Assembly (NCBI GenBank): GCA_030248295.1
Contig: JASANH010001389.1
Coordinates: 434,001-498,000, forward strand
Source of the DNA: Mesodorylaimus sp. YZB2_4
Taxonomy: Eukaryota; Nematoda; Enoplea; Dorylaimida; Dorylaimidae
Length of the DNA stretch: 64,000 bases
Direction: 5' to 3'
Part shown: positions 1 to 64,000 of the stretch, in pieces
Layout: every line of letters begins with the position of its first letter
Position numbering within the stretch: position 1 is the stretch's first letter
The notes under the pieces: generated by a model
The model's database searches: none
Told to the model about the DNA's origin: nothing
The model's input: the letters and a program-made list of their open reading frames with translations, nothing else
Program-made: the position numbers and the translations under genes

Positions 1-2557
1 CAAAATGGTGACGTGTGTGGCCCGTTGTTAAGGCCACCAAAAATCTCGCGTCAACATTAAAAAGCCTGCACGGAAATATACCAGCACGAGAAGGGTGGCT
101 GACGATTGGGCAAGTTCACTTCTTCGTTTGTGTACTTTCCATTATTCACACTGTCTATAAAGAAAACACAATAGCAAAATGGCGGAGAGCGTGTAATTCT
201 TGTTTGCTCATGAGTACTCGTGAAGAGACAAGGAGCAATTTCTAGCATCAACTTGGATTTTGGTAAACATATCGGGTCAATATTTACAAGGTTTTATAGC
301 CGAGAACAAGCAGTAACCATGTAGGAGTTAGGAGGAGGACGCAGATTTTTATATTCCGTCAGCATGCACTGAATGTGCGTCAAAAGAACTAGCTCCAACG
401 TTTTGAACCTTGTGCCAGTTGCGTTTTTTTAAGGACCCTATATGTTATCAATTCGTCCAAGCAGCAACACATGACAGAGGGGCTTTCTTCATTTGTTTCA
501 TGGCTGATTTGTGTCCACCTTTAACAGCAGTGCAAACGGAACGGGCCTCTAGATGTCCTCGTCGAGAGAGTCAAGGGGCTGTCTGGCTTGTTCTCTTGAG
601 TGCGCCTTCTACACTTGATTGAACATCTTTTCACGCTGAGAATGAAGAAGTTCGCACTTTTTCGTGCTGGCTTTCAAGCAGCAGCAGTTGCACCCCTGTT
701 CAAGTGTACCTGCTCTCAGATTTTAGAAAAGATCGAAGAGCCACCAAGGGTTTGGCACTGGATCCAAGTCAAAGTCACTAATGGACAGAGATAAATTAAC
801 GATTGAACGCTTTCAGACCCGTCTTCTTGATCGCTTCTCAAATGCGGCAAAGAAAATTAGGCCGGTCATTGAACATGTATTCGATCACACGTAAACAAGC
901 TCCTTGATTTGGAACCGTGCAAGATGGAAATTTCCATTGCCTCATTCTGAGATATGATTCAGCTGCTGACGACTGAAGCGTGTCAGATATCAGGATCAGT
1001 GAGCTTGTGCGCCCTTCTGGCTCCTTGTAGATGATTCGGACACAGCCCGTTTTATTTTAATTCAGCCAGCGCCCTGCTGCTGCTATCATGTGTACGTTAC
1101 ATTCGCTCACTCTGGCTCATAATAGTCTTCCCCCGCCCTCGCTTTCTGACGTACAATCGACTGATAAGGAAGATTCTCACGTTTCCCGAGGTCACGTATG
1201 AAGTTGCTGTAGGCGTTATCGCATGTTTTCCTTCCTTTCGTTCAGGAAGTAGAGATCCTGAAACGATGCGAGTTATTTAGATAATGTCGTGGGCATGGCA
1301 TGTTTAGATCCGTCTGTGTTCGCAAGTTTCTAATCAGCCCATTTATTGGCGTATGCATGGTGGTCATTTTTCAGATTACAAAAATTGCCATTATTAAATG
1401 GCCCGAGGGAACTATGAATATATTTCTCATGTGCGCGTATCCTGCTAACAGCTTTCCGTGTCCAGTGGCCAGAACAAAGCCGTTTTCTTGCTTTCCTTCC
1501 GTTGTAGCTTTCCAAAATACGTCCGTTGAAAGTGGGTTAAATCCTCAAGCAATTAACGAAGTCTTTATATAGTTTTTAAAATGAGGCACCGTTCGCGTAA
1601 ACATGGCGCCCTGTTGAGAAAAATTTCGACTCGTCAACTTTCCAAAATCCAAACAGCCGTATTAAAACTCGCTTTAGAGGGTCTTCACTTTGCCTAATTG
1701 CTATTGACCTTATCGAAACACCCAAGCCGACTTCTTCGTCACGTGTCCGTATGGAAGAGTATTTATGTTCAAGGCCTCCCTGTCTCCCCAGTCCCAGGTT
1801 CATAAGCGGCGGAGGAACCTAAAAGACTGGCTCTGGCGATAGCTAGAGAGGGGTCGCTTTTTCTTCTCTGACTGTCATGTCGAGGAAAGTTGTTCTTCTA
1901 GAGGATGAAGAAATAATTCATGTGCGGCTTGTAAGGAGCAGAGTTTAGTTTATCAGAAGCCATTTCTATGGTTGTGTCGATATGTCAGGAGTCGTGGGGA
2001 GAAGGGCGTCGTATGAGAGATTGGAGAGAAACGGGAGGAAATGGGTAGCGGAAGTTTAAGGGGCGATCCAACTCATTTTCGTTTCGTATCGTGTAACTGG
2101 GCTTGATTGAAAAAAGGACGAAGCCAGGGTCGTCGAAAGAATGCTTTGATAGCGGCGGCACATACGCACAAAGGAGCGAGTACGGACGGAGTCACGCTAG
2201 CAAAGTGGGAGTGTCGATAGCGAGGAAGACATGTTGAGAGATCCGTCTATTCATCAGCAGGCCTAATAGGGCGACGTAGATAGTCTGCGCCTGGTCCGAG
2301 AGTGAGAACGCGTCTCGACGAGCGAGATCACGATTGTAGTTTGTTGAATTTTTGATTAAAACTTGACTTTGACTGCGAAATGTGTTTCAGGTGCAAACCA
2401 GCCTGGAGAGTAGGCTGGCCGATCGAGGGCGTGTAGAGACCGCAATAGTCTGTGACGACGCAGCTGGAGATTATAAGACAGCGGCTAATCGGTTAGACAA
2501 AAGGGCCTGTATTATTGGGTGCTGGTAAAGGCCACACAAAGCCCGAGTCCACTGATC
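1..2557. other. no recognisable gene; upstream region of the amine receptor
   Basis: I found no supported coding exon here. The open frames are short, lack splice-flanked structure and match no domain I know. A good 3' splice motif (TGTGTTTCAG, ending near 2391) lies about 170 bp before the receptor start, so part of 2392-2557 may be 5' UTR of the GPCR, with one or more non-coding exons upstream. In-frame stops at 2474 and 2486 show that the coding region cannot extend continuously upstream of about 2489. Confidence 0.5.
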
Positions 2558-3697
2558 ATGATCTCCCTTGTTATCGCCGCCCAGTTCGCCATGGGCGCAG
2601 TGTTTTGCATGCTTTGCATGGTCGGGTTGCTCGGCAATATTCTCGTTTGTGTGGCCGTATATATTAATAAGAAACTACGGAAAAAAGAGAACCTGTATTT
2701 TGTGTCGCTGTCCATAGCTGATCTACTGATAGCCATCTTAGTCATGCCATTTGCCGCATTCAATGACGTTTTGGGGAGATGGCTGTTCGGCGAGTACTGT
2801 ATAATGTGGATGAGCCTGGACATAATGTTGTGCACGGCCTCGAATTTACATTTATGCGCGATCAGTTTCGACAGGTACTATCACGTCCATGATCCCATGA
2901 AGTACCATCAGCGAATGACCACACGGAAGATTCTTATGGCAATAGCCGCTGTATGGACTTTATCAGCAGTCACCGCATTTTCGCCTCTGTTGCTCGAAGA
3001 AATTCAGTTTCAACAAGCTCTCATTCAAATAAGATATAATTCCAGCGCCGAGAATATACAAAATTGTCGGTTCAACCTGGCGCCGCTTTACGCCGTTGTG
3101 TCTTCCATGGTCAGCTTCTATCTACCCTGTCTTATCATGATATTGGCTTATGCCAAACTGTACAAATATGCTCAACACCACGCGCTGACCATTTGGCTGC
3201 AGACCATGACAACATTCCTGGTCCATGTTGGATCTCTTCAAGTTGTGGGCGATGATCCGAAGTCGAGGAAGTGGAAAAAGAGCAGGAAGGTGGGTCCGTC
3301 GAGAGGAGATAGGAAAGCACGGGTGACACTGGGCGCCATCATGGGTGCATTTATTTGTGCTTGCTTACCATTTTTCGTATTCAATATTGCCAAAGCATTT
3401 TGTGGCGAGGTGTGCGTGCCAGATTGGCTTTTTACGACGAGTACATGGATGGGATATGCTAACTCCTCTCAGAATCCTATTCTATATTCGATATTCAATC
3501 GAGATTTCAGAATGGCTTTTCGACGCATTTTGGGCTGTGAGAAGAACTGTTGCAATAATCTAATCATAAAAAAGAAGAAGGCTGTATTGCAAGTGAATAA
3601 TAACAAAACGAACGGCTTGGCCTTCGCTAAAGAAGAAGAGCAGAAAAAGAAATCTCTGAGAATTATTAAAGTTAAGCATGAATGGCGCTCAATCTAG
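2558..3697 (+). CDS. biogenic amine receptor (class A GPCR, octopamine/dopamine D1-like)
   Basis: A predicted 379-residue seven-transmembrane receptor in one coding exon. It would bind a biogenic amine at the plasma membrane and signal through a G protein. Landmarks: GN in TM1 (N27), D55 in TM2, amine-anchoring D88 in TM3, DRY at 105-107, W133 in TM4, and a C81-C170 disulfide pair. TM5 has serines 182, 183 and 186 in the three catechol/phenol-contacting positions, followed by FYLP. TM7 has W297, Y300 and NPILY at 306-310. Cysteines 327, 331 and 332 may be palmitoylated. The KA..TLG.IMG stretch before TM6 resembles beta-type octopamine receptors, while TM5 resembles D1 dopamine receptors; I cannot decide the ligand. 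Odd point: TM6 reads CACLPFF, so the toggle tryptophan of CWLPFF is a cysteine (C269). The start is the first ATG after in-frame stops; it leaves a very short extracellular N-terminus, so an upstream coding exon is possible. Confidence 0.9.
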   Translation: MISLVIAAQFAMGAVFCMLCMVGLLGNILVCVAVYINKKLRKKENLYFVSLSIADLLIAILVMPFAAFNDVLGRWLFGEYCIMWMSLDIMLCTASNLHLCAISFDRYYHVHDPMKYHQRMTTRKILMAIAAVWTLSAVTAFSPLLLEEIQFQQALIQIRYNSSAENIQNCRFNLAPLYAVVSSMVSFYLPCLIMILAYAKLYKYAQHHALTIWLQTMTTFLVHVGSLQVVGDDPKSRKWKKSRKVGPSRGDRKARVTLGAIMGAFICACLPFFVFNIAKAFCGEVCVPDWLFTTSTWMGYANSSQNPILYSIFNRDFRMAFRRILGCEKNCCNNLIIKKKKAVLQVNNNKTNGLAFAKEEEQKKKSLRIIKVKHEWRSI

Positions 3698-4881
3698 CAG
3701 CTTCCTGCGGGTAATTTGCGGGTGCGGTTCTGCAAGTGGGAAATTGGTTTGATCTCGTTCAAGGTCCCTGAATGCCGAAATCAGTACTCCTAAAAATGGA
3801 CTCGTTAAGTGAAAAAAGCTCATGAGTCGAGATGCCTGCGATTTAAAATTTTTATCGATTTTGTGTGGGTGTGTACTTCAATATGAACTGAGCGGGTATT
3901 GCAGCACATTGTATGCTTATAATTCACAGGCCAAAATTACGAAAAGTCGTTGTGAAGGTTTTTGTTTGAAGCCTAAGCGGTTTGGGAAAAATAATATATA
4001 TCTTTGCTGTGCAAATCATTCAGTGCGTAGTCTATGCTGTTATAACACCATAATTTAATCCATGGCAGCTACGTACACCATTTCATGCCATACAATCCAG
4101 CCTTTATAGTCCAACACTGTGAAACGAAAAAGAAAAATAATCTCTGCACAGTGAGAGCGGTGCAGTGTTTCTTTATGATAGTGTACTACATGCTTTAAAA
4201 AAATTTGTTTTCCCGTGAAGCCAGTTTTAACCCTTACTGGAATACGTGTATTGGATACCTTGCAGAGCTGATTTAGAAAGATAGTGGGGATGACTATATG
4301 TGAGCAACGGAATGATTGTTCGACCAAGTTGATAGCTTCCTGCCATCTTGTCCAACGATCGTCAATAATTAACTGGCCGATTCAGATTTATGAGTCTTCT
4401 CCTCGTATCGCTCACGTGGTGACAAGAAGGGAGCGATGATAGACGATGCTTTCTTCGTGAATTTTTCGGCCTCCTACTTCCTCGCTGACCGCCAGATGCT
4501 CACTGGCCGCGCAGACATCTACTCTAATGACAGCAGTAGCTCTGTCCTTTGTCCTCTTCGTGGAATATTGATTGGACTTTGGGCAAGGTGGTTAGTGAAT
4601 AGGCAAGTTGTAACGAGATTATACTTGTCTACTCCTTTAGCCACTTCTCAGCAGCCAATGCCGGCCCCGGGATAGTCGCATTTGTTACTGGCGCCGCGAC
4701 TGATCCCAGAAGTTGTCCCTTGGAAACCGTCTGGCATCTTGTGTTTTCCTCCAGATGTTTTACTAGTCAGACGAAAGGTTGAAATTTTAGTCAAGCCAGT
4801 CGCTAAAAACCAGGATGAAGTGGGAGTCTGGAAGACGCGAAGTGCGTGGTGGGGTGTGGAAAGGGTGAAGTCTTTTTGAAC
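3698..4881. other. intergenic, no gene seen
   Basis: The 3' flank of the amine receptor and 5' flank of the MACPF gene. It is AT-rich near 3840-4100. No supported exon was found; short open frames are not flanked by matching splice sites. Confidence 0.5.
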
Positions 4882-6699
4882 ATGTTCGACATGCATTCTT
4901 TCCTGTTTGTTCTACTGCTTTGGTGCTCTGACCCTGGTGCACCGCTGGCCTCTATCACTGCCAGTACTACCCCTAGCATTTATCACCAGCATCGGCATCA
5001 CCACCACAAAACTCAGAATCTGAAACAATGGAGAAGCAGTGAGTATCCTGCCGAGGTATGCGCCGACAGACGGTACTGGAAGGCGTTACCAAATCCGGAC
5101 GGTGTTATCGCCTATGGCTACAATTTGATGACTGGCCAAATGACCACCATCCCAATCTTTAATACGACCATTTACGAAGAATCCGAGTGCCGTCTGAGTG
5201 GCCGCCGATCCCCGAATGGATCCTGGGACATGTACCGCTTACCCTCCTACGTCACCAGTTACTCATTCTATGACGAATCGACCAATCATAACTTGAAACT
5301 CCGATTTCGATTCAGCGTTTACAATTCAACACCAATGGCGTTATTAGATGCTAGAAAAACTCGCAGCCTGTCGATCGAAGTGGAAGGTGCACTGAAATAC
5401 GAACAGCTGTACGTAACCTTGAGATCGGCTCCAGTCAAGTATTACGCGGGTGCCAGAACATATTACGAAGCTGTGGAAGACTTGGCCTCGGCCAGTCGCC
5501 ATATTCCAACTATGAGATCGTCGGGCGACGCGGTGGCTCCTGTTTTGTACACCCTTAGATCAAGTGCGACGACAGGAGATTTCGAGTTGAAGCCGAGGGA
5601 GCAACTGCATTGGAGGCATTTGAGTGAACAACTTCGCAAGCGACTACGCCGAGTAATTGTGGACGATGACTTCCTGAGAGGATTTTTCGACGAGGTGGGC
5701 ACTCATTACGTGAAAAGTGGCACGTTTGGTGGAGTTAGCGAGCGGTGGTGGATTTCGAGACTGAGGCCAGAGAGGAAGTGCGCAATAGGCGAAGAATCGA
5801 GAGCCTTGGATGCTGCTCTTATGGCTGCCTGCGATCGGTTCCGGTTGGGCGGCTCGGATGACGAGGACGGTGGAAAAAAGACCGCAGAGTTAGGTAAGTC
5901 ACGTTCGTGCCAGGTGGTGTTATATACTGTACGTAAAAAGTAGGGGGCCACGTGAGAATACACAGCATTTGAATTTTCTGTGCTCAGCATTTTTTATCAA
6001 TTTGATCAGGTGATTTTGATTTTGATCAGAAGCTCTAACGCTGTTCGGCCTAACTTTGCAGAAACTAATACAACCGGCAACGCCATGATGCAGTCCTTGG
6101 CCACTCGTTGTCACTCTTCAGTCTTCGATGACGAGCGATTCCGAACGAGCCGTTGGACAGTGACATCCGGAGCGCCAGCGGAGAGCCTGAAAGCGGCCCA
6201 CATTCACCAAGCAGCATTTAGTGGTCGTTCGGGTGACGATCGACTTCAGAAATGGTTGGCCTCGCTAAACGACGAGCCAAGTACGGTTCGAGTCGATCTG
6301 ATCCCCATTTGCGACCTATTATCTTTGGTCGACGAACGACCTTGGCACACGGAACGATGCCAACAAAGTTTATTGGCCTACGTCAAAGCCAAAGATCCAT
6401 TCTACGCTGGCCGAGATTCAAAAATTTGTTCAAATCATGAACTTCCATTAAAATTCGAGAAGTTAAATCAAAATCCCATGGATAAAGGCCTTGTTAGGAA
6501 TCAGCTAGAGATCAATGGCCAAACAAATCGGAGCTTGCAAACTCATCAAATGTACTGCGTACCACGCCCCGTAAACTTACCAGAGAGAACATGCCGACTA
6601 GCATTAGCTAAGTCGAGTAATACTGTTATGAGATTCGGCTTTGGCTTCAGTTCTACGCTGTACATCTTATTTTGGATCTTCTATCCAGTGCTGACGTGA
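4882..6699 (+). CDS. MACPF-domain protein, secreted and probably GPI-anchored
   Basis: Two exons, 4882-5893 and 6062-6699, joined across a 168-bp intron (donor GTAAGT, acceptor TTTGCAG; phase 1), giving about 549 residues. The start is chosen at 4882 because it places a signal peptide first (MFDMHSFLFVLLLW); ATGs at 4846 and 4891 are alternatives. The MACPF signature sits around residues 268-288: F.DEVGTHYVKSG.FGGV, the GTHY...G.(F/Y)GG core of the perforin/complement fold. The second exon supplies the domain's usual C-terminal part, W.....(N)D.P..V....IPI.DLL. The protein ends in an uncharged hydrophobic stretch of about 20 residues with no cytoplasmic tail, as in GPI-attachment signals; a C-terminal membrane anchor is the alternative. 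MACPF proteins form pores or act in development. Nothing here says which, and no EGF, TSP1 or other partner domain is seen. Confidence 0.8.
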
Positions 6700-7360
6700 G
6701 ACTTTGGAGATATTATACGAGACATGCTGTAGGACTCGTCTTATCACGATTGAATTGTATGTAGAGGACAGACTTTGCTTCACTCTTGCCAGTTTCTGTA
6801 AAACCTCATCCCTAGACTTGGACTTTGTGACAATCAGACATGACATGAAGAACGTAGAGGCAAACACAGCGACCATACGCCAGAAAAAACAACTATAGCT
6901 AGTCATACCACGGTAAGACGTACTGTAGTCAATGGGCTGACACTGCAACTCGTTCAAGGCTTTCTTTGGATCACGGTCACAAGTCTTACTTTTTTCTTAA
7001 ATCCTACGAGGGAGACCAGCTTTACACAGACTTGGTATCCACAGCCAACTCGTGTATGCTTCTGTTTCTGCTTATCGCAGTAAATTCAATTAGTTTGCTT
7101 CCATTCTACTTAATTTGGCTGAAAGATCAATCTAAATGCTGCTAGCCCTTTTACTAATAGTTCATTGATCAATCATCCATCGTTCCATTAACAAAAGATA
7201 ATCGCCCTGTTTTCCAGATTTCATTGAAAGAGCAGACGTAATCCCATTTTTGACAATGGGTGCCCTCATTGATCTTGTTCGATTTTCACTTAGTACTTGA
7301 CCAAATTTGTAAAAATCTCTTCCAAAATCAATCACGGAGTCATGGGTTACTGATTGGAAA
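6700..7360. other. intergenic, no gene seen
   Basis: Lies between the MACPF stop and the promoter of the first neuropeptide gene. I see no supported coding exon or structured repeat. Confidence 0.5.
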
Positions 7361-7367
7361 TTGAGTG

Positions 7368-7376
7368 TATAAATAG
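7368..7376 (+). promoter_or_regulatory. TATA box of neuropeptide gene 1
   Basis: TATAAATAG lies about 170 bp upstream of the start codon. About 95 bp further on is a donor (TGGTAAGT, GT at 7463), and an acceptor (TGTCCCAG, ending 7539) lies just before the ATG. The layout suggests a TATA-driven transcript starting near 7395-7400, with one short 5' UTR exon and a 77-bp intron at 7463-7539. Inferred from motifs only. Confidence 0.55.
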
Positions 7377-7540
7377 GCGTGACCAAGAGATTCTAGTTAT
7401 TTCACGTCGGAAAAATCAAGTTCGAGTTTTCGGTTCACGAATATAGTTGCAAAGGAAGCTTGGTAAGTGAAGCCTAGGCCTTGTTCGATGGACCTGTGAA
7501 AGAGAATGAAAGACGGCTTGCTTTATAGACCTGTCCCAGA

Positions 7541-7876
7541 ATGTCAAAACTCACGTTAATGTTTGGTCTGCTGGTGGTGATGTGCACATGCAGTGCCCTC
7601 CCGTCACGAAACCAAATGCGGAAACGTCAAGCTTATCCCGACAACGCCGAAGCAGTGAGGAATCGAGACGTCTCGCTCCTCATGAAAGCCTACAGCAGCG
7701 TGGTCGAAGCGTCCAAGGCCCTCGATGAACTGGTCGGGCACTTGGGTAAAGTTGGTAACAGATTTTATAGAGACCATGGTCAATAGGTGATATAGTTTTT
7801 AGGCCCAGTCAGCAAGAGAGATGATCCGGCGGACAAACGGGCTGGTGAGAAATGGGAGTACATGCATTTTGGATAG
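7541..7876 (+). CDS. neuropeptide precursor 1 (C-terminal KWEYMHF-amide)
   Basis: Two coding exons, 7541-7745 and 7803-7876, split by a 57-bp phase-1 intron (GTAAAG...TTTTTAG), giving 92 residues. Residues 1-19 form a signal peptide ending CTCSALP. A basic site (RKR) follows, then a helical spacer of about 40 residues. The second exon has dibasic sites KR, DKR and then AGEKWEYMHFG-stop. Cleavage after DKR, trimming and conversion of the terminal Gly would give a peptide ending EYMHF-amide. An AATAAA at 7887-7892 follows the stop closely. The gene at 19867-20774 has the same layout, intron phase and ending (QWEFMHFG), so the two are paralogues. The ending loosely recalls sulfakinin/CCK peptides (HMRF-amide, WMDF-amide), but I do not recognise the family. 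Confidence 0.8.
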
Positions 7877-7886
7877 AAGATTTGAA

Positions 7887-7892
7887 AATAAA
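7887..7892 (+). terminator. polyadenylation signal of neuropeptide gene 1
   Basis: AATAAA ten bases after the stop codon of the 7541-7876 gene. It is the only canonical signal close downstream, so the 3' UTR would be very short. Confidence 0.5.
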
Positions 7893-8500
7893 CAGGTTGA
7901 TGTGACCTTCGTGCATTATTGAATATGGCTACACCATAATATAATCGATCATTTATAGTGGAAGGCAAACAGGTTACATGTTATGTTATGCTTGCTTTGT
8001 CCGAATGCCAAACACAGATATGGAGATGACGTTCGAGGAGATGAGAATACAGAAAACAGACGTACAGTACTCGTGCACAGATTCTACGTCGGTCTACTCA
8101 TGCTGTATTCCTCGGTTGCAACTATGTCCCCCCTCGCCTGAATCGATTGATGGGGCTAGCTTGAAATGTGAGTGCAAACGTGCGCTTATTCGGCACATAG
8201 AGACTTGTCTGGCAGAACCCTCTGCGTGGATGTGGTAGCTGGGACCGCCACCCGTCAGAGTTATGTTTCAGCCATTGCGCAGGTTGGAAGACTTGGTGGC
8301 TGCCCTGGGTATTTGGTGTGGTGCAAAAGCTCCATCTGTCGCTCCCTCTAGCAATATGAACCCAGGCATTATACTCATATGGAACGCAACTCATCAGAGT
8401 TCGTTGCGACGGAAGGCATGCTTCGAAAAAATTGTAAGTCAGGGCAGAGTAGCGATGCCACATGACGCTTGGATATGTCATTACGAAACAATCTATCAGC
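7893..8500. other. intergenic, no gene seen
   Basis: Region between the first neuropeptide gene and a SINE. The open frame at 7978-8238 has several cysteines but no signal peptide, splice context or homologue I can name. Confidence 0.4.
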
Positions 8501-8640
8501 GGCCGCGGTGGTGCAGCGGTTCCGCATGTGCCTCAGTATTGCTTGGGAGCGAGTGGCTAGACTCGTCCCAGGTTTGATCCCCGGTGATGGAGGTCGGGTT
8601 GCGAACCATAAACCTCGCTGACCTTGCACGCCAGGCCATG
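8501..8640 (+). repeat. tRNA-derived SINE, family A, head-containing copy
   Basis: The first ~85 bp look like a tRNA: an A-box-like GGTGGTGCAGCGGTTCCG and a B-box-like GGTTTGATCCC about 50 bp later. The same head occurs at 54943 (GGTGGTGCAACGGTTCC ... GGGTTCGATCCC) with matching intervening words such as GTATTGCTTGGGAGCGA. Because the intervening sequence is shared and the fold is poor, these are SINE copies rather than functional tRNA genes. Confidence 0.7.
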
Positions 8641-11510
8641 GGTAATTCACTTTTAGATAACTTCTTGCAACAATGCAGCTCTGGCACATTGCAGAATTGA
8701 CTTTTTTTTGGCCCAAGCAATATACGCTTCAGGCATTATCGCCACAAATCTAAGAAAGATGAAACCGTGTTTCAAAAGCTTGTTATAACTCTTGGCTAAC
8801 CTCGCTTACTTTACTTGATCCGCAAGACATTTTATCCACCGCTGGATCGATTTTAGGAAACCCATTGCACTGGGACATTGCGCGTACACCTGACTCGAAC
8901 GGCAATGGGGTATCTGGATTATTGACGTAGTGATTAACAAGACCAGACCCGTTTGAATGCAGCCAAAGCTGCGTTGAGGCCAAAAAATATTCCTCAGTCT
9001 TGACCCACTTGGCAACGTGAAGTTCGATGCCTTGACTGAGCCATTTGATAAAGCGGAAATCAATCCATTGGCCGTTGTAAACCTTTCCTACAATGAACCA
9101 GGGAGATCGATCCGTCGTCGTTTTATAATGCATTCCAATCGCTGCGCTTTGTTCACGAAGAACCATACACGTTTACCAATCAAGTCTGGCCTTTGCTTGA
9201 TCAACCTTTCATGAAACTGCAGCGCTGGCCTAAAAGTGTAAAGTGAAAAGTCGATGATGAGAAAGCAAAATAGCCTATTATCTGGTAAGATCGAGGTTTA
9301 GGATTCACTTTAGCTGATCATATTTGCTAACTTTTCCACTAAAGTATGTTGCGAATCATCAGTAAGCCGCAAATTTTAGAAAAACTCAAAAAGTCCTCGA
9401 CTTCAAAAACTCAAAAAATTTTCTACAAGGTGAATTCTAGTGTTGCAATTAAACGAAAATTTATTTCTTAGGACCCCTAACACAAAGCTTCCCTCAACTT
9501 TTATGCTGAAAAGCGGCTAAAACTTATCAGGGCCAAATATTAGCACCACTACTTCGAGGGAATCATAACAGCAATTTTCTTTCCGCGGGCCAAAGTCATC
9601 GAAACATCAAAATCGTGTATTTACCTTGGCATATTCCGACGCAGGATTAGCGCACATTATGAAAAGTCAAAAATTATCAAAAAGTATTTTGATGTGAGTT
9701 AGAAACAAAGTGACTGGGGCCAACGATAAAACCGAGGAGCAAACTTAGATTTTGAAGTGTTATATGCGAGCAAACGAGTGCGAGTTTAGAAAATATGACT
9801 TACTGAAAATCGTACGTAAGTTTTAGTCCTGGATCAATAAAAAAGAATTCTGAACTCAAAGCACGATAGGCATCGACGATGAAGTACACTGCTACGATGC
9901 CGTAATCGTACAGAATGACAAAAAATCCCAAGGAGTCAGATCTGGGCTAGAAGAGTGCAGCACATACTCTCAAATTCCTACAGTATGTATACAATATCAC
10001 TCTACTTCTGTACAGTACACGCTTACGTTATACACTATATTACAAACGCTATACCTACTTTATACGCTTTTATTACATTACCGGCTACGTCTTTCTGACC
10101 ATCCGACCTCATCTACAGGTAGCCTCAGGAAGATCAATTTCCAAGAAGATCAATGTCACTGACGCAATGTAGAGGATCATCAATGTAACATCGAACTAAT
10201 GATTGCTGTGCCTCCGCCGGGGGCATCTTGTACCACCATCAGCGACCTCAGGCTCCTCGAAAGCACTTATATAATGCTGGCTCTAGGCCTATGTATATTG
10301 TATATAGAGAGATAAGTCCAGCTCAAAGATAAGGCCAAAGACCAGTCCCCACCCTGTCAATGAGGAGGCTTACTAACAACTCACGATCAGTTAGAAATGG
10401 AACAGCGGTCTCCCAGACTGACTGTGGCCGAAACGCTATCTCAACTCTGATTTTACCCTTTCTTGGCCGCTGAGATTAATCCAGGAGAATGGGAATCCAA
10501 AATAGTACAGGTGCAGGACGTCTGAATCAGTCTAAAGCAAGGACCCTGGGCATTTGACTTTTTCTTCACAAGTTAAAAAACTGAAGGTGAGTCCTGCACA
10601 ATAGCCGCCAGCGTCAACAACAGTTCGAAACCTTGGAAGAGCAAGTAGACAAATAATAGCCGCTTAGATGGGAGCTCGGGTAGCCTTGTCTGCCTTAATT
10701 TTGAGCGCCTCGATAGGGGCTTGGACAAATACAAAAGAAAAGCTTTAGCTTTGACACGCTACTCTTTTTAAATTTCCCGCCATTTTTTAAATTTAATTTG
10801 ATTTTCCACAAAGCTGTGCTGCCACTGCCACGCATCCCAATGACCCCTGATAATTCTGCTTGTTAGAAGAATGGGAAAATGGAGTGTGACTCATACATAA
10901 GTAAGACATGTACATACAGTAAGTGAATACCCACAAGCCGTTCCTTTTAAGCGGCTTGTCCACAAAAATGCTATGCATCTCTAACACGTCTGAGCTCGAA
11001 CCAAGAGGGAGTGCCTGACCGGCGGAGCTTTTGCACCGCGCCAAAACCCAGGGCAGTCAACCAAGTCCCAGCCTAGTCCATGGCTGAAACATCAACCCAA
11101 CGGGTGAAGCTCTCAGCCGCTGGCTCTGAGCAGGGGATCATAAAGAAGATTACTGTAGTGTACCCTATTTAAAATTTTTTAGAAACTGCGAAATGGTCCC
11201 TTGCCAGATCGGCCTCTACTTATCAATCATCACCTTCGCGTGTCACGTCAGAGTGTTATGAGGTTAAAATAGCGCGAGAGAGTAACGTCGTGCGGAGAAT
11301 GTCGCGTCAAATAGGTTTTGTTCTCAAATTGAAAAGCTGCTGCGTTTGTGCGTACAGTACAAATGATACAGAGTTGCGATATGCAATTTTAATACAGTAT
11401 ACTATGAATATTTAAAATAAAATGCAGAAAGTACACACAATTTGTAAACGTAATTAGAAGTTATAATTATGAGCTATGAGCTCAAATAGTACATGAATTT
11501 GAAGATCGTA
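8641..11510. other. long intergenic stretch, no supported gene
   Basis: Largely AT-rich non-coding sequence. Reverse-strand frames at 8783-9166 and 8806-9063 contain scattered W, C and G residues that could be a decayed C-type-lectin-like exon, but no signal peptide or splice sites support it. A stretch around 9980-10090 is rich in GTATAC/TACAGTA words, with no clear repeat unit. Confidence 0.4.
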
Positions 11511-11571
11511 GGATGGGCTCTGTCTCAGGTGACCGCCCGTCTCGCTTGGCCACCTGAGACAGAGCCCATCC
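11511..11571. repeat. perfect 21-bp inverted repeat with 19-nt loop
   Basis: Arms at 11511-11531 and 11551-11571 are exact reverse complements; each contains GGCTCTGTCTCAGGTG or its complement. The loop (11532-11550) holds CCGCCCGTCTCGC. The same words (GGTCACCTGAGACAG, CGACCGTCTCAC, CGGCCAAGCGAG) recur at 11627, 12129-12170 and 12213-12263, so the hairpin belongs to a local repeat family. Confidence 0.9.
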
Positions 11572-12270
11572 AGTGTATAAGTGATGTTAAGACTATGACG
11601 TCATCCCTTTAGTGACCTGACAAAATAGCCGACCGTCTCACTTTACCGCCCCTTGATAAGAACACGGATCCTGTGAGTAAATTAGAAACCATGTATGCAC
11701 TTTCTTTTAAATGCTTCTGACATCCCATTTTTTCCGTGACAGAAACTGGAAATCTCACAGTCAAAATGCTAAAATGACATTCGCATAAGTGGAAGCACTC
11801 GCAGCGTCTAACAAGAACCTGATATGGCGCAGATATTGATCGATTTCCATAAGCAAAGGCAGTATAGTCCCGTTCGCTGGGGGCAGCGCACGTCTTCTGA
11901 CCAATGCAACTTTTGCATCAACAATCTGTTGATCGACTCTGACATACTGTACCTTTGATCTCTTTTACTTGGTTTCTTCGCCGCTCTGCTATTCCGACCC
12001 TGGCTGCATTGTGCGCCACTTGTAGCCACGGAGGAAGGTACGAGTATTGAGAGCTGGATGCGGCTTCCAGAAATCATGATTAAGGGTTGTGGTACCCCTC
12101 AGCATGATGTGTGGTAAGAGGGCCTTACATTTAGTCGGCCAAGCGAGTCAGTTGGTCACCTCTCAAGATCAGGCATACATTAGACGGCTACCTAAGACAG
12201 TCGGTCATGTGAGAAAGACGGCCAATTGAGGCCGACGGTCACCTGAGACAGTCGACCTGGTGATAAATAA
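11572..12270. repeat. cluster of GTCACCTGAGACAG / CGGCCAAGCGAG repeat modules
   Basis: Short modules related to the hairpin arms and loop recur here. Examples are CCGACCGTCTCAC near 11630, GTCGGCCAAGCGAGTCAG near 12132, and GACGGCCAATTGAGG followed by CGGTCACCTGAGACAGTCG near 12220-12254. Similar words (CGGCCAGGCGGGATGGTCGG, GGCGGGACTGCCGGCC) appear at 18290-18330 and 18800-18890. It looks like a degraded non-autonomous element family; no transposase or target duplication is visible. Confidence 0.45.
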
Positions 12271-14450
12271 TCGATGAGGGGCCCATCAATTCAGAAAGTC
12301 CTTGGTGCTACCCATCAACCGAGCTATTCGTTTTTAGCAAACCATCGACGACTGAAGCATGACAATGTCACAACTGTACAAGTAGGGGACACGGCGATCC
12401 ATGTATCCTCCAGGGATCCAGTAACCCAAAATTGGCTATTCTTCACAAGGGAAGAAGTGGCCAGCATTATGAATGCTACAACAACATCTACGATTGCAGC
12501 AAATGGGGGAAATCGAAACGATAGCAGGAAGCATTTTTCGTATCTTTCTCGTGAGCCAGGAGCTTGGACGGCACGCCAGATGCACTGTCCCTAGTGAAAA
12601 AGATCACGGCTGGTTTACTTTGGAAAGTGATACGGGGTTGCCAAGAGATGTTCGCGGATGTTGAATGGCTATATCCCGCGGGTTTTTTCAACTTTCTGAA
12701 CAAGACCTGACCATCGTACAGTACGGTGTCTAAGATTTTGTATTTTCAAAAAAATTTTAAAAATTTGTATCTACATAGTCAACATATACTGTGTATATCT
12801 ACATATACCATCTACATGGTCAACGTGCTTAGTCATCCTCCATCTCTGACATGTCCTTGAAATTAGTCAGAACTGTATTCTGGATCGGATGAATTTGTTT
12901 AATTTGCGCCATTATGCTATTGATTCATTGTTCCCGCCAATGATGTGCGATGGTCTCCTAGGGACACTGTATGATGAACATCATCAATCAAAACACGATC
13001 TCTTTCTGTAATTGCACTAGCCATGTCGGCGCTAGCTCCAAGAGAGACCAAGACAAAGGGTTGACAAAACGCAAATTACAGTAGTTAATTTTAAGGTAGC
13101 AGCGATCGTGATTTTCGCTGTGGGCATCATGCTTTATTTGTTCATTCTTTTAAGCCCTTTCCAAGTTTCAATGCGCAAAAGTAAGCTCAGGACCAGATTC
13201 AGGCCAAATAAAGTTTCTGAACTTTCTAAATAAACCGTTCAAGCACGTTCGAAAAGGGCTGGATCTCCTGTGTAGCTGGATCTCCTGTGAGGGGGCGTGA
13301 CCATCATTAGGCACTGGCGGATAAGACTATGTAAGAAGACCTGCCAGGTTGCTCCAGAAAATTCCATGGTCCATCTACATATGGCTGACCGCCTAGAATA
13401 CTTGCCTTTGCAGTGGCTGACGGATGATTTGAATCGCCGATGGATGAGGAGTGTGCTGGCCATGCACAAGGATGTAGTCAAGGACGTGATTGATGCCACC
13501 GAATCGACTAAGCCCGCCACTTTTCAAATGGAACCGTCAATGTGAAGTGAAGCACACGCTTGGTCCAATGGAATGTGGAAGAAATCGATAGCGGTCTGGG
13601 GTATCGATCGCCATCACTTTATTTGCCCTGACGTTGCAGCTATTTTTGGAATAGGTTCTATGTAAAATGCGTGTGTGGCTAGTCTACTGTAGTCTGTCTT
13701 TAGAATCTTGTGCCTACAGCTTGTGTACAGTACAGCGCAAGAGTGACTGCATTTTTTTTCCTGCCGATTATACAGTATGATTTGGCGATCGGGTCTTGTT
13801 ACCATAGCCGCACTAATACGCGAACTGTGCTGCAAACGTGAGCAAATGCAGGATGCATGATTGAGTGCATACTGACTCCTTTCCCGCTAAAGCGCGCCCA
13901 TGCAATGATGCCAGCCAAAGTTTTGGCTGTTTTCAATGTGCAACCAGATGGGAAACTTTTTTATCAACCCAGAAAATCCTGCCCAAAACACGGCCACCAT
14001 TATCAAAAAGTTACCAAAACAAATTTTTTAACCAAAAATGCCCGTTACCAAATGTCAAAACAGAAAAACTCTTAACCCGGCGAGTGAGAAGTATTATCAA
14101 ATTTAGTGGCGCCGCTCTTTCATTGGATCTTCTCTCTCCGGTCTTTCACATCGTTTGGGCGTCTGTTCCGTTAAAGACTTCGGCAAGTATTGCTTCGTAA
14201 ATTGGCATCACAATCTGGAAAAGAGGGAAAAATGCAAAACCGATTTTTTTTGTGCATGCTAGCATGATAAGCCAGAACTCAGGAAACTCGAAGTTCCCGA
14301 GGGCAATATGCGTACTGTACTTACTAACGAAATCTAAGATAAAAGCAATCATCCTAATCTTTCAAGGCTCAAACTAGGTCCAATCCCACATTGTATAATC
14401 CCTTGGATTCCCACGTGCATGTCGGTCATTGGACCTAAGTGACAATGTTC
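12271..14450. other. intergenic, no supported gene
   Basis: Contains several 60-110-codon open frames on both strands (for example 12274-12594 and 13297-13545, both +). I cannot link them to exons or domains. The mostly AT-rich sequence holds no tandem repeat that I can see. Confidence 0.4.
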
Positions 14451-14455
14451 AGTTA

Positions 14456-14763
14456 AGGACCTATGACTGCTGGAGAAATGCTACGACTGATATACCCATT
14501 GCCCGTAAGCACCTGATTGAAATCTTTGCGGAATGCCACCACGGCTTCGTCCAGTGTCTCTTTGCGCGCAGAACTGTTCACAATATCGTATTGCAGTTGC
14601 AATAAGGCGCCGATCGGCACAGACGAACTACGAGAGCCAGCTGGAATTTCGGCGTACATTTTCTTTATTGCGGGTGCTCGTACATTTCCGCGAACGATTG
14701 GGTAAACCTGCTTGATGAGCGAACCCATTTTTTGCAGAATGACCGAATCGTGATTTGCCAATC
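14456..14763 (-). CDS. possible orphan exon of unknown protein
   Basis: On the minus strand an acceptor-like ACTCGCTTCAG ends at 14764 and is followed by about 100 open codons with balanced, protein-like composition (for example SLIKQVYPIVRG and LLQLQYDIVNSS). It may end at the stop at 14456 or earlier at a weak donor near 14516. There is no start codon upstream in frame and no partner exon that I could find. It could be one exon of a larger gene, a pseudogene fragment or chance. Confidence 0.3.
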
Positions 14764-14865
14764 CTGAAGCGAGTCAGCCTCAACCTGCAGCGAGGAGCCA
14801 GAAAATTCTGCAGGGCATTCTAGGAACAACAAAAAACAAGGCTGGGAAATCAGACGATTTCACGC

Positions 14866-15391
14866 AAAAAGAGCGCAGCAAGAAGGGCGCATCCAAAAAG
14901 GGCGCATCCAAAAAGGGCGCAGCAAAAAGAGCGCAAGGAAGCAAGCACGAAGGGGGGGGGGGGGTATAAGTGAGCCAATGGTATCTTAATGAGTATTATA
15001 ATCATTCGACTGTCCAGTTTGACTACCAAACCATACCTCTCATTCCTGCCTCTATAATCGGTTTAAGATCCCAAGAGTCCATATCCCGATTCCTCAATCC
15101 CAGCTGCTCAACGCGTTCGCACAGGCATTCTTGCTGCTCCACTAAACCCTAACCCTCTTTCTAGGAGCTGGTCGCTCCACATGAGTATCTGAAATGAGCA
15201 AACATTAGCTGGTCAGACGGCTCCCTATCGGTAAGGGTCCAAATAAAATTCTTGTCTGTCTGCTTCTAAAAAAGTAAAAATTATACACACAAACACTTGC
15301 GTTTTTTTACCTTCCGCCCTTTTTACCCATGCGCCCTTTTCGGATGCGCCCTTCTTGGATGCGCTCTTTTTGGGTGCGCCCTTTTAGCCTG
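14866..15391. repeat. element bounded by inverted arrays of a ~15-bp GGGCGCATCC motif
   Basis: Left array (about 14866-14936): several copies of AAAAAGGGCGCATCC and variants. Right array (about 15312-15391): the same motif in the opposite orientation (GGATGCGCCCTTTTT and variants). The sequence outside each array is also partly mirrored: CAGACGATTTCACGC at left, GAGACGAAATCAGACG at right. The ~375 bp between holds a G14 run, a telomere-like CCCTAACCCT (15147-15156) and no open frame of note. Inverted terminal repeats made of subrepeats suggest a non-autonomous DNA transposon. The right end abuts the 21-bp minisatellite. Confidence 0.5.
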
Positions 15392-15416
15392 AGACGAAAT
15401 CAGACGAAGTTCCTAA

Positions 15417-16485
15417 GGAGGTCCCAGGGTATCCCCGGGAGGTCCCAGGGTATCCCCGGGAGGTCCCAGGGTATCCCCGGGAGGTCCCAGGGTATCCCCG
15501 GGAGGTCCAGGGTATCCCCGGGAGGTCCCAGGGTATCCCCGGGAGGTCCCAGGGAATCCCCGGGAGGTCCCAGGGTATCCCAGGGAGGTCCCAGGGAATC
15601 CCCGGGAGGTCCCAGGGTATCCCCGGGAGGTCCCAGGGTATCCCCGGGAGGTCCCAGGGAATCCCCGGGAGGTCCCAGGGTATCCCAGGGAGGTCCCAGG
15701 GTATCCCCGGGAGGTCCCAGGGTATCCCAGGGAGGTCACTGGGTATCCCCGTGAGGTCCCAGGGTATCCCTGGGAGGTCCCAGGGAATCCCCGGGAGGTC
15801 CCAGGGTATCCCCGGGAGGTCCCAGGGTATCCCAGGGAGGTCCCAGGGAATCCCCGGGAGGTCCCAGGGAATCCCCGGGAGGTCCCAGGGTATCCCCGGG
15901 AGGTCCCAGGGAATCCCCGGGAGGTCCCAGGGAATCCCCGGGAGGTCCCAGGGAATCCCCGGGAGGTCCCAGGGAATCCCCGGGAGGTCCCAGGGTATCC
16001 CCGGGAGGTCCCAGGGTATCCCCGGGAGGTCCCAGGGAATCCCCGGGAGGTCCCAGGGAATCCCCGGGAGGTCCCAGGGAATCCCCGGGAGGTCCCAGGG
16101 TATCCCCGGGAGGTCCCAGGGTATCCCAGGGAGGTCCCAGGGAATCCCCGGGAGGTCCCAGGGTATCCCCGGGAGGTCCCAGGGTATCCCAGGGAGGTCC
16201 CAGGGAATCCCCGGGAGGTCCCAGGGTATCCCAGGGAGGTCCCAGGGAATCCCCGGGAGGTCCCAGGGAATCCCCGGGAGGTCCCAGGGTATCCCCGGGA
16301 GGTCCCAGGGTATCCCCGGGAGGTCCCAGGGTATCCCAGGGAGGTCCCAGGGAATCCCCGGGAGGTCCCAGGGAATCCCCCGAGGGTCCCAGGGTATCCT
16401 TGGGAGGTCCCAGGGAATCCCCGGGAGGTCCCAGGGAATCCCCGGGAGGTCCCAGGGTATCCCAGGGAGGTCCCAGGAAATCCCC
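15417..16485. repeat. minisatellite, 21-bp unit, about 51 copies
   Basis: About 1069 bp of a 21-bp unit, GGGAGGTCCCAGGGTATCCCC, tandemly repeated with high identity. Two positions vary in a nearly binary way: T or A in GGG(T/A)ATC, and C or A in CCC(C/A)GGG. Single-base indels occur near 15504 and 15740. Because 21 is a multiple of three and the unit lacks stops, both strands are open in several frames (heptapeptides GRSQGIP on +, PGIPWDL on -). These frames are a consequence of the repeat and I do not call them genes. The unit is G/C-rich with many CCCGGG sites. Confidence 0.95.
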
Positions 16486-16725
16486 ACTCTCTCTCCTCGT
16501 ATGCATGGCAAGGTTGCATGTTCATACCAGAATCGCCGTACACTGGCGACGGGCTTCCGTCGATAATTGATCGCGGACTGGACTCGAAGAAGGAACGACC
16601 GCTAGAAGCAGCTGGGCTGGGCGATCTACTTTTTATTTAAACTTGAATAACCTTAGGCTCATCTTTCTTAATATTTTAAGCGAATCACGCTTCAAAATTT
16701 TAACATACCGCAGACCGATTACTTA

Positions 16726-16907
16726 CCGCTCTCCTTTTTCGGCGGTATACGCAACTGCATTTGCCTGGTTCGATCTTTTAAGTGAATGGACATCGAGCCT
16801 GTCGCGGTTATTTTGATGCCGTCATCGTCCACGGTAACAGATGTTCCGTCTAAGTCATTTGTCTCGGCCATAGCTTTCGTCTCTTCTTTTGAATGTATGC
16901 GGCCCAT
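16726..16907 (-). CDS. possible first coding exon of a small acidic protein
   Basis: An ATG at 16907 (second ATG at 16871) opens about 60 codons with a hydrophilic composition (AETNDLDGTSVTVDDDG, then basic RIPPKKES). It ends at a strong donor, GAGAGCG|GTAAGT. The frame and donor support a real exon. The next exon should lie below 16720 on this strand; a short terminal exon around 16680-16705 is conceivable but not demonstrable, and the minisatellite starts soon after. I do not recognise the protein. Confidence 0.35.
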
Positions 16908-17040
16908 GTTGATAACAGACGCAGAAATCCGACAAACCGCTCACGGGAACTTTCGAGTCCAACAATGTCGCTGCGTTTCTTGTTCAACACTCCATGATAG
17001 TGTATGTAGAGGCATTAAAGGCCAGAAAACAGGTATGTCC

Positions 17041-17145
17041 AATAATTTGGATATATGCAAAGCAGGGAGTTGCACAGGGCCTAGCCCGAGAACATATACG
17101 TCTGATAATTGGGAGATATGCAAAGCAGGGAAAATGCACAGGACC
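17041..17145 (+). repeat. diverged tandem duplication of ~40 bp
   Basis: TAATTTGGATATATGCAAAG (from about 17043) and TAATTGGGAGATATGCAAAG (from about 17105), each followed by CAGGGA..TGCACAGG.CCT, form two copies with a period of about 62 bp. No function seen. Confidence 0.7.
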
Positions 17146-17274
17146 TGTTCTAGCAGAGTATAAACGGATCTAAACTAGTCTATGCGCCTTGGCATCCTCA
17201 GGCCAAGTTCAGTCCAGAACAAGAACTTTATCACTGCTTTTGGTTTTGGCCAGAACTGTTGATTGTCGATCAAT

Positions 17275-17405
17275 TGAGCCCACCGTCCGTCAAAGACACA
17301 CCTACACTACCAGACAATAAGCTCAAATAACCAGCCCGACTTGGAGTCGAACCCAGCCCATAGCTCCCGCTACCACGCTCTTACCTCTGCGCTAGCAGCA
17401 AGCTA
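17275..17405 (-). repeat. tRNA-derived SINE or tRNA pseudogene
   Basis: On the minus strand TAGCGCAGAGGTAAGAGCG (A-box-like, around 17385) is followed about 30 nt later by GGGTTCGACTCC (B-box-like, around 17345). The anticodon arm is poor and the ends do not form a clean acceptor stem, so a tRNA-derived repeat is more likely than a working tRNA gene. Confidence 0.5.
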
Positions 17406-19100
17406 AGTGATGCACCTACTGAGCGTGTTTGCACTGCTGTTAAATGCAAGCGAGCGCTAAGCCAGCCATCAACAGCTAGAAGTGCAGCCTGTCCTTCTAT
17501 CCCTTTGCGTGCAAGCCGACCTACAGCACATCAATCCATAGACCCTCCCCTATATATGTACTGTACATACAGTACACACAAATGTGGGTAAGAGTTATCA
17601 ATAACTTGGCACTTTTTGTGAGTCTAGTGCAGAAAAGAGGCTAGGAGGACCAGCCAATGCATGCAGAGCCAATACGACGGACTTGCTCTGACAGAAAGAG
17701 CGAGAAAAAGCGCAGGGTGAGCAATAAAACCGAACACTTTTGAGTATGCAAGGGATCTCCATGGTGGACAGTGACATGACTATGTAAAGTACTTGGTGCG
17801 CAGACTGACTGGATGATTGGGAGACCTATGGCAGATTTATATTTCGCGCTTATTTCGAATGTTAACCATTTTACACCCCTTTTTTATTTAGAAAGTAAAA
17901 ATTAAAGGAGTTCAAACCAGATAAGCTTTTGTAGTCTAATCGGGCTATAAATTCCGAGGGAATTTTGCGCCTGTTTCTCAATAAACCATTGCCTGCAAAG
18001 CTGTCGCGCGAGTTTTCGAGACGAGACGGCTTTAATTACAATATTACTGGAAATTTTCAATCTTACTTTGCCGTAACTCTCCAGGACTCTGTTTTTCCCC
18101 AGAATTTCATCACGAGTGAAATCAACCGAATCCTAATTCACATGCGGGAAATATGCGGGAAATCGTTTCGCGGATTTCTGCCCTTCACCTTCGAGAGCGG
18201 GTATCCTCGTTTGGTAATGCGGTAAAATGAACATGAACATGCATGGACAGCTTGCGTTGATTAGGATGGGCGATTGTGTATCTCCTGACCGAATTTAGCC
18301 GGCCAGCGACTGTCCCGACTGCCGAAAAATGTAAGGATTTCTGGGGAAACTAGAGGTGTCCGGTCTGGCCGATTAATGCAGATCATGTCATTCTGATAAA
18401 ACGAAGAAACCAAAAGCCAGTTTAATTCGTTCAACACGTTGGTTCAGTTTCTCTCATTCTTTCTCATCTAATCGAAATGGCGGACCAACCGATCATGGCG
18501 AAGCAAATTTCATGCTTACTTTACATGGAAATGCTAGTTTACTCAAAATCGGAATTGATCAATTGCAACGTGGAGAGTTGGCTCGATTAGGAGACACAGA
18601 GTCGATTAAAGATATGCTGATGCAAAGCGTATTTTTTCTATGTGACGTGGCATGATACCTATGAATGCAGGCGTGATGTCCTTACTGCTGAAGGGTGATG
18701 CTTTATTAGCGATTTCGTCAATCTGCTTGAATAGGCCTTGATTCTTTCCTTGTTCCTTGGCAGACATGTGATACCAATGTATTGCAAGCCTTGTTCTAAT
18801 GCCTTTTCGGCGTGGCGGGACTGCCGGCCATCATCTTTAGGTCACTAATTCTCTTGTCGGCCAGGCGGGATGGTCGGTGACCATGAGCGGAATATCACCG
18901 CATGAGCGATGAGCATGCCGTGATGCATGAGATGCATGAGCGTTGATCCTCTATCGCATTCTCAAGAAGGCGCTCCACTATTTATGTTCACTCTGTACAT
19001 TACGGTCCATCAGCTGAATTTCCACCCATGACCACATTATCGTCAGCAGCAATTATTATCAGCCACACTAATATCATTATCACATTTCTAATTCATCTGA
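17406..19100. other. intergenic, no supported gene
   Basis: Holds a possible LTR-like patch near 17940-18000 (TATAAATT, then CAATAAACC) without defined ends, and the GC-rich CGGCCAGGCGGG words at 18290-18330 and 18800-18890 shared with the 11.5-12.3 kb repeat cluster. Also a run of ATGAGC/ATGCATGAG words around 18895-18945. No coding exon recognised. Confidence 0.4.
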
Positions 19101-19104
19101 GTGG

Positions 19105-19330
19105 AGAGACGAAAGCGAAACAAGGACAGTCTCGGCTGTCGAACACCTACAGAGCTCACAATCCACCCGCCATCGTCCGAGGAAGTCGGTGTCCTGTCCA
19201 GGATTCCCTCGTGTGGAGGTGCTCCTAGTGGAGACGCGCAGAGGGACGCTGCCGTGGGAGCTGGTCACCTCACGGCCTTGCGGATATTATGTGGCTTGGG
19301 CCCCCCGCGCTGAAGGGGTGGCAAGCCACA
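19105..19330 (+). repeat. tRNA-derived SINE, family A, headless copy (body and tail)
   Basis: From about 19118 the sequence matches 55060-55190 closely (AGTCTCGGCTGTCGAACACC, CGCCATCGTCCGAGGAAGTC, GTGGAGGTGCTCCTAGTGGA, ACGCAGAGGGACGCTG). The tRNA-like head of the full copy is absent. It continues into GGCTTGGGCCCCCCGCGCTG and a T-rich tail. This is a 5'-truncated SINE or the shared tail of a LINE/SINE pair. Confidence 0.75.
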
Positions 19331-19774
19331 ACATTTTTTGTTTGTTTTAAAAAACTGAGGTGTGAACTCGTACTATGACTCCTCCCAAGGTTTTTAAAGC
19401 TCGGAAAATGTATATCGTTTATATGTCTAATGTCTGGCCTACCCGAAGGACCTATGTATGCCTATGCCATCCAAACTCCTGCTGTCGCATTCAGAGTAAA
19501 GCTTGTTTTGATCATTTGGAAGCCTTACGACCCAAAATACGTCAAGAGTCATTTAAGTACACCCTCAAATTGTCTCGTTCCCCATCGATTCTCTCGTTAA
19601 AAATATGGCCGGCCCACGCTATTCTCGGAATGAGCATAGGTATTACGTGTAATCGTCGAAATAACACGACCACTTACTGGATGCCGGTACACATGTCAGA
19701 CTGACGTCGCTCAGTGATTTTCTCGGAAAGGTCATTTTGTTACAGCGTAACTAAAAGCCTTATTCTACAGCTCG
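19331..19774. other. intergenic, no gene seen
   Basis: Region between a SINE tail and the TATA box of the second neuropeptide gene; no supported exon. Confidence 0.4.
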
Positions 19775-19781
19775 TATAAAA
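19775..19781 (+). promoter_or_regulatory. TATA box of neuropeptide gene 2
   Basis: TATAAAA about 90 bp before the start codon at 19867. It mirrors the TATA box of the paralogous gene at 7368. Initiation would be expected near 19803-19810. Confidence 0.5.
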
Positions 19782-19866
19782 TGCTTTCATTCAAGAAGGG
19801 GTCCATGGTTTGTGAGCAGAGCAGTCCGTCTTATCTTGTATAACTAGACAGAATTCGATTCTGAAT

Positions 19867-20774
19867 ATGTTGGAGAGGGGCTTGAAGCCACTTATGTTCA
19901 CCAGCGCCATCTGTCTGGTCATTGTGACGCAGTGCGTTGCTGATGATGGTTCCCGAAAATGGCCGAGTAAAGGGATACTGGAGAAAAGGGAAGGCTTGAC
20001 AGTAGATGACAAGAAGGTCCTGAATTATCAATCGGATCGAGAGCTGGGACAGCTGGCCGAACTTGTTTTGGACGAAATGGAAAGGCAGAGAGAGATGGAT
20101 GCTAAAAACAGTATGTGGGACTTGATCATATTGGTGCTCTTCCTCTTTGTTTAAGGAGGAGCATCTGAGGCCAGCATAGCATCTAGTAGCACTAACGTGA
20201 TTCCATCACCTTGTAATACGATGTGCCAGTGCCACAAAATCCGGTGCCAAGTGTTTCAGTTGATCCTTTTATAACGGTGGGACATCAGGCATTCTACAGT
20301 ACTTTATGGTATATCTGTTCAACCTTCAGTTAGCTCTACCCGCTCTCTGTGACACTGTATGGGTTATTTCGCATTTCGCATGACGCCAAAAACCCGAGCA
20401 TGCAACCAAGTCTACCGGCTTCGGTCCTTGCCGAAACCATCAACTCAAACACACCTGCAAGTGTGTAGACACTTCGCACTTCCCCAACGTCAGACACACT
20501 GCCTGGGCGCTGCGTGAGCATGAGGGTCTGAGGGGCCTTGGCAGGTCACCCCAGCATTGGCTGACAAAGGTCGCTTGTCAGAAGGCGCTAAGCACACTTT
20601 CACTTTCCGGATCTGCCCTGAGGACGCTAGGGTGTCAGTAGTTCATTGCAACTTGAATGTCCTCTTATTCCCTTTGCAGAAGCCATTCGACGAAAACTAA
20701 GCAAAAGGCGTAACGGAAAGCGGCGTAATAAGCCCGATCAGCAAGAGCAATGGGAGTTCATGCACTTCGGATGA
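19867..20774 (+). CDS. neuropeptide precursor 2 (C-terminal QWEFMHF-amide)
   Basis: Two coding exons, 19867-20110 and 20680-20774, split by a 569-bp phase-1 intron (GTATGT...TTTGCAG), giving 112 residues. A signal peptide covers about residues 1-25 (hydrophobic FTSAICLVIVTQC). A spacer with basic sites follows (EKR, DDKK), then in exon 2 SKRR, GKRR and the last product NKPDQQEQWEFMHFG-stop. Cleavage after KRR and amidation from the terminal Gly would give a peptide ending QWEFMHF-amide. Layout, intron phase and the WE(Y/F)MHFG ending match the gene at 7541-7876. In this paralogue the Tyr is Phe, so it lacks the sulfatable Tyr of classical sulfakinin/CCK. Family not recognised. Start 19867 is the first ATG after the TATA box; 19894 is an alternative. 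Confidence 0.8.
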
Positions 20775-21252
20775 ACAATGTCGTGATACTACAGTTGTCG
20801 AGAATTTGGGGGCCTGGCGAAACAGTCTTTTTCAAACTGTCTTTTCTCCTGCATTTTACCTCCCTGTTCTGCATTCTGTATAAGACATAAAATGATCTGC
20901 GTCGATGAATTCCAGGAATGAGGAAGTATTTATCTGCTTGTCTGACTTATCGTGCGTGGTCGCTTCGCCAAGTGAACACTTAACATCCCATGTGCTAGGA
21001 AAATCAATGCTAGGTTGTTATTCTTGCTGTTCGCAGGCTTAGCAAGTGCATGTACCGTCTTGTGTGGACACAAAATCACGATGGTTCAGGTATTGGTTAC
21101 CACACTTGCCTGGGCCTAGGGTACATGGAGATTTGTTGACAGTGTAAAATGTGTAAAGTCCACAATAGCGATATTTCATACTCCAAGTCTAGAACAGTTA
21201 TTTCTCTCCTGCGAAATTGTGCTGAACGGTGTTTATCTGTTTGGTTGCGGTC
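20775..21252. other. intergenic, no gene seen
   Basis: 3' flank of neuropeptide gene 2 and possible 5' exon space of the next gene; no clear polyadenylation signal or supported exon. Confidence 0.4.
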
Positions 21253-22538
21253 ATGTATTCTCCTCAGGTCGCTCTCTTGGGCTATGTGGGCTACAAGGTT
21301 TGCACTCTCGCTCGTCTTCTCGATGCTCCCCAATACGAAGGGAGTGAAGGCGGAGCCAATCAACCCATTGACTCGATAACAACGGAGAATTCTGCTACCA
21401 CTTTGTCGTCCTCGTCCGACCCGTGCGCCATCATCGCCGATGAAACGGAAGTGATTGAATCGAAGAACAAAAGCTTCTCGATTAAAGAATTGGCCCAAGA
21501 AAGAGTCTCTGATCGAATCGATGAAGAATCGTCGCTCTCGATCGACCTGATGGAGTTGGAAGAGTCACAGTCGTGTTCGTTCGAGGGGGAGCTCCTTAGC
21601 GCAACGATTTTGCCAGAAGTCACTCGAGGCGAAAGCGAAAGAGCTTCGATGGAAGAAAGCATCATGGCCGTCGCTCTGCCCTCGGAAAGGGACGAAGTGA
21701 CAAGCTTTACAGCCGTCTACTCCCTGAAACTGGGGGAAATTTCATTTTCGTTGGAATTCGATGAAGAATCGGCCCCCGAATCAATCACAATCGAACAAGA
21801 AGGCGAAATCGAGGTTCAAGCGATCGGTGCACCTTCAGTTTTGGCTCTTGACGAGGAGACGAAAACGAGCTCCACCGAAATCAGCAATGATGATGCCGTC
21901 GACCCAACTAATGAATCGCCAGAAAAGATCGAGAACACCGTTTCAAATAAGATCAAGGAAATATTTCAGGTCGGAGAGAAACTTGACCGTACGCACCGGA
22001 AGCAACTTTCCGCCTTCGACGAGTTGCATCCTGGGCAAAGCCGCTCCAAGCAGCGATCGAAGGTGACCAAGTATGTAGGCCCTGCTTAAAATTTTAATTA
22101 CTCAAAATATTCAACTCACTAGTTCATAATTAATGGACCATCTCGCGTTTCAGGCAACCATTCCTTGCCTTTAAAAATCAAGTGTGGTGGGACGTTCGAG
22201 CCGAAATGCCAGAACTGAAGACTCATGCTGAGGTTATGCAAGAAGTGGCTCGAAGGCAAATAATTGTTCTCTCCTATCTTTATATTTTTGCATCTTTTAT
22301 GCTAATTTTCTTTATATTTAGGTGGAATGAATTGCCTCAACGTGCAAAAGACATTTTCAAGTCTTCGGTCGCGTCGAGGTACAGACGCGCTTCTCGATCG
22401 ACGTGGGAGCACATCCTTGGAGCGAGTGAAATTCGCAAGCAAAAACTCGAGGAGCGCTTGAATCGAATCCAACAACAACAACAACGCACCGGAGAATCGA
22501 CCAGCGGAATGGATTGGCCTGTGAACGTCGATGAGTGA
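21253..22538 (+). CDS. acidic protein of unknown function, possible single-pass membrane protein
   Basis: Exons 21253-22070 and 22154-22538 join across an 83-bp intron (GTATGT...CGTTTCAG) and give about 400 residues. Residues ~30-240 are strongly acidic and Ser/Glu-rich, probably disordered. The C-terminal part is more conserved-looking: QPFLAFKNQVWWDVRAEMPE, a hydrophobic stretch (IIVLSYLYIFASFMLIFFIF), then basic and Gln-rich coiled-coil-like sequence. The start is uncertain: TATTCTCCTCAG right after the ATG (ending 21267) is a good acceptor, so the real N-terminus may lie in an upstream exon. A 66-nt stretch at 22256-22321 that encodes the hydrophobic segment could itself be a GC-AG intron (donor AAG|GCAAAT, acceptor ATATTTAG). 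In that case the protein would be soluble. No family recognised. Confidence 0.6.
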
Positions 22539-23780
22539 TGGCAGTTGTGATCGCAAAGGACAACATGACTCGTGTGTGCTCGAAGTTTTCTCTAACCCTT
22601 CTCATGCATCTACCTGCTAGAATTTTCCTAATCGTTTTTATGTCGTTCATATGCCTCATTCGACTAATCGACCAAATGTCTGTCTGACAGATTTATTTGC
22701 GTCGGTGACTGACTCCTACTACATACATATAGTGTCCACGATAAGTGTCGAGCACGGCAAAGAAAGACAGCTCGTTATCATTCATTCGTGACGATGTCTC
22801 AAGATAATTCAAAACGTTGAAAAGAAGTAAATTAATATGTCTATTTTGAGTAACCTTTTGGTTTTCCTGTCCCTTTGGAGATGCAGCTCGTTATCTTGAT
22901 CTCTCTTGTATCACAGCACGCATCAGAGATGTTTTATTAGAAATACGGTTCAGTGAGAGTCGTAATCGAAAAGTGATAATGTGATATAACGCATGATAAC
23001 ACGACATTGACCCGAGAGAACTCGCTTTTAATATCACTTTTTTCATCAAGTTTTCTCAACCGAATCTTACAAATTCGTTTTTACGTTTCTCGGCCGTCTG
23101 GGGTTCTAAAATGAAGAAATAATAAACAGTATTGATGAAGACTTTGAATCAAGTAGAAAGCGAATTTCTGTTTCTTTCGCACGGAGCAGATTCTTTGAAA
23201 TTAGCCGAAGCGTATAGATAAACGGCTCTCCAGTGGTGCACCTGCTTCACTCGAATTCTGTGATATTAGAAAAAGAATGGGTACTGAACCATACTGCATC
23301 TACGATTAGAGGAGTTCATGTTCGATTAGAGGAGAAGAAAGCCAACTCCCGCCACCCCGGATACGGAAGCAGATGGACAGGCCCCGAGTGTTGTTGTGAC
23401 CATGTCTCACTTACGCTCAACAGCTGCGTTTGTATCGCTTTTCTTTCCGAATCTCACGAACTCATTTTTTCGCTTTCCAAATCGCACAAACTCGTTTTTG
23501 CGTTTTTCTGTTTCTGAAAGTTTTTGAAGAGCGAGTAAAGAGACTGATAAAGCAAGCTAGACTTAATCGTACCCAACGTCTCCGCTTGTTGCCCCTCCTC
23601 ATTATCCGATCGACCAAAACGCACGAATTCGTTCTTCCGCTTCTGCATGCCGCCTAGAAGAAAGGATAGGCGTGACAACACACTCTGGTGATATTTGTCT
23701 CATCGTATTTGTATTCGTATTTGGAGGTGAGATTCTCAGGAAAAATAGAGGACTATAGGGGTCAGCCACTGCGCCCTACC
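22539..23780. other. intergenic with degenerate ~30-bp repeats
   Basis: No gene recognised. Four diverged copies of a ~30-bp T-rich word are visible: near 23060 (CGAATCTTACAAATTCGTTT), 23448 (CGAATCTCACGAACTCATTT), 23479 (AAATCGCACAAACTCGTTTT) and 23616 (AAAACGCACGAATTCGTTCT). They share a core (C/A)AATC.CAC.AACTCGTTTTT.CG. Confidence 0.4.
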
Positions 23781-24110
23781 CTAGGGGGCGCAAAGAGCCT
23801 GCTGTAAGCTAACACCAAAACCACCAAAACATCTGTTGCACTGTGACGAAAACGGCCCCGTTTGCCCAGGATTTGCAGCACTATCCACCGCCTTACCTTG
23901 GCTACCTGATGCCGCAATCGTCTCGGCCAAATGTTGCAGATGAGTTTGCAAGGTTTCTAGGGCGGATTGCGCAGCGCACAGATCGCCCATCTTCTCATTA
24001 CCCTCGCCATCCGATACCGAACGACACAGATCGGTTAACGAGCCACCCGTTGACGGTGTCATTACGAGAGCCAATACTCCCACAAACAGGACCATCGAAT
24101 GACGATACAT
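23781..24110 (-). CDS. small secreted Cys-containing protein, possible peptide hormone
   Basis: An ATG at 24110 opens 109 codons. Residues 1-23 form a signal peptide (MVLFVGVLALVM core). Next come LTDLCRSV and a helical segment (CAAQSALETLQTHLQHLAET), and the C-terminus holds CNRCFGGFG...ALC. Five cysteines are present, so pairing would be incomplete or the protein may dimerise. A good donor (CAAG|GTAAGG at about 23902) and acceptor (TTTTCGTCACAG) define a possible 56-nt intron. Its removal would shift the frame and replace the Cys-rich end with a short Trp-rich tail ending at another stop, so I keep the unspliced frame but mark the 3' end as uncertain. Not related by sequence to the two MHF-amide precursors. 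Confidence 0.45.
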   Translation of the reverse strand: MYRHSMVLFVGVLALVMTPSTGGSLTDLCRSVSDGEGNEKMGDLCAAQSALETLQTHLQHLAETIAASGSQGKAVDSAANPGQTGPFSSQCNRCFGGFGVSLQQALCAP

Positions 24111-25030
24111 TTTCCGTATTGGTTACCTTCGAAAACTGATTTTGATAGCACGCGGCGTCAGTCGAAGTCTCGCTTGATTTCTGAAACCACCTTTAGAGAA
24201 TTTATTGGGCATATATGTGGAATCACGCGTCCTCGACAGTCACGAGTTTTCTCGATGCTTCAAAAGATTAGGTACAACGACACAGGGTGCCACGCCACAG
24301 CACTGCGTGGGCAAGAACAAGAGTGCTAGACGCGAGAAATCAAGAAAGGGTTTCTGCCAGCGGACACCTGCTCTCACCTTACTTTTTCCCCTATCACATC
24401 AAAATACCTTTACATGTCTAATCATGCACGAGCAATACCTGTGATTGAGGACTATTTTTCTTGTCTATATTCGCGAGTTAGAAGTGCTATGGCAGGGGCA
24501 AGGCAAATGGCATTGTGCTCGAAAGACCAAAACAGTGAGTGGTAGCAAGATGCCTTCGTAGGGTACTCGCTCTGCTAGCAGCTGGCTGAAAATCAGTGCA
24601 GGTGGAGAGGGCAACAGGAGATTGACCTCTAAGCAGCTGCCTATTCGCAAGACCAGCACAGATATGGCGGTAGCAATTAGAAAACCTGGTCTTCTCAAGA
24701 CTTTGGCCTGGCTCCCACTAGTATCATTCCGCACCGACTCCGACGTAGCCCCGCAAAACAATAAAGACGTAGTTTCCTGAAAGTCATTTTTAAAGCATTC
24801 ATTTTCCATTATCTGAGAAACAATCTAGTTTCTAGCATTTGATAAGAAAGGAGAGAAATAAAATGGCCTTTGTCTAATCAAGCAAAATGACCCGCACGCA
24901 TCAACGATCTCGAGACGAGTGAAGCGAGGATGGCTAAGGAATAGAGACTGAGACAGGTCTCGTGATCACCTCAGCGTTCGCCAACAGGACAAATGGCTAG
25001 CGGCCATGAGCTTTTTCAGTAATTCCTCAG
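24111..25030. other. intergenic or unassigned
   Basis: One minus-strand frame (24809 down to 24465) starts after an acceptor-like TTTCTCAG, has a hydrophilic N-terminus, then FLIATAISVLVL, like a type II membrane anchor. Its end runs into low-complexity hydrophobic sequence without a convincing donor, so I do not call it a gene. Confidence 0.3.
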
Positions 25031-25323
25031 AAGTTGGTATTAGCCTGCAGCTGTTGGCACGAGGGCGCCAGTTGACGGAGTATAGATGCAATGGCGATCC
25101 CGCAGAGAGTCAAGGGTACATCTTCTGCGTTTTGGTCCAGGCGGACAAGCCAGTCTCCGAATGCTGGATGTCGATGTGACAAATTCAGACAAGATTCACC
25201 CACCGTAAAAGGGACCTTTGCGCCAAAGGCCTTCAGTATGTCGCACTCTTGCCGGGCCAAGAACGACGAGGAACCAGTTTCCAATTTGGCTCTCTGAAAA
25301 CCTGCCATGATCATAACCAGCTA
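25027..25323 (-). CDS. possible terminal exon, weakly MACPF-like C-terminus
   Basis: On the minus strand an acceptor (GACTTTTTAG, ending near 25324, or the later GGTTTTCAG ending near 25297) leads into about 90 open codons ending in a stop at 25027. The text includes HPAFGDWLVRLDQN, DVPLTLCGIAIASILRQLAP and a following C. The arrangement W..(R)LD..(E)..P..L..I..ILR....C resembles the end of the MACPF domain in the gene at 4882-6699 (LQKWLASLND...V.LIPICDLLS). No upstream exon was found, so this may be a fragment of a second MACPF-type gene or an unrelated exon. Confidence 0.3.
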
Positions 25324-27474
25324 AAAAGTCTTGACTAAAATATTAAAAACTTTACTTCCTCATAAATATCTTGAGTGAGCACTTTCTCGAAGAATTCAGC
25401 AATTCACGAAGTTCGGCTCTCGTCAACATGCATTCGAATTCAAAACCTCAATCCAACTTCTCCAAATAGCGTAAATAACTTCGTAATAGATCTAGTCAGC
25501 GGAGACACAGGAGGCAGTTTGGATAGCTTTCTACCGAAAATTGAGTTTAACCAAGCGAAAATTGAGTCTTCACATTGCCATCCCTCTCACTGCGTCCGTC
25601 ATCCGTCCTAATCGCCACCTCGTTATTGTGCGATTATTGACAGCACACGGGCCAACACACTCGTCGAGCCAAATTAGGTTTACATACACAAGATGTTATT
25701 AGCTCGACCGTGATCGTTTTACAGCCCTTGCCAAATGCCGACCAGAATAGTCCACTTCTCTTGCGTGCTTTTATGAAAACGAGAAATGCGAAATTTAAAA
25801 TATAAACATATTGAGATGGCCGATTCACCAAGTCCCTTCTCCTTCTCCATATCGCTAGCTAGCATGAACAGAACGCCATACTTCATTTTTATACTCAAGC
25901 ACCACATGCGCGCTCAGGGAGCACAAGGAGGAGCATGCGCGAAATAAAAAAATCAAGGCACAATAAAAAAGATACGCGTAGATAAGCTGTCGAAAATGCG
26001 TCTAATCAGACAGTGCCGCGTCTTAACTGGATTCCGTACAGAGATGACCAAAAAAACTAAGCTTTGCTTGAAGCCCTCATAAAAGTGCCATGGGATGATA
26101 AAGTGATGGGTGGCACACGTTCTGGCATTTGAGCGCAAATCAAATCTTTGCAAAAAGGGCACATTCAGAGTAAACCAAAAAACGGTTACGCCCATCTAAA
26201 AATGAGGATCAGCCAACCCTAATGAGACCATCATTTAAGTACAGCTTCAGGGCCTGAATGTGCACGTTCAAGATTAGATCTATCATTTTTCAGAATAGGC
26301 TCCGTCCACACTAGAACGAATACAAGTAACGAACATCACCAAAACAGTTGAGATTTAGAAATGATGAAGTCCAAACCAATCACCAAGTCAATTGGTTGTC
26401 CTAATTGATCTCGTCCAAACATTGACCTGGGAATGCACAAGGTCGTGTGCAAACGGAGATGCGGGACACGAATACAAAAGCCGCGGCGAGGAGGACGCAT
26501 GCAGTACGCATCCTAGGTGTATCTCGAGCACGACATCGATTCATAAGAACAAATGAGAGCCCTCTGATTGTGTCATCGATTGATACCACGATCAGAGGGC
26601 TCATCGATCGATCACACGATGACAATTAACGGATCTGATTCGGTGGACGAAAAATCTGAGATCCAGAAAAATTCCTGCAACAAAATGACAGTTTTTCTAA
26701 TTTGTAAAGAATGCGTTCGCTGTCCAGAGGCTTGTCCTTTCTGGCGCAAAAGGCGCCGCCTTCTTTTGTCGCATTTTATCAGCTGCAGCACCAAAACGAC
26801 TTTTACCCTCAGACCCCATCTCGCTTCGAGCCTACAGTAGTCCGTCGTAACACTACTCGTTTCCGTGACCCAGCCCCCATGTTCGTGGCAAGTGATCATC
26901 TCCAACACAGCCATTCAACCAACGCATTGATTATTCAATCAAAAAACCAATCATATCCAAAATCGCGAGATGAAAAAACGAGCAACGCGTTAGTTAAAAA
27001 GAGAATCAATATATCACGTACCATAGCATCTGTAATAAGGTGCACTAACCTGCTTGTTCTATTCCTCCTTGCAATACACTATTATAAATTTACAATATAT
27101 ACCCTTCCCCATCAAGCGCTCACTCAGTCAATACAATGCATACTCCTCCAATAAAAATGCATAGCAAATATGAAAACTGCGCATCCGCCGCGCCAGCAGT
27201 TATCCATATACCCGCATATTAGCTCAATACACAACAAACAAAATAATTAGGTTACAATGAACATGTCAGTAATTTCAAAAAATCGATTACGATAATGAAC
27301 AGCGAACAGTCTTAATCCCAAACAATCAATGCAAGTGTACATCTAATCGAAAAATGTCTATAATATTGCGCAACCGGATTTCAAATAATGCCATGCGTTA
27401 GCTAATGTATTGCCACTATAACCTACACCGGGTTCACCCACACTCTCGTTCCCACTGTCTTCTTCGCTCGGTAG
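25324..27474. other. intergenic, no gene seen
   Basis: AT-rich sequence downstream of acetyl-CoA carboxylase. Contains a 12-bp perfect inverted repeat (26557-26568 and 26591-26602; see separate entry). No supported exon. Confidence 0.45.
26557..26602. repeat. 12-bp perfect inverted repeat, 22-nt loop
   Basis: GAGCCCTCTGAT at 26557-26568 is the exact reverse complement of 26591-26602. The flanking and loop sequences are also partly mirrored (TGTGTCATCGATTGAT in the loop, ATCGATCGATCACACGATGA after it). Function unknown. Confidence 0.8.
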
Positions 27475-30400
27475 TCATTGCGCATCGTCCTGCTGAAATC
27501 CGCGACTAGCAAATATTTTCGCCAATTCTGTGCACTGACTGTAACTAAGCTGCTCTGACAATTTTACAATCGTGTCCATGAGCACTTCCGGATTCGAAGA
27601 CACCAACCTGAAACAAGGAACCGTCAGCGCATGGCGAGCAATAAGGCAGTTGGCAGAGAACGTACTTTTCAACGTTGTGCACAATCGATTCACGATGAAG
27701 GCACGCCAACGTTTCCTGGGTCATCGAAGTGGCATTTCCCTCCTGCAGTTGTTGCTCCCACCACAACGTCACGTTTTTGTCATCGTCCCAATTATTGTTT
27801 GTCTTAAAAAGGGCACTAGCAAATACACTCGTCATGCTCACGTTCGCTTTCCCATCCGCACTCTCTTCTGAAAATTCTAAAGCACAAACAGCACCACTTA
27901 CCTGTCCTTCCCGATCAGTCGCGTACCAACGCCGTATCCTAGCATCCACTTGCCCGTCGCTTAAATCGGGAAATGACGCGCGAATTTGCGACTTGACCTT
28001 TTCCTCTGATAAGCGACGTCTCAAACGCCAATAGAATTTTTGTCTGGCATTCACCCACGGTATAATTCTCTGAAAACAACATGTCATAGTTCCCAATCGG
28101 AAAACCAACCAGACCAAGCCTCACCATAATCACATTCTTCTCCAACATCCTTCCACCAGCCGTATCATGCAGATCAACGAACTGTACGGCCACGCTGTGA
28201 TAAATCGGCATCAAATGCTCTTCCCGACTCTTCAAATCTTTCTGCAACGATGCACGCTTGTCGGCACCTCCATCCACCGATCCGTCGATCGACTGGATTT
28301 CCTTGAGCAATCGTTGACACACGGGGTCGCATCGATGCATGGCCTTTTGCAAATCCTTGAAACGGAATTTGATCTCGACTGTTCCTTCCGGTTCCAGAAC
28401 GTTGCCCCTAAAATCATCGAATGCTTAGACCTTCAAGTACACAACGAACATCAGGTGCTAACTCACCTTGCATCGTTATCGGCATACATCTCCATGTATC
28501 GCGAATTGATGGCTGGATCGACCACAACCCACGCACCACCTCGTAACTCACCGTACGGCGGGATATACACGAAGACTGGTTGCTTATATTCTCGCAAACC
28601 GTCAACGATATAAGCTCCGAATTTGACTACTTGATCGAACATGTCTGAAAACAACAAGTCTTTATGACCAGGTAAACGGAAAGACCCAAAAGCTATAAAG
28701 CTTACCTTTCATTCCGCCCGAAAATCCCCTCCAATTCGCAAAAATAAATAAAGGCAGTCCCTCCCGATTGAAATCTTTGATAGCTTGCGCAGTCTTGTAA
28801 GCCGAGTCGGGGAACCACACTTGACCAGCCTGAACAATAACCTTGGCCTCCGAATCCAACGTAGCCGGGTCAGCTGGCACTTCCACTTCGACCGTCCGTG
28901 TCTCCACCGCGATCACAGCCGTCGGTATACCGCCCAATCTGGCCCGTCCACAGACAACAGTCTTGGCCCATCCAGCCATAATTTCCGTCCACGAACCGCG
29001 GTCGAAGAATCCCGATTCCCAATATCCGGTCGACGGATTCACACGGCCTTCCAACATCCATCGAGGATCATACGGATTCCTGGTCGGGCAGAACTCGATT
29101 TCTCGATCGATCGAATCGATTGGAACAGTGCACGGCAAATCGGCGTATCTTCGTTTTGGTATGTAGGACAACCACTTCAGAATCATGTACACACCATCGT
29201 AGTCATTGTGGGACACTGCGTGCGATACGCCATTGTTGTGCATGATTTGGATACCGCCCAGCTGGTTGTTGGACGTGTAGACTTCTCGCCCCAACAGCTT
29301 GTTCAAGGCTGGTGCTCCGGTCAATATGATATGACTATTCTCCACTTGAATCGTACGCTGACCCAGTCGAACGAGATAAGCGCCGATGCCCACCGTCCGA
29401 CAAGTGACTAGGCTTATTGTACATACTTCATTGTACGCATCCGACGTTTCACCAGCGATCATACCAGAACCTTTCAAATTCTCCACTCCAATGCTTTCCT
29501 CACGGCCAATTATATCAGTTATTTTGTACCTGAAACTGATATTCCGCCATCAGTCCGATTTTTACACTTACATTCCTATTCAACACTAGAACCCAACTTA
29601 CCTCTGTTCACCATCGTCTTCCACCAACTCGCCCTTGACGACATTCCCAGTGGAGTTCAATCGATTGTAATCTTCCGGCGTCAAATACAAATATTTGAAT
29701 CCTTTCTCCAAACATTCCGTATCCTCCCACGCGATGCGGAAACAATCTTTCACATCTTCCGATAAGCCAATCCTGGCACCACTGTTTCCAGCAACGTAGA
29801 CGCGTGGGACCCCAGTGCGACGACTCAATTCGGATGCCTTCTGGAACAGCTCATCTTCTCTCACACCGAAACTTCCAATCAAATAGGTCATATCATTGGC
29901 AATAACGATAACTTCCCGTCCCTCGTCCGGATATTCGGGCGTGCGCAAGGTCAATTTCCAAGCCACCATGCCGCATTCATTCTCGCCAGGAAGGCGGGTC
30001 ATTTCCTAAACAAGAATCATTTTTCATTCCGCCTACTTCCTAAATCTATTTATTGCAGTCGAGCTCGGATAATTGCGGCCGCTTGGTAGTCAGAAAAAGT
30101 TGCAATTATCCAAAGGTGCAATTTTATATGTTACGCATAGCCCAAAGAATCAGGGAATCAGGACTTGTTACAATTATCCGAAGTCGACTGCATGACTTAA
30201 GTCACATACCTGCAACTGGCCTCTCGAATCCAAGACTAATTCTACGCACGACAAAATTTCCACAGTATTCGGCTCGTCGTCATGCCGACTACGCTCAATA
30301 TTGTATTCCTTCCACAACTTTATCAAAGCTTGCCTGAACATCTCCGGGATATCGTACACGTAAGTCGTTCCCATTTTCTGAGCCATATATCTTTTCTGTT

Positions 30401-33400
30401 GCATATGATCTTTCGTTTGATACGGCGTACTGACTGGCAACGAGTGCAAAGGACCAGGTTTGGCTCCATCCCAGGTTACGAATTTCACTTGTCCATTTTC
30501 TTCGTCGATGACTTCTTGATACAAATGCAAATCCAAATAATAACCGCTCTCGTTCGATACGGTCAAATGCATTGGTATGGCCGGACCGTTCGGTGCGAGA
30601 CGAACGGCAAACTTCAATTCGGCTTGCAGCACGCGCAATTTCCACAAGCGACTTCCATAACGCAATATAATATCACGAACCGTATCGACCACTTTTTGCG
30701 GATCCAAAGTGACCGTTGGAGCGAAATTCAAGAAAATATGATTACAATCGCATCGACGAGCATCCGGATACGACAAAGCCACATCCAACTCGTCCATGGC
30801 TTCCAACAGGATTCGTTCACCTTCATTCTTCATGTACTCGAATGACGCCTCTTTGGAAATCAAATCCGAATGGCGAATAATACTTCTCAAAAATAGTCGC
30901 TGATCGCTGACCTCTTGACCATGCGCTGATCTAGCCGTTCCCAAATACACGTGCATGCGTTGATTAGCTGTCGGTACAGCTTGCAACGTGAAATTCTTCA
31001 TTCGATTGATCTCCAACTGGAAAGCTAAGGCCGGTTCCAAATGTCGATAAATCTTATCCTCCTTGAACTGATCGCGGGCACGGAACGTGAAGTATCTCGG
31101 GAAACGTCTTTTCTCCAAGGCCATAAACGTCATTCTTCGAATTCTTCTCTCCAACAAAGTCGCCTTCTGGTCGTAACAAAATTGTTGAACTTTAGCCGCC
31201 AGCTCTTGATCCTTCAAATTTCCTTCCGTTTCGTTCAAACGTATGGCCACGTTCAAAATGTAAATAGGTTCATCCACTTTCGAGTCATCTCCATCGCCAG
31301 CAGTCGACGAGAACGAATTTTTCATATAGCTACTTCTTTCTTCATTACACGTTAAACTAACGCTCAACGTGAATCGATGCAATAAGTCGGCGAAACTTTG
31401 TTCAAATTCGCCAAACGTTTCGAAAACAGCCAAAATGCAAACGCGTTGACAATTCGGCAAGTCGGGTAGGCTCAGTCCCAACAGATCGTCATCCACGCTT
31501 CGAATACGGCACATCATATCGCCCACGTTCTTTTTCTTTGTGCTCGCACGATTCGGATGCGTATTCGGCAATGTGAATTGATACTCGACAGCGCACGCCC
31601 CATTCACGAACTGGTGATTCTTCAAACAATTCAGCTCGTAGGCGATATAAGCTCGTCGCACATACACTTCCAGAGCGGCCATTCTTACTATCGGGTTGGC
31701 GTGGTAGAAGAAATCGTGCAGGACATCAAATATCGTTGTCTCTGATAAGATCAACTTCGTCAAATTGTCCGGTTGGAACGAGTGACCATACTTGTCCACA
31801 GCAGACAGAAAGATCGATTCCACTTGATTGTGACGGGTATCGTACGATGGTTGATGAGCGGCAATCAACACTTGACGAGCACGTAGGGCCACACGCGAAT
31901 GCTCCGTCTTTCCCAATACCGTTAACTGTTCCAATACGGTTTTCAGTTCATCGGCCAGGCCAGGCTCGTAGGCGGAAATATGATCGATCAATGAGATGAC
32001 CAATTGATTCTTCTTTTGAACTTGCGAATGCGAGAAAATAGCTCGTGTTACCTTGCTCATATCGTCCTTCCATTTTTCGCGCAGCACGCTGACACATTTG
32101 TCATATTGATACTGCTGGAAATACTTCTCCGTATTCAAATACTGCCGAAGCAAATCGTTCAAAACGCTGCGCAAATGACTTCGAGTACCGCCTCGATAAC
32201 TAAAATACAGCAGCCTTTAATCGACTCCCTCATTATCCATGAAATCCCGCATACCTTTGAACCAATGCCAACAATGCATGAGTGGTCATAAAGAACATAT
32301 CCCGGTCTTCGTTCTTTTGCAACTTAGCCGCATACTTGTCCAGCACATTAGCAATTTGTTGAGCAGGAAACTGACACAACATCGACGTGATATTACCCGC
32401 GTAATTGACCATCAGCTGATTGATCTGCATGTCGACCTCTTGAGGCAATCGACCAGATATCACAGACATCGCTTCCTGCAAACAAGCAGCATTCTTATTC
32501 CCACCGACTGTACGGCTTGCTGAAGGAAAACCCTTACCTGAAGCTCCAACAATGGCAATAACGGGTCTTTCAAAATCGAAAATAATTTGTCCACACTCTC
32601 GCGCAGGTTTTGACTAAAATACGGTTCCGGCATCGTATAACCTTCCAAAATATTGGTCAGGTGTTGAATAAGTTCACGGAACGTCTGATGCAATTTATCA
32701 GCGTTATTCGGAACTGGCGAATGGATCGGGAACAAATGTGTGTATCGAACAGCCTAAAATTCAATGCAAATCCTTCAATGCCTCAAGAAGCAGCCTCCAA
32801 GTTTGGCTCGCTTCAACCTCTGACATACAAAGAGACCCCAAACCCAAACATAAAAGCGACTTACCGTTTTCACGCGGTCAGGATTATCCAGAACGAGCCG
32901 TGCAATCGCTGTACCGGCACTTACGACGGCTCCAGGTCGTTTGATATAATGAACACTAAAAACTCGCGGTTCAATCAGTCCAGTAAAACTTAAGACCTTA
33001 TTTCTTACTGTCCACTCTCAGGCGCGTTCAATGTCATGATCATCTTCATGACTTCGATCTCCGCGTATGGCTTATCGGCATCGACGTGTCCGCCGTCATC
33101 TACCACATAACGAACCAATTTTCCAGCAGATGGCGATCTGGAAGATCAAAAACCCCCACATGGCAATCTGAAACCAATTGCTATCATCACGCCACAGCAT
33201 ACCGTACCTCAATTGCGTGGGATCATTCGTTTTTTCAAAGACTATTGTCTGATTGCCAATTTGCACGCGAAATTTGTCCACTTCTTCTTTCATAAAACAA
33301 GTATACGAGTTGAAGTTGTACGAAATCAATAAACCACCATCAGCCATAGCGTAGTATTCAATTTCAATACCACTGCCGTTCATCATCAAAAAATATTTCT

Positions 33401-36400
33401 TCGGTCCACTACGCGTGACCTAAAATACCAACTCCACTTCCTATCGATCGAAAATATGCCCTAATCAGAACATTCGCACCTGAACACAATACTTGACACC
33501 ATCATGCGTCAGTTCCACGTCAATTGTGTCTGTCAATGAATTTGCAGGAAGAACTTGACCTCTAAAATAACGAGTAATCACTTGAAACAGTCGAACATTT
33601 CGTGAGACCGGTGAGCCATACCTCTCCAATGATGACTGAAAGGTCTGGAACGCGTTCACCAGTTGAATATCGGCGATCAGAACCGATGCACACATGACAC
33701 CAACAATTACGTCTGGTTTCTCAGCCTAAAATCGAGAACGTTTCAGAAACCAGCAGGCACTCAGCAAGCAACTGTTTCGCACTGCCCTACCTTCACTTTC
33801 TCCGCAATCAGTTTATCCAACCAGGCAGTATCGAAATCGTTTTCAATAAAGTCTTCCGTTTCTAACAGTTTGATCAAGTATTCCACAGTTGTGCGGAAAT
33901 CACCACGAATCGACAACTCTTTCAAAGCAAGAGCCATGTTCCTAAAGAAAAACTAGCATTAATGTTTTCCTCATTCACGAAGTAGAAGAACCTTAAGTGC
34001 TTACGCTCTAGCATCATCACGATTCTCTCCCCACGAAAAACAATGCCCAAACTGAGAATCAGCGAACTCGTGCAAACCACCAGCTGCGCTAACGCTGAAA
34101 TAGCCCCACACGTTTTTGCTGCTCCTAAAGTTCAATTCTTGAACAGTTCCCGAGCTCGGTTGAAAGCCTGTAAAAAAGAAGAAATTCCCGCATCAAAGGC
34201 TACATGCACACAAGGGGAACATTAGAATAACATTCATACCTTCGTCAGGATTCTCGCTAGTGATCCTAGCCGCAATCACGTGGCCTCGTGGAACAGGCTT
34301 TGACGGCGGCTCGTCGAATTCCAACGGCGAATCGCCCCACGAGCTGGCCCCATAGAGCAACCGTATGTCCTTGATTCGGTGCAATGGCAGGCCCATAGCA
34401 ATTTGCAGTTGAGCCGCTGGTAGATTCACATTGGCCACCATCTCCGTACATGGATGCTCGACTTGAAGACGAGGATTCAATTCAAGGAAGTAATATTCTT
34501 GCGTATCCGGCATGTACAAATACTCGACAGTGCCCGCGCTAACGTAGCCGACCATTTTCGCCAATCTTATAGCATCCTAAACAACTCTCGCTGCTTCCAT
34601 TGCTTTCAGTCTACAAAATCCAACGCACCTGTTCCATCCTTTCAAAAATTTCTGGTGGTGCAATGGTTGTCGGCGCTTCTTCGATAATTTTCTGATGACG
34701 TCGTTGAATCGAACAATCACGACCGAATAGAGATATAGCATTGCCATAGCAATCAGCCAGAACTTGTACTTCCAAATGCCTCGCGTTGCTGGCCAACTTC
34801 ATCACAAATATCGGAGAACCGGGAACTTCAGCTTGCACCTAAAACATACGTCATTTTGCATTCACCACCCACGAACCATCGCTGTCACACGATACCATAC
34901 CTGATAGAACTGCGTAGAAAACGTTTCGATGCATTCACATTTACGAATCCCTTTTCCTCCACCGCCTTCAGACGCCTTGATCATCACAGGAAAACCAATT
35001 TTCGACACAATCTAGAAATATAGAATCTGACTCTCCACTGACGAAGCCTATCCAGTACTCTAAACCCTTATCCATTCGCTAACAAATCGATCGACAAAGC
35101 CCCAACACCTTACCTTAAGGCCTTCCTCGGCAGTTCGTATGCACGCCAGATCGTACAAGTCACGTGGCACAACTATCTTCTTTCCACGCCTCATATCCTC
35201 CTCCGTCCACGCAACGCGTAAACCGGATCCGCTCCACTGCAGCGTTGGTATATCGAGCGTTTGCGCTACGATAGAACTAGCGATCTTGTCTCCCAATGCC
35301 CACATGGCTTTGGCTGGCGGACCTACAATAAACAAAGTCCCACATCTACCCTACCCAGCCTAAACAAAATATCCATACCGATAAAGACGATGCCGTGCTT
35401 CTTCAGCAAATCGGGCAATTCCGGGTTCTCCGACGCGTGGCCCCAACCTGCCCAAACGGCCTGCACTTCCATTTTCTCCGCCTTGTCCAAGATCAACTTC
35501 GTGTTTGCATAATTATTGTTGTTCGTGCCACCAGGAACGCATACGATCGAATCGGCCATGCGAATATACTCTGCAGAGACAGACCTATTAGAACATTCAA
35601 ACTTGCAAGCTTTCGTTTTGAGAATTCTTATCACATCTGCAGATTATCCATACCCCGTTTTAGCACATTCCCAGCTCTATCGTAAACAGCCCTTGCCCAG
35701 AAGCCAGGCAGCCCCCGTCTGTCATGTTTTTCACTTCGAACTTAGGCCTTTTTCGAGGCCCAAGTGAATTTCTATACTTACCCGCATTAGCTTTCATATC
35801 TTCCGGCGTCACCATGGCAACAAATTTTATAGCTCGATCATTTCGGAATACCTCATATGCCCAACGACGTATCGATCTCATGCATTTCACAGCCGCGATG
35901 CCATTATTTGCAATCAAAACCTGCAATGACAAATCCACATTTCCATTTCCTGCTCCAGCCCCATGCAATCAATCTAGCAAACACTCGACTCGGCTTACCT
36001 TACTAATAACAGTTGTGCCACCAAATTTCTTCACAAATTCTTCCGGCGTAGCAGCCATATTCAATTCCCTCGTATCAAATGAACCGTTGCGACCATAGCC
36101 ACCCGGCGTGCCACCGACTCGATAACCATACATTCGAGATATGCTCGTAGAAGACATAGTACATCTGAAAAGAAAAAGGAACACTACATATACGCCCTTA
36201 ATTAGATCTCTATCGATTTCTTTACAAAACGTACGTACAACACATCACACCAAATACGGTCTACACGAGCCAGTGCATAAGCGGTTTCTATCAGGCAACA
36301 ATTTAAACTACTAAACTATGCATGCGCCTGAGAAAAATATTTACGCGCCCACTTTGAGAACATCGCTGATGGTACGCCAGGCCAGGCAGCCAAGAGTTTA

Positions 36401-37271
36401 AATGCACGATTAAGCTATAGTAGCTAATCTACAATCCCTTGGTTCACGCGTAGCACTTATCAGATGCAACAACTCCCACGCCATTCGATTGGCTGGAACC
36501 TTCCCAACCGAATGTTGTCTCACCGTTAGGAGAATTCCACTCGATCCCTTCATATTAACCCCAATCGTGAGAATGAAGGGATCGGGGCACCCACAAGCGT
36601 TAATCTACGCCAAAGCTAGGATTCGATTGTTTCTAAGAACTAATCGCAGCATTCGTTACCACGCCCGACACGACCAACATGCAGTATATGAGATGAGAAC
36701 ACTTACGATCCCTCTCGTCCGCCTATTCCAATAGTGGAATGGCGCCTGAAAACCAAAAAATCAGAAAACGAGTTAGGGTGCGGATTCAGCTTGATCGTGT
36801 TACAGCAAAGGATCGAGACAAACTCACATTACACAACTGAATGAATAACGTATGCCCCCTTCACCGTGTCTATACCCAACGAGACATGCATGCACGATAA
36901 GGAAGTGCCAGAACACGAACCTGACCCAAACTTATCCTTGCTCTGGCTCACCTGATCGGTTGTGGTTTCATAACAACTCCACCGTCAGGCATTGTACGAA
37001 ATCCAGCGATAGGCCCCTTCTCCGTCCCAGTTCTTTGCTGCTCCTGATCATGCGATTGATCCGAATCCGACGCGCCACCATCGCTACTCGCACTGTGGCA
37101 AATAAAAGATGCCCTTTTGCCATCGGAAGATTGAACATCGTCCACTCCACCCTTCGGCGACACCATCGTGGCCGCATTCTCAACGTGCATCTCGCCTTCG
37201 TGTTCCTCATCATGCTCGTGTATCGTTTCCGATTTGAAATTCCCGCCAGAAGCGGTCCTCGAATCCATCAT
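27475..37271 (-). CDS. ACC: acetyl-CoA carboxylase (multidomain eukaryotic type)
   Basis: Carboxylates acetyl-CoA to malonyl-CoA, the committed step of fatty-acid synthesis. The 25 exons (minus strand, 5' to 3') are: 37271-36952, 36745-36707, 36164-35999, 35920-35782, 35570-35379, 35322-35114, 35011-34901, 34838-34629, 34576-34240, 34167-34005, 33941-33791, 33725-33622, 33561-33480, 33419-33208, 33137-33009, 32955-32865, 32753-32538, 32475-32255, 32199-30210, 30005-29602, 29529-28706, 28644-28467, 28407-28125, 28069-27666, 27607-27475. All phases agree; sum 7308 nt, 2435 residues, like animal ACCs. Order: Ser/Asp-rich N-terminus; biotin carboxylase ([37 protein letters not shown]); biotinyl domain with EVMKMIM; central region; carboxyltransferase ([42 protein letters not shown]). 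No break or missing motif seen. Upstream non-coding exons probably exist. Confidence 0.96.
30054..30192. mobile_element. MITE inside an acetyl-CoA carboxylase intron
   Basis: A 139-bp unit with terminal inverted repeats: TGCAGTCGAGCTCGGATAATTG at the left and, reversed, TGCAGTCGACTTCGGATAATTG at the right (20 of 22 match; quoted sub-words only). Internal copies of CAATTATCC/GGATAATTG repeat the end sequence. It occupies most of the 204-bp intron 30006-30209, by far the largest in the central part of the gene. CAGTCGA-type ends with an AT-rich interior recall pogo/Tigger-type MITEs. No open frame. Confidence 0.8.
33009..33137 (-). other. ACC: biotin attachment site exon of acetyl-CoA carboxylase
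   Basis: This exon reads [16 protein letters not shown]..., then [12 protein letters not shown]. The lysine of MKM (about K843 of the spliced model) is the residue that carries biotin in this family. It would swing between the carboxylase and carboxyltransferase centres. Confidence 0.93.
36707..36745 (-). other. ACC: 39-nt exon of acetyl-CoA carboxylase encoding an RRHS kinase-type motif
   Basis: Flanked by a clear acceptor (GGTTTTCAG) and donor (GATC|GTAAGT). Its 39 nt equal 13 codons, so it can be included or skipped without a frame change. It lies between the N-terminal exon and the conserved start of the protein. Inclusion gives ...[16 protein letters not shown]..., a basic-basic-x-Ser motif with Ile at +4. 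That resembles sites used by PKA or AMPK, and animal ACCs are inhibited by AMPK in this N-terminal region. Exon status is supported by the sequence; alternative use and phosphorylation are inferences. Confidence 0.7.
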
Positions 37272-37481
37272 TGCTCTTCAGTCAACGGTCAACTAAAAAT
37301 CTAAAAAAACCAGCATAAGCATCATTTCAAGACAAAGCCCGGACAAACTCGACACGACCCCCTCCCATAAGCATTTGATTGACAAGTGGAGCTCCTCTCC
37401 CGGGAACTTTTTTACAGTACTCAACTCCGGATAGCTGAAGAACTAGCAGGGGAGAAAAATTTCCCATGGACAGCAAACTTC

Positions 37482-37592
37482 CATCCAACTCGCCATGTGT
37501 TCATTCTCTCCCTACACAAAATTTACCCGAGAAGGCGAGGCATTCCATCGATTCTCCCTCTTATTCCAAAGGAACACATGGCGAGATGGATG
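37482..37592. repeat. 21-bp inverted repeat (20/21), 69-nt loop
   Basis: Arms at 37482-37502 and 37572-37592 are reverse complements except for one base (core CTCGCCATGTGTTC). The pair lies about 210 bp upstream of the acetyl-CoA carboxylase start codon, in its promoter or 5' UTR region. It could form a hairpin in RNA or mark a small transposon remnant; no flanking duplication is evident. Confidence 0.85.
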
Positions 37593-40500
37593 TGGTGACC
37601 AGGTTAGAAAGTAGCAAGGAACACGGACTTTATAGGCACGCGCTAGCAGAACTGCCTGCATCGAATAAAGACCATACATGCAAAAAATCACCCTTCTCGA
37701 GCCCGAGAGATCAAGAATTATTCAAGAAACCGACGAAGTCAAAAAGTTGACTGACAAACACCACCCTCGCACCTGCCTCGTGTTATTGTCCACGGACCAA
37801 ATTACCATAAAAACACTTCTGACCGCGCACACGTCACATTGAGACAGGCCCATAGCCACCCACCCATCACCCCACACATCTCCTTGTACATTCCCCCCTC
37901 CCCCCCCACACAGCATCGCACTGTCGATTCCGGTTGTCAAATATAAATTGCAAGTCCCAAAACCAGACCCAAGTCGTGGGTCGCCAAACACGAAAAGTTC
38001 TAAAATGGTGAAAAGGCAACGCCAAAAGAGCGCAGTACTTTCACAAGGCGGGCATTGAGGATAGGCAAAGGGTGCCACCATCGCAACACATCCGCCCTAA
38101 CTTCGAAAAGTACGACTGTCTTCGAGACAGGCGAGAAGACGAGTAAAGAAGGCCATCAGTTCAATACCACCTTCTACGGACCATTGCACCCGTCACTTGG
38201 AAATGACGCCAACCTTCATCCATAATGCAACTAAATACCCCAGTCAAGACAAACCAGCCTGCACGATTATGCGCATATCAACGGAAGAATCCCCGGGAGA
38301 GTCCACGATACGGGACAGGTGAACAAATCAGACCACCCCTAAGGGCGACGGGCAAAAGCTAACGGCACAGAACAAGTACCCAACATATCTATGCCTAACT
38401 TTTGCACTGGCTGATAAAACGCAGCGCTTACGATTAGACGATACTACTCGACTGATACGCAAGGCGAGGCGTAGCACAATCTAGCATTCACGTGTATAAC
38501 CACCAGCAGAGCAGCGTCGGCCGGAAAATGCCAGCGCTTGCTTTTCCAAAAGGCCACGTTTTCGAATGCAGGTAATTCACGTGAAAACCTCGTCTGTCTG
38601 TCAACGACTGTGACCAATCTAGGCTTGCTGCAATAAGCACTGCAAAAGTGGTTTCTCCCTTGCACCGCTTTATCGATTCGTCGATGAAAGTGCCTTAGCA
38701 ACTAGATTTTACACAAATCTTGGCCGAATTTGCATAGCTGATGAAACCTAGATTTTACTGCATAAACAAATCCCAGACATAAATGCGCTGGCTCAGCGCT
38801 AGAAAAACGATCAAGCCTAGCCCTCTGACAAGAAAGCTTTGAAGAGTAATCAAGTGCTATTTCGACGCGCGCACGCCTAAAGCAGCTGAATAACACGTGA
38901 ACAGGGGCGGATAGGCTTCCCGAACCAACCCAACTAGCTCAAGGCTACACGAATGGCTTTCTCCTTCTAAAAGAGATTCCTCCAACCGAGCGACCAAAAC
39001 ATTACGACCGTGACCATACGAGTATGCGCTGGGGGCCCGCCCTGTGCCAACCGATAGAAAACACCTTAAAGAAGGTGATCATATGGTCAAGAAGACGGGT
39101 ACGACGCGGCACCCGTACCTGGCCACCTCGGGCTCAAATAAAAATAGAACATTCTTTGAAAACACAAAATGCCAAACTAGCCTATTTTGCGTCAGGGTTT
39201 AGGGGTTTCGAAGTGAGCTTTCGATTTTACTGCCCCTCTTCGAACCATTCATTTTCGATCGGTCAAAAACAAATATCTTAGAAAGTGCAAGCAAAGAAAA
39301 TGGCGAGTCTTATTTCTGGAAATGTTTTTAACCCTGTTTTCTTCTTTTCGAATTCAGTTATTTGAAAATTTTCCTACTGCGTTTTGTGTGCTGGTTAGCA
39401 CCAGTTTGGAGCAGAACCAAGGCGCCATGAAATGCAGAAGAGGCGTCGACAGTTGTCGTAAGTGCATCAAGGCTAACAAATGTAGATGGGGTGTTTGAAA
39501 GGGTGCGCAATTCTATGCTGGCGCAAACCGGTTGCCGTCGACAAGAAACTGCCGCCACACCAGAACACGTGGTCGGGTAGACTGGTGTAGGGTGCAGAAA
39601 GCTAGCACCTCAGCTGCATAAATTTCACGCTTTCACGTGAACGACACGCGACGCGACCTGCAGTCTCTTCTCGAGCAAGACTAAACCGAGACCAGAAATT
39701 TAGAAAGACGAAAAAATTATGGGTTGTATTGCCCTCAAGAACTTTTTCTCATAAAAAGTAAAAATACATATTGTATTTTCACGTAGAATTAAAAAAGTTA
39801 TGCGACTAGGCCCGATGATCTCATGGCGTTAGTCCAAATGATAAAATGACATTGTTAGCCCCAAGCCATGCCAACACAACACGCTCAAGCCTAGCAGACG
39901 GAAGCTTGGGAACGAAAGATTTACTGAACGGCGTGCCTGTAACAACAGATTCACTCATCACACACACGAGCTCATATTTCTCACGCTATTCACCACGCCC
40001 CAATCTCTCGCCACCACACTGATATCACGCTAGCACAAACAGAAACCCGAGTCGCTTGCCAATCCCTGGAAATTTCCCCCATGTTTTTTGAGGGAAGCCC
40101 CGCGGGGATGGCACGCATTTAAGTACCTTATCTACTCCAAATTAAGAATGCGATAAAACGTACCTATCTGCGGATTACAAAGGTAGGTTATTTACATCTA
40201 CGTTTAATATCCCGGAATCGGCATGATAAAGTAAGCCCAGAGTCAGACCTAACAGACTCGTGAGGATAAAAGGAGACTTACTAACACAGACTACTTGCCA
40301 CTACGCCAATCGGTCGGTTCGGGAAGACTTGGTGTCCCACTTACAATTAGGTTCCGTACTACTATTAGAAGGAAGAGTTGAGACCGCAGCAGAAAGGACG
40401 GCTTCACACGTCACTAGTCCATTGGAAGAAAAATAAATACTGACTAAATGTATATGTAGTCACAGACCAGACGAGTCATGTTCCCACAAGCTGCACGACA

Positions 40501-40640
40501 TTCGCTCTCTCCCCGCTAATATCCAAGATTCCAAGAGACCTTTCAAGTTGAGGATTATGGTAGCGCACACCATAGCATTCTTTGTGAGCATTTTGCTATA
40601 GGCGGTAGTAAAAGCGCGTATTTCAATTTACTTTTCTAGC

Positions 40641-40664
40641 TATGCAATGCAATGCAATGCAATG
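40641..40664. repeat. pentanucleotide microsatellite (ATGCA)n
   Basis: About five tandem copies of ATGCA (TATGCAATGCAATGCAATGC...). Ordinary microsatellite. Confidence 0.9.
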
Positions 40665-41810
40665 CTGTAGGAGTATGCATGTTTGCCTATCGAGGGGAAA
40701 TTGACCTGTTGTATACTCGATCGAACTTTCTTACACGATTTTGAAATATATTGTGCTGAATAAGCATGTTGTCCAGAATACCCTGTAGGGAGGAGCTTGC
40801 CGGCAGGCAAGGTCTGTTCAAGATAGTTAGATGTACTGTGCCCAATGTATCCCACAATGGCAAAATTTGTGTTACAGTAATGCAGGGATGAAGTAAAATA
40901 TCCTGACGCTATTAATCTCGCAACGACAGCTCCAATGTATCTTACTGTAGATGCCCGAGCCTGTTCAGTACCCTACCAACTACGCGAAATCCACGCACTT
41001 CATGTGTTGGATGGGAGTCATCGATACTCTGTTTTGAGTTGTTGCTGTGTAACGGCATGTCGAGCTCGCTTTTATCCATCTATCGCTCTGAAAATCAGTT
41101 GCTCTAGAGTGGCACCCGAAACCTCGTCCCCCAGTTCTATAAAAACCTATGCGAACTTCGTTTTGAGGAAAGATTTGAACTATCTTTCAAGGATTCGATC
41201 TATACCTGATAAAAACTCACTGCAGTAAGTGCAATATCAATAATTTACATTTCGCATGTATACTAGTATACCAACAGGATTGACACGGCGATCAGAGCTA
41301 GTAAAAAAGAAGTCAAGAATAATGCACACGTGACGAATTCACAGAACAACTAGCACAAACCAGAAAATCGGCCACACTTTACATAGTAAGCTTGAGTAGT
41401 GATCGGACTCGAAACTTTGAGAAGAGAAAGCGTGTTTTCTTTTGGCCCAGACTCACAAACAGAGGATTTGCGAATCAGGATGCGCGACTGGGGCGTTTTT
41501 CCTGGACTCGGTGCACAGGAGCCAAAGGAGAGTGTCATGGTCGGTCACTTAACGATACTTGTAGCTGCTCCTTTTGGATACAGGTTCACTGTGACTGACA
41601 AATGGAAACCCGTCAGTCAATGCATGCCCGTGGCTGACCGAATGAAGTACAGACACTTCGATCACTGAGGTGCTTTCGCTTCTGCTTTCATTCAATCTGC
41701 AAGGTCTGCAAGCAAAGCATGCAATTTCATAGAAGTAGGCCATCACTGTCGGAGCACGATACAACACAAGTCAGCGAGAACACTCTGCACCGACGATCAC
41801 TCAGACAGCT

Positions 41811-43355
41811 TCACTCTTTCTTCATGCGACGGAAACGCTTCGACTCCAACATCATCTCAGTGAGCAGCTGCGGCTCCTCGTGGATCATTTTTCGCCACTC
41901 CTCGTTCTTGCGCGCCTCCTCGCAGTTGTTGTACAGGTACCTGAAGCAGACAGACTTGGCGGCGGTCATTCGGTGCTCTTCGGCTTCGAGCAACATTTGC
42001 AGGGCGGCGTCGACGCTCGAGACTTGCTGGGCGGCCATCTCCCGTTCGCACACGCGCATCAGGTCGGTCACTTCGTAGGTGGACGCCAAAACGTGCACCA
42101 ACGGGGCCAGCTGGAAATATGGCATCGATGAGGGCGGACTCATGCATTATCCATGGCATCTCACCTTGGAGAAGTCGTCGCTGGGGTCCTGGCGATAGAT
42201 GAATCGAAGGAACTCCTCGACCACGTCGTCGTCCATGTCGTCCATGTAGGCCATGTTCATGTCGGTGACTTCGGACTCCTCCTGCAGAAAAGCCGCGAAG
42301 GCTGGCGAAATGGCGTGGACGATTTGAGAGTGGACGTGGAATTGCGTGCCTCCCTTGGTCATGATCATCTTGTCGCTGTAGGCGTGCCTCTTCCTCAGTC
42401 GATCGCTGTTCCGCCACACGGCCCGCACGCCCTGCGAGAACGAGCTGAGTTTCTCGGAGTCGTCCTGCTTCAAAGATCGCCAATCCGGATTCTCCTTCGT
42501 CCACTCTACCGACCCTTCGAACAGTTTTAACAGGGTGTCCGGACGAATCGAGACGCGAGCCCAGTCTCGTTCTTTCACCATCTTCTGCAAGTTCGCGTAG
42601 ATGAAACGCATGACTCTGTTCGACGCGTCCTGCAGGTTGAACTCGTCCGCGAACAACCACAAGGCGACTGCGCTTTCGGTCTTCAACGGGGCCACCTCAG
42701 CCGCCAAGAAAGAGGCTCGTTTCAAGTCCGGGATCTGAAAGAGAGCAACGTTGGTTACTCAGCATTCAAACTCCCAGCAGCAGATACACGACTCGCTTAC
42801 CTGATACGTTTCGGCAATATTGACGATCTCGGCCAAATGACTCGGAGGCAGCTCGGTGATCGATCCTCCGTACATGAAACGCAACGCCGAGCGCAGGATC
42901 TCGCCGGAGAAGACGTCCACATCGATGATCCAGTCTTCAAGCCCCGACCGACTTTTGATGCTCTTGGCCAGCCCCAACAACGACGGGGACCAGACAGCGA
43001 GCACGAGCGAGTTGCAGTAGAAGTACTCGCCGCCAGACGTGTGCAGAATGATGTCGCTGAAGGTGGTCTTTTCGTGCAGGCCATGGCTCTCGATCCAATG
43101 GCGCTGAGCCCTGGAACACAAACCGCACGCACTCGGCTTCGTGCCGCTCGATCGTTTTGTTTGTTTCGAAGTTGACGCTTGACCCTGGACTGGAGGCTTT
43201 GTCGGTCCATGAGCTCGCTTACGGCGCCGAGTATTTCGATGATGAACCATTTCCCGCAGAGACGGCACCGAGTTCGTTCCTCCGACCACGCTCATTTGAC
43301 GGTGGTGTTTCGGCATTCCGCCAGCCAACACTGCTCCTGGTTCCTTGTCGTCCAT
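41811..43355 (-). CDS. tandem BTB/POZ-domain protein
   Basis: Three coding exons, 43355-42801, 42734-42165 and 42110-41811, all phase 0, giving 474 residues. Residues 1-75 are basic and Ser-rich. First BTB around 85-190: HGLHEKTTFSDIILHTSGGE, then FYCNSLVLAVWSP, LRFMYGG and LAEIVNIAETYQ. A BACK-like helical stretch follows (ALWLFADEFNLQDASNRVMR). Second BTB around 260-380: SDKMIMTKGGTQFHVHSQIV, LRFIYRQDP, LASTYEVTDL. A helical tail with ENEEWR-type text ends the protein. BTB domains dimerise or dock to cullin-3; no Kelch or zinc-finger partner is present, so an adaptor role is the likely guess. The start is the ATG after an acceptor (TTGATCAG) with a good context; the frame is open further upstream only with non-ATG codons. 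Confidence 0.85.
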
Positions 43356-44057
43356 TTTCGCCTGATCAACAAAAGACTTTTGAGCTAAAGTCGACGCGCG
43401 TGTTGTTCGAATCAAACCGATCGGGACCACTGCCCATTCGACAATGACACTGGCCGCCTTGGCGCTGCTTACTCGATATGCCAGTGTAAAGGGGTCACTG
43501 CAATGAGGTATTGTACAGTATGTTGTAAATATGGCTTGGCCTTTAAAGCACCCAGCGAACTTTGCCTTCTAGCATCCGGCTGGCGGATATGATCTTCCTC
43601 CACCAGGGAGGTGCGCCCATGCTTGACAAAGTCTGGCATGCACTTGCATGTCGCACTGCCAGACCAGTTGTGCAAAGCTATCGCAAACTCAAGACACCCA
43701 AGATGCAGCCAGAAGCAAGGTCGAGTCAGAGTCGAGCAAGTATTCGTACTTTGCATCTCTAGCAGTTCGAGCAGGAGGCGTTGTGCTCACAAAACTCCTG
43801 CAATGTGCGAGCTTTTAACTGACCAAGCATCTAACACAAAGGTAAAATTTTTGATCTTGTTGGTGGCTCCATCACTAATGAATCCAGAATGGATTCGCAC
43901 CCTGAACCATGCTGGCCTGTATCTGTAGCCTCGGTGCAGATTTTAATGGATTCTCACGACTAGTACAGGAGGTTGTAGACCATTTTACAGGTCTCTTGGA
44001 ATGTAAAATTTGAATGCCGTGCAGTAAAAGCACACCTGGCTGTGCATGTCCTATGTC
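43356..44057. other. intergenic, no gene seen
   Basis: 5' flank of the BTB gene and 3' flank of the LINE. No supported exon. Confidence 0.45.
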
Positions 44058-46705
44058 ATGTCATCATCATCATCATGTTTTATTCATTAGACAAACGCTG
44101 AAGCGCACTCAAGGTCTAAGAAACATTCAGTTATAAACACGCGAGAGAAATCACAGATACAAAAAGACGATTTGGAAAGTTCGAGTATGACGACCATGCA
44201 GTCTCCCAAGACAACTGATTCCACATATGAGTACACGAGAAAATGTAATGGCGGAGAAGTTTGCTTATACGCATCAAAAAAGTGCTTAGGCGTATCCAGG
44301 TGATGCGGCTCACAGGCTTGACGGGTGGCACGGGACACAGATCGATGTACAAAGCGACTATTGGAAAAATCATGAAAGCCATGATAAAAGCGATAAAACT
44401 GACACAGCTTTAGACCTTTCCTTCTGTCATGTAGTGAAGTCCACCCATCGCGAACAGATCCCAGGACCACTGGATGTACGTGTCTGCCCAATCTGCGTCT
44501 AATAGCCGCAATCATATTGATCGCTTTTCGAACAATCAAAGAAACGTGCTCACTAAATTTCATATCACAGGAAAATACACTGCCGAGGTATTTTACCTGA
44601 TCAAAGAAATCAAGTTTCTGATTGTTCAAATACAAATCTGGATGGGAGGAGAGCACATTATGACCATAGCGAAACAGAATCGACTGGTATTTTGAGATGT
44701 TGAAATCCAGACCAGCTGATTTGACCCAGGACGAAATGAAATCAATCATAGGCTGGACAACGGTAATCAACTCATCCAATTTCTGGATGGGAACAAAAAG
44801 AGCCGTGTCATCAGCGTATGTTTGTAATAGTCGACGATGCGTTGGTGCACATGGTGTTGTGACCATCGCCGCTTGGGGAGGCCTGGAGTTCTTGGGGGTG
44901 TGCCTTGGGCAGTTGGCTCGGTGAGGAGGAGCCAGGGCGGTATAAGAGCAGGCCGCCTGGAGAGATCGGGGCTCTCCCTTGCTTGTTTTCACTCGATTCG
45001 GGTCCATCTGTTTTGTTCTGAATTTGTGGGAAGCCACCCCTTGTGTTGTCCACCCTATTGGCAGAACTGTGGGGCAGGCCAGGCGCCAGCCAGGGACCTT
45101 CGATTAGCATACTCTCAAAGGGCCTCTGCGGTTGTCGTTTCCTTTGGTTCGTACTGGAAGAGTCCAGGAGTTGACTCCAGGGCAGGTACTTGGTTTGTCT
45201 GCGGATTGTCTGTGGGTAAGATCTAGGACGGCTGAGACATCGTCGTGCTTTGTTGTGCTTCGTAAAGGATCCTCTGGTGTTGACGGAAGTCTTTACTGCG
45301 CCACCGACTGTGGAACTGCTCGTCAGCGTAGGCACCTTAGGACCGGGTGCATTCGACCAGCAGCCAGGCTAGTGTATCATCGCACAGAGCAGTTGCACGC
45401 ACCCTTGGGAGGCGCGGTAAACACGCCTGAGGGGTTTGTTGGGGAATCGGGACCTTAGTGATCGAAACTCTGCAGGAATAAGCCTTTCTACCAGGCTTGG
45501 GCTATTGAAGACCTTGGAGCGCTCGCTTGTAAGATCAGCCCGAACCCGCCGGTACGAGCGCGAAGAAGAGCTGTCGCGCTCTCACAAACAACAACCATAA
45601 CAATGGAAATTTGGCTTGAAATTTAACGCGCAGATCGTTGATGTATAGGCGATGAATAAAGTTGGACCGAGGACACTTCCTTGTGGCACTCCAGAGGTGA
45701 CAGGGATATCAGCAGACGAATGACCATCAATGACCACGAATTGTGAACGATCCGACAAGTACGAATTGAGCCAGCGAACCAGCTTGCAGGAAATTCGGTG
45801 GTCCCGTTGGAGCGACCCTAAAAGAAGAGGGTGAGGTACTCGGTCGAAAGCCTTTTTGAAATCCAGAAAAACGCCCACAACGAGTTTGTATTTTTTTGAA
45901 TTCAGATGGTCATGAATAAATTGACTGGCTGTGATCAAGGCCGTATTTGTACCACGACGCTTGGTGAACCCATGTTGTTGAGGGGAAGTTGTAAGGAAGG
46001 ATCGTAGAATGTTGTCTACGTGGCGCTCCAATAATTTTGGAAAAATGCATTAAGGAAATTGGCCGGTATGCTTTCAAATCACTCTTGTCACCAGACTTAG
46101 GGACAGGCGTAACCTTGGCACGTTTCCAGTAAGACGGGAAGGATTCTTCGGAGACAGACCGATTGATCAATGCTGTGAGAGCGGGAGCATTTGCGGGCGC
46201 AATAATTTTAATTATTTGTGTCGTAATACCATCTATACCAGGTGCACAGTTTCTCCGGAGGCGTTTGATTTCGCTGAGGACGAAGTTAACATTTGCAGAG
46301 TAATCGAAGAAGTCGTCATTATCTGGCCCGATTGGAACAAACTCTCCGAAATAGGTTCAGTTGAAATTCGGCGCAAAATGATCATTCAGGGCTTCAGCCT
46401 TTTCTCTGGTGGTCAGTATCGGGTGACCGAGATCATTTACCAGCGCTGGCACTTTCCGAGACTCGGCTGTCAGGCGACGATAAGCAGTCCAGAAATTACC
46501 TGGCGAGTCTACATCGGCAAAGGTTTTCTTGACGAATTCGATCTTTGACTTTTCAATTTTTTTTTTGCATTGTGCACGAAGGAATGAGAAAATTCGCTTA
46601 TCTGTGATGTTGGCACTTCGCTTCCATGTTTTATATGCCTCATTTTTCTTCCGTATAAGCCACGGTAGAAATAGTATAGTAGTATGTCACACGGTAGAAA
46701 CACAT
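44058..46705 (-). mobile_element. 5'-truncated non-LTR retrotransposon (LINE), interrupted
   Basis: Read on the minus strand, it starts at about 46705 in the linker before the reverse transcriptase (PWLIRKKNEAYKTWKR, then NFWTAYRRLTAES). It continues through the catalytic domain: PGIDGIT, VPKSGD, YRPISL, FLDFKKAFDRV, SGVPQGSVLGP and, past the insertion, YADDTALF followed by KYLG and the thumb region. The frame is broken by shifts and stops. The 3' end is a short (ATG)n repeat at 44059-44077. The endonuclease half is missing. The layout fits Jockey/CR1-like LINEs. It is inactive. Confidence 0.9.
44852..45597. mobile_element. solo-LTR-like insertion within the LINE
   Basis: About 740 bp separate the SGVPQGSVLGP motif from YADD, which normally lie some 35 residues apart. 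The insert begins TGGTGTTGTGACC and ends CTCACAAACAACAACCA, so its ends are TG...CA with short mirrored words (TGTTGT/ACAACA). It contains GCGGTATAAGAGCAGGCC, a TATA-like promoter, followed by TCTCCCTTGC. Size, TG/CA ends and a TATA box suit a solo LTR. I could not find an exact target-site duplication, so the bounds are approximate. It carries no gene. Confidence 0.55.
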
Positions 46706-47526
46706 CAACGACTAGAAAGTCGATCAAGTGGAGCGCTCCCTCGCCAAGAGGAACCTGGCGGCATATCAAAAACATCCACTGGCTCAACAACCACCAAACA
46801 ATAAGCCCAAACAGTGCTACTGCAGTTGCTCTCGTTGTCGCACTTGCACGCACATTTTCCAAATCTAAATCTATCAGGTTTTAGAGCGGGTCGTCGTACT
46901 ATAGTGAAAAAAACAAAGGAGATCCCCTGATACACGTCAGATGGGGGAGGGGGTGTTCACGAACCACAGACACGAAATATCATCGCCTCGTGGATGCTCC
47001 TTGATACCTGATAAAAGAAAACAGGCTCTAACGCGCGGCAGGTGAATCTAGCTTCCAGATATCTCTCATTGATTGATCATGCGTTTCTTCCTGTTGTCTC
47101 GCTTACATTGACCACTGTACGCAACCAAGGAGTTGGACATTTAACAGACGTCTATTCTATGTCCAACTCCAACTCCTCGCCGCAACTGTGATACCCCTCC
47201 CAAGTATGGATGGGAATACCTGCTAGGGTCGAATCACCACTGCGCTGTCCCTACCGAAACGGACGCTAACAATGATAACTCCCTCATCGAGGGACGCGCT
47301 TAACACTACTAATCTCGCAGATATGCATGGGACTGTACAATACACTGCGAGACGAGCGCGTCGTCTTGCTAGCGCATGTATCGATAGATATTTTTGGCGG
47401 TTGCGGCCAACGTCTTCTAAAAAATTGAACGCTGCTCTTCGTCTCGGGTAAGATGGCGACTTCAAGCGAAACTGAGAAAAGCCCGCGCACATTTCCTGAT
47501 TATATCATACGCTATTTGCAGAAACG
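46706..47526. other. intergenic; 5' region of the 47.5-kb gene
   Basis: Contains a perfect 12-bp inverted repeat (GGAGTTGGACAT at 47129-47140 against 47159-47170, loop 18 nt). A possible 5' UTR exon ends at CTCGG|GTAAGA (about 47448), and an acceptor TATTTGCAG ends at 47520. No other exon. Confidence 0.5.
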
Positions 47527-48443
47527 ATGGAATCGGGCAGTTCCAAAGCAACAAACTCATCGGTCATCGATTTTAAATTGACGCGATTTGAATCGAACAT
47601 GCTGGAAACCGACCTGCGTCGACGACTGGACTCGTGGATCGAGCAATGGAGGAAAGACGGGGAGAGGGCTGCGGGCCAGTGTGTGGACGAAGTGACCACC
47701 ACACGACCGACTTGTAAGTTGCGGTGTCACAAAAAGTTCGTCGAGTAAGTTTCTTTCCAGATGATTTGGATACACCGATCCGGTTTCTGCGTGCAACGAC
47801 GGACAAAATGACCGAACTGGTTGAAGACATCGAAAAATTAATTCCCAAAGATTTGAAAATTGTGCAGGTATGTATGGCCTCTCATTTTTCTGGACTCTTT
47901 TTCATATCTCTTTATTGTAAGACGGCGGAATGCAAGCAAGTCTTGAAACGATTTTCGGACAAACTGAAACGCGAGCACAGGGAGGCTTTGCGTTGTTGCG
48001 AACAAGCAAATAGCATATTGGCTGGCATGACTCATTCAGTAAGCTATCTTTTTCAAGCAGCAGCTTTTACGAAATCGCTGTCATATTTATGATTTCAATA
48101 AAATAAAAAACGCTTCCAGAAACCTCGAGGAGAGAGCCGACGTCCATTCAAGAAATCTCTGCCTCAGTTACCGAAAGAAGCTCGGTCATGCGCCAAGAAT
48201 TTAATAACGCAGGCCCGTCGATTGGGCGAGTCTGAAGCGCAGAAGGGCGGCGTTTTCAAGAATTTCATCGAAACAGAAGCCTGTGTCATGGTTCGTCGCA
48301 GTTGGATGGAATACGTGAATCAGCAAATGCAACTGTCCAAGTCGCCTAAAAAGCCGTGGCGTAACCTTGAGCTTGACAAGGAATCACAGGTGAAAAAACC
48401 CGATTCCGACAAATCCAAGGATGACGAGGATCTTTACAGGTGA
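47527..48443 (+). CDS. helical protein of unknown function
   Basis: Four coding exons, 47527-47713, 47761-47867, 47922-48038 and 48120-48443, with consistent phases (1, 0, 0) and introns of 47-81 bp, give 244 residues. The first two-thirds are predicted helical and probably coiled-coil: TDLRRRLDSWIEQWRKDGER, KMTELVEDIEKLIPKD, KQVLKRFSDKLKREHREALR. The C-terminus is basic then acidic (DKSKDDEDLYR). There is no signal peptide or membrane segment, so it is probably cytosolic or nuclear. A 5' UTR intron precedes the start (donor at 47449, acceptor ending 47520). The short size and charged helices fit a subunit of a larger complex, but I do not recognise the family. Confidence 0.7.
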
Positions 48444-49882
48444 TGTGAGTGCAGGCTGCTGAGGCAAGAGAGACGTCCTTTTGTATTTCCTTATGCTTAC
48501 TAGACCTCTTTAGTTTGATGACGTAATTCGTGAATATTTGATCGATGAGATCGCGAATATTTGATCGAAAGATACTGACTTGACCGAGTCCGATACATGT
48601 TGACTAGGACCCACCCCTTCCTACTCAAATTTATATATTCCACTCGACCTCATCGAACATGCTTGCGACATGGATCACTTGCTGACTGTTTTTCTTGTCA
48701 TTCAAGTTCACAGAAATTTTAGAAAAACCAGGGGTACCGTCTCCTGGGGCTATTTTGAACGATGTTCATGTGCTTGCACCTTTTTGCCACAGATATGTCT
48801 TGATGCCAGGTTAGTAAAGCGCTTTGGGCTTTCATGCCAGACACGCTGCACGCTCACTTCATGGATTTAAAGCTGTAACTGTTTTATATTGTGTCTGTCA
48901 GCCAGGTCTTGGCTCACCATTTGGGTGTCCTGCACCCACGCGTCCAGAAAAATGAGAGGCCATATACAATTATCAAATCTTTAGTAGTAGTTTTATTATC
49001 AAATCGAATTAATTTTTTGATCTCTTCAATCAGTTAGGTCATTTTGTCCGAACTGTTCGGCCAGGATTACAGTAAAGCCGGTTGACAGAGATCGTCATCG
49101 TCTGCAACTCTAAAAAGCCAAAACATCCCGAATAGGTTTTCGGCGGACAGGGCGGACAAATGTGTTAAATTCTACGATGGTATTTAGGATTGTTGCATAT
49201 TTATTAGAAGGAGGTCTTGCAAAAACCAGTCCAACACTGGATTGAATCGTCCACCTTGGCATCACGGTCACCAACGCAGGGATAGATTACTTCGCGCATT
49301 AGCGTCCTGTTCTTGCTTCTGTTTATGCCAGCTGCGAGATGACGTGGCCACACTCCCAGTGTCATAATGACAGCTTCAAACTTCAAAGAAACTCTGTCAA
49401 TTACATGTACATGTACATGTTTAGAGCTTGTTTTAAAAAAACGATTTTGATCCGATCTTTGATCCGATCTCGATCCGATCAAATCCGAAATTTGGTCCAT
49501 CCGATCCGACAAGCCCTTGTCCCGGCAGCTACTTTGTAAGAAAACTTCTACCATTTTTGATGTATCGACTGACTGGCCCTGATCGCTCTGCTTGTACTGC
49601 TGGCTGCAGGTTTCCAATACTGTTACAGTGCCTGCCACTCCCTTACAATGAGGTAGAAAAGTATCCCAGAAATACTCCCCCTCGGAGCTTATGCCCCTGC
49701 ATACGTGGTAAAATGGATCAAGGCGACAAATCAAGTGTGACATCAAATCCAGTGTGCAGTCGAGAAATCTTGCTAGTTCAATTCCCCTTGTCGGTTTAAA
49801 ATTTTCCCTCGAGGACGATTATTATTTTTATGCTAGGACTTATCGCTGCTTTCCCTGTTTCCAGTGGCCCCACTTCACTCAC
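48444..49882. other. intergenic, no gene seen
   Basis: Downstream of the helical-protein gene. Short repeats: ACATGT words near 49404-49420, and four GATCCGATC-type words at 49446-49507. No supported exon. Confidence 0.45.
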
Positions 49883-50040
49883 TGCCAGGCGTAGCGGCTA
49901 CCAAACGAAGATCTGCGCACTCGAGGGTAAAGACTGCACAAATGGCCAACGACTCGAGCACTTGCCTGTACTGCGCCCCTAATTTGAGTGTGACGCAGGC
50001 CTAACCGATTAAAATAGGTCACGAGCCAGACTATTCGAGT
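49883..50040 (-). repeat. tRNA-derived SINE, family B, minus copy
   Basis: Reverse-complemented, it aligns with the plus copy at 50047. The head is GGCTCGTGACCT...GGTTAGGCCTGCGTCACACT (A-box region), then GCAAGTGCTCGAGTCG (B-box region), and the tail is CCCTCGAGTGCGCA followed by CGTTTGGTA. It is more diverged than its partner. Heads face each other, with a few bases between. Confidence 0.65.
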
Positions 50041-50046
50041 GAGTGC

Positions 50047-50200
50047 CGGCCTCGTGGCCTGGTGGGTTAGGCGTCTGCCTCTCACGCCGGGTGCGCAGCT
50101 ACGGGCGAGTGTTCGACTCGCGGGCCGGTAAATCGTTTCGTGTAAAATGTGTCCCTTCGCCCTCGAGTGCGCATAGGCGTTTGGTGATGTGGTAAAAGAT
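50047..50200 (+). repeat. tRNA-derived SINE, family B, plus copy
   Basis: The first ~86 bp fold much like a tRNA. The ends GCCGGCC and GGCCGGT can pair as an acceptor stem, GTGGCCTGGTGGGTTAGGCG is A-box-like, and GCGAG-TGTTCGA-CTCGC is a perfect T arm. A body with CGTTTCGTGTAAAATGTGTC and CCCTCGAGTGCGCATAGGCG follows. The attached body and the related inverted copy at 49883-50040 argue for a SINE rather than a tRNA gene, although the tRNA part is well preserved. Confidence 0.7.
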
Positions 50201-51543
50201 GAATGAAGGAGATGGAAAACGATGCCTCCTAAGTTTTGGCTCTTTATCGATTAGATCAGGATGGTGTGACCCCAAAGCGACATGTCTCTGTTTTGTTGCG
50301 TTGCGTCATCTCTGCAACCAGACTGCATCGCGCACCAGTCTGCACGCTTGCAGCAACATCGAGTTCGAGATGATGTTTTCGCCCCCTGCTGGCTTGCAGT
50401 GGCCATGTAGGTTTCAGCTCCCATTTGAACAGATTATGTGCTCCTGAGCACCATACAGTACATAATAGCACAGTTCTGATCACCCTCTGATGTGGGAAAT
50501 TTTGTCAGACTTGGAGTCCATAAAGACACAGTATGATGTACCGTGGCACAACCGTGTGCACATGTTCTTCCGGCAATGCTATCAATGCCATCGAACCTCC
50601 TCTGCCAGTTGTAGGCGTATTTCTAATCAAAATTATTAAACCGAAAGCGGCATCGTACGAATTTGGGGAAATAAGTTTCACTTCCTGTATCCAAAGGACG
50701 TAAGCCCCACTGCGTTACTCCAACGCATTTACAGGATGCATCAGCATCAATCATAGGAGGAGCAAAAAACTCTGAAGCTCTGGAAAGCGTTTAAAAGCGG
50801 GCCGACTCCTCTTGGAGGATTTATCTCATGATCTAAGGGCGACACTATGATAGATTTCCTCGTCAGAAGCACTGATGCATCAGATGATACAAGCAAGTCC
50901 GTATCAGAACACGCTGACTGGTTGCCAGTGACCCATAAAATATTTTCTCAACACAAATAAAAAACAATACGACTCATCACCACCGCAGGGCTCAGGACAT
51001 AAGGACGATATTTGGTATTTCTATTTATACAGTCGGGAACGGTGGACACCGAAGTGCGGGAACGGAATGCGGGAACGGTGGACACCGAAGTGTGCCCCGA
51101 ATATCGGCGACGCCGTCCGAAAAGCTTTGTCCAATATCGGCCGGGCTCACGATCATCCTGGGTGGATGTCTAAGGGACGTGAAGGGTGGTATGATGGCTG
51201 TGGCTGTCCTTCAGCTTCAGCGAGTACTTTCACGAAACTTTATTTAGACCAACATTGGGCAGTAATAACACACGTAAGAGGACGCCTGGACATGCTTTAT
51301 TGTTTAGTTCCGAAAATCCTCATATCAGATCAGTTTAAAACTTGAGTATTGAACAAAAACAGGTCCAGTTAGCATATTTAAAAAAACGCAGAAAACTTCA
51401 CTCGAAATCGGCGTAATGTAGAATGAAAAAGGACGCATAAAAAGAAAACCTAGACACTCTATATTACTAAGTTCTTACGCTAGCTTCTATCAGATGCACG
51501 ACGTCATCAAGAAACCCACTGAACTGTGTCATCGATTTCTCGA
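50201..51543. other. intergenic with a short tandem duplication
   Basis: No gene recognised. At 51035-51100 the words CGGGAACGGTGGACACCGAA and GTG are repeated with a 34-bp period. Confidence 0.45.
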
Positions 51544-54448
51544 TCAGCCATTATTTTTCTCGCAGCGGCCACTCAGTCCAGCCGGAACCAGCAGGCAGAT
51601 GCTGTGGACACTTTCGTGCACGATGCAGTGATCGCTGCCCAAACACACGAGCAACGAGTCGTCCACGTCCACTTCGCAGAAACAAAATTTCTGAAAAAAC
51701 AAGTGTCAACAAGCGCAGTGCAGAAAAAGTTGACTCACTCACGGCATCCCCCATCAGCGGCAAGGTGAAGTGGCGGTCAGTCCTCTCATACAGTCGCGCG
51801 GCGTAATGGAAGTAGAAACCGCCGAAGTGGAACAGCTCCCTCTTGGAGCACAGCAGACGCCAACGGTCCTCTTGGTCGTAGTTCCTCAGCCGCTTCTCCA
51901 ACTCCCCGAGCACGCACGCATCGATGGCCTCCTGGGTAGAGTTCAGCTCCTTCAGTTCTTGCTCGAAGGTCGGCTTGCCCTGAAAACCACTTGCATGCAC
52001 TCTCAGGCAGAGGCAGCCACGGTGGACCCACTCACTCGGATCTCCTCCACCCTCTTGTTGTGCTCCATCAGCATCTCCGTGGCCGACTTAAAAATAACGT
52101 CGATGTCCCCTGGCTGAAAGACACACGGTCCATAATCGAGGGCATTCGTAATCTTTTATCAAAGACCCCTCACCCCCACTTCGTCTCGACTGTCCTGCTG
52201 TCCCTCTGGACCACTGTCCTCGATCAACCCGTCCTGCAACTCGGCCCGCGAAATTTTGCAAAAGCATTCGTTGAAATGCATGTTGCGGTGAGGCGAGTGC
52301 AGACTGGAACTCGTCTGCTCCACGATCTCAGTCAACACGACTCCATCTAACCCATTCACATCGATCCCTGAAAGGAAGTTCCAAGGCGTTTTCGGGATGA
52401 CAAACCTGACCCTAACGTACCACGTTTCGCGAGCTTCTCGATCACTCGGCGGGTCACCTCGTCCACGGTACTGTTCAGTTTGTGGTCAGATTCGTCACTG
52501 AACCACAGGACGCGCTCCTTCACCCGCTCCCCATTCGCCTGGATTTGCAGCTCGATGCTGAAACGCAGAGTCCACTTAGCACAGCGCGTCCGGGCAAGGA
52601 CAGACCTCGAACTTACGTCCTCGGCGCGTTGTCGTATTCGACGCCGTCGAAAAAATGCTTTTGCTTCCTGAAGCACCACGAATTCGGCGCCCTCGTGGCT
52701 GTGTGGTCCCCGTTCTTGTACTCGACAGTTCCGTTAATTTTCTGCTTCCTCAGATGTCTGAAACAAACGTCAGCAATGGCCGCAATGCGACAGTTGCTTG
52801 TGTCTTACTTGTCCGATTTGCACTCTGGACACGAGGCTGCCTCCGATTTCACCAGGATTTCGCACTGCACGCAACGGAGCAGTTTTCCGTTGGTCGCCGC
52901 CATCACGATCTTCCTTCCCGTATCGCCTGAAACCTGGCCTCCAAGTTTTCCACGACTCTGAAAAATCGTGCCTTCCTACCTTTTACTTGTTCATTGAAAT
53001 CGCGCGCCCACTCGGCCAACAAGCGGGGATGGACGGACCCCTTTTTCACCGCCTCGTTCTGGAAAGCCGTCACAATGCGACGCAAGTTTTCCGGCTTGCA
53101 AGTGAAAAAAGGCTCAGCTATTGAGAGAATAATTTAAAGAGACCGGACTTGCCTTGAAATACTTTCCGTTGGCCACCTTGCACAGGCCTTGTTCGTCAAA
53201 GTCCACGTAGTGGGCCACCATCGCCTCGCTCAGACCGCCCCAAACCGGTTTGAACCACTCCTTCGGAAGTCGGATCGTCGATACTGCGCGTTCGTTGGCC
53301 GTCGCCACCAGAATCGATTTCGTCGCACGATTGTCGTTCGACCAAGCAAAAACCAGAGGCGAGATCTTTCGGCCACCAGCGTCTCGACAGTCTTCAGGAC
53401 GCCGCAGGAAGGGCACGAAGACGTTGATGGTGAAGGGCGACTTTGAATCGAGAAGCAGGATCGTCCTGCAAAGAACATTCGCCATGGCGGCTAGCTCGAG
53501 TACGCAGTTGCGGAGGCCTTCGACAGACGAAATGTACTTCCGGTCGATCATGGCCCACAATTTGTCGTCGTTTAATCGCTTTTTGTACTCGCGTCCTGAC
53601 TGCCGCAGGTGCTTGATCGTTTCTTCGACGATCCTGTTCGCAAACACCTCGCGCCCAGTGCAAGCCCTGCTCACCAACGCCGCCGAGTTCCACGGCCACT
53701 TTGTTTCAACGGTCGACAACGGAACCAGACCGCGATTTTCGTTCAACTTCCCGACTGTCTGCAGCAGGGGCGACAGATATTCGACCACGGCTTTGTCCAT
53801 GCCATATCTGAAATGGAGGAGATGTTGCTGCGACGAGGGATATGGCATTTCGAGCGTGGTGTCTTATTGCTCCGCATGAACCCACAGCGACTTACTCGAT
53901 CAAATCGACGTGTTCGTCTCGAATTCCGAAGGCGAAGTCGCCGAGCATGACAACATTAAACGGTTCCTTTCGTCCCATTTTCGACAGTTTCTTCACCTCG
54001 CCGCTTTGCCAATCGACGCCGTAATGTTCGAAGTCATGCTGCATCACTAAGGCGTGCCCGTAGCCCATCAACCCGTCGATCATCTGGCCAGCCATTTCGG
54101 CCCGACCTTTACCCAACGCGCCTTGCATTTGCAGCAGAGACGCCCGAGAATTGTACCAATCGTCCACTTCTTGCTGCGATTTGGCCTCGACGATTCCTCG
54201 AAGTTGTCCAACAAGCAGGCGGAGACGACACCACCAACAATTGACGTGCGTTGATGTCTCGAAGAATATCAACGGCCGACGACACTTTTCGCAAACGGCA
54301 CCACGCATGACGAGAGCTTCTTTCAACAGTTCCGCAATTGTCGTACGATCGTATTCTAGTAAAGCGATGCGACAATTGAGGAAAGAATACTTGCCACAAC
54401 GAAAAAGAATACTGGACCATTCCAAGCTTGATGCTTGTAATTGGAGTC
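51544..54448 (-). CDS. zinc-ribbon protein of unrecognised family (5' end not resolved)
   Basis: Exons in order: 54448-53896, 53807-53153, 53094-52980, 52926-52809, 52757-52617, 52557-52421, 52367-52174, 52113-52036, 51979-51743, 51690-51544. Phases agree throughout and give about 791 residues plus a missing N-terminus. The first exon starts in phase 1 after TCGTTGCAG, so an upstream exon exists. A candidate at 54617-54479 has an ATG and the right phase, but it would leave only a 30-nt intron. Visible features: a zinc site near the start (CEKC...CWWC); a second double-CxxC ribbon in the fourth exon (CVQC...CPEC); HFFDGVEYD; a Cys/His-rich end (KFCFCEVDVDD, GSDHCIVHESVHSIC). No signal peptide. 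The intron 53095-53152 uses a GC donor (AAG|GCAAGT). The function is unknown; zinc sites plus helical regions suggest protein or nucleic-acid binding. Confidence 0.75.
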
Positions 54449-54478
54449 CTGCAACGAAAAGAGACAATCACTTTACAC

Positions 54479-54617
54479 CCTGTCTACGTGAATCAGCGTT
54501 GGTTAACCCTTCCCTTGTCAAATTTGTGGACTCATATTCTACAGTACGGGGTCCACACTTTATAAGTTGTTTTTGATCGATATCTCCCGAACCGATCAAA
54601 ATATCGCGAAATCCCAT
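54479..54617 (-). CDS. candidate N-terminal exon of the zinc-ribbon gene (weak)
   Basis: ATG at 54617, about 46 open codons (MGFRDILIGSGDIDQKQ...), ending at CAGG|GTGTAAAG in phase 1, which fits the next exon. The implied intron (54449-54478) is only 30 nt, below the usual animal minimum and shorter than every other intron here, so this is doubtful. Confidence 0.25.
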
Positions 54618-54942
54618 CGTAGGGTTCTCAGGTACGTGTATCAGCGAAGGCTCTTCATCAGTATACCCAAACGAGACTAACAGCTGTTATCTATGAATTT
54701 GCTGTCAAGTGCTTACTTGCAGCACATATGTATCCGTACACTAGATGCCATCGGTGGCGGTGCTGGCTTGCGAAGTCTTTTGCATATATGGTGGCTTACT
54801 GGCCGACAGGCTGAAGAATTTAGACGACATACGGCACGCAAACTGCCCATTCCCGTCCGGTGGCCCTCATAATACAATAAGACTGTGGCCAGTCTGCCCT
54901 GGTCTAATCCGTCTAAGCTGCCGATGGTAAGTTTAAACTTGT

Positions 54943-55205
54943 GGCGCGGTGGTGCAACGGTTCCTTGTTCGTCTCTCCGTATTGCTTGGGAGCGATTGGC
55001 TGGGCTCATTCCGGGTTCGATCCCCGGTCGAGTTGAGAGACGGAAGCCAAACGAGTAGAAAGTCTCGGCTGTCGAACACCGACAGGGTTCAAAGCTCACC
55101 CGCCATCGTCCGAGGAAGTCGGTGTCCTGTCCAGGATACTCTCGTGTGGAGGTGCTCCTAGTGGAGACACGCAGAGGGACGCTGCTGGTCCCCGCACAGC
55201 CTCGC
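54943..55205 (+). repeat. tRNA-derived SINE, family A, full-length copy
   Basis: The tRNA-like head (GCGCGGTGGTGCAACGGTTC; B-box GGGTTCGATCCCCGG near 55013-55027) is followed by the body shared with 19118-19250 (TCTCGGCTGTCGAACACC, CCGCCATCGTCCGAGGAAGT, GTGGAGGTGCTCCTAGTGGA, ACGCAGAGGGACGCTG). It links the head copy at 8501 with the tail copy at 19105 into one family. Confidence 0.8.
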
Positions 55206-55294
55206 TTATAAGGTTTGACTGCTAGCCGGTGTCGCATGTCAAACCAGCCTCAAGTCGATGTAAGTGGGAGGGATAATTTGACATGGATATTTGC

Positions 55295-56040
55295 CCATGT
55301 CAAAGTAACCGCTGGTCATAATATTCGCTCATGTCCAGACTTAGTGCATCCAATACGAGTTACGTCAGACTTAGGATGCGGATGGTGTTTCGACTTGGTT
55401 GGGCCGTTACATGAAACTGAGAACGAGACCGGGTATGGTTTTTTGAATATAAAGTAGGCACTTGAGATGAGACTGTGTCCACAGTCCAAAATAGTCTATC
55501 AATTTTGAGCATTCTGCGGTAAAGAATTTCGCAATGAATTTTGCAATGATTTTGAACGTCACATGTGTGAGAAGCTTGGTATCAAAAAAGCTTTTTCGAC
55601 AGCGTATCAGTCGTCTGGGTGCGCAAGAAATCGAAAGAGCTCGGAATCAACACTAATGGCGTCATAAGGAAAGTCAAGTGTCAAACACGACACGTCATCG
55701 ATTCTCTCCCAAAGCCAACTAGCGTTAGAAGTATCCGTGGAGATGGCAACTGCTCGTTCCGCAGCGTGATACGCGCGATTATTTGCGATCAGATCAAGAA
55801 GGCAGGAAATTGATATCACTAGGCTTCGCTCCAAGTTTTCTTACACTTGTTCCTCCATGGTTGAATATTTAGTAACTGTGCGTTCTGTGTCTTCGTTGAC
55901 AAAGGTGATGCTTGTTGGAAAGAAATATCAGGTCTAAAATATTTTGCAACTTAAAAAATTATACCCGGATACTTTGACATGACCCCGGTTACATTGGCAT
56001 ACTGATATGTCAATGTAACCGACCGGCTACTTTGACATGG
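55295..56040. mobile_element. inverted-repeat DNA element carrying zinc-finger and OTU-like remnants
   Basis: Ends at 55295-55311 (CCATGTCAAAGTAACCG) and 56024-56040 are reverse complements at 16 of 17 bases. Extra TTTGACATG words lie just outside or inside each end, and a subterminal hairpin (GGTTACATTGGCATA/TGTCAATGTAACC) sits at 55987-56020. Inside, on +, one frame reads CGKEFRNEFCNDFERHMCEK (Cys/His finger-like) around 55515-55574. After a frame shift, another reads VRSIRGDGNCSFRSVIRAII around 55718-55777, matching the D-G-N-C catalytic loop of OTU cysteine proteases. The coding part is short and broken, so the element is decayed. Confidence 0.55.
55622..55813 (+). pseudogene. OTU-like protease fragment inside the repeat element
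   Basis: About 63 codons ending in a stop at 55813, with the RGDGNCSFRS motif typical of the OTU active-site loop (Asp and Cys present). The rest of the domain, including the catalytic His, is not seen in frame. Upstream the sense frame shifts near 55620. It is a remnant of a transposon-borne protein. Confidence 0.5.
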
Positions 56041-57325
56041 TGTTTCACGACCGGCGCGGCGCGGTCTTGGTCACCAGTTTGCCTCTTGCAGGTGTGCCGC
56101 TGTGTTGATCGACTGTGACATCGTGAGAGAATCAGAAATGCGAGTACTTAGTCCAAAGGACCAGTGCGTTTTTTATGGATCACGAACACATGCTCTCTTT
56201 ACGTGAATATGCAGTTCAAGATAAGATCTTGACTATGGTGTTCATGCAAACTTGTTTCCCTGGAGCTTACTGTGAGATCTAAAAGAGGTCAGAGGCCAAA
56301 ACAATGTCACTCATCGCTTACAAAGCAACGCAATAGAATTAAAAATTTTGTCCAAAACCTACAGCATTCTATGGAAGGATCTTTGAAAACAAAGCACTGG
56401 GAGCATAATTTGCGAAAGGTGCCAAAAACCCAACACAGCATGCAACAACAATAAATTGAATGAAGTGTTACCGATAATCGGAAGCCTCAGATGCTCGGGT
56501 AATGCAGTTCTCTGTCCAGGGCTCTGCGTGAACCCCAGATTGCTATTCCTGCCGTGATGATATGGATAGTAGAGCATATGTTCGTGTCTAGCTCAAGGTC
56601 AGCAGCTCTTGGCATGAACGTGGTGGAGGTGTATTTAATCGTGAGGAAAACTAATTGATGACCTTTGACACAACAACTTACTGTCTGTTGCTTAGATTGG
56701 GAAATGTCTGCGCTATATGTAAACTTTAAAATTCAGTAGCTGCGTGAGCAGTTATGTGCAAGATGATAACTCCTCCAGCTCTCTGTTGTTTGATTAAACC
56801 GGTGAATAAAATGTTGCACTAAGAAATGCCTGTTTGCAGTCGAGGCAACGACATGCTCGACTAGGTGCTGATCCAAAGTGCAGCATGGCCTTCGAATAGC
56901 AAGTCAATCCACCAGTGACAGTCGGCCTGATTTCCACTGACTTCGGCAAACTGCCAATCACGATTGATAAATATTCATCAGAACTCTATTTTCAGTCCCC
57001 ATCTTGTAACATTTTGTTTGATAATAGGTCACGAGATGTCACGGAAAAGTGTTCCCATGTCATTTTCAAACATGACACTATGACAATGGCCAGCATACTT
57101 CAATCAGTCACGCGGGGCCACGTACGATGAGCTGCCTTCAGTAATGCACCTACAGCACTGTACAGACAAGTGACCAGTCTTGACCACATTAGCAAGAATG
57201 TGATTGCGCTAGCGGATTCGAGTCAAGGGGATAAAGTTTTGGCACCAGATAATTTTATTCCTAAATTTATACCAGATTTCCTTCTTTCAATCTGGACTGA
57301 TAATGAAAAATTCTGATGAAAATAC
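56041..57325. other. intergenic, no gene seen
   Basis: No supported exon, repeat or RNA gene found. Confidence 0.45.
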
Positions 57326-57660
57326 AGGGTGTTCAAAAAATTCGATTACTTTTTGAAAATTCCATGTGAAGATCGGGATCGATTCAGTTTTGAATTGCCA
57401 TGTGTTCCCAAAATCCAAATGGAAAGACCCGTCTATGGATTCTGCTGTGCTTGGGATTAGTTTTGCGCACTGTGCTGCGGATGCACCGCAGGGTTTTTGG
57501 TGAAGTAGTAAACCTCGTTTTTGGCACCACCGAGAGAGTGTCCGTCCTGGTTTTCTCTGGCATTGTTGTTCAGTAGCTGTTGTGTTTGTGCTTGAAATAA
57601 CCTGCTTTGCCAGAAAGGATTTGACCACTGTCTCTGAGCGCCTTCCGACTTCCGCACTGT
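57326..57660 (-). mobile_element. possible decayed mariner-like fragment
   Basis: TACAGGGTGTTCAAAAAATT at 57326 looks like the terminal repeat of a mariner-type element, with a small mirrored word (AATTCGATTACTTTTTG) beside it. On the minus strand, fragments such as TSPKTLRCIRSTVRKTNPKH in shifting frames weakly recall the N-terminal helix-turn-helix region of mariner transposases. No opposite end was found. Confidence 0.3.
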
Positions 57661-59159
57661 CCGAAAGGATCTGAGCGCCTTGTATCGCGTGCCCCGTTCA
57701 CAGTAGAGATACTTCCAACGGAAGTAATCTCACGCGAGTGACATGTATGTGTCTATTGCATTCCTTTTTCTGGCTCATGGAGGTAGAGGGTCGGCTGCGC
57801 CTTTTGCGTAAAAGTAAATGGCCCGCTCGGATATCTATTTCGAATTAAGTCGATTCCTCGGACATGGGAGCTGGGGTATTCTTGTTAGAGTGTGGAATGA
57901 ATTTGTATCCTGCATACCGTTTCCCACGAGATAGCCGGATCAGTGCGTTCATTCTCTCTCCAGCACGGCGTGTGGCAGGCGCGTGTTTGGCGGCGGGTGG
58001 GATGCCTTGGTTAGGAATGGGGGTAGGAAAAAACGAAAATGAATGGATCTTGTCCGTGTGCTCAACCCCGAGAGTCTGTGGGATCAATATCCAAAGGCGT
58101 TCTAGGAGACCGCTTCCAGTAGTGCAGACACCGTCAGTCCCCTTTTTCCTCAACAATTTCCTTTTGCATTGCGTTTTCGCGCTTTCCGATTCCGAGACGA
58201 CTTTGACGACGCGAGCCAAATGGTAGTAAGTCGAAAAAAGGGAAATTTAACTGAGGCTTTATCTTTTCAGAATAGAAAATGTTTCCAAGAGGCAGTCCGT
58301 TTCTACTCCAAGTCCGAGAGCTATAGCTGTGACTAGCTGTTCTTATGCCAAGTCTCCCTTTCTCTCACACTCTGTACTTCAACTCAGTCTGGCTACCGAT
58401 CGGGTTACTTTCGTTTAGGCGTAATTTTCTCACGATGGGGTATAGTGTACATAAATCTGGCCGTGAAACGCAGTCCCAGTTGCACCAGTTCGTTTTCGTC
58501 GTATTGATAGGGTCGGGAGTTCAACCGAAAAAGGATTTACGAGGTAGCTTCTGAGGACCCGATAGCGGAGGTGGTGCAACGGGGAGAGGGTTGGGTGCGT
58601 TGATTAGACGGATCTTTTACAAGAATCGATGGAGAGTTCTTGCAGAACGTTTAACAATGAAATGCTTTTTCTATGAATGGCCTGGTTTCAGGCCGCAACT
58701 TGTGACAGTTGGAGGGCAGACATGAAAGTCCCACGACCCCACCATCCGACAGTAGGCCATCCTTACTTATGGCAGGCTTGTGGGGGTGTAATTGAGTGAG
58801 CAAATTGTGATCACTCACCGATCAATTATGTTTTGAGAAAAACACGCCACTAACTTGATCCAATTTTTAAGAAGCAGCTTCCAATAACCAAGAGCTTATC
58901 TCTTTTTCGATTAATAACTGAAGCGATGGGCGGGTACTCGATGCCATATGTTCCTCGTTTCGTCTCGCTCCCAGGCGGTCGCTGCCTAGGCAAACGAGGG
59001 GAAATCGAAAATTGACATTTTACTGAACGCCATGAGTAATTTGTCAATACCCGACGCCTATATTTTATTCTCGCTTTAGGGTGTGCAGCCGATATGCGCA
59101 AGGCCAGCATTTCCCTTTGTTCTACGATCGCTTGACGCCGCCGAGTCAAGGCTGTGAGG
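57661..59159. other. intergenic, no supported gene
   Basis: Two overlapping opposite-strand frames at 57845-58226 (120-124 codons) lack signal, splice or domain support and I leave them out. A partial SINE-A head word (GGTGGTGCAACGGGG) occurs at 58570. Confidence 0.4.
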
Positions 59160-60581
59160 ATGGCCAGATTTGGTCACTTCCGAACTGGGCATGCTCTCAA
59201 TCGGGGGAATCAGTGTCTCATGTTGGTCGTCGGGTTTATTGTTTTGATAATTTTTAACAGAGTGTGCGAGGCGGAAGGTGGAAAGAGACTGACGATCGAG
59301 GATGGTGCTACTAAAGGTGAGCGTCGTATAGAACGCAGTACATTGGCTTTGCATATGGCATGGTGGCGAATTTTCGGGGATGATTTAGCGCACAGTATTA
59401 GGTTGGATGGGGACTGTACCAGCATTATTCGGAGCAGTAGTTGGCCAGTGGCGCACACTCGCGAGGATGCGTTGAGTGGACAAATCGTCAGATTTCCTGC
59501 GTTCTCATGCCCTCGAATACGCGTGACCGCGTTTGGAAATGTGACTGCACTATGTGTATTCAAGACCCATGGGAATGAACTGATCTGTTATTAGCTTCTG
59601 AAAATAGTTGGGAGTGCCCTGGTAATAATGAGCTGATTCAAAGGTGAATCATAAAGGTCAAGTGTGAGGTCCATTCTGGAATCACAATGCCAGAAAAGGC
59701 ATGTCAGGGTCGGATCAATTGTACATATATCCTTGCAGATGACAAGATCGTTCGGTGTTATTATTGTTCCACATCCCCTTCAGTAATTCGATCTGAGAAG
59801 GTCAGGAAGATATTCCTTCCGGAGGAGGAGGAAGAAGAGCGATATAATGATGACGGCACTTTGGTGACGGTGGCGAAACCATTTCGACTGCCCCCAAAAT
59901 ATGACCCAGCCTGTGCTAGACCGTCCAATTTCTCTCAGTTACAAACACAAACATGTCGATACAACTATTGCATCAAACTTTTCATCGACGATAAGGATTG
60001 TAAGCGAACGGGCACCAGGTTGGGCACAAATGCTGCAATGTGTTATTATGTCGAGAGTATAGGAAGTGGATGAAAGGGGTGGCCACGGGGTGTTTGTTTA
60101 ATTTTCTATTTTAGGGGACGGTCTAAATGAACCACCCTAGGGCTAGGGAGGTCCCTCCTGTTCTACTCTACAAAAATTTGTCCTACTGCATAACTACATG
60201 CTTGTAGTTCATATAGGTGATTTAGATATTCTTTTTTGACCGGTATTGAAATCAGGAGGAAAATTCAAAGATCCCGACGCAATGACCGTCTCTCCTGTTA
60301 GTCTATCAACACACACACACTCAACCCTAGACGATCTTTTCGTTTCAGCTGATCCATTCGCCTTGCGAGGATGTGTGGACGCGATAATGCCTTTTGCACA
60401 ACCTGCAAGCTACGCCGAGAAATGCGTACAAGAAGAATCTTTCTATAACAATATGTTTTGTGTGTGTAAGGGCCCGTTCTGCAATGGTGCACCTGTTCTT
60501 ATTCCGAGCTACAGATCCCTCATTTTACTCCTACCATCCATTGCTTATGCACTCTTTTTGTGTCTCGCTACTCGTGTCTGA
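59160..60581 (+). CDS. Ly6/uPAR-type GPI-anchored surface protein
   Basis: Three exons, 59160-59316, 59739-59999 and 60349-60581, joined at two phase-1 introns (GTGAGC...CCTTGCAG; GTAAGC...GTTTCAG), giving 216 residues. A signal peptide lies in exon 1 (LMLVVGFIVLIIF). The Ly6 fold is spread over exons 2-3: VRCYYC at its start, an acidic insert (PEEEEEERYNDDG), then TCRYNYCIKLF, RGCVDAIMPF, C, and the diagnostic CVCKGPFCN at the end. A hydrophobic tail (SLILLLPSIAYALFLCL) follows, as expected for GPI attachment. Ly6 proteins of this sort (quiver/sleepless, ODR-2 type) modulate ion channels and receptors at the neuronal surface; that role is an inference from family. The acidic insert makes the first finger unusually long. 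The start could also be the ATG at 59220. Confidence 0.85.
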
Positions 60582-61355
60582 TTTGGTTTCTAGTTATGTG
60601 TGATTGTCCAGTAAACGTGTTTCGGCACTGGGATGCTTATGTGTTGTATGGAATGTAGGGGTGATCTGCAGCCTGGGAGGCTCAGCGACTCGTTCAGCCA
60701 TATTGTCCAGCAGCGAGAGGGTGGGCTCCTCCCTGATTCAATCCTTGGCGACGAAAAACCATACTGTAAACCCATAATGCTGACCCATGAGAAGGGGGCT
60801 CACCCAGTAGCCCGCACGACCCACTTGAGCGAAGTCCCTTTTGCCTGCAGCCAGGCAGTACTAAAAGATGCAATGAGTGGTGTACAGAGCAGTGGGTCGT
60901 TGCAGATGCGCAGTGCACACGGCATCATCAAACGAACGGCAATGCCTAATCTGATTACCATCATGATAATCGACTGTGATCCAAATCCAAGAGCTACTTT
61001 CCATAGTCATCCTTGGCTAGTCACCCACTCCAGTCTTTAGAAAAAAACATGCGAATCAATCTCGCGTCACCAAAGCATCCCTATTGCTGAACGCTCCTTA
61101 AAACACAATAGGCGCATCAAGGTGAATGAGAATGGTTTCCAGCACTAGCTAAGCGACAGGTATCTATTGGCGTCATAACTGGCCATGGTCATTGTCAACA
61201 CGAGTCCAGTTGCCCGGCAGACAACGCCGGGCAACCAAAATTGATCCAAACTCATAAGCCGTAACGGAAAACGGAATATGAGCATATGAGATACAGTAGG
61301 TGTGAATTGACGATGAGAGGGCCTGACTGAAGCACTTGTGACAGTGGGGGCGAAA
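60582..61355. other. intergenic, no gene seen
   Basis: Between the Ly6 gene and the adhesion GPCR; open frames on both strands are not supported. Confidence 0.45.
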
Positions 61356-63528
61356 ATGTATCGGATTCTCATTTTGGGAGGAGTTGGTGTGTTCTTTGTA
61401 AGTTAGTGTGGCCATCGAGTGGACTGGTCACTATTATCATTGTTATGCTTCCATTTCAGGTGGCCACACCAGCCGCAGCTCAGTCATCACTACCCGATGT
61501 GAACGGAGGTTGGTCCCCTTGGGAATTAGATCCGAGCATAGACTGTTGTATTTATGGCCCGTACGCCCGCTACAGACGCTACTGCACGAACCCGACGCCA
61601 GAACGGAACGGCTTGAAATGCTTGACTTCTAACGGAACCTACGCCAGCACAGAGGACGCATGGAGAACATGTAACTGTAAGTCGTGCACTGGACACCAGC
61701 ACAGTGTGTGCTCTGGAGAGTCTAGCGTGGTTCTAGAATAAGTTCCTAGCCAGGCCAGCCAAATCCAGATGAGTGTAGCACGTTTTCCAGCACGAGAGTG
61801 ACTTGAGTGCTTGTTGGTCAGACGGTTAAGGTAAGGTATGATCCAAGAAAGAGCGGCCGTCAAGGGCAAGTATCAGACTGAAGTGCCTTTCCCTTCCGTT
61901 CTATAGTGTCACCTCCCCGAAATAAGTGAGGGAATGGATGAGTGAGTGAATGAATGGGGTACAGTATGCCAAGCTGCGACCAGACGACGGGATGATCCGA
62001 ACCGCCATGACAAAAGGGTATCATGATCAGAATTTCAGGCGGGTGTGTGCCACCATGCGACCCTGCCGTTTCGTTCTGCGTCAACGATTCGGGTCTGACT
62101 GGGCCATACTGCAAATGCAACTATCCCATGGTCCCTGTACCTAATTCTGATTATCTCAATGGCACGCAATGCATGAACGTGACATCCACCACCACAGCTC
62201 CCGTCACCGCTCCGCCTGTGACCATGGATGCGGTAAGCTTCCGGAGTCAAGGCAGCATATACGAAGAAGAGCCTAGCCTTGTTTCAGAGTTCGAAAAAGA
62301 CCAAGGACACTGTCCAGTATATATGCATTGTCATAATGCTGGGCTGCCTGGCCACTGTGTTCGGCCTGATGATCTTCTGTTAGTAAGTGGCATCTAAGAC
62401 TCACCACGATACGCACTTAATATCTTGCCTTCAGCGGTTTCAAAACCCTTCGCATCATCCAAATGAGTGAAGAAGTGACTCTGGCGGCTACATTCGCCCT
62501 TGTAGGATTCTTGATTGAGAGCACTGGTGACAAGGTAAGCCAACGCCGACCCGCATATAACATGATTGTGATAAGCCGATCCTTTCAGACGGGATGTATG
62601 ATCATAGCCATCCTTGTGCACTATCTATTCATGTGCACCATGACTTTCTACTGTTTGGAAGCCCTGCACACGTACAGCATGGTCACCTACGTGGTCCCCG
62701 TCAGGGGCTACTTATCGGCCATTGTCAATATCGTCCTTGGATACGGTGTGTAGCTTGTGAGAAGCTTCAATGCCCGAGATGAAAGCACTCTGTTCTTTCC
62801 AGCCATCCCATTGTTGCCCCTGGCCTTCTCGGTCGGCTTCTTGTACACGAGCTATGGAAACAATGGTCGTCAGTAAGTGCAAATCGAACGGGTAGTCTCG
62901 CAATCAGATGCACGTAAGTGAGGTTTCAGTTGCTGGTGTGATATCAATGGAGCCGGGACGGGTCAAGCTTGGGCATTCTTGTTCCCCATTTGCTTCGGAG
63001 CATTGGCTTGCGCTGTGATAGCCGAGGCGCAAGGACAAGGCAAATACGAACCGTTGCCTGGCACTGATGAGTTGGAATTGAGAAGCGCCAAGTAAGGTTT
63101 TTTTTGGAGAAGGGACCGTCTCCTGAACTGTCGTTGAGAGGCTGCATGACTTTCAGGATCAGTCAATACACCATCATGATCAACATGCCCTTGAGCGTGG
63201 CAACGTACGTGGTCGGCCTGCTGGCAGTCGACCTGCAGATCTTCGCCCTGTACATGGTCTTCTTCGCTTTGGCCGTTTTTCTGGGCGTAGCCATCTTGCT
63301 GTCTCATGCGGCAGCCAGTCCCAGGGTATGTTCACGCACCTGCTACACATAGGCTGTTACGAACCATAACTTGCTTTTAGTTGGCCAGTATGTGCCCATG
63401 CGGAGGCGGATCCACGAGCTCGAGTGGAAGGGTAAGATTGCCATAAGCATTTTGGTGACTGCTAAAATTAAATATACCTTTTCCAGGTTGCACCAACCCC
63501 GCAACCCTTGCCGGGGAAGATACAGTAG
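61356..63528 (+). CDS. adhesion-family (class B) GPCR with short TSP1 + EGF ectodomain
   Basis: Eleven exons: 61356-61397, 61460-61676, 62039-62232, 62288-62382, 62435-62534, 62589-62745, 62803-62872, 62930-63091, 63157-63325, 63381-63431, 63487-63528. Phases agree and give 432 residues. Exon 1 is a signal peptide (MYRILILGGVGVFF). Exon 2 is a TSP1-like unit (GGWSPWELD...CC, RYRRYC, WRTCNC). Exon 3 is EGF-like (CVPPCDPAVSFCVND, GPYCKC) plus a Thr/Pro-rich stalk with N-glycosylation sites. Exons 4-9 hold seven hydrophobic segments; exon 8 has CWCDINGAGTGQAWAFLFPI, the CW....(G)..WAF.(G)P pattern before TM5 of adhesion and secretin receptors. The cytoplasmic tail is short and Ser/Gly/Pro-rich. 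No GAIN domain or GPS cleavage motif is seen between EGF and TM1, which is unusual. Receptor class is firm; ligand unknown. Confidence 0.85.
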
Positions 63529-64000
63529 ATGCATGAAGCAGAAGACATGAGTGTGAGAGCAGGCAAAATGATAACCACATTTGGCACTGCACCATCACTG
63601 CTTAATTACCACATGCCCCGTGAGTGTTCTGATGTATTTGCTGATCATAGCGTCCCCTACAACCCGCCACAGTATTCCATGCTTGCCTCGCATCACAGTA
63701 AAATTGGAGTTGCCTTGTGAGTATGCATTAGGCGGATCCCAGATGCGAGGGGTCTTCTCCAACTGGAAAGCGGCTCACGCACACAATCATGCCCTCGAAT
63801 GCCCCGTGGCATGCGTATACTAGCATTTCGCCACCAGAGTGGACCGTGGTGTTCATGAAGGCAAATTTTATCGTAGTTGCGGGCAATGTGCGCAGGACGT
63901 AGGACAGGCGGGTCGATGTTTACCCAAGTCCGTCTCGACGACAATCGGTGTCGTTTCGTTGCGGACGAGTGGAATCGGTGAAGTGAAAGGAAACAGCGCC
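63529..64000. other. 3' flank of the adhesion GPCR, no gene seen
   Basis: No supported exon before the window end; a minus-strand open frame at 63693-63944 has no splice or domain support. Confidence 0.4.

Follow-up and report, generated by a model that had tools for sequence, protein, structure and literature searches.

Three genes in the genome of the nematode Mesodorylaimus sp. YZB2_4, here termed A, B and C, are likely to encode neuropeptide precursors descended from an FMRFamide-like peptide (FLP) gene of the AF1/AF2 kind, in which the penultimate Arg of the peptide was replaced by His. Genes A and B lie in the window, meaning the whole stretch of 64,000 nucleotides that was analyzed, on contig C65, and gene C lies on a second contig, C74 (Table 1). 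Judged from their sequences, the encoded WE[YF]MHF peptides would function in the manner of FLPs, from which they probably stem. By the strict definition, which in a passage of PMC4196577 is a C-terminal Arg-Phe-NH2, the peptides of A, B and C are not FLPs, as they end in His-Phe-Gly. In combination, the frame of the peptide, a match between the spacer of gene A and that of an FLP gene, and linkage to FLP genes in both genomic blocks make FLP descent with an Arg-to-His replacement the best reading, not a proven one.

Table 1. Features of the WE[YF]MHF genes and of the adjacent FLP genes (window positions unless a contig is named).
Feature	Position	Strand	Basis or remark
Gene A, exon 1: apparent signal peptide and spacer	7541-7745	+	frame reading
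Gene A, intron: 57 bp, GT-AG, phase 1	7746-7802	+	splice sites and frame
Gene A, exon 2: KR sites and stop	7803-7876	+	frame reading
Predicted peptide A, AGEKWEYMHF-amide: codons including amide-donor Gly	7841-7873	+	cleavage and amidation predicted
Gene B, exon 1: apparent signal peptide and spacer	19867-20110	+	frame reading
Gene B, intron: 569 bp, GT-AG, phase 1	20111-20679	+	splice sites and frame
Gene B, exon 2: polybasic sites and stop	20680-20774	+	frame reading
Predicted peptide B, NKPDQQEQWEFMHF-amide: codons including Gly	20727-20771	+	cleavage and amidation predicted
Gene F1: flp-8/AF1-type FLP precursor, 4 x KNEFVRFG	23056-24110	-	tail-to-tail with B
Gene F1, exons (including stop)	24110-23897, 23653-23573, 23513-23415, 23105-23056	-	introns phase 1
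Gene C: 52-bp phase-1 intron, end KRAAADKWEYMHFG then stop	C74:62283-62643		exact genome-wide pattern
Gene F2: 5 x KNEFVRFG	C74:64168-63077	opposite to C	tail-to-tail with C; F1 paralogue

The signal peptides of A and B were assigned by eye, and the introns of all three genes were placed by GT-AG sites and frame continuity. The spliced frames of A and B run uninterrupted from ATG to stop, with the C-terminal end KRAGEKWEYMHFG in A and KRRNKPDQQEQWEFMHFG in B (in a longer stretch, RRKLSKRRNGKRRNKPDQQEQWEFMHFG), each followed by the stop codon. These frames confirm the preliminary description of the window, in which both genes were said to encode a signal peptide and spacer, to have a single phase-1 intron and to close with basic sites and a WE[YF]MHFG end before the stop. 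By frame reading, all three genes encode an apparent signal peptide, a basic cleavage site upstream of the peptide and an amidation Gly downstream of it. In Pfam searches at E up to 1, no family was found for A or B, and C gave only a sub-threshold TPR match. The same description called the genes TATA-driven, which is not established. The ATG is preceded by TATAAA at a distance of 173 bp in A and 92 bp in B, but there is no TATA box in the 260 bp upstream of gene C, and of 5000 stretches of 260 bp picked at random from the window, 9.9% contain a TATAWA.

The two genes had been described as a pair, a number that has to be revised, since gene C was found on C74 by exact pattern search of the genome. 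In the 145-Mb genome, the coding 20-mer TGGGARTWYATGCAYTTYGG has three forward matches, no reverse matches and no control-pattern matches, where base composition predicts about 0.009. With up to two mismatches allowed, the 20-mer matches the window twice, while two matches were reached in none of 100 dinucleotide shuffles (mean 0.02). On these counts, a chance motif is rejected. All three exact WE[YF]MHFG sites in the genome stand directly before a stop. The looser pattern E[YF]xHFG has 14 genome-wide matches, A, B, C and 11 others, and none of these 11 combines a near upstream basic site with a stop or basic residue downstream. Similarly, WE[YF]-x-x-FG has five genome-wide matches, the three family members and two without context, and no intermediate WE[YF]xRFG is among them. 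Of the genome at large, it may be recorded that the cuticle-collagen N domain, a nematode-typical family, has 133 matches (0 in 14 control genomes that are apparently non-animal), and that no SL1 leader was found in a genome search allowing up to two mismatches. The collagen matches, taken with genes of flp-8 and flp-14 type, mark the genome as that of a nematode; an 18S core pattern gave one candidate match, on which no conclusion is based.

Kinship among the three genes is most evident in the peptide itself. Six of the seven C-terminal residues are identical across A, B and C, and between the KWEYMHFG codons of A and those of C there are three silent changes and no replacements. As KWEYMHFG is identical while blastn between the A and C blocks gave no match spanning the two genes, the peptide has been conserved and the remainder has diverged. 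These findings bear on whether the genes function at all. That they are FLP paralogues in decay, or reading frames that arose by chance, would fit with the lack of a TATA box in gene C and with the lack of AATAAA or ATTAAA within 300 bp past the stop in B and C (gene A has one), but the three copies share a C-terminus, their frames, splice sites and stops are all intact, KWEYMHFG has changed only silently between A and C, and motif matches exceed expectation, which renders this very improbable. The third copy strengthens the earlier claim of paralogous precursors of amidated neuropeptides with a selected C-terminus, in which amidation is predicted from the Gly.

Outside the peptide, the relationships are less even. 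The spacers of A and C are alike (z 9.7, reached in 0 of 1000 shuffles), while the comparisons of A with B and of B with C give p 0.045 and 0.49. The earlier statement that only the last residues are alike is therefore roughly correct for A and B, but not for A and C, which are alike in the spacer too. A protein search with C as the query did not recover A, even at E 10. Given that the spacer of B is marginal to that of A and unlike that of C, the membership of B rests on its peptide, intron phase and linkage. There is also a puzzle in the gene layout: by position, B matches C, as both are tail-to-tail with an FLP gene, while by sequence A is closest to C. This arrangement would be explained by rapid change in B, or by a tandem duplication that preceded the one of the block, combined with a loss on C74.

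The frame of the peptide resembles that of particular FLPs. Peptides A and C read K-x-E-[FY]-hydrophobic-[RH]-F-amide, where the penultimate Arg has given way to His, and B has Q for K. The K-x-E-aromatic-hydrophobic-basic-F-amide frame is common to flp-8/AF1 (KNEF[I/V]RFamide), flp-14/AF2 (KHEYLRFamide) and a gene encoding KTEFLRFG, and, like A, B and C, these genes comprise a signal peptide, a spacer, a phase-1 intron and a KR-flanked amidated peptide. Against random 6-mers before FG, the fit of KWEYMHFG to KHEYLRFG has a P of 0.0003, for a resemblance that was spotted after the fact, and the eight comparisons with FLP peptides range from P 0.0003 to 0.019. Peptide B fits best to KTEFLRFG, at a level reached by 0.2% of random 6-mers. 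The fit to KNEFVRFG of the adjacent flp-8-type gene (P 0.006 for A and C, 0.009 for B) is not the best peptide fit. In contrast to these FLPs, the peptides of A, B and C have a longer N-terminal extension, Trp as the second residue of the frame, and His instead of Arg next to the final Phe. Furthermore, their precursors contain one peptide, whereas those of flp-8, flp-14 and the KTEFLRFG gene contain two to five, and their spacers are without the Cys found in FLP spacers.

The spacers of A, B and C were also compared with those of FLP genes, in 18 comparisons. The spacer of A matches that of the KTEFLRFG gene with 44 points. When the sequences were shuffled 20,000 times, 4 shuffles attained this score in one direction and 7 in the other, or about 0.004-0.006 after correction for the 18 comparisons. 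Among 1825 frame pieces, 44 points were met only by two pieces, which are gene A itself, and the runner-up scored 39. The match points to the KTEFLRFG gene and not to the adjacent flp-8-type gene. None of the other 17 comparisons remains significant once corrected, and C against F1 comes closest (p 0.019). In particular, neither B nor C has a spacer match with the KTEFLRFG gene (p 0.24 and 0.49), the flp-8-type spacers of F1 and F2 have no clear match to A, B or C, and nothing was found when A plus C were compared as a profile with three FLP spacers (probability 0.25%). Since flp-8-type and flp-14-type spacers fail to match even each other (p 0.16-0.75), the spacer test has little power.

Linkage provides the third line of evidence. 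The FLP gene next to B, F1, lies at 23-24 kb on the minus strand of the window and went unmentioned in the preliminary description. Its peptides match the flp-8 consensus KNEF[I/V]RFa, as given in part of PMC4058706. The distance from B to F1 is 2.3 kb, and that from C to F2 is 0.4 kb; F1 and F2 are themselves paralogous (exon 1 E 2e-9, spacer z 15.8). Because K[NH]E[FY]xRFG has matches at only four loci in the genome, the chance of lying within 25 kb of such a locus is about 0.0014 by hand arithmetic for one event. The further loci, on contigs C25 and C393, have flp-14-type genes (KNEYLRFG/KHEYLRFG), and C25 also carries the gene with five KTEFLRFG. For synteny, 1540 stop-to-stop frames of at least 30 amino acids were compared between C65:424001-498000 and C74:32001-92000. 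Besides the WEYMHF gene and the FLP gene, several more stretches match between the two contigs, and these are taken for repeats; the longest DNA match covers 45091-45551 of the window (74% over 481 bp). All genes modelled, namely A, B, C, F1, F2 and the two flp-14-type genes of C393, consist of a signal peptide and spacer, one or more phase-1 introns and an exon with KR-flanked peptide.

An alternative is that the three genes belong to no FLP lineage but to an independent neuropeptide family, either new or restricted to one lineage, which stands beside flp-8-type genes by chance or history and has arrived at K-x-E-aromatic-x-x-F-amide by convergence. The 17 non-significant spacer comparisons, the empty profile comparison, the absence of an RFamide ending and the Pfam results would all be expected of such a family. 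Set against them are the peptide frame together with KNEFVRFG linkage in both blocks, the match of spacer A to the KTEFLRFG gene and the exon layout common with FLP genes of the same genome, and we consider an independent origin unlikely.

The preliminary description had named sulfakinin/CCK as the nearest peptides in style. Like A, B and C, these peptides (NLP-12 in nematodes) have a short amidated C-terminus with aromatic residues; the A, B and C peptides also contain Met and His there, and an acidic residue precedes the Tyr in A and C. In sulfakinin and CCK, the sulfatable Tyr follows an acidic residue and is, respectively, the sixth or seventh residue from the C-terminus. By this consensus, the position of the Tyr and the penultimate residues of A, B and C do not fit, as the Tyr is fourth from the end in A and C and is replaced by Phe in B. 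A genome-wide search for the NLP-12-type DYRPLQFG by its exact codons gave no match, but variants of this single motif can be missed, which leaves room for a CCK homologue. Nevertheless, the AF1/AF2 frame, the KNEFVRFG neighbours in both blocks and the spacer of A favor FLPs, and a sulfakinin/CCK-type peptide with a shifted or lost Tyr is extremely unlikely.

Arg-to-His replacement in FMRFamide-type peptides has precedents in arthropods, and His-Phe-amide ends occur in further animals. Drosophila FMRFa-1, SVQDNFMHFamide, is an FMRFamide-type peptide that likewise has His for Arg before the last Phe, and its FMHF core is also present in B (EFMHF). This peptide is one odd copy amid many RFamides in a single precursor, whereas the nematode HFamides are encoded by three genes. 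Passages of two reports describe it as kept in the Drosophila species investigated, as standing below five or six sister peptides in one study, and as activating the FMRFa receptor (PMC2575521, PMC12035899). Having no Arg, this fly peptide was difficult to see by MALDI, according to a passage of PMC2575521. Hard ticks, according to part of PMC13022164, use an FMRFa/MS-like precursor with the HFamide motif [IL]-[LM]HFamide. This FMRFamide-related precursor is comparable to A, B and C, but is a single arthropod FMRFa/myosuppressin orthologue with at least six mature peptides, and no WE[YF] core is seen in the excerpts that describe it. The His-Phe-amide end is also common to the acoel SxLHFamide, the sea-urchin SpurS8 IHFamide and the XHFamide of a lophotrochozoan larva; in excerpts these are reported as LxFamide/SALMFamide-like or merely named, with no FLP frame apparent.

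As to mechanism, the apparent signal peptide of each precursor would route it into the secretory pathway, where a proprotein convertase would cleave after the KR or KRR sites. Amidation at the C-terminal Gly would then give the predicted peptides AGEKWEYMHF-NH2 (A), NKPDQQEQWEFMHF-NH2 (B) and AAADKWEYMHF-NH2 (C). Convertase cleavage, amidation and action through GPCRs are established neuropeptide biology. The PHM C-domain has 35 matches in the genome, which shows only that the amidating-enzyme family is encoded. The amidated peptides may act on rhodopsin-type FLP receptors, or on a duplicated receptor descendant whose Arg pocket accepts His, and the HFamides could in this way form a side channel to KNEFVRFamide signalling. 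From the arrangement of the genes, a locus with a WE[YF]MHF gene and an flp-8-type gene was presumably duplicated to give the blocks on C65 and C74, and C65 has two copies, A and B.

Among nematodes, no HFamide was found in searches of open papers, with supplementary peptide lists outside their scope, and searches for HFamide and MHF terms in the main texts of two nematode surveys (PMC4405611, PMC8764417) found none. Earlier flp mining, as described in a passage of PMC4196577, targeted Arg-Phe-Gly. A BLAST-based survey of 2143 flp genes in more than 100 nematodes lists, in one passage, the end variants RY, RL and RM, all of which keep the Arg (PMC11658156). Replacement of the penultimate Arg by Ala in FLP-15-2 and FLP-21 is described in part of another report as causing a drastic loss of activity on all receptors tested (PMC6751662). 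A dedicated nematode HFamide channel, with an Arg-to-His FLP in three copies under selection and co-evolved receptors independent of Arg, is conceivable from these sequences, though doubtful.

Searches based on Arg-Phe-Gly overlook HFamide genes by design, and in this genome the WE[YF]MHF genes lie near a presumed relative of their parent gene. If real, these genes would add an Arg-to-His branch to a major nematode peptide family, and would put to a natural test the rule by which receptor activation requires a penultimate Arg.

Upstream of gene A, the predicted neuropeptide precursor gene ending WEYMHFG, the window carries a reading frame for a D1-like dopamine receptor; among proteins of solved structure, its closest relatives are D(1A) dopamine receptors, at an E of about 3e-68. 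Other reading frames include an acetyl-CoA carboxylase gene, the whole span of which was called by eye from neighbouring frames, and a frame whose MACPF match is sub-threshold. Long open frames run over the minisatellite on both strands and are probably spurious. Elsewhere in the window, minus-strand frames look like retrotransposon remnants, with a weak, sub-threshold RVT_1 match in one of the two frames scanned, and a related stretch is found near 83 kb on C74, another contig of the same genome.

Locations of features in the window and of FMRFamide-like peptide (FLP) genes on two other contigs
Feature	Location	Strand	Match or unit
D1-like dopamine receptor frame	window 2489-3697	+	7tm_1 profile, E 6e-57
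Frame with sub-threshold MACPF match	window 4819-5943	+	E 0.0018
Minisatellite	window 15417-16485		21-bp unit, 51 copies
Acetyl-CoA carboxylase gene	window 28662-36244	-	
ACC_central match	window 30174-32216	-	E 2e-185
BTB-domain frame	window 42147-42758	-	E 1e-9
Retrotransposon-like frames	window 44087-46356	-	
Secretin-family GPCR frame	window 62421-62753	+	7tm_2, E 5e-7
Two FLP genes	2781-3556 and 4480-5313 within C25:542001-552000 (L036)		
Two flp-14-type genes	4536-5187 and 8030-8497 within C393:15001-25000 (L035)		

On contig C25, the two FLP genes are adjacent; one encodes five copies of KTEFLRFG followed by PYAWRMG, with its RM end, and the other is of the flp-14 type, with KHEYLRFG and KNEYLRFG. 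The flp-14-type genes on contig C393 are arranged in tandem, the first encoding KNEYLRFG four times and the second encoding KNEYLRFG, KHEYLRFG and KNEYLRFG, with an additional phase-1 intron in its spacer.
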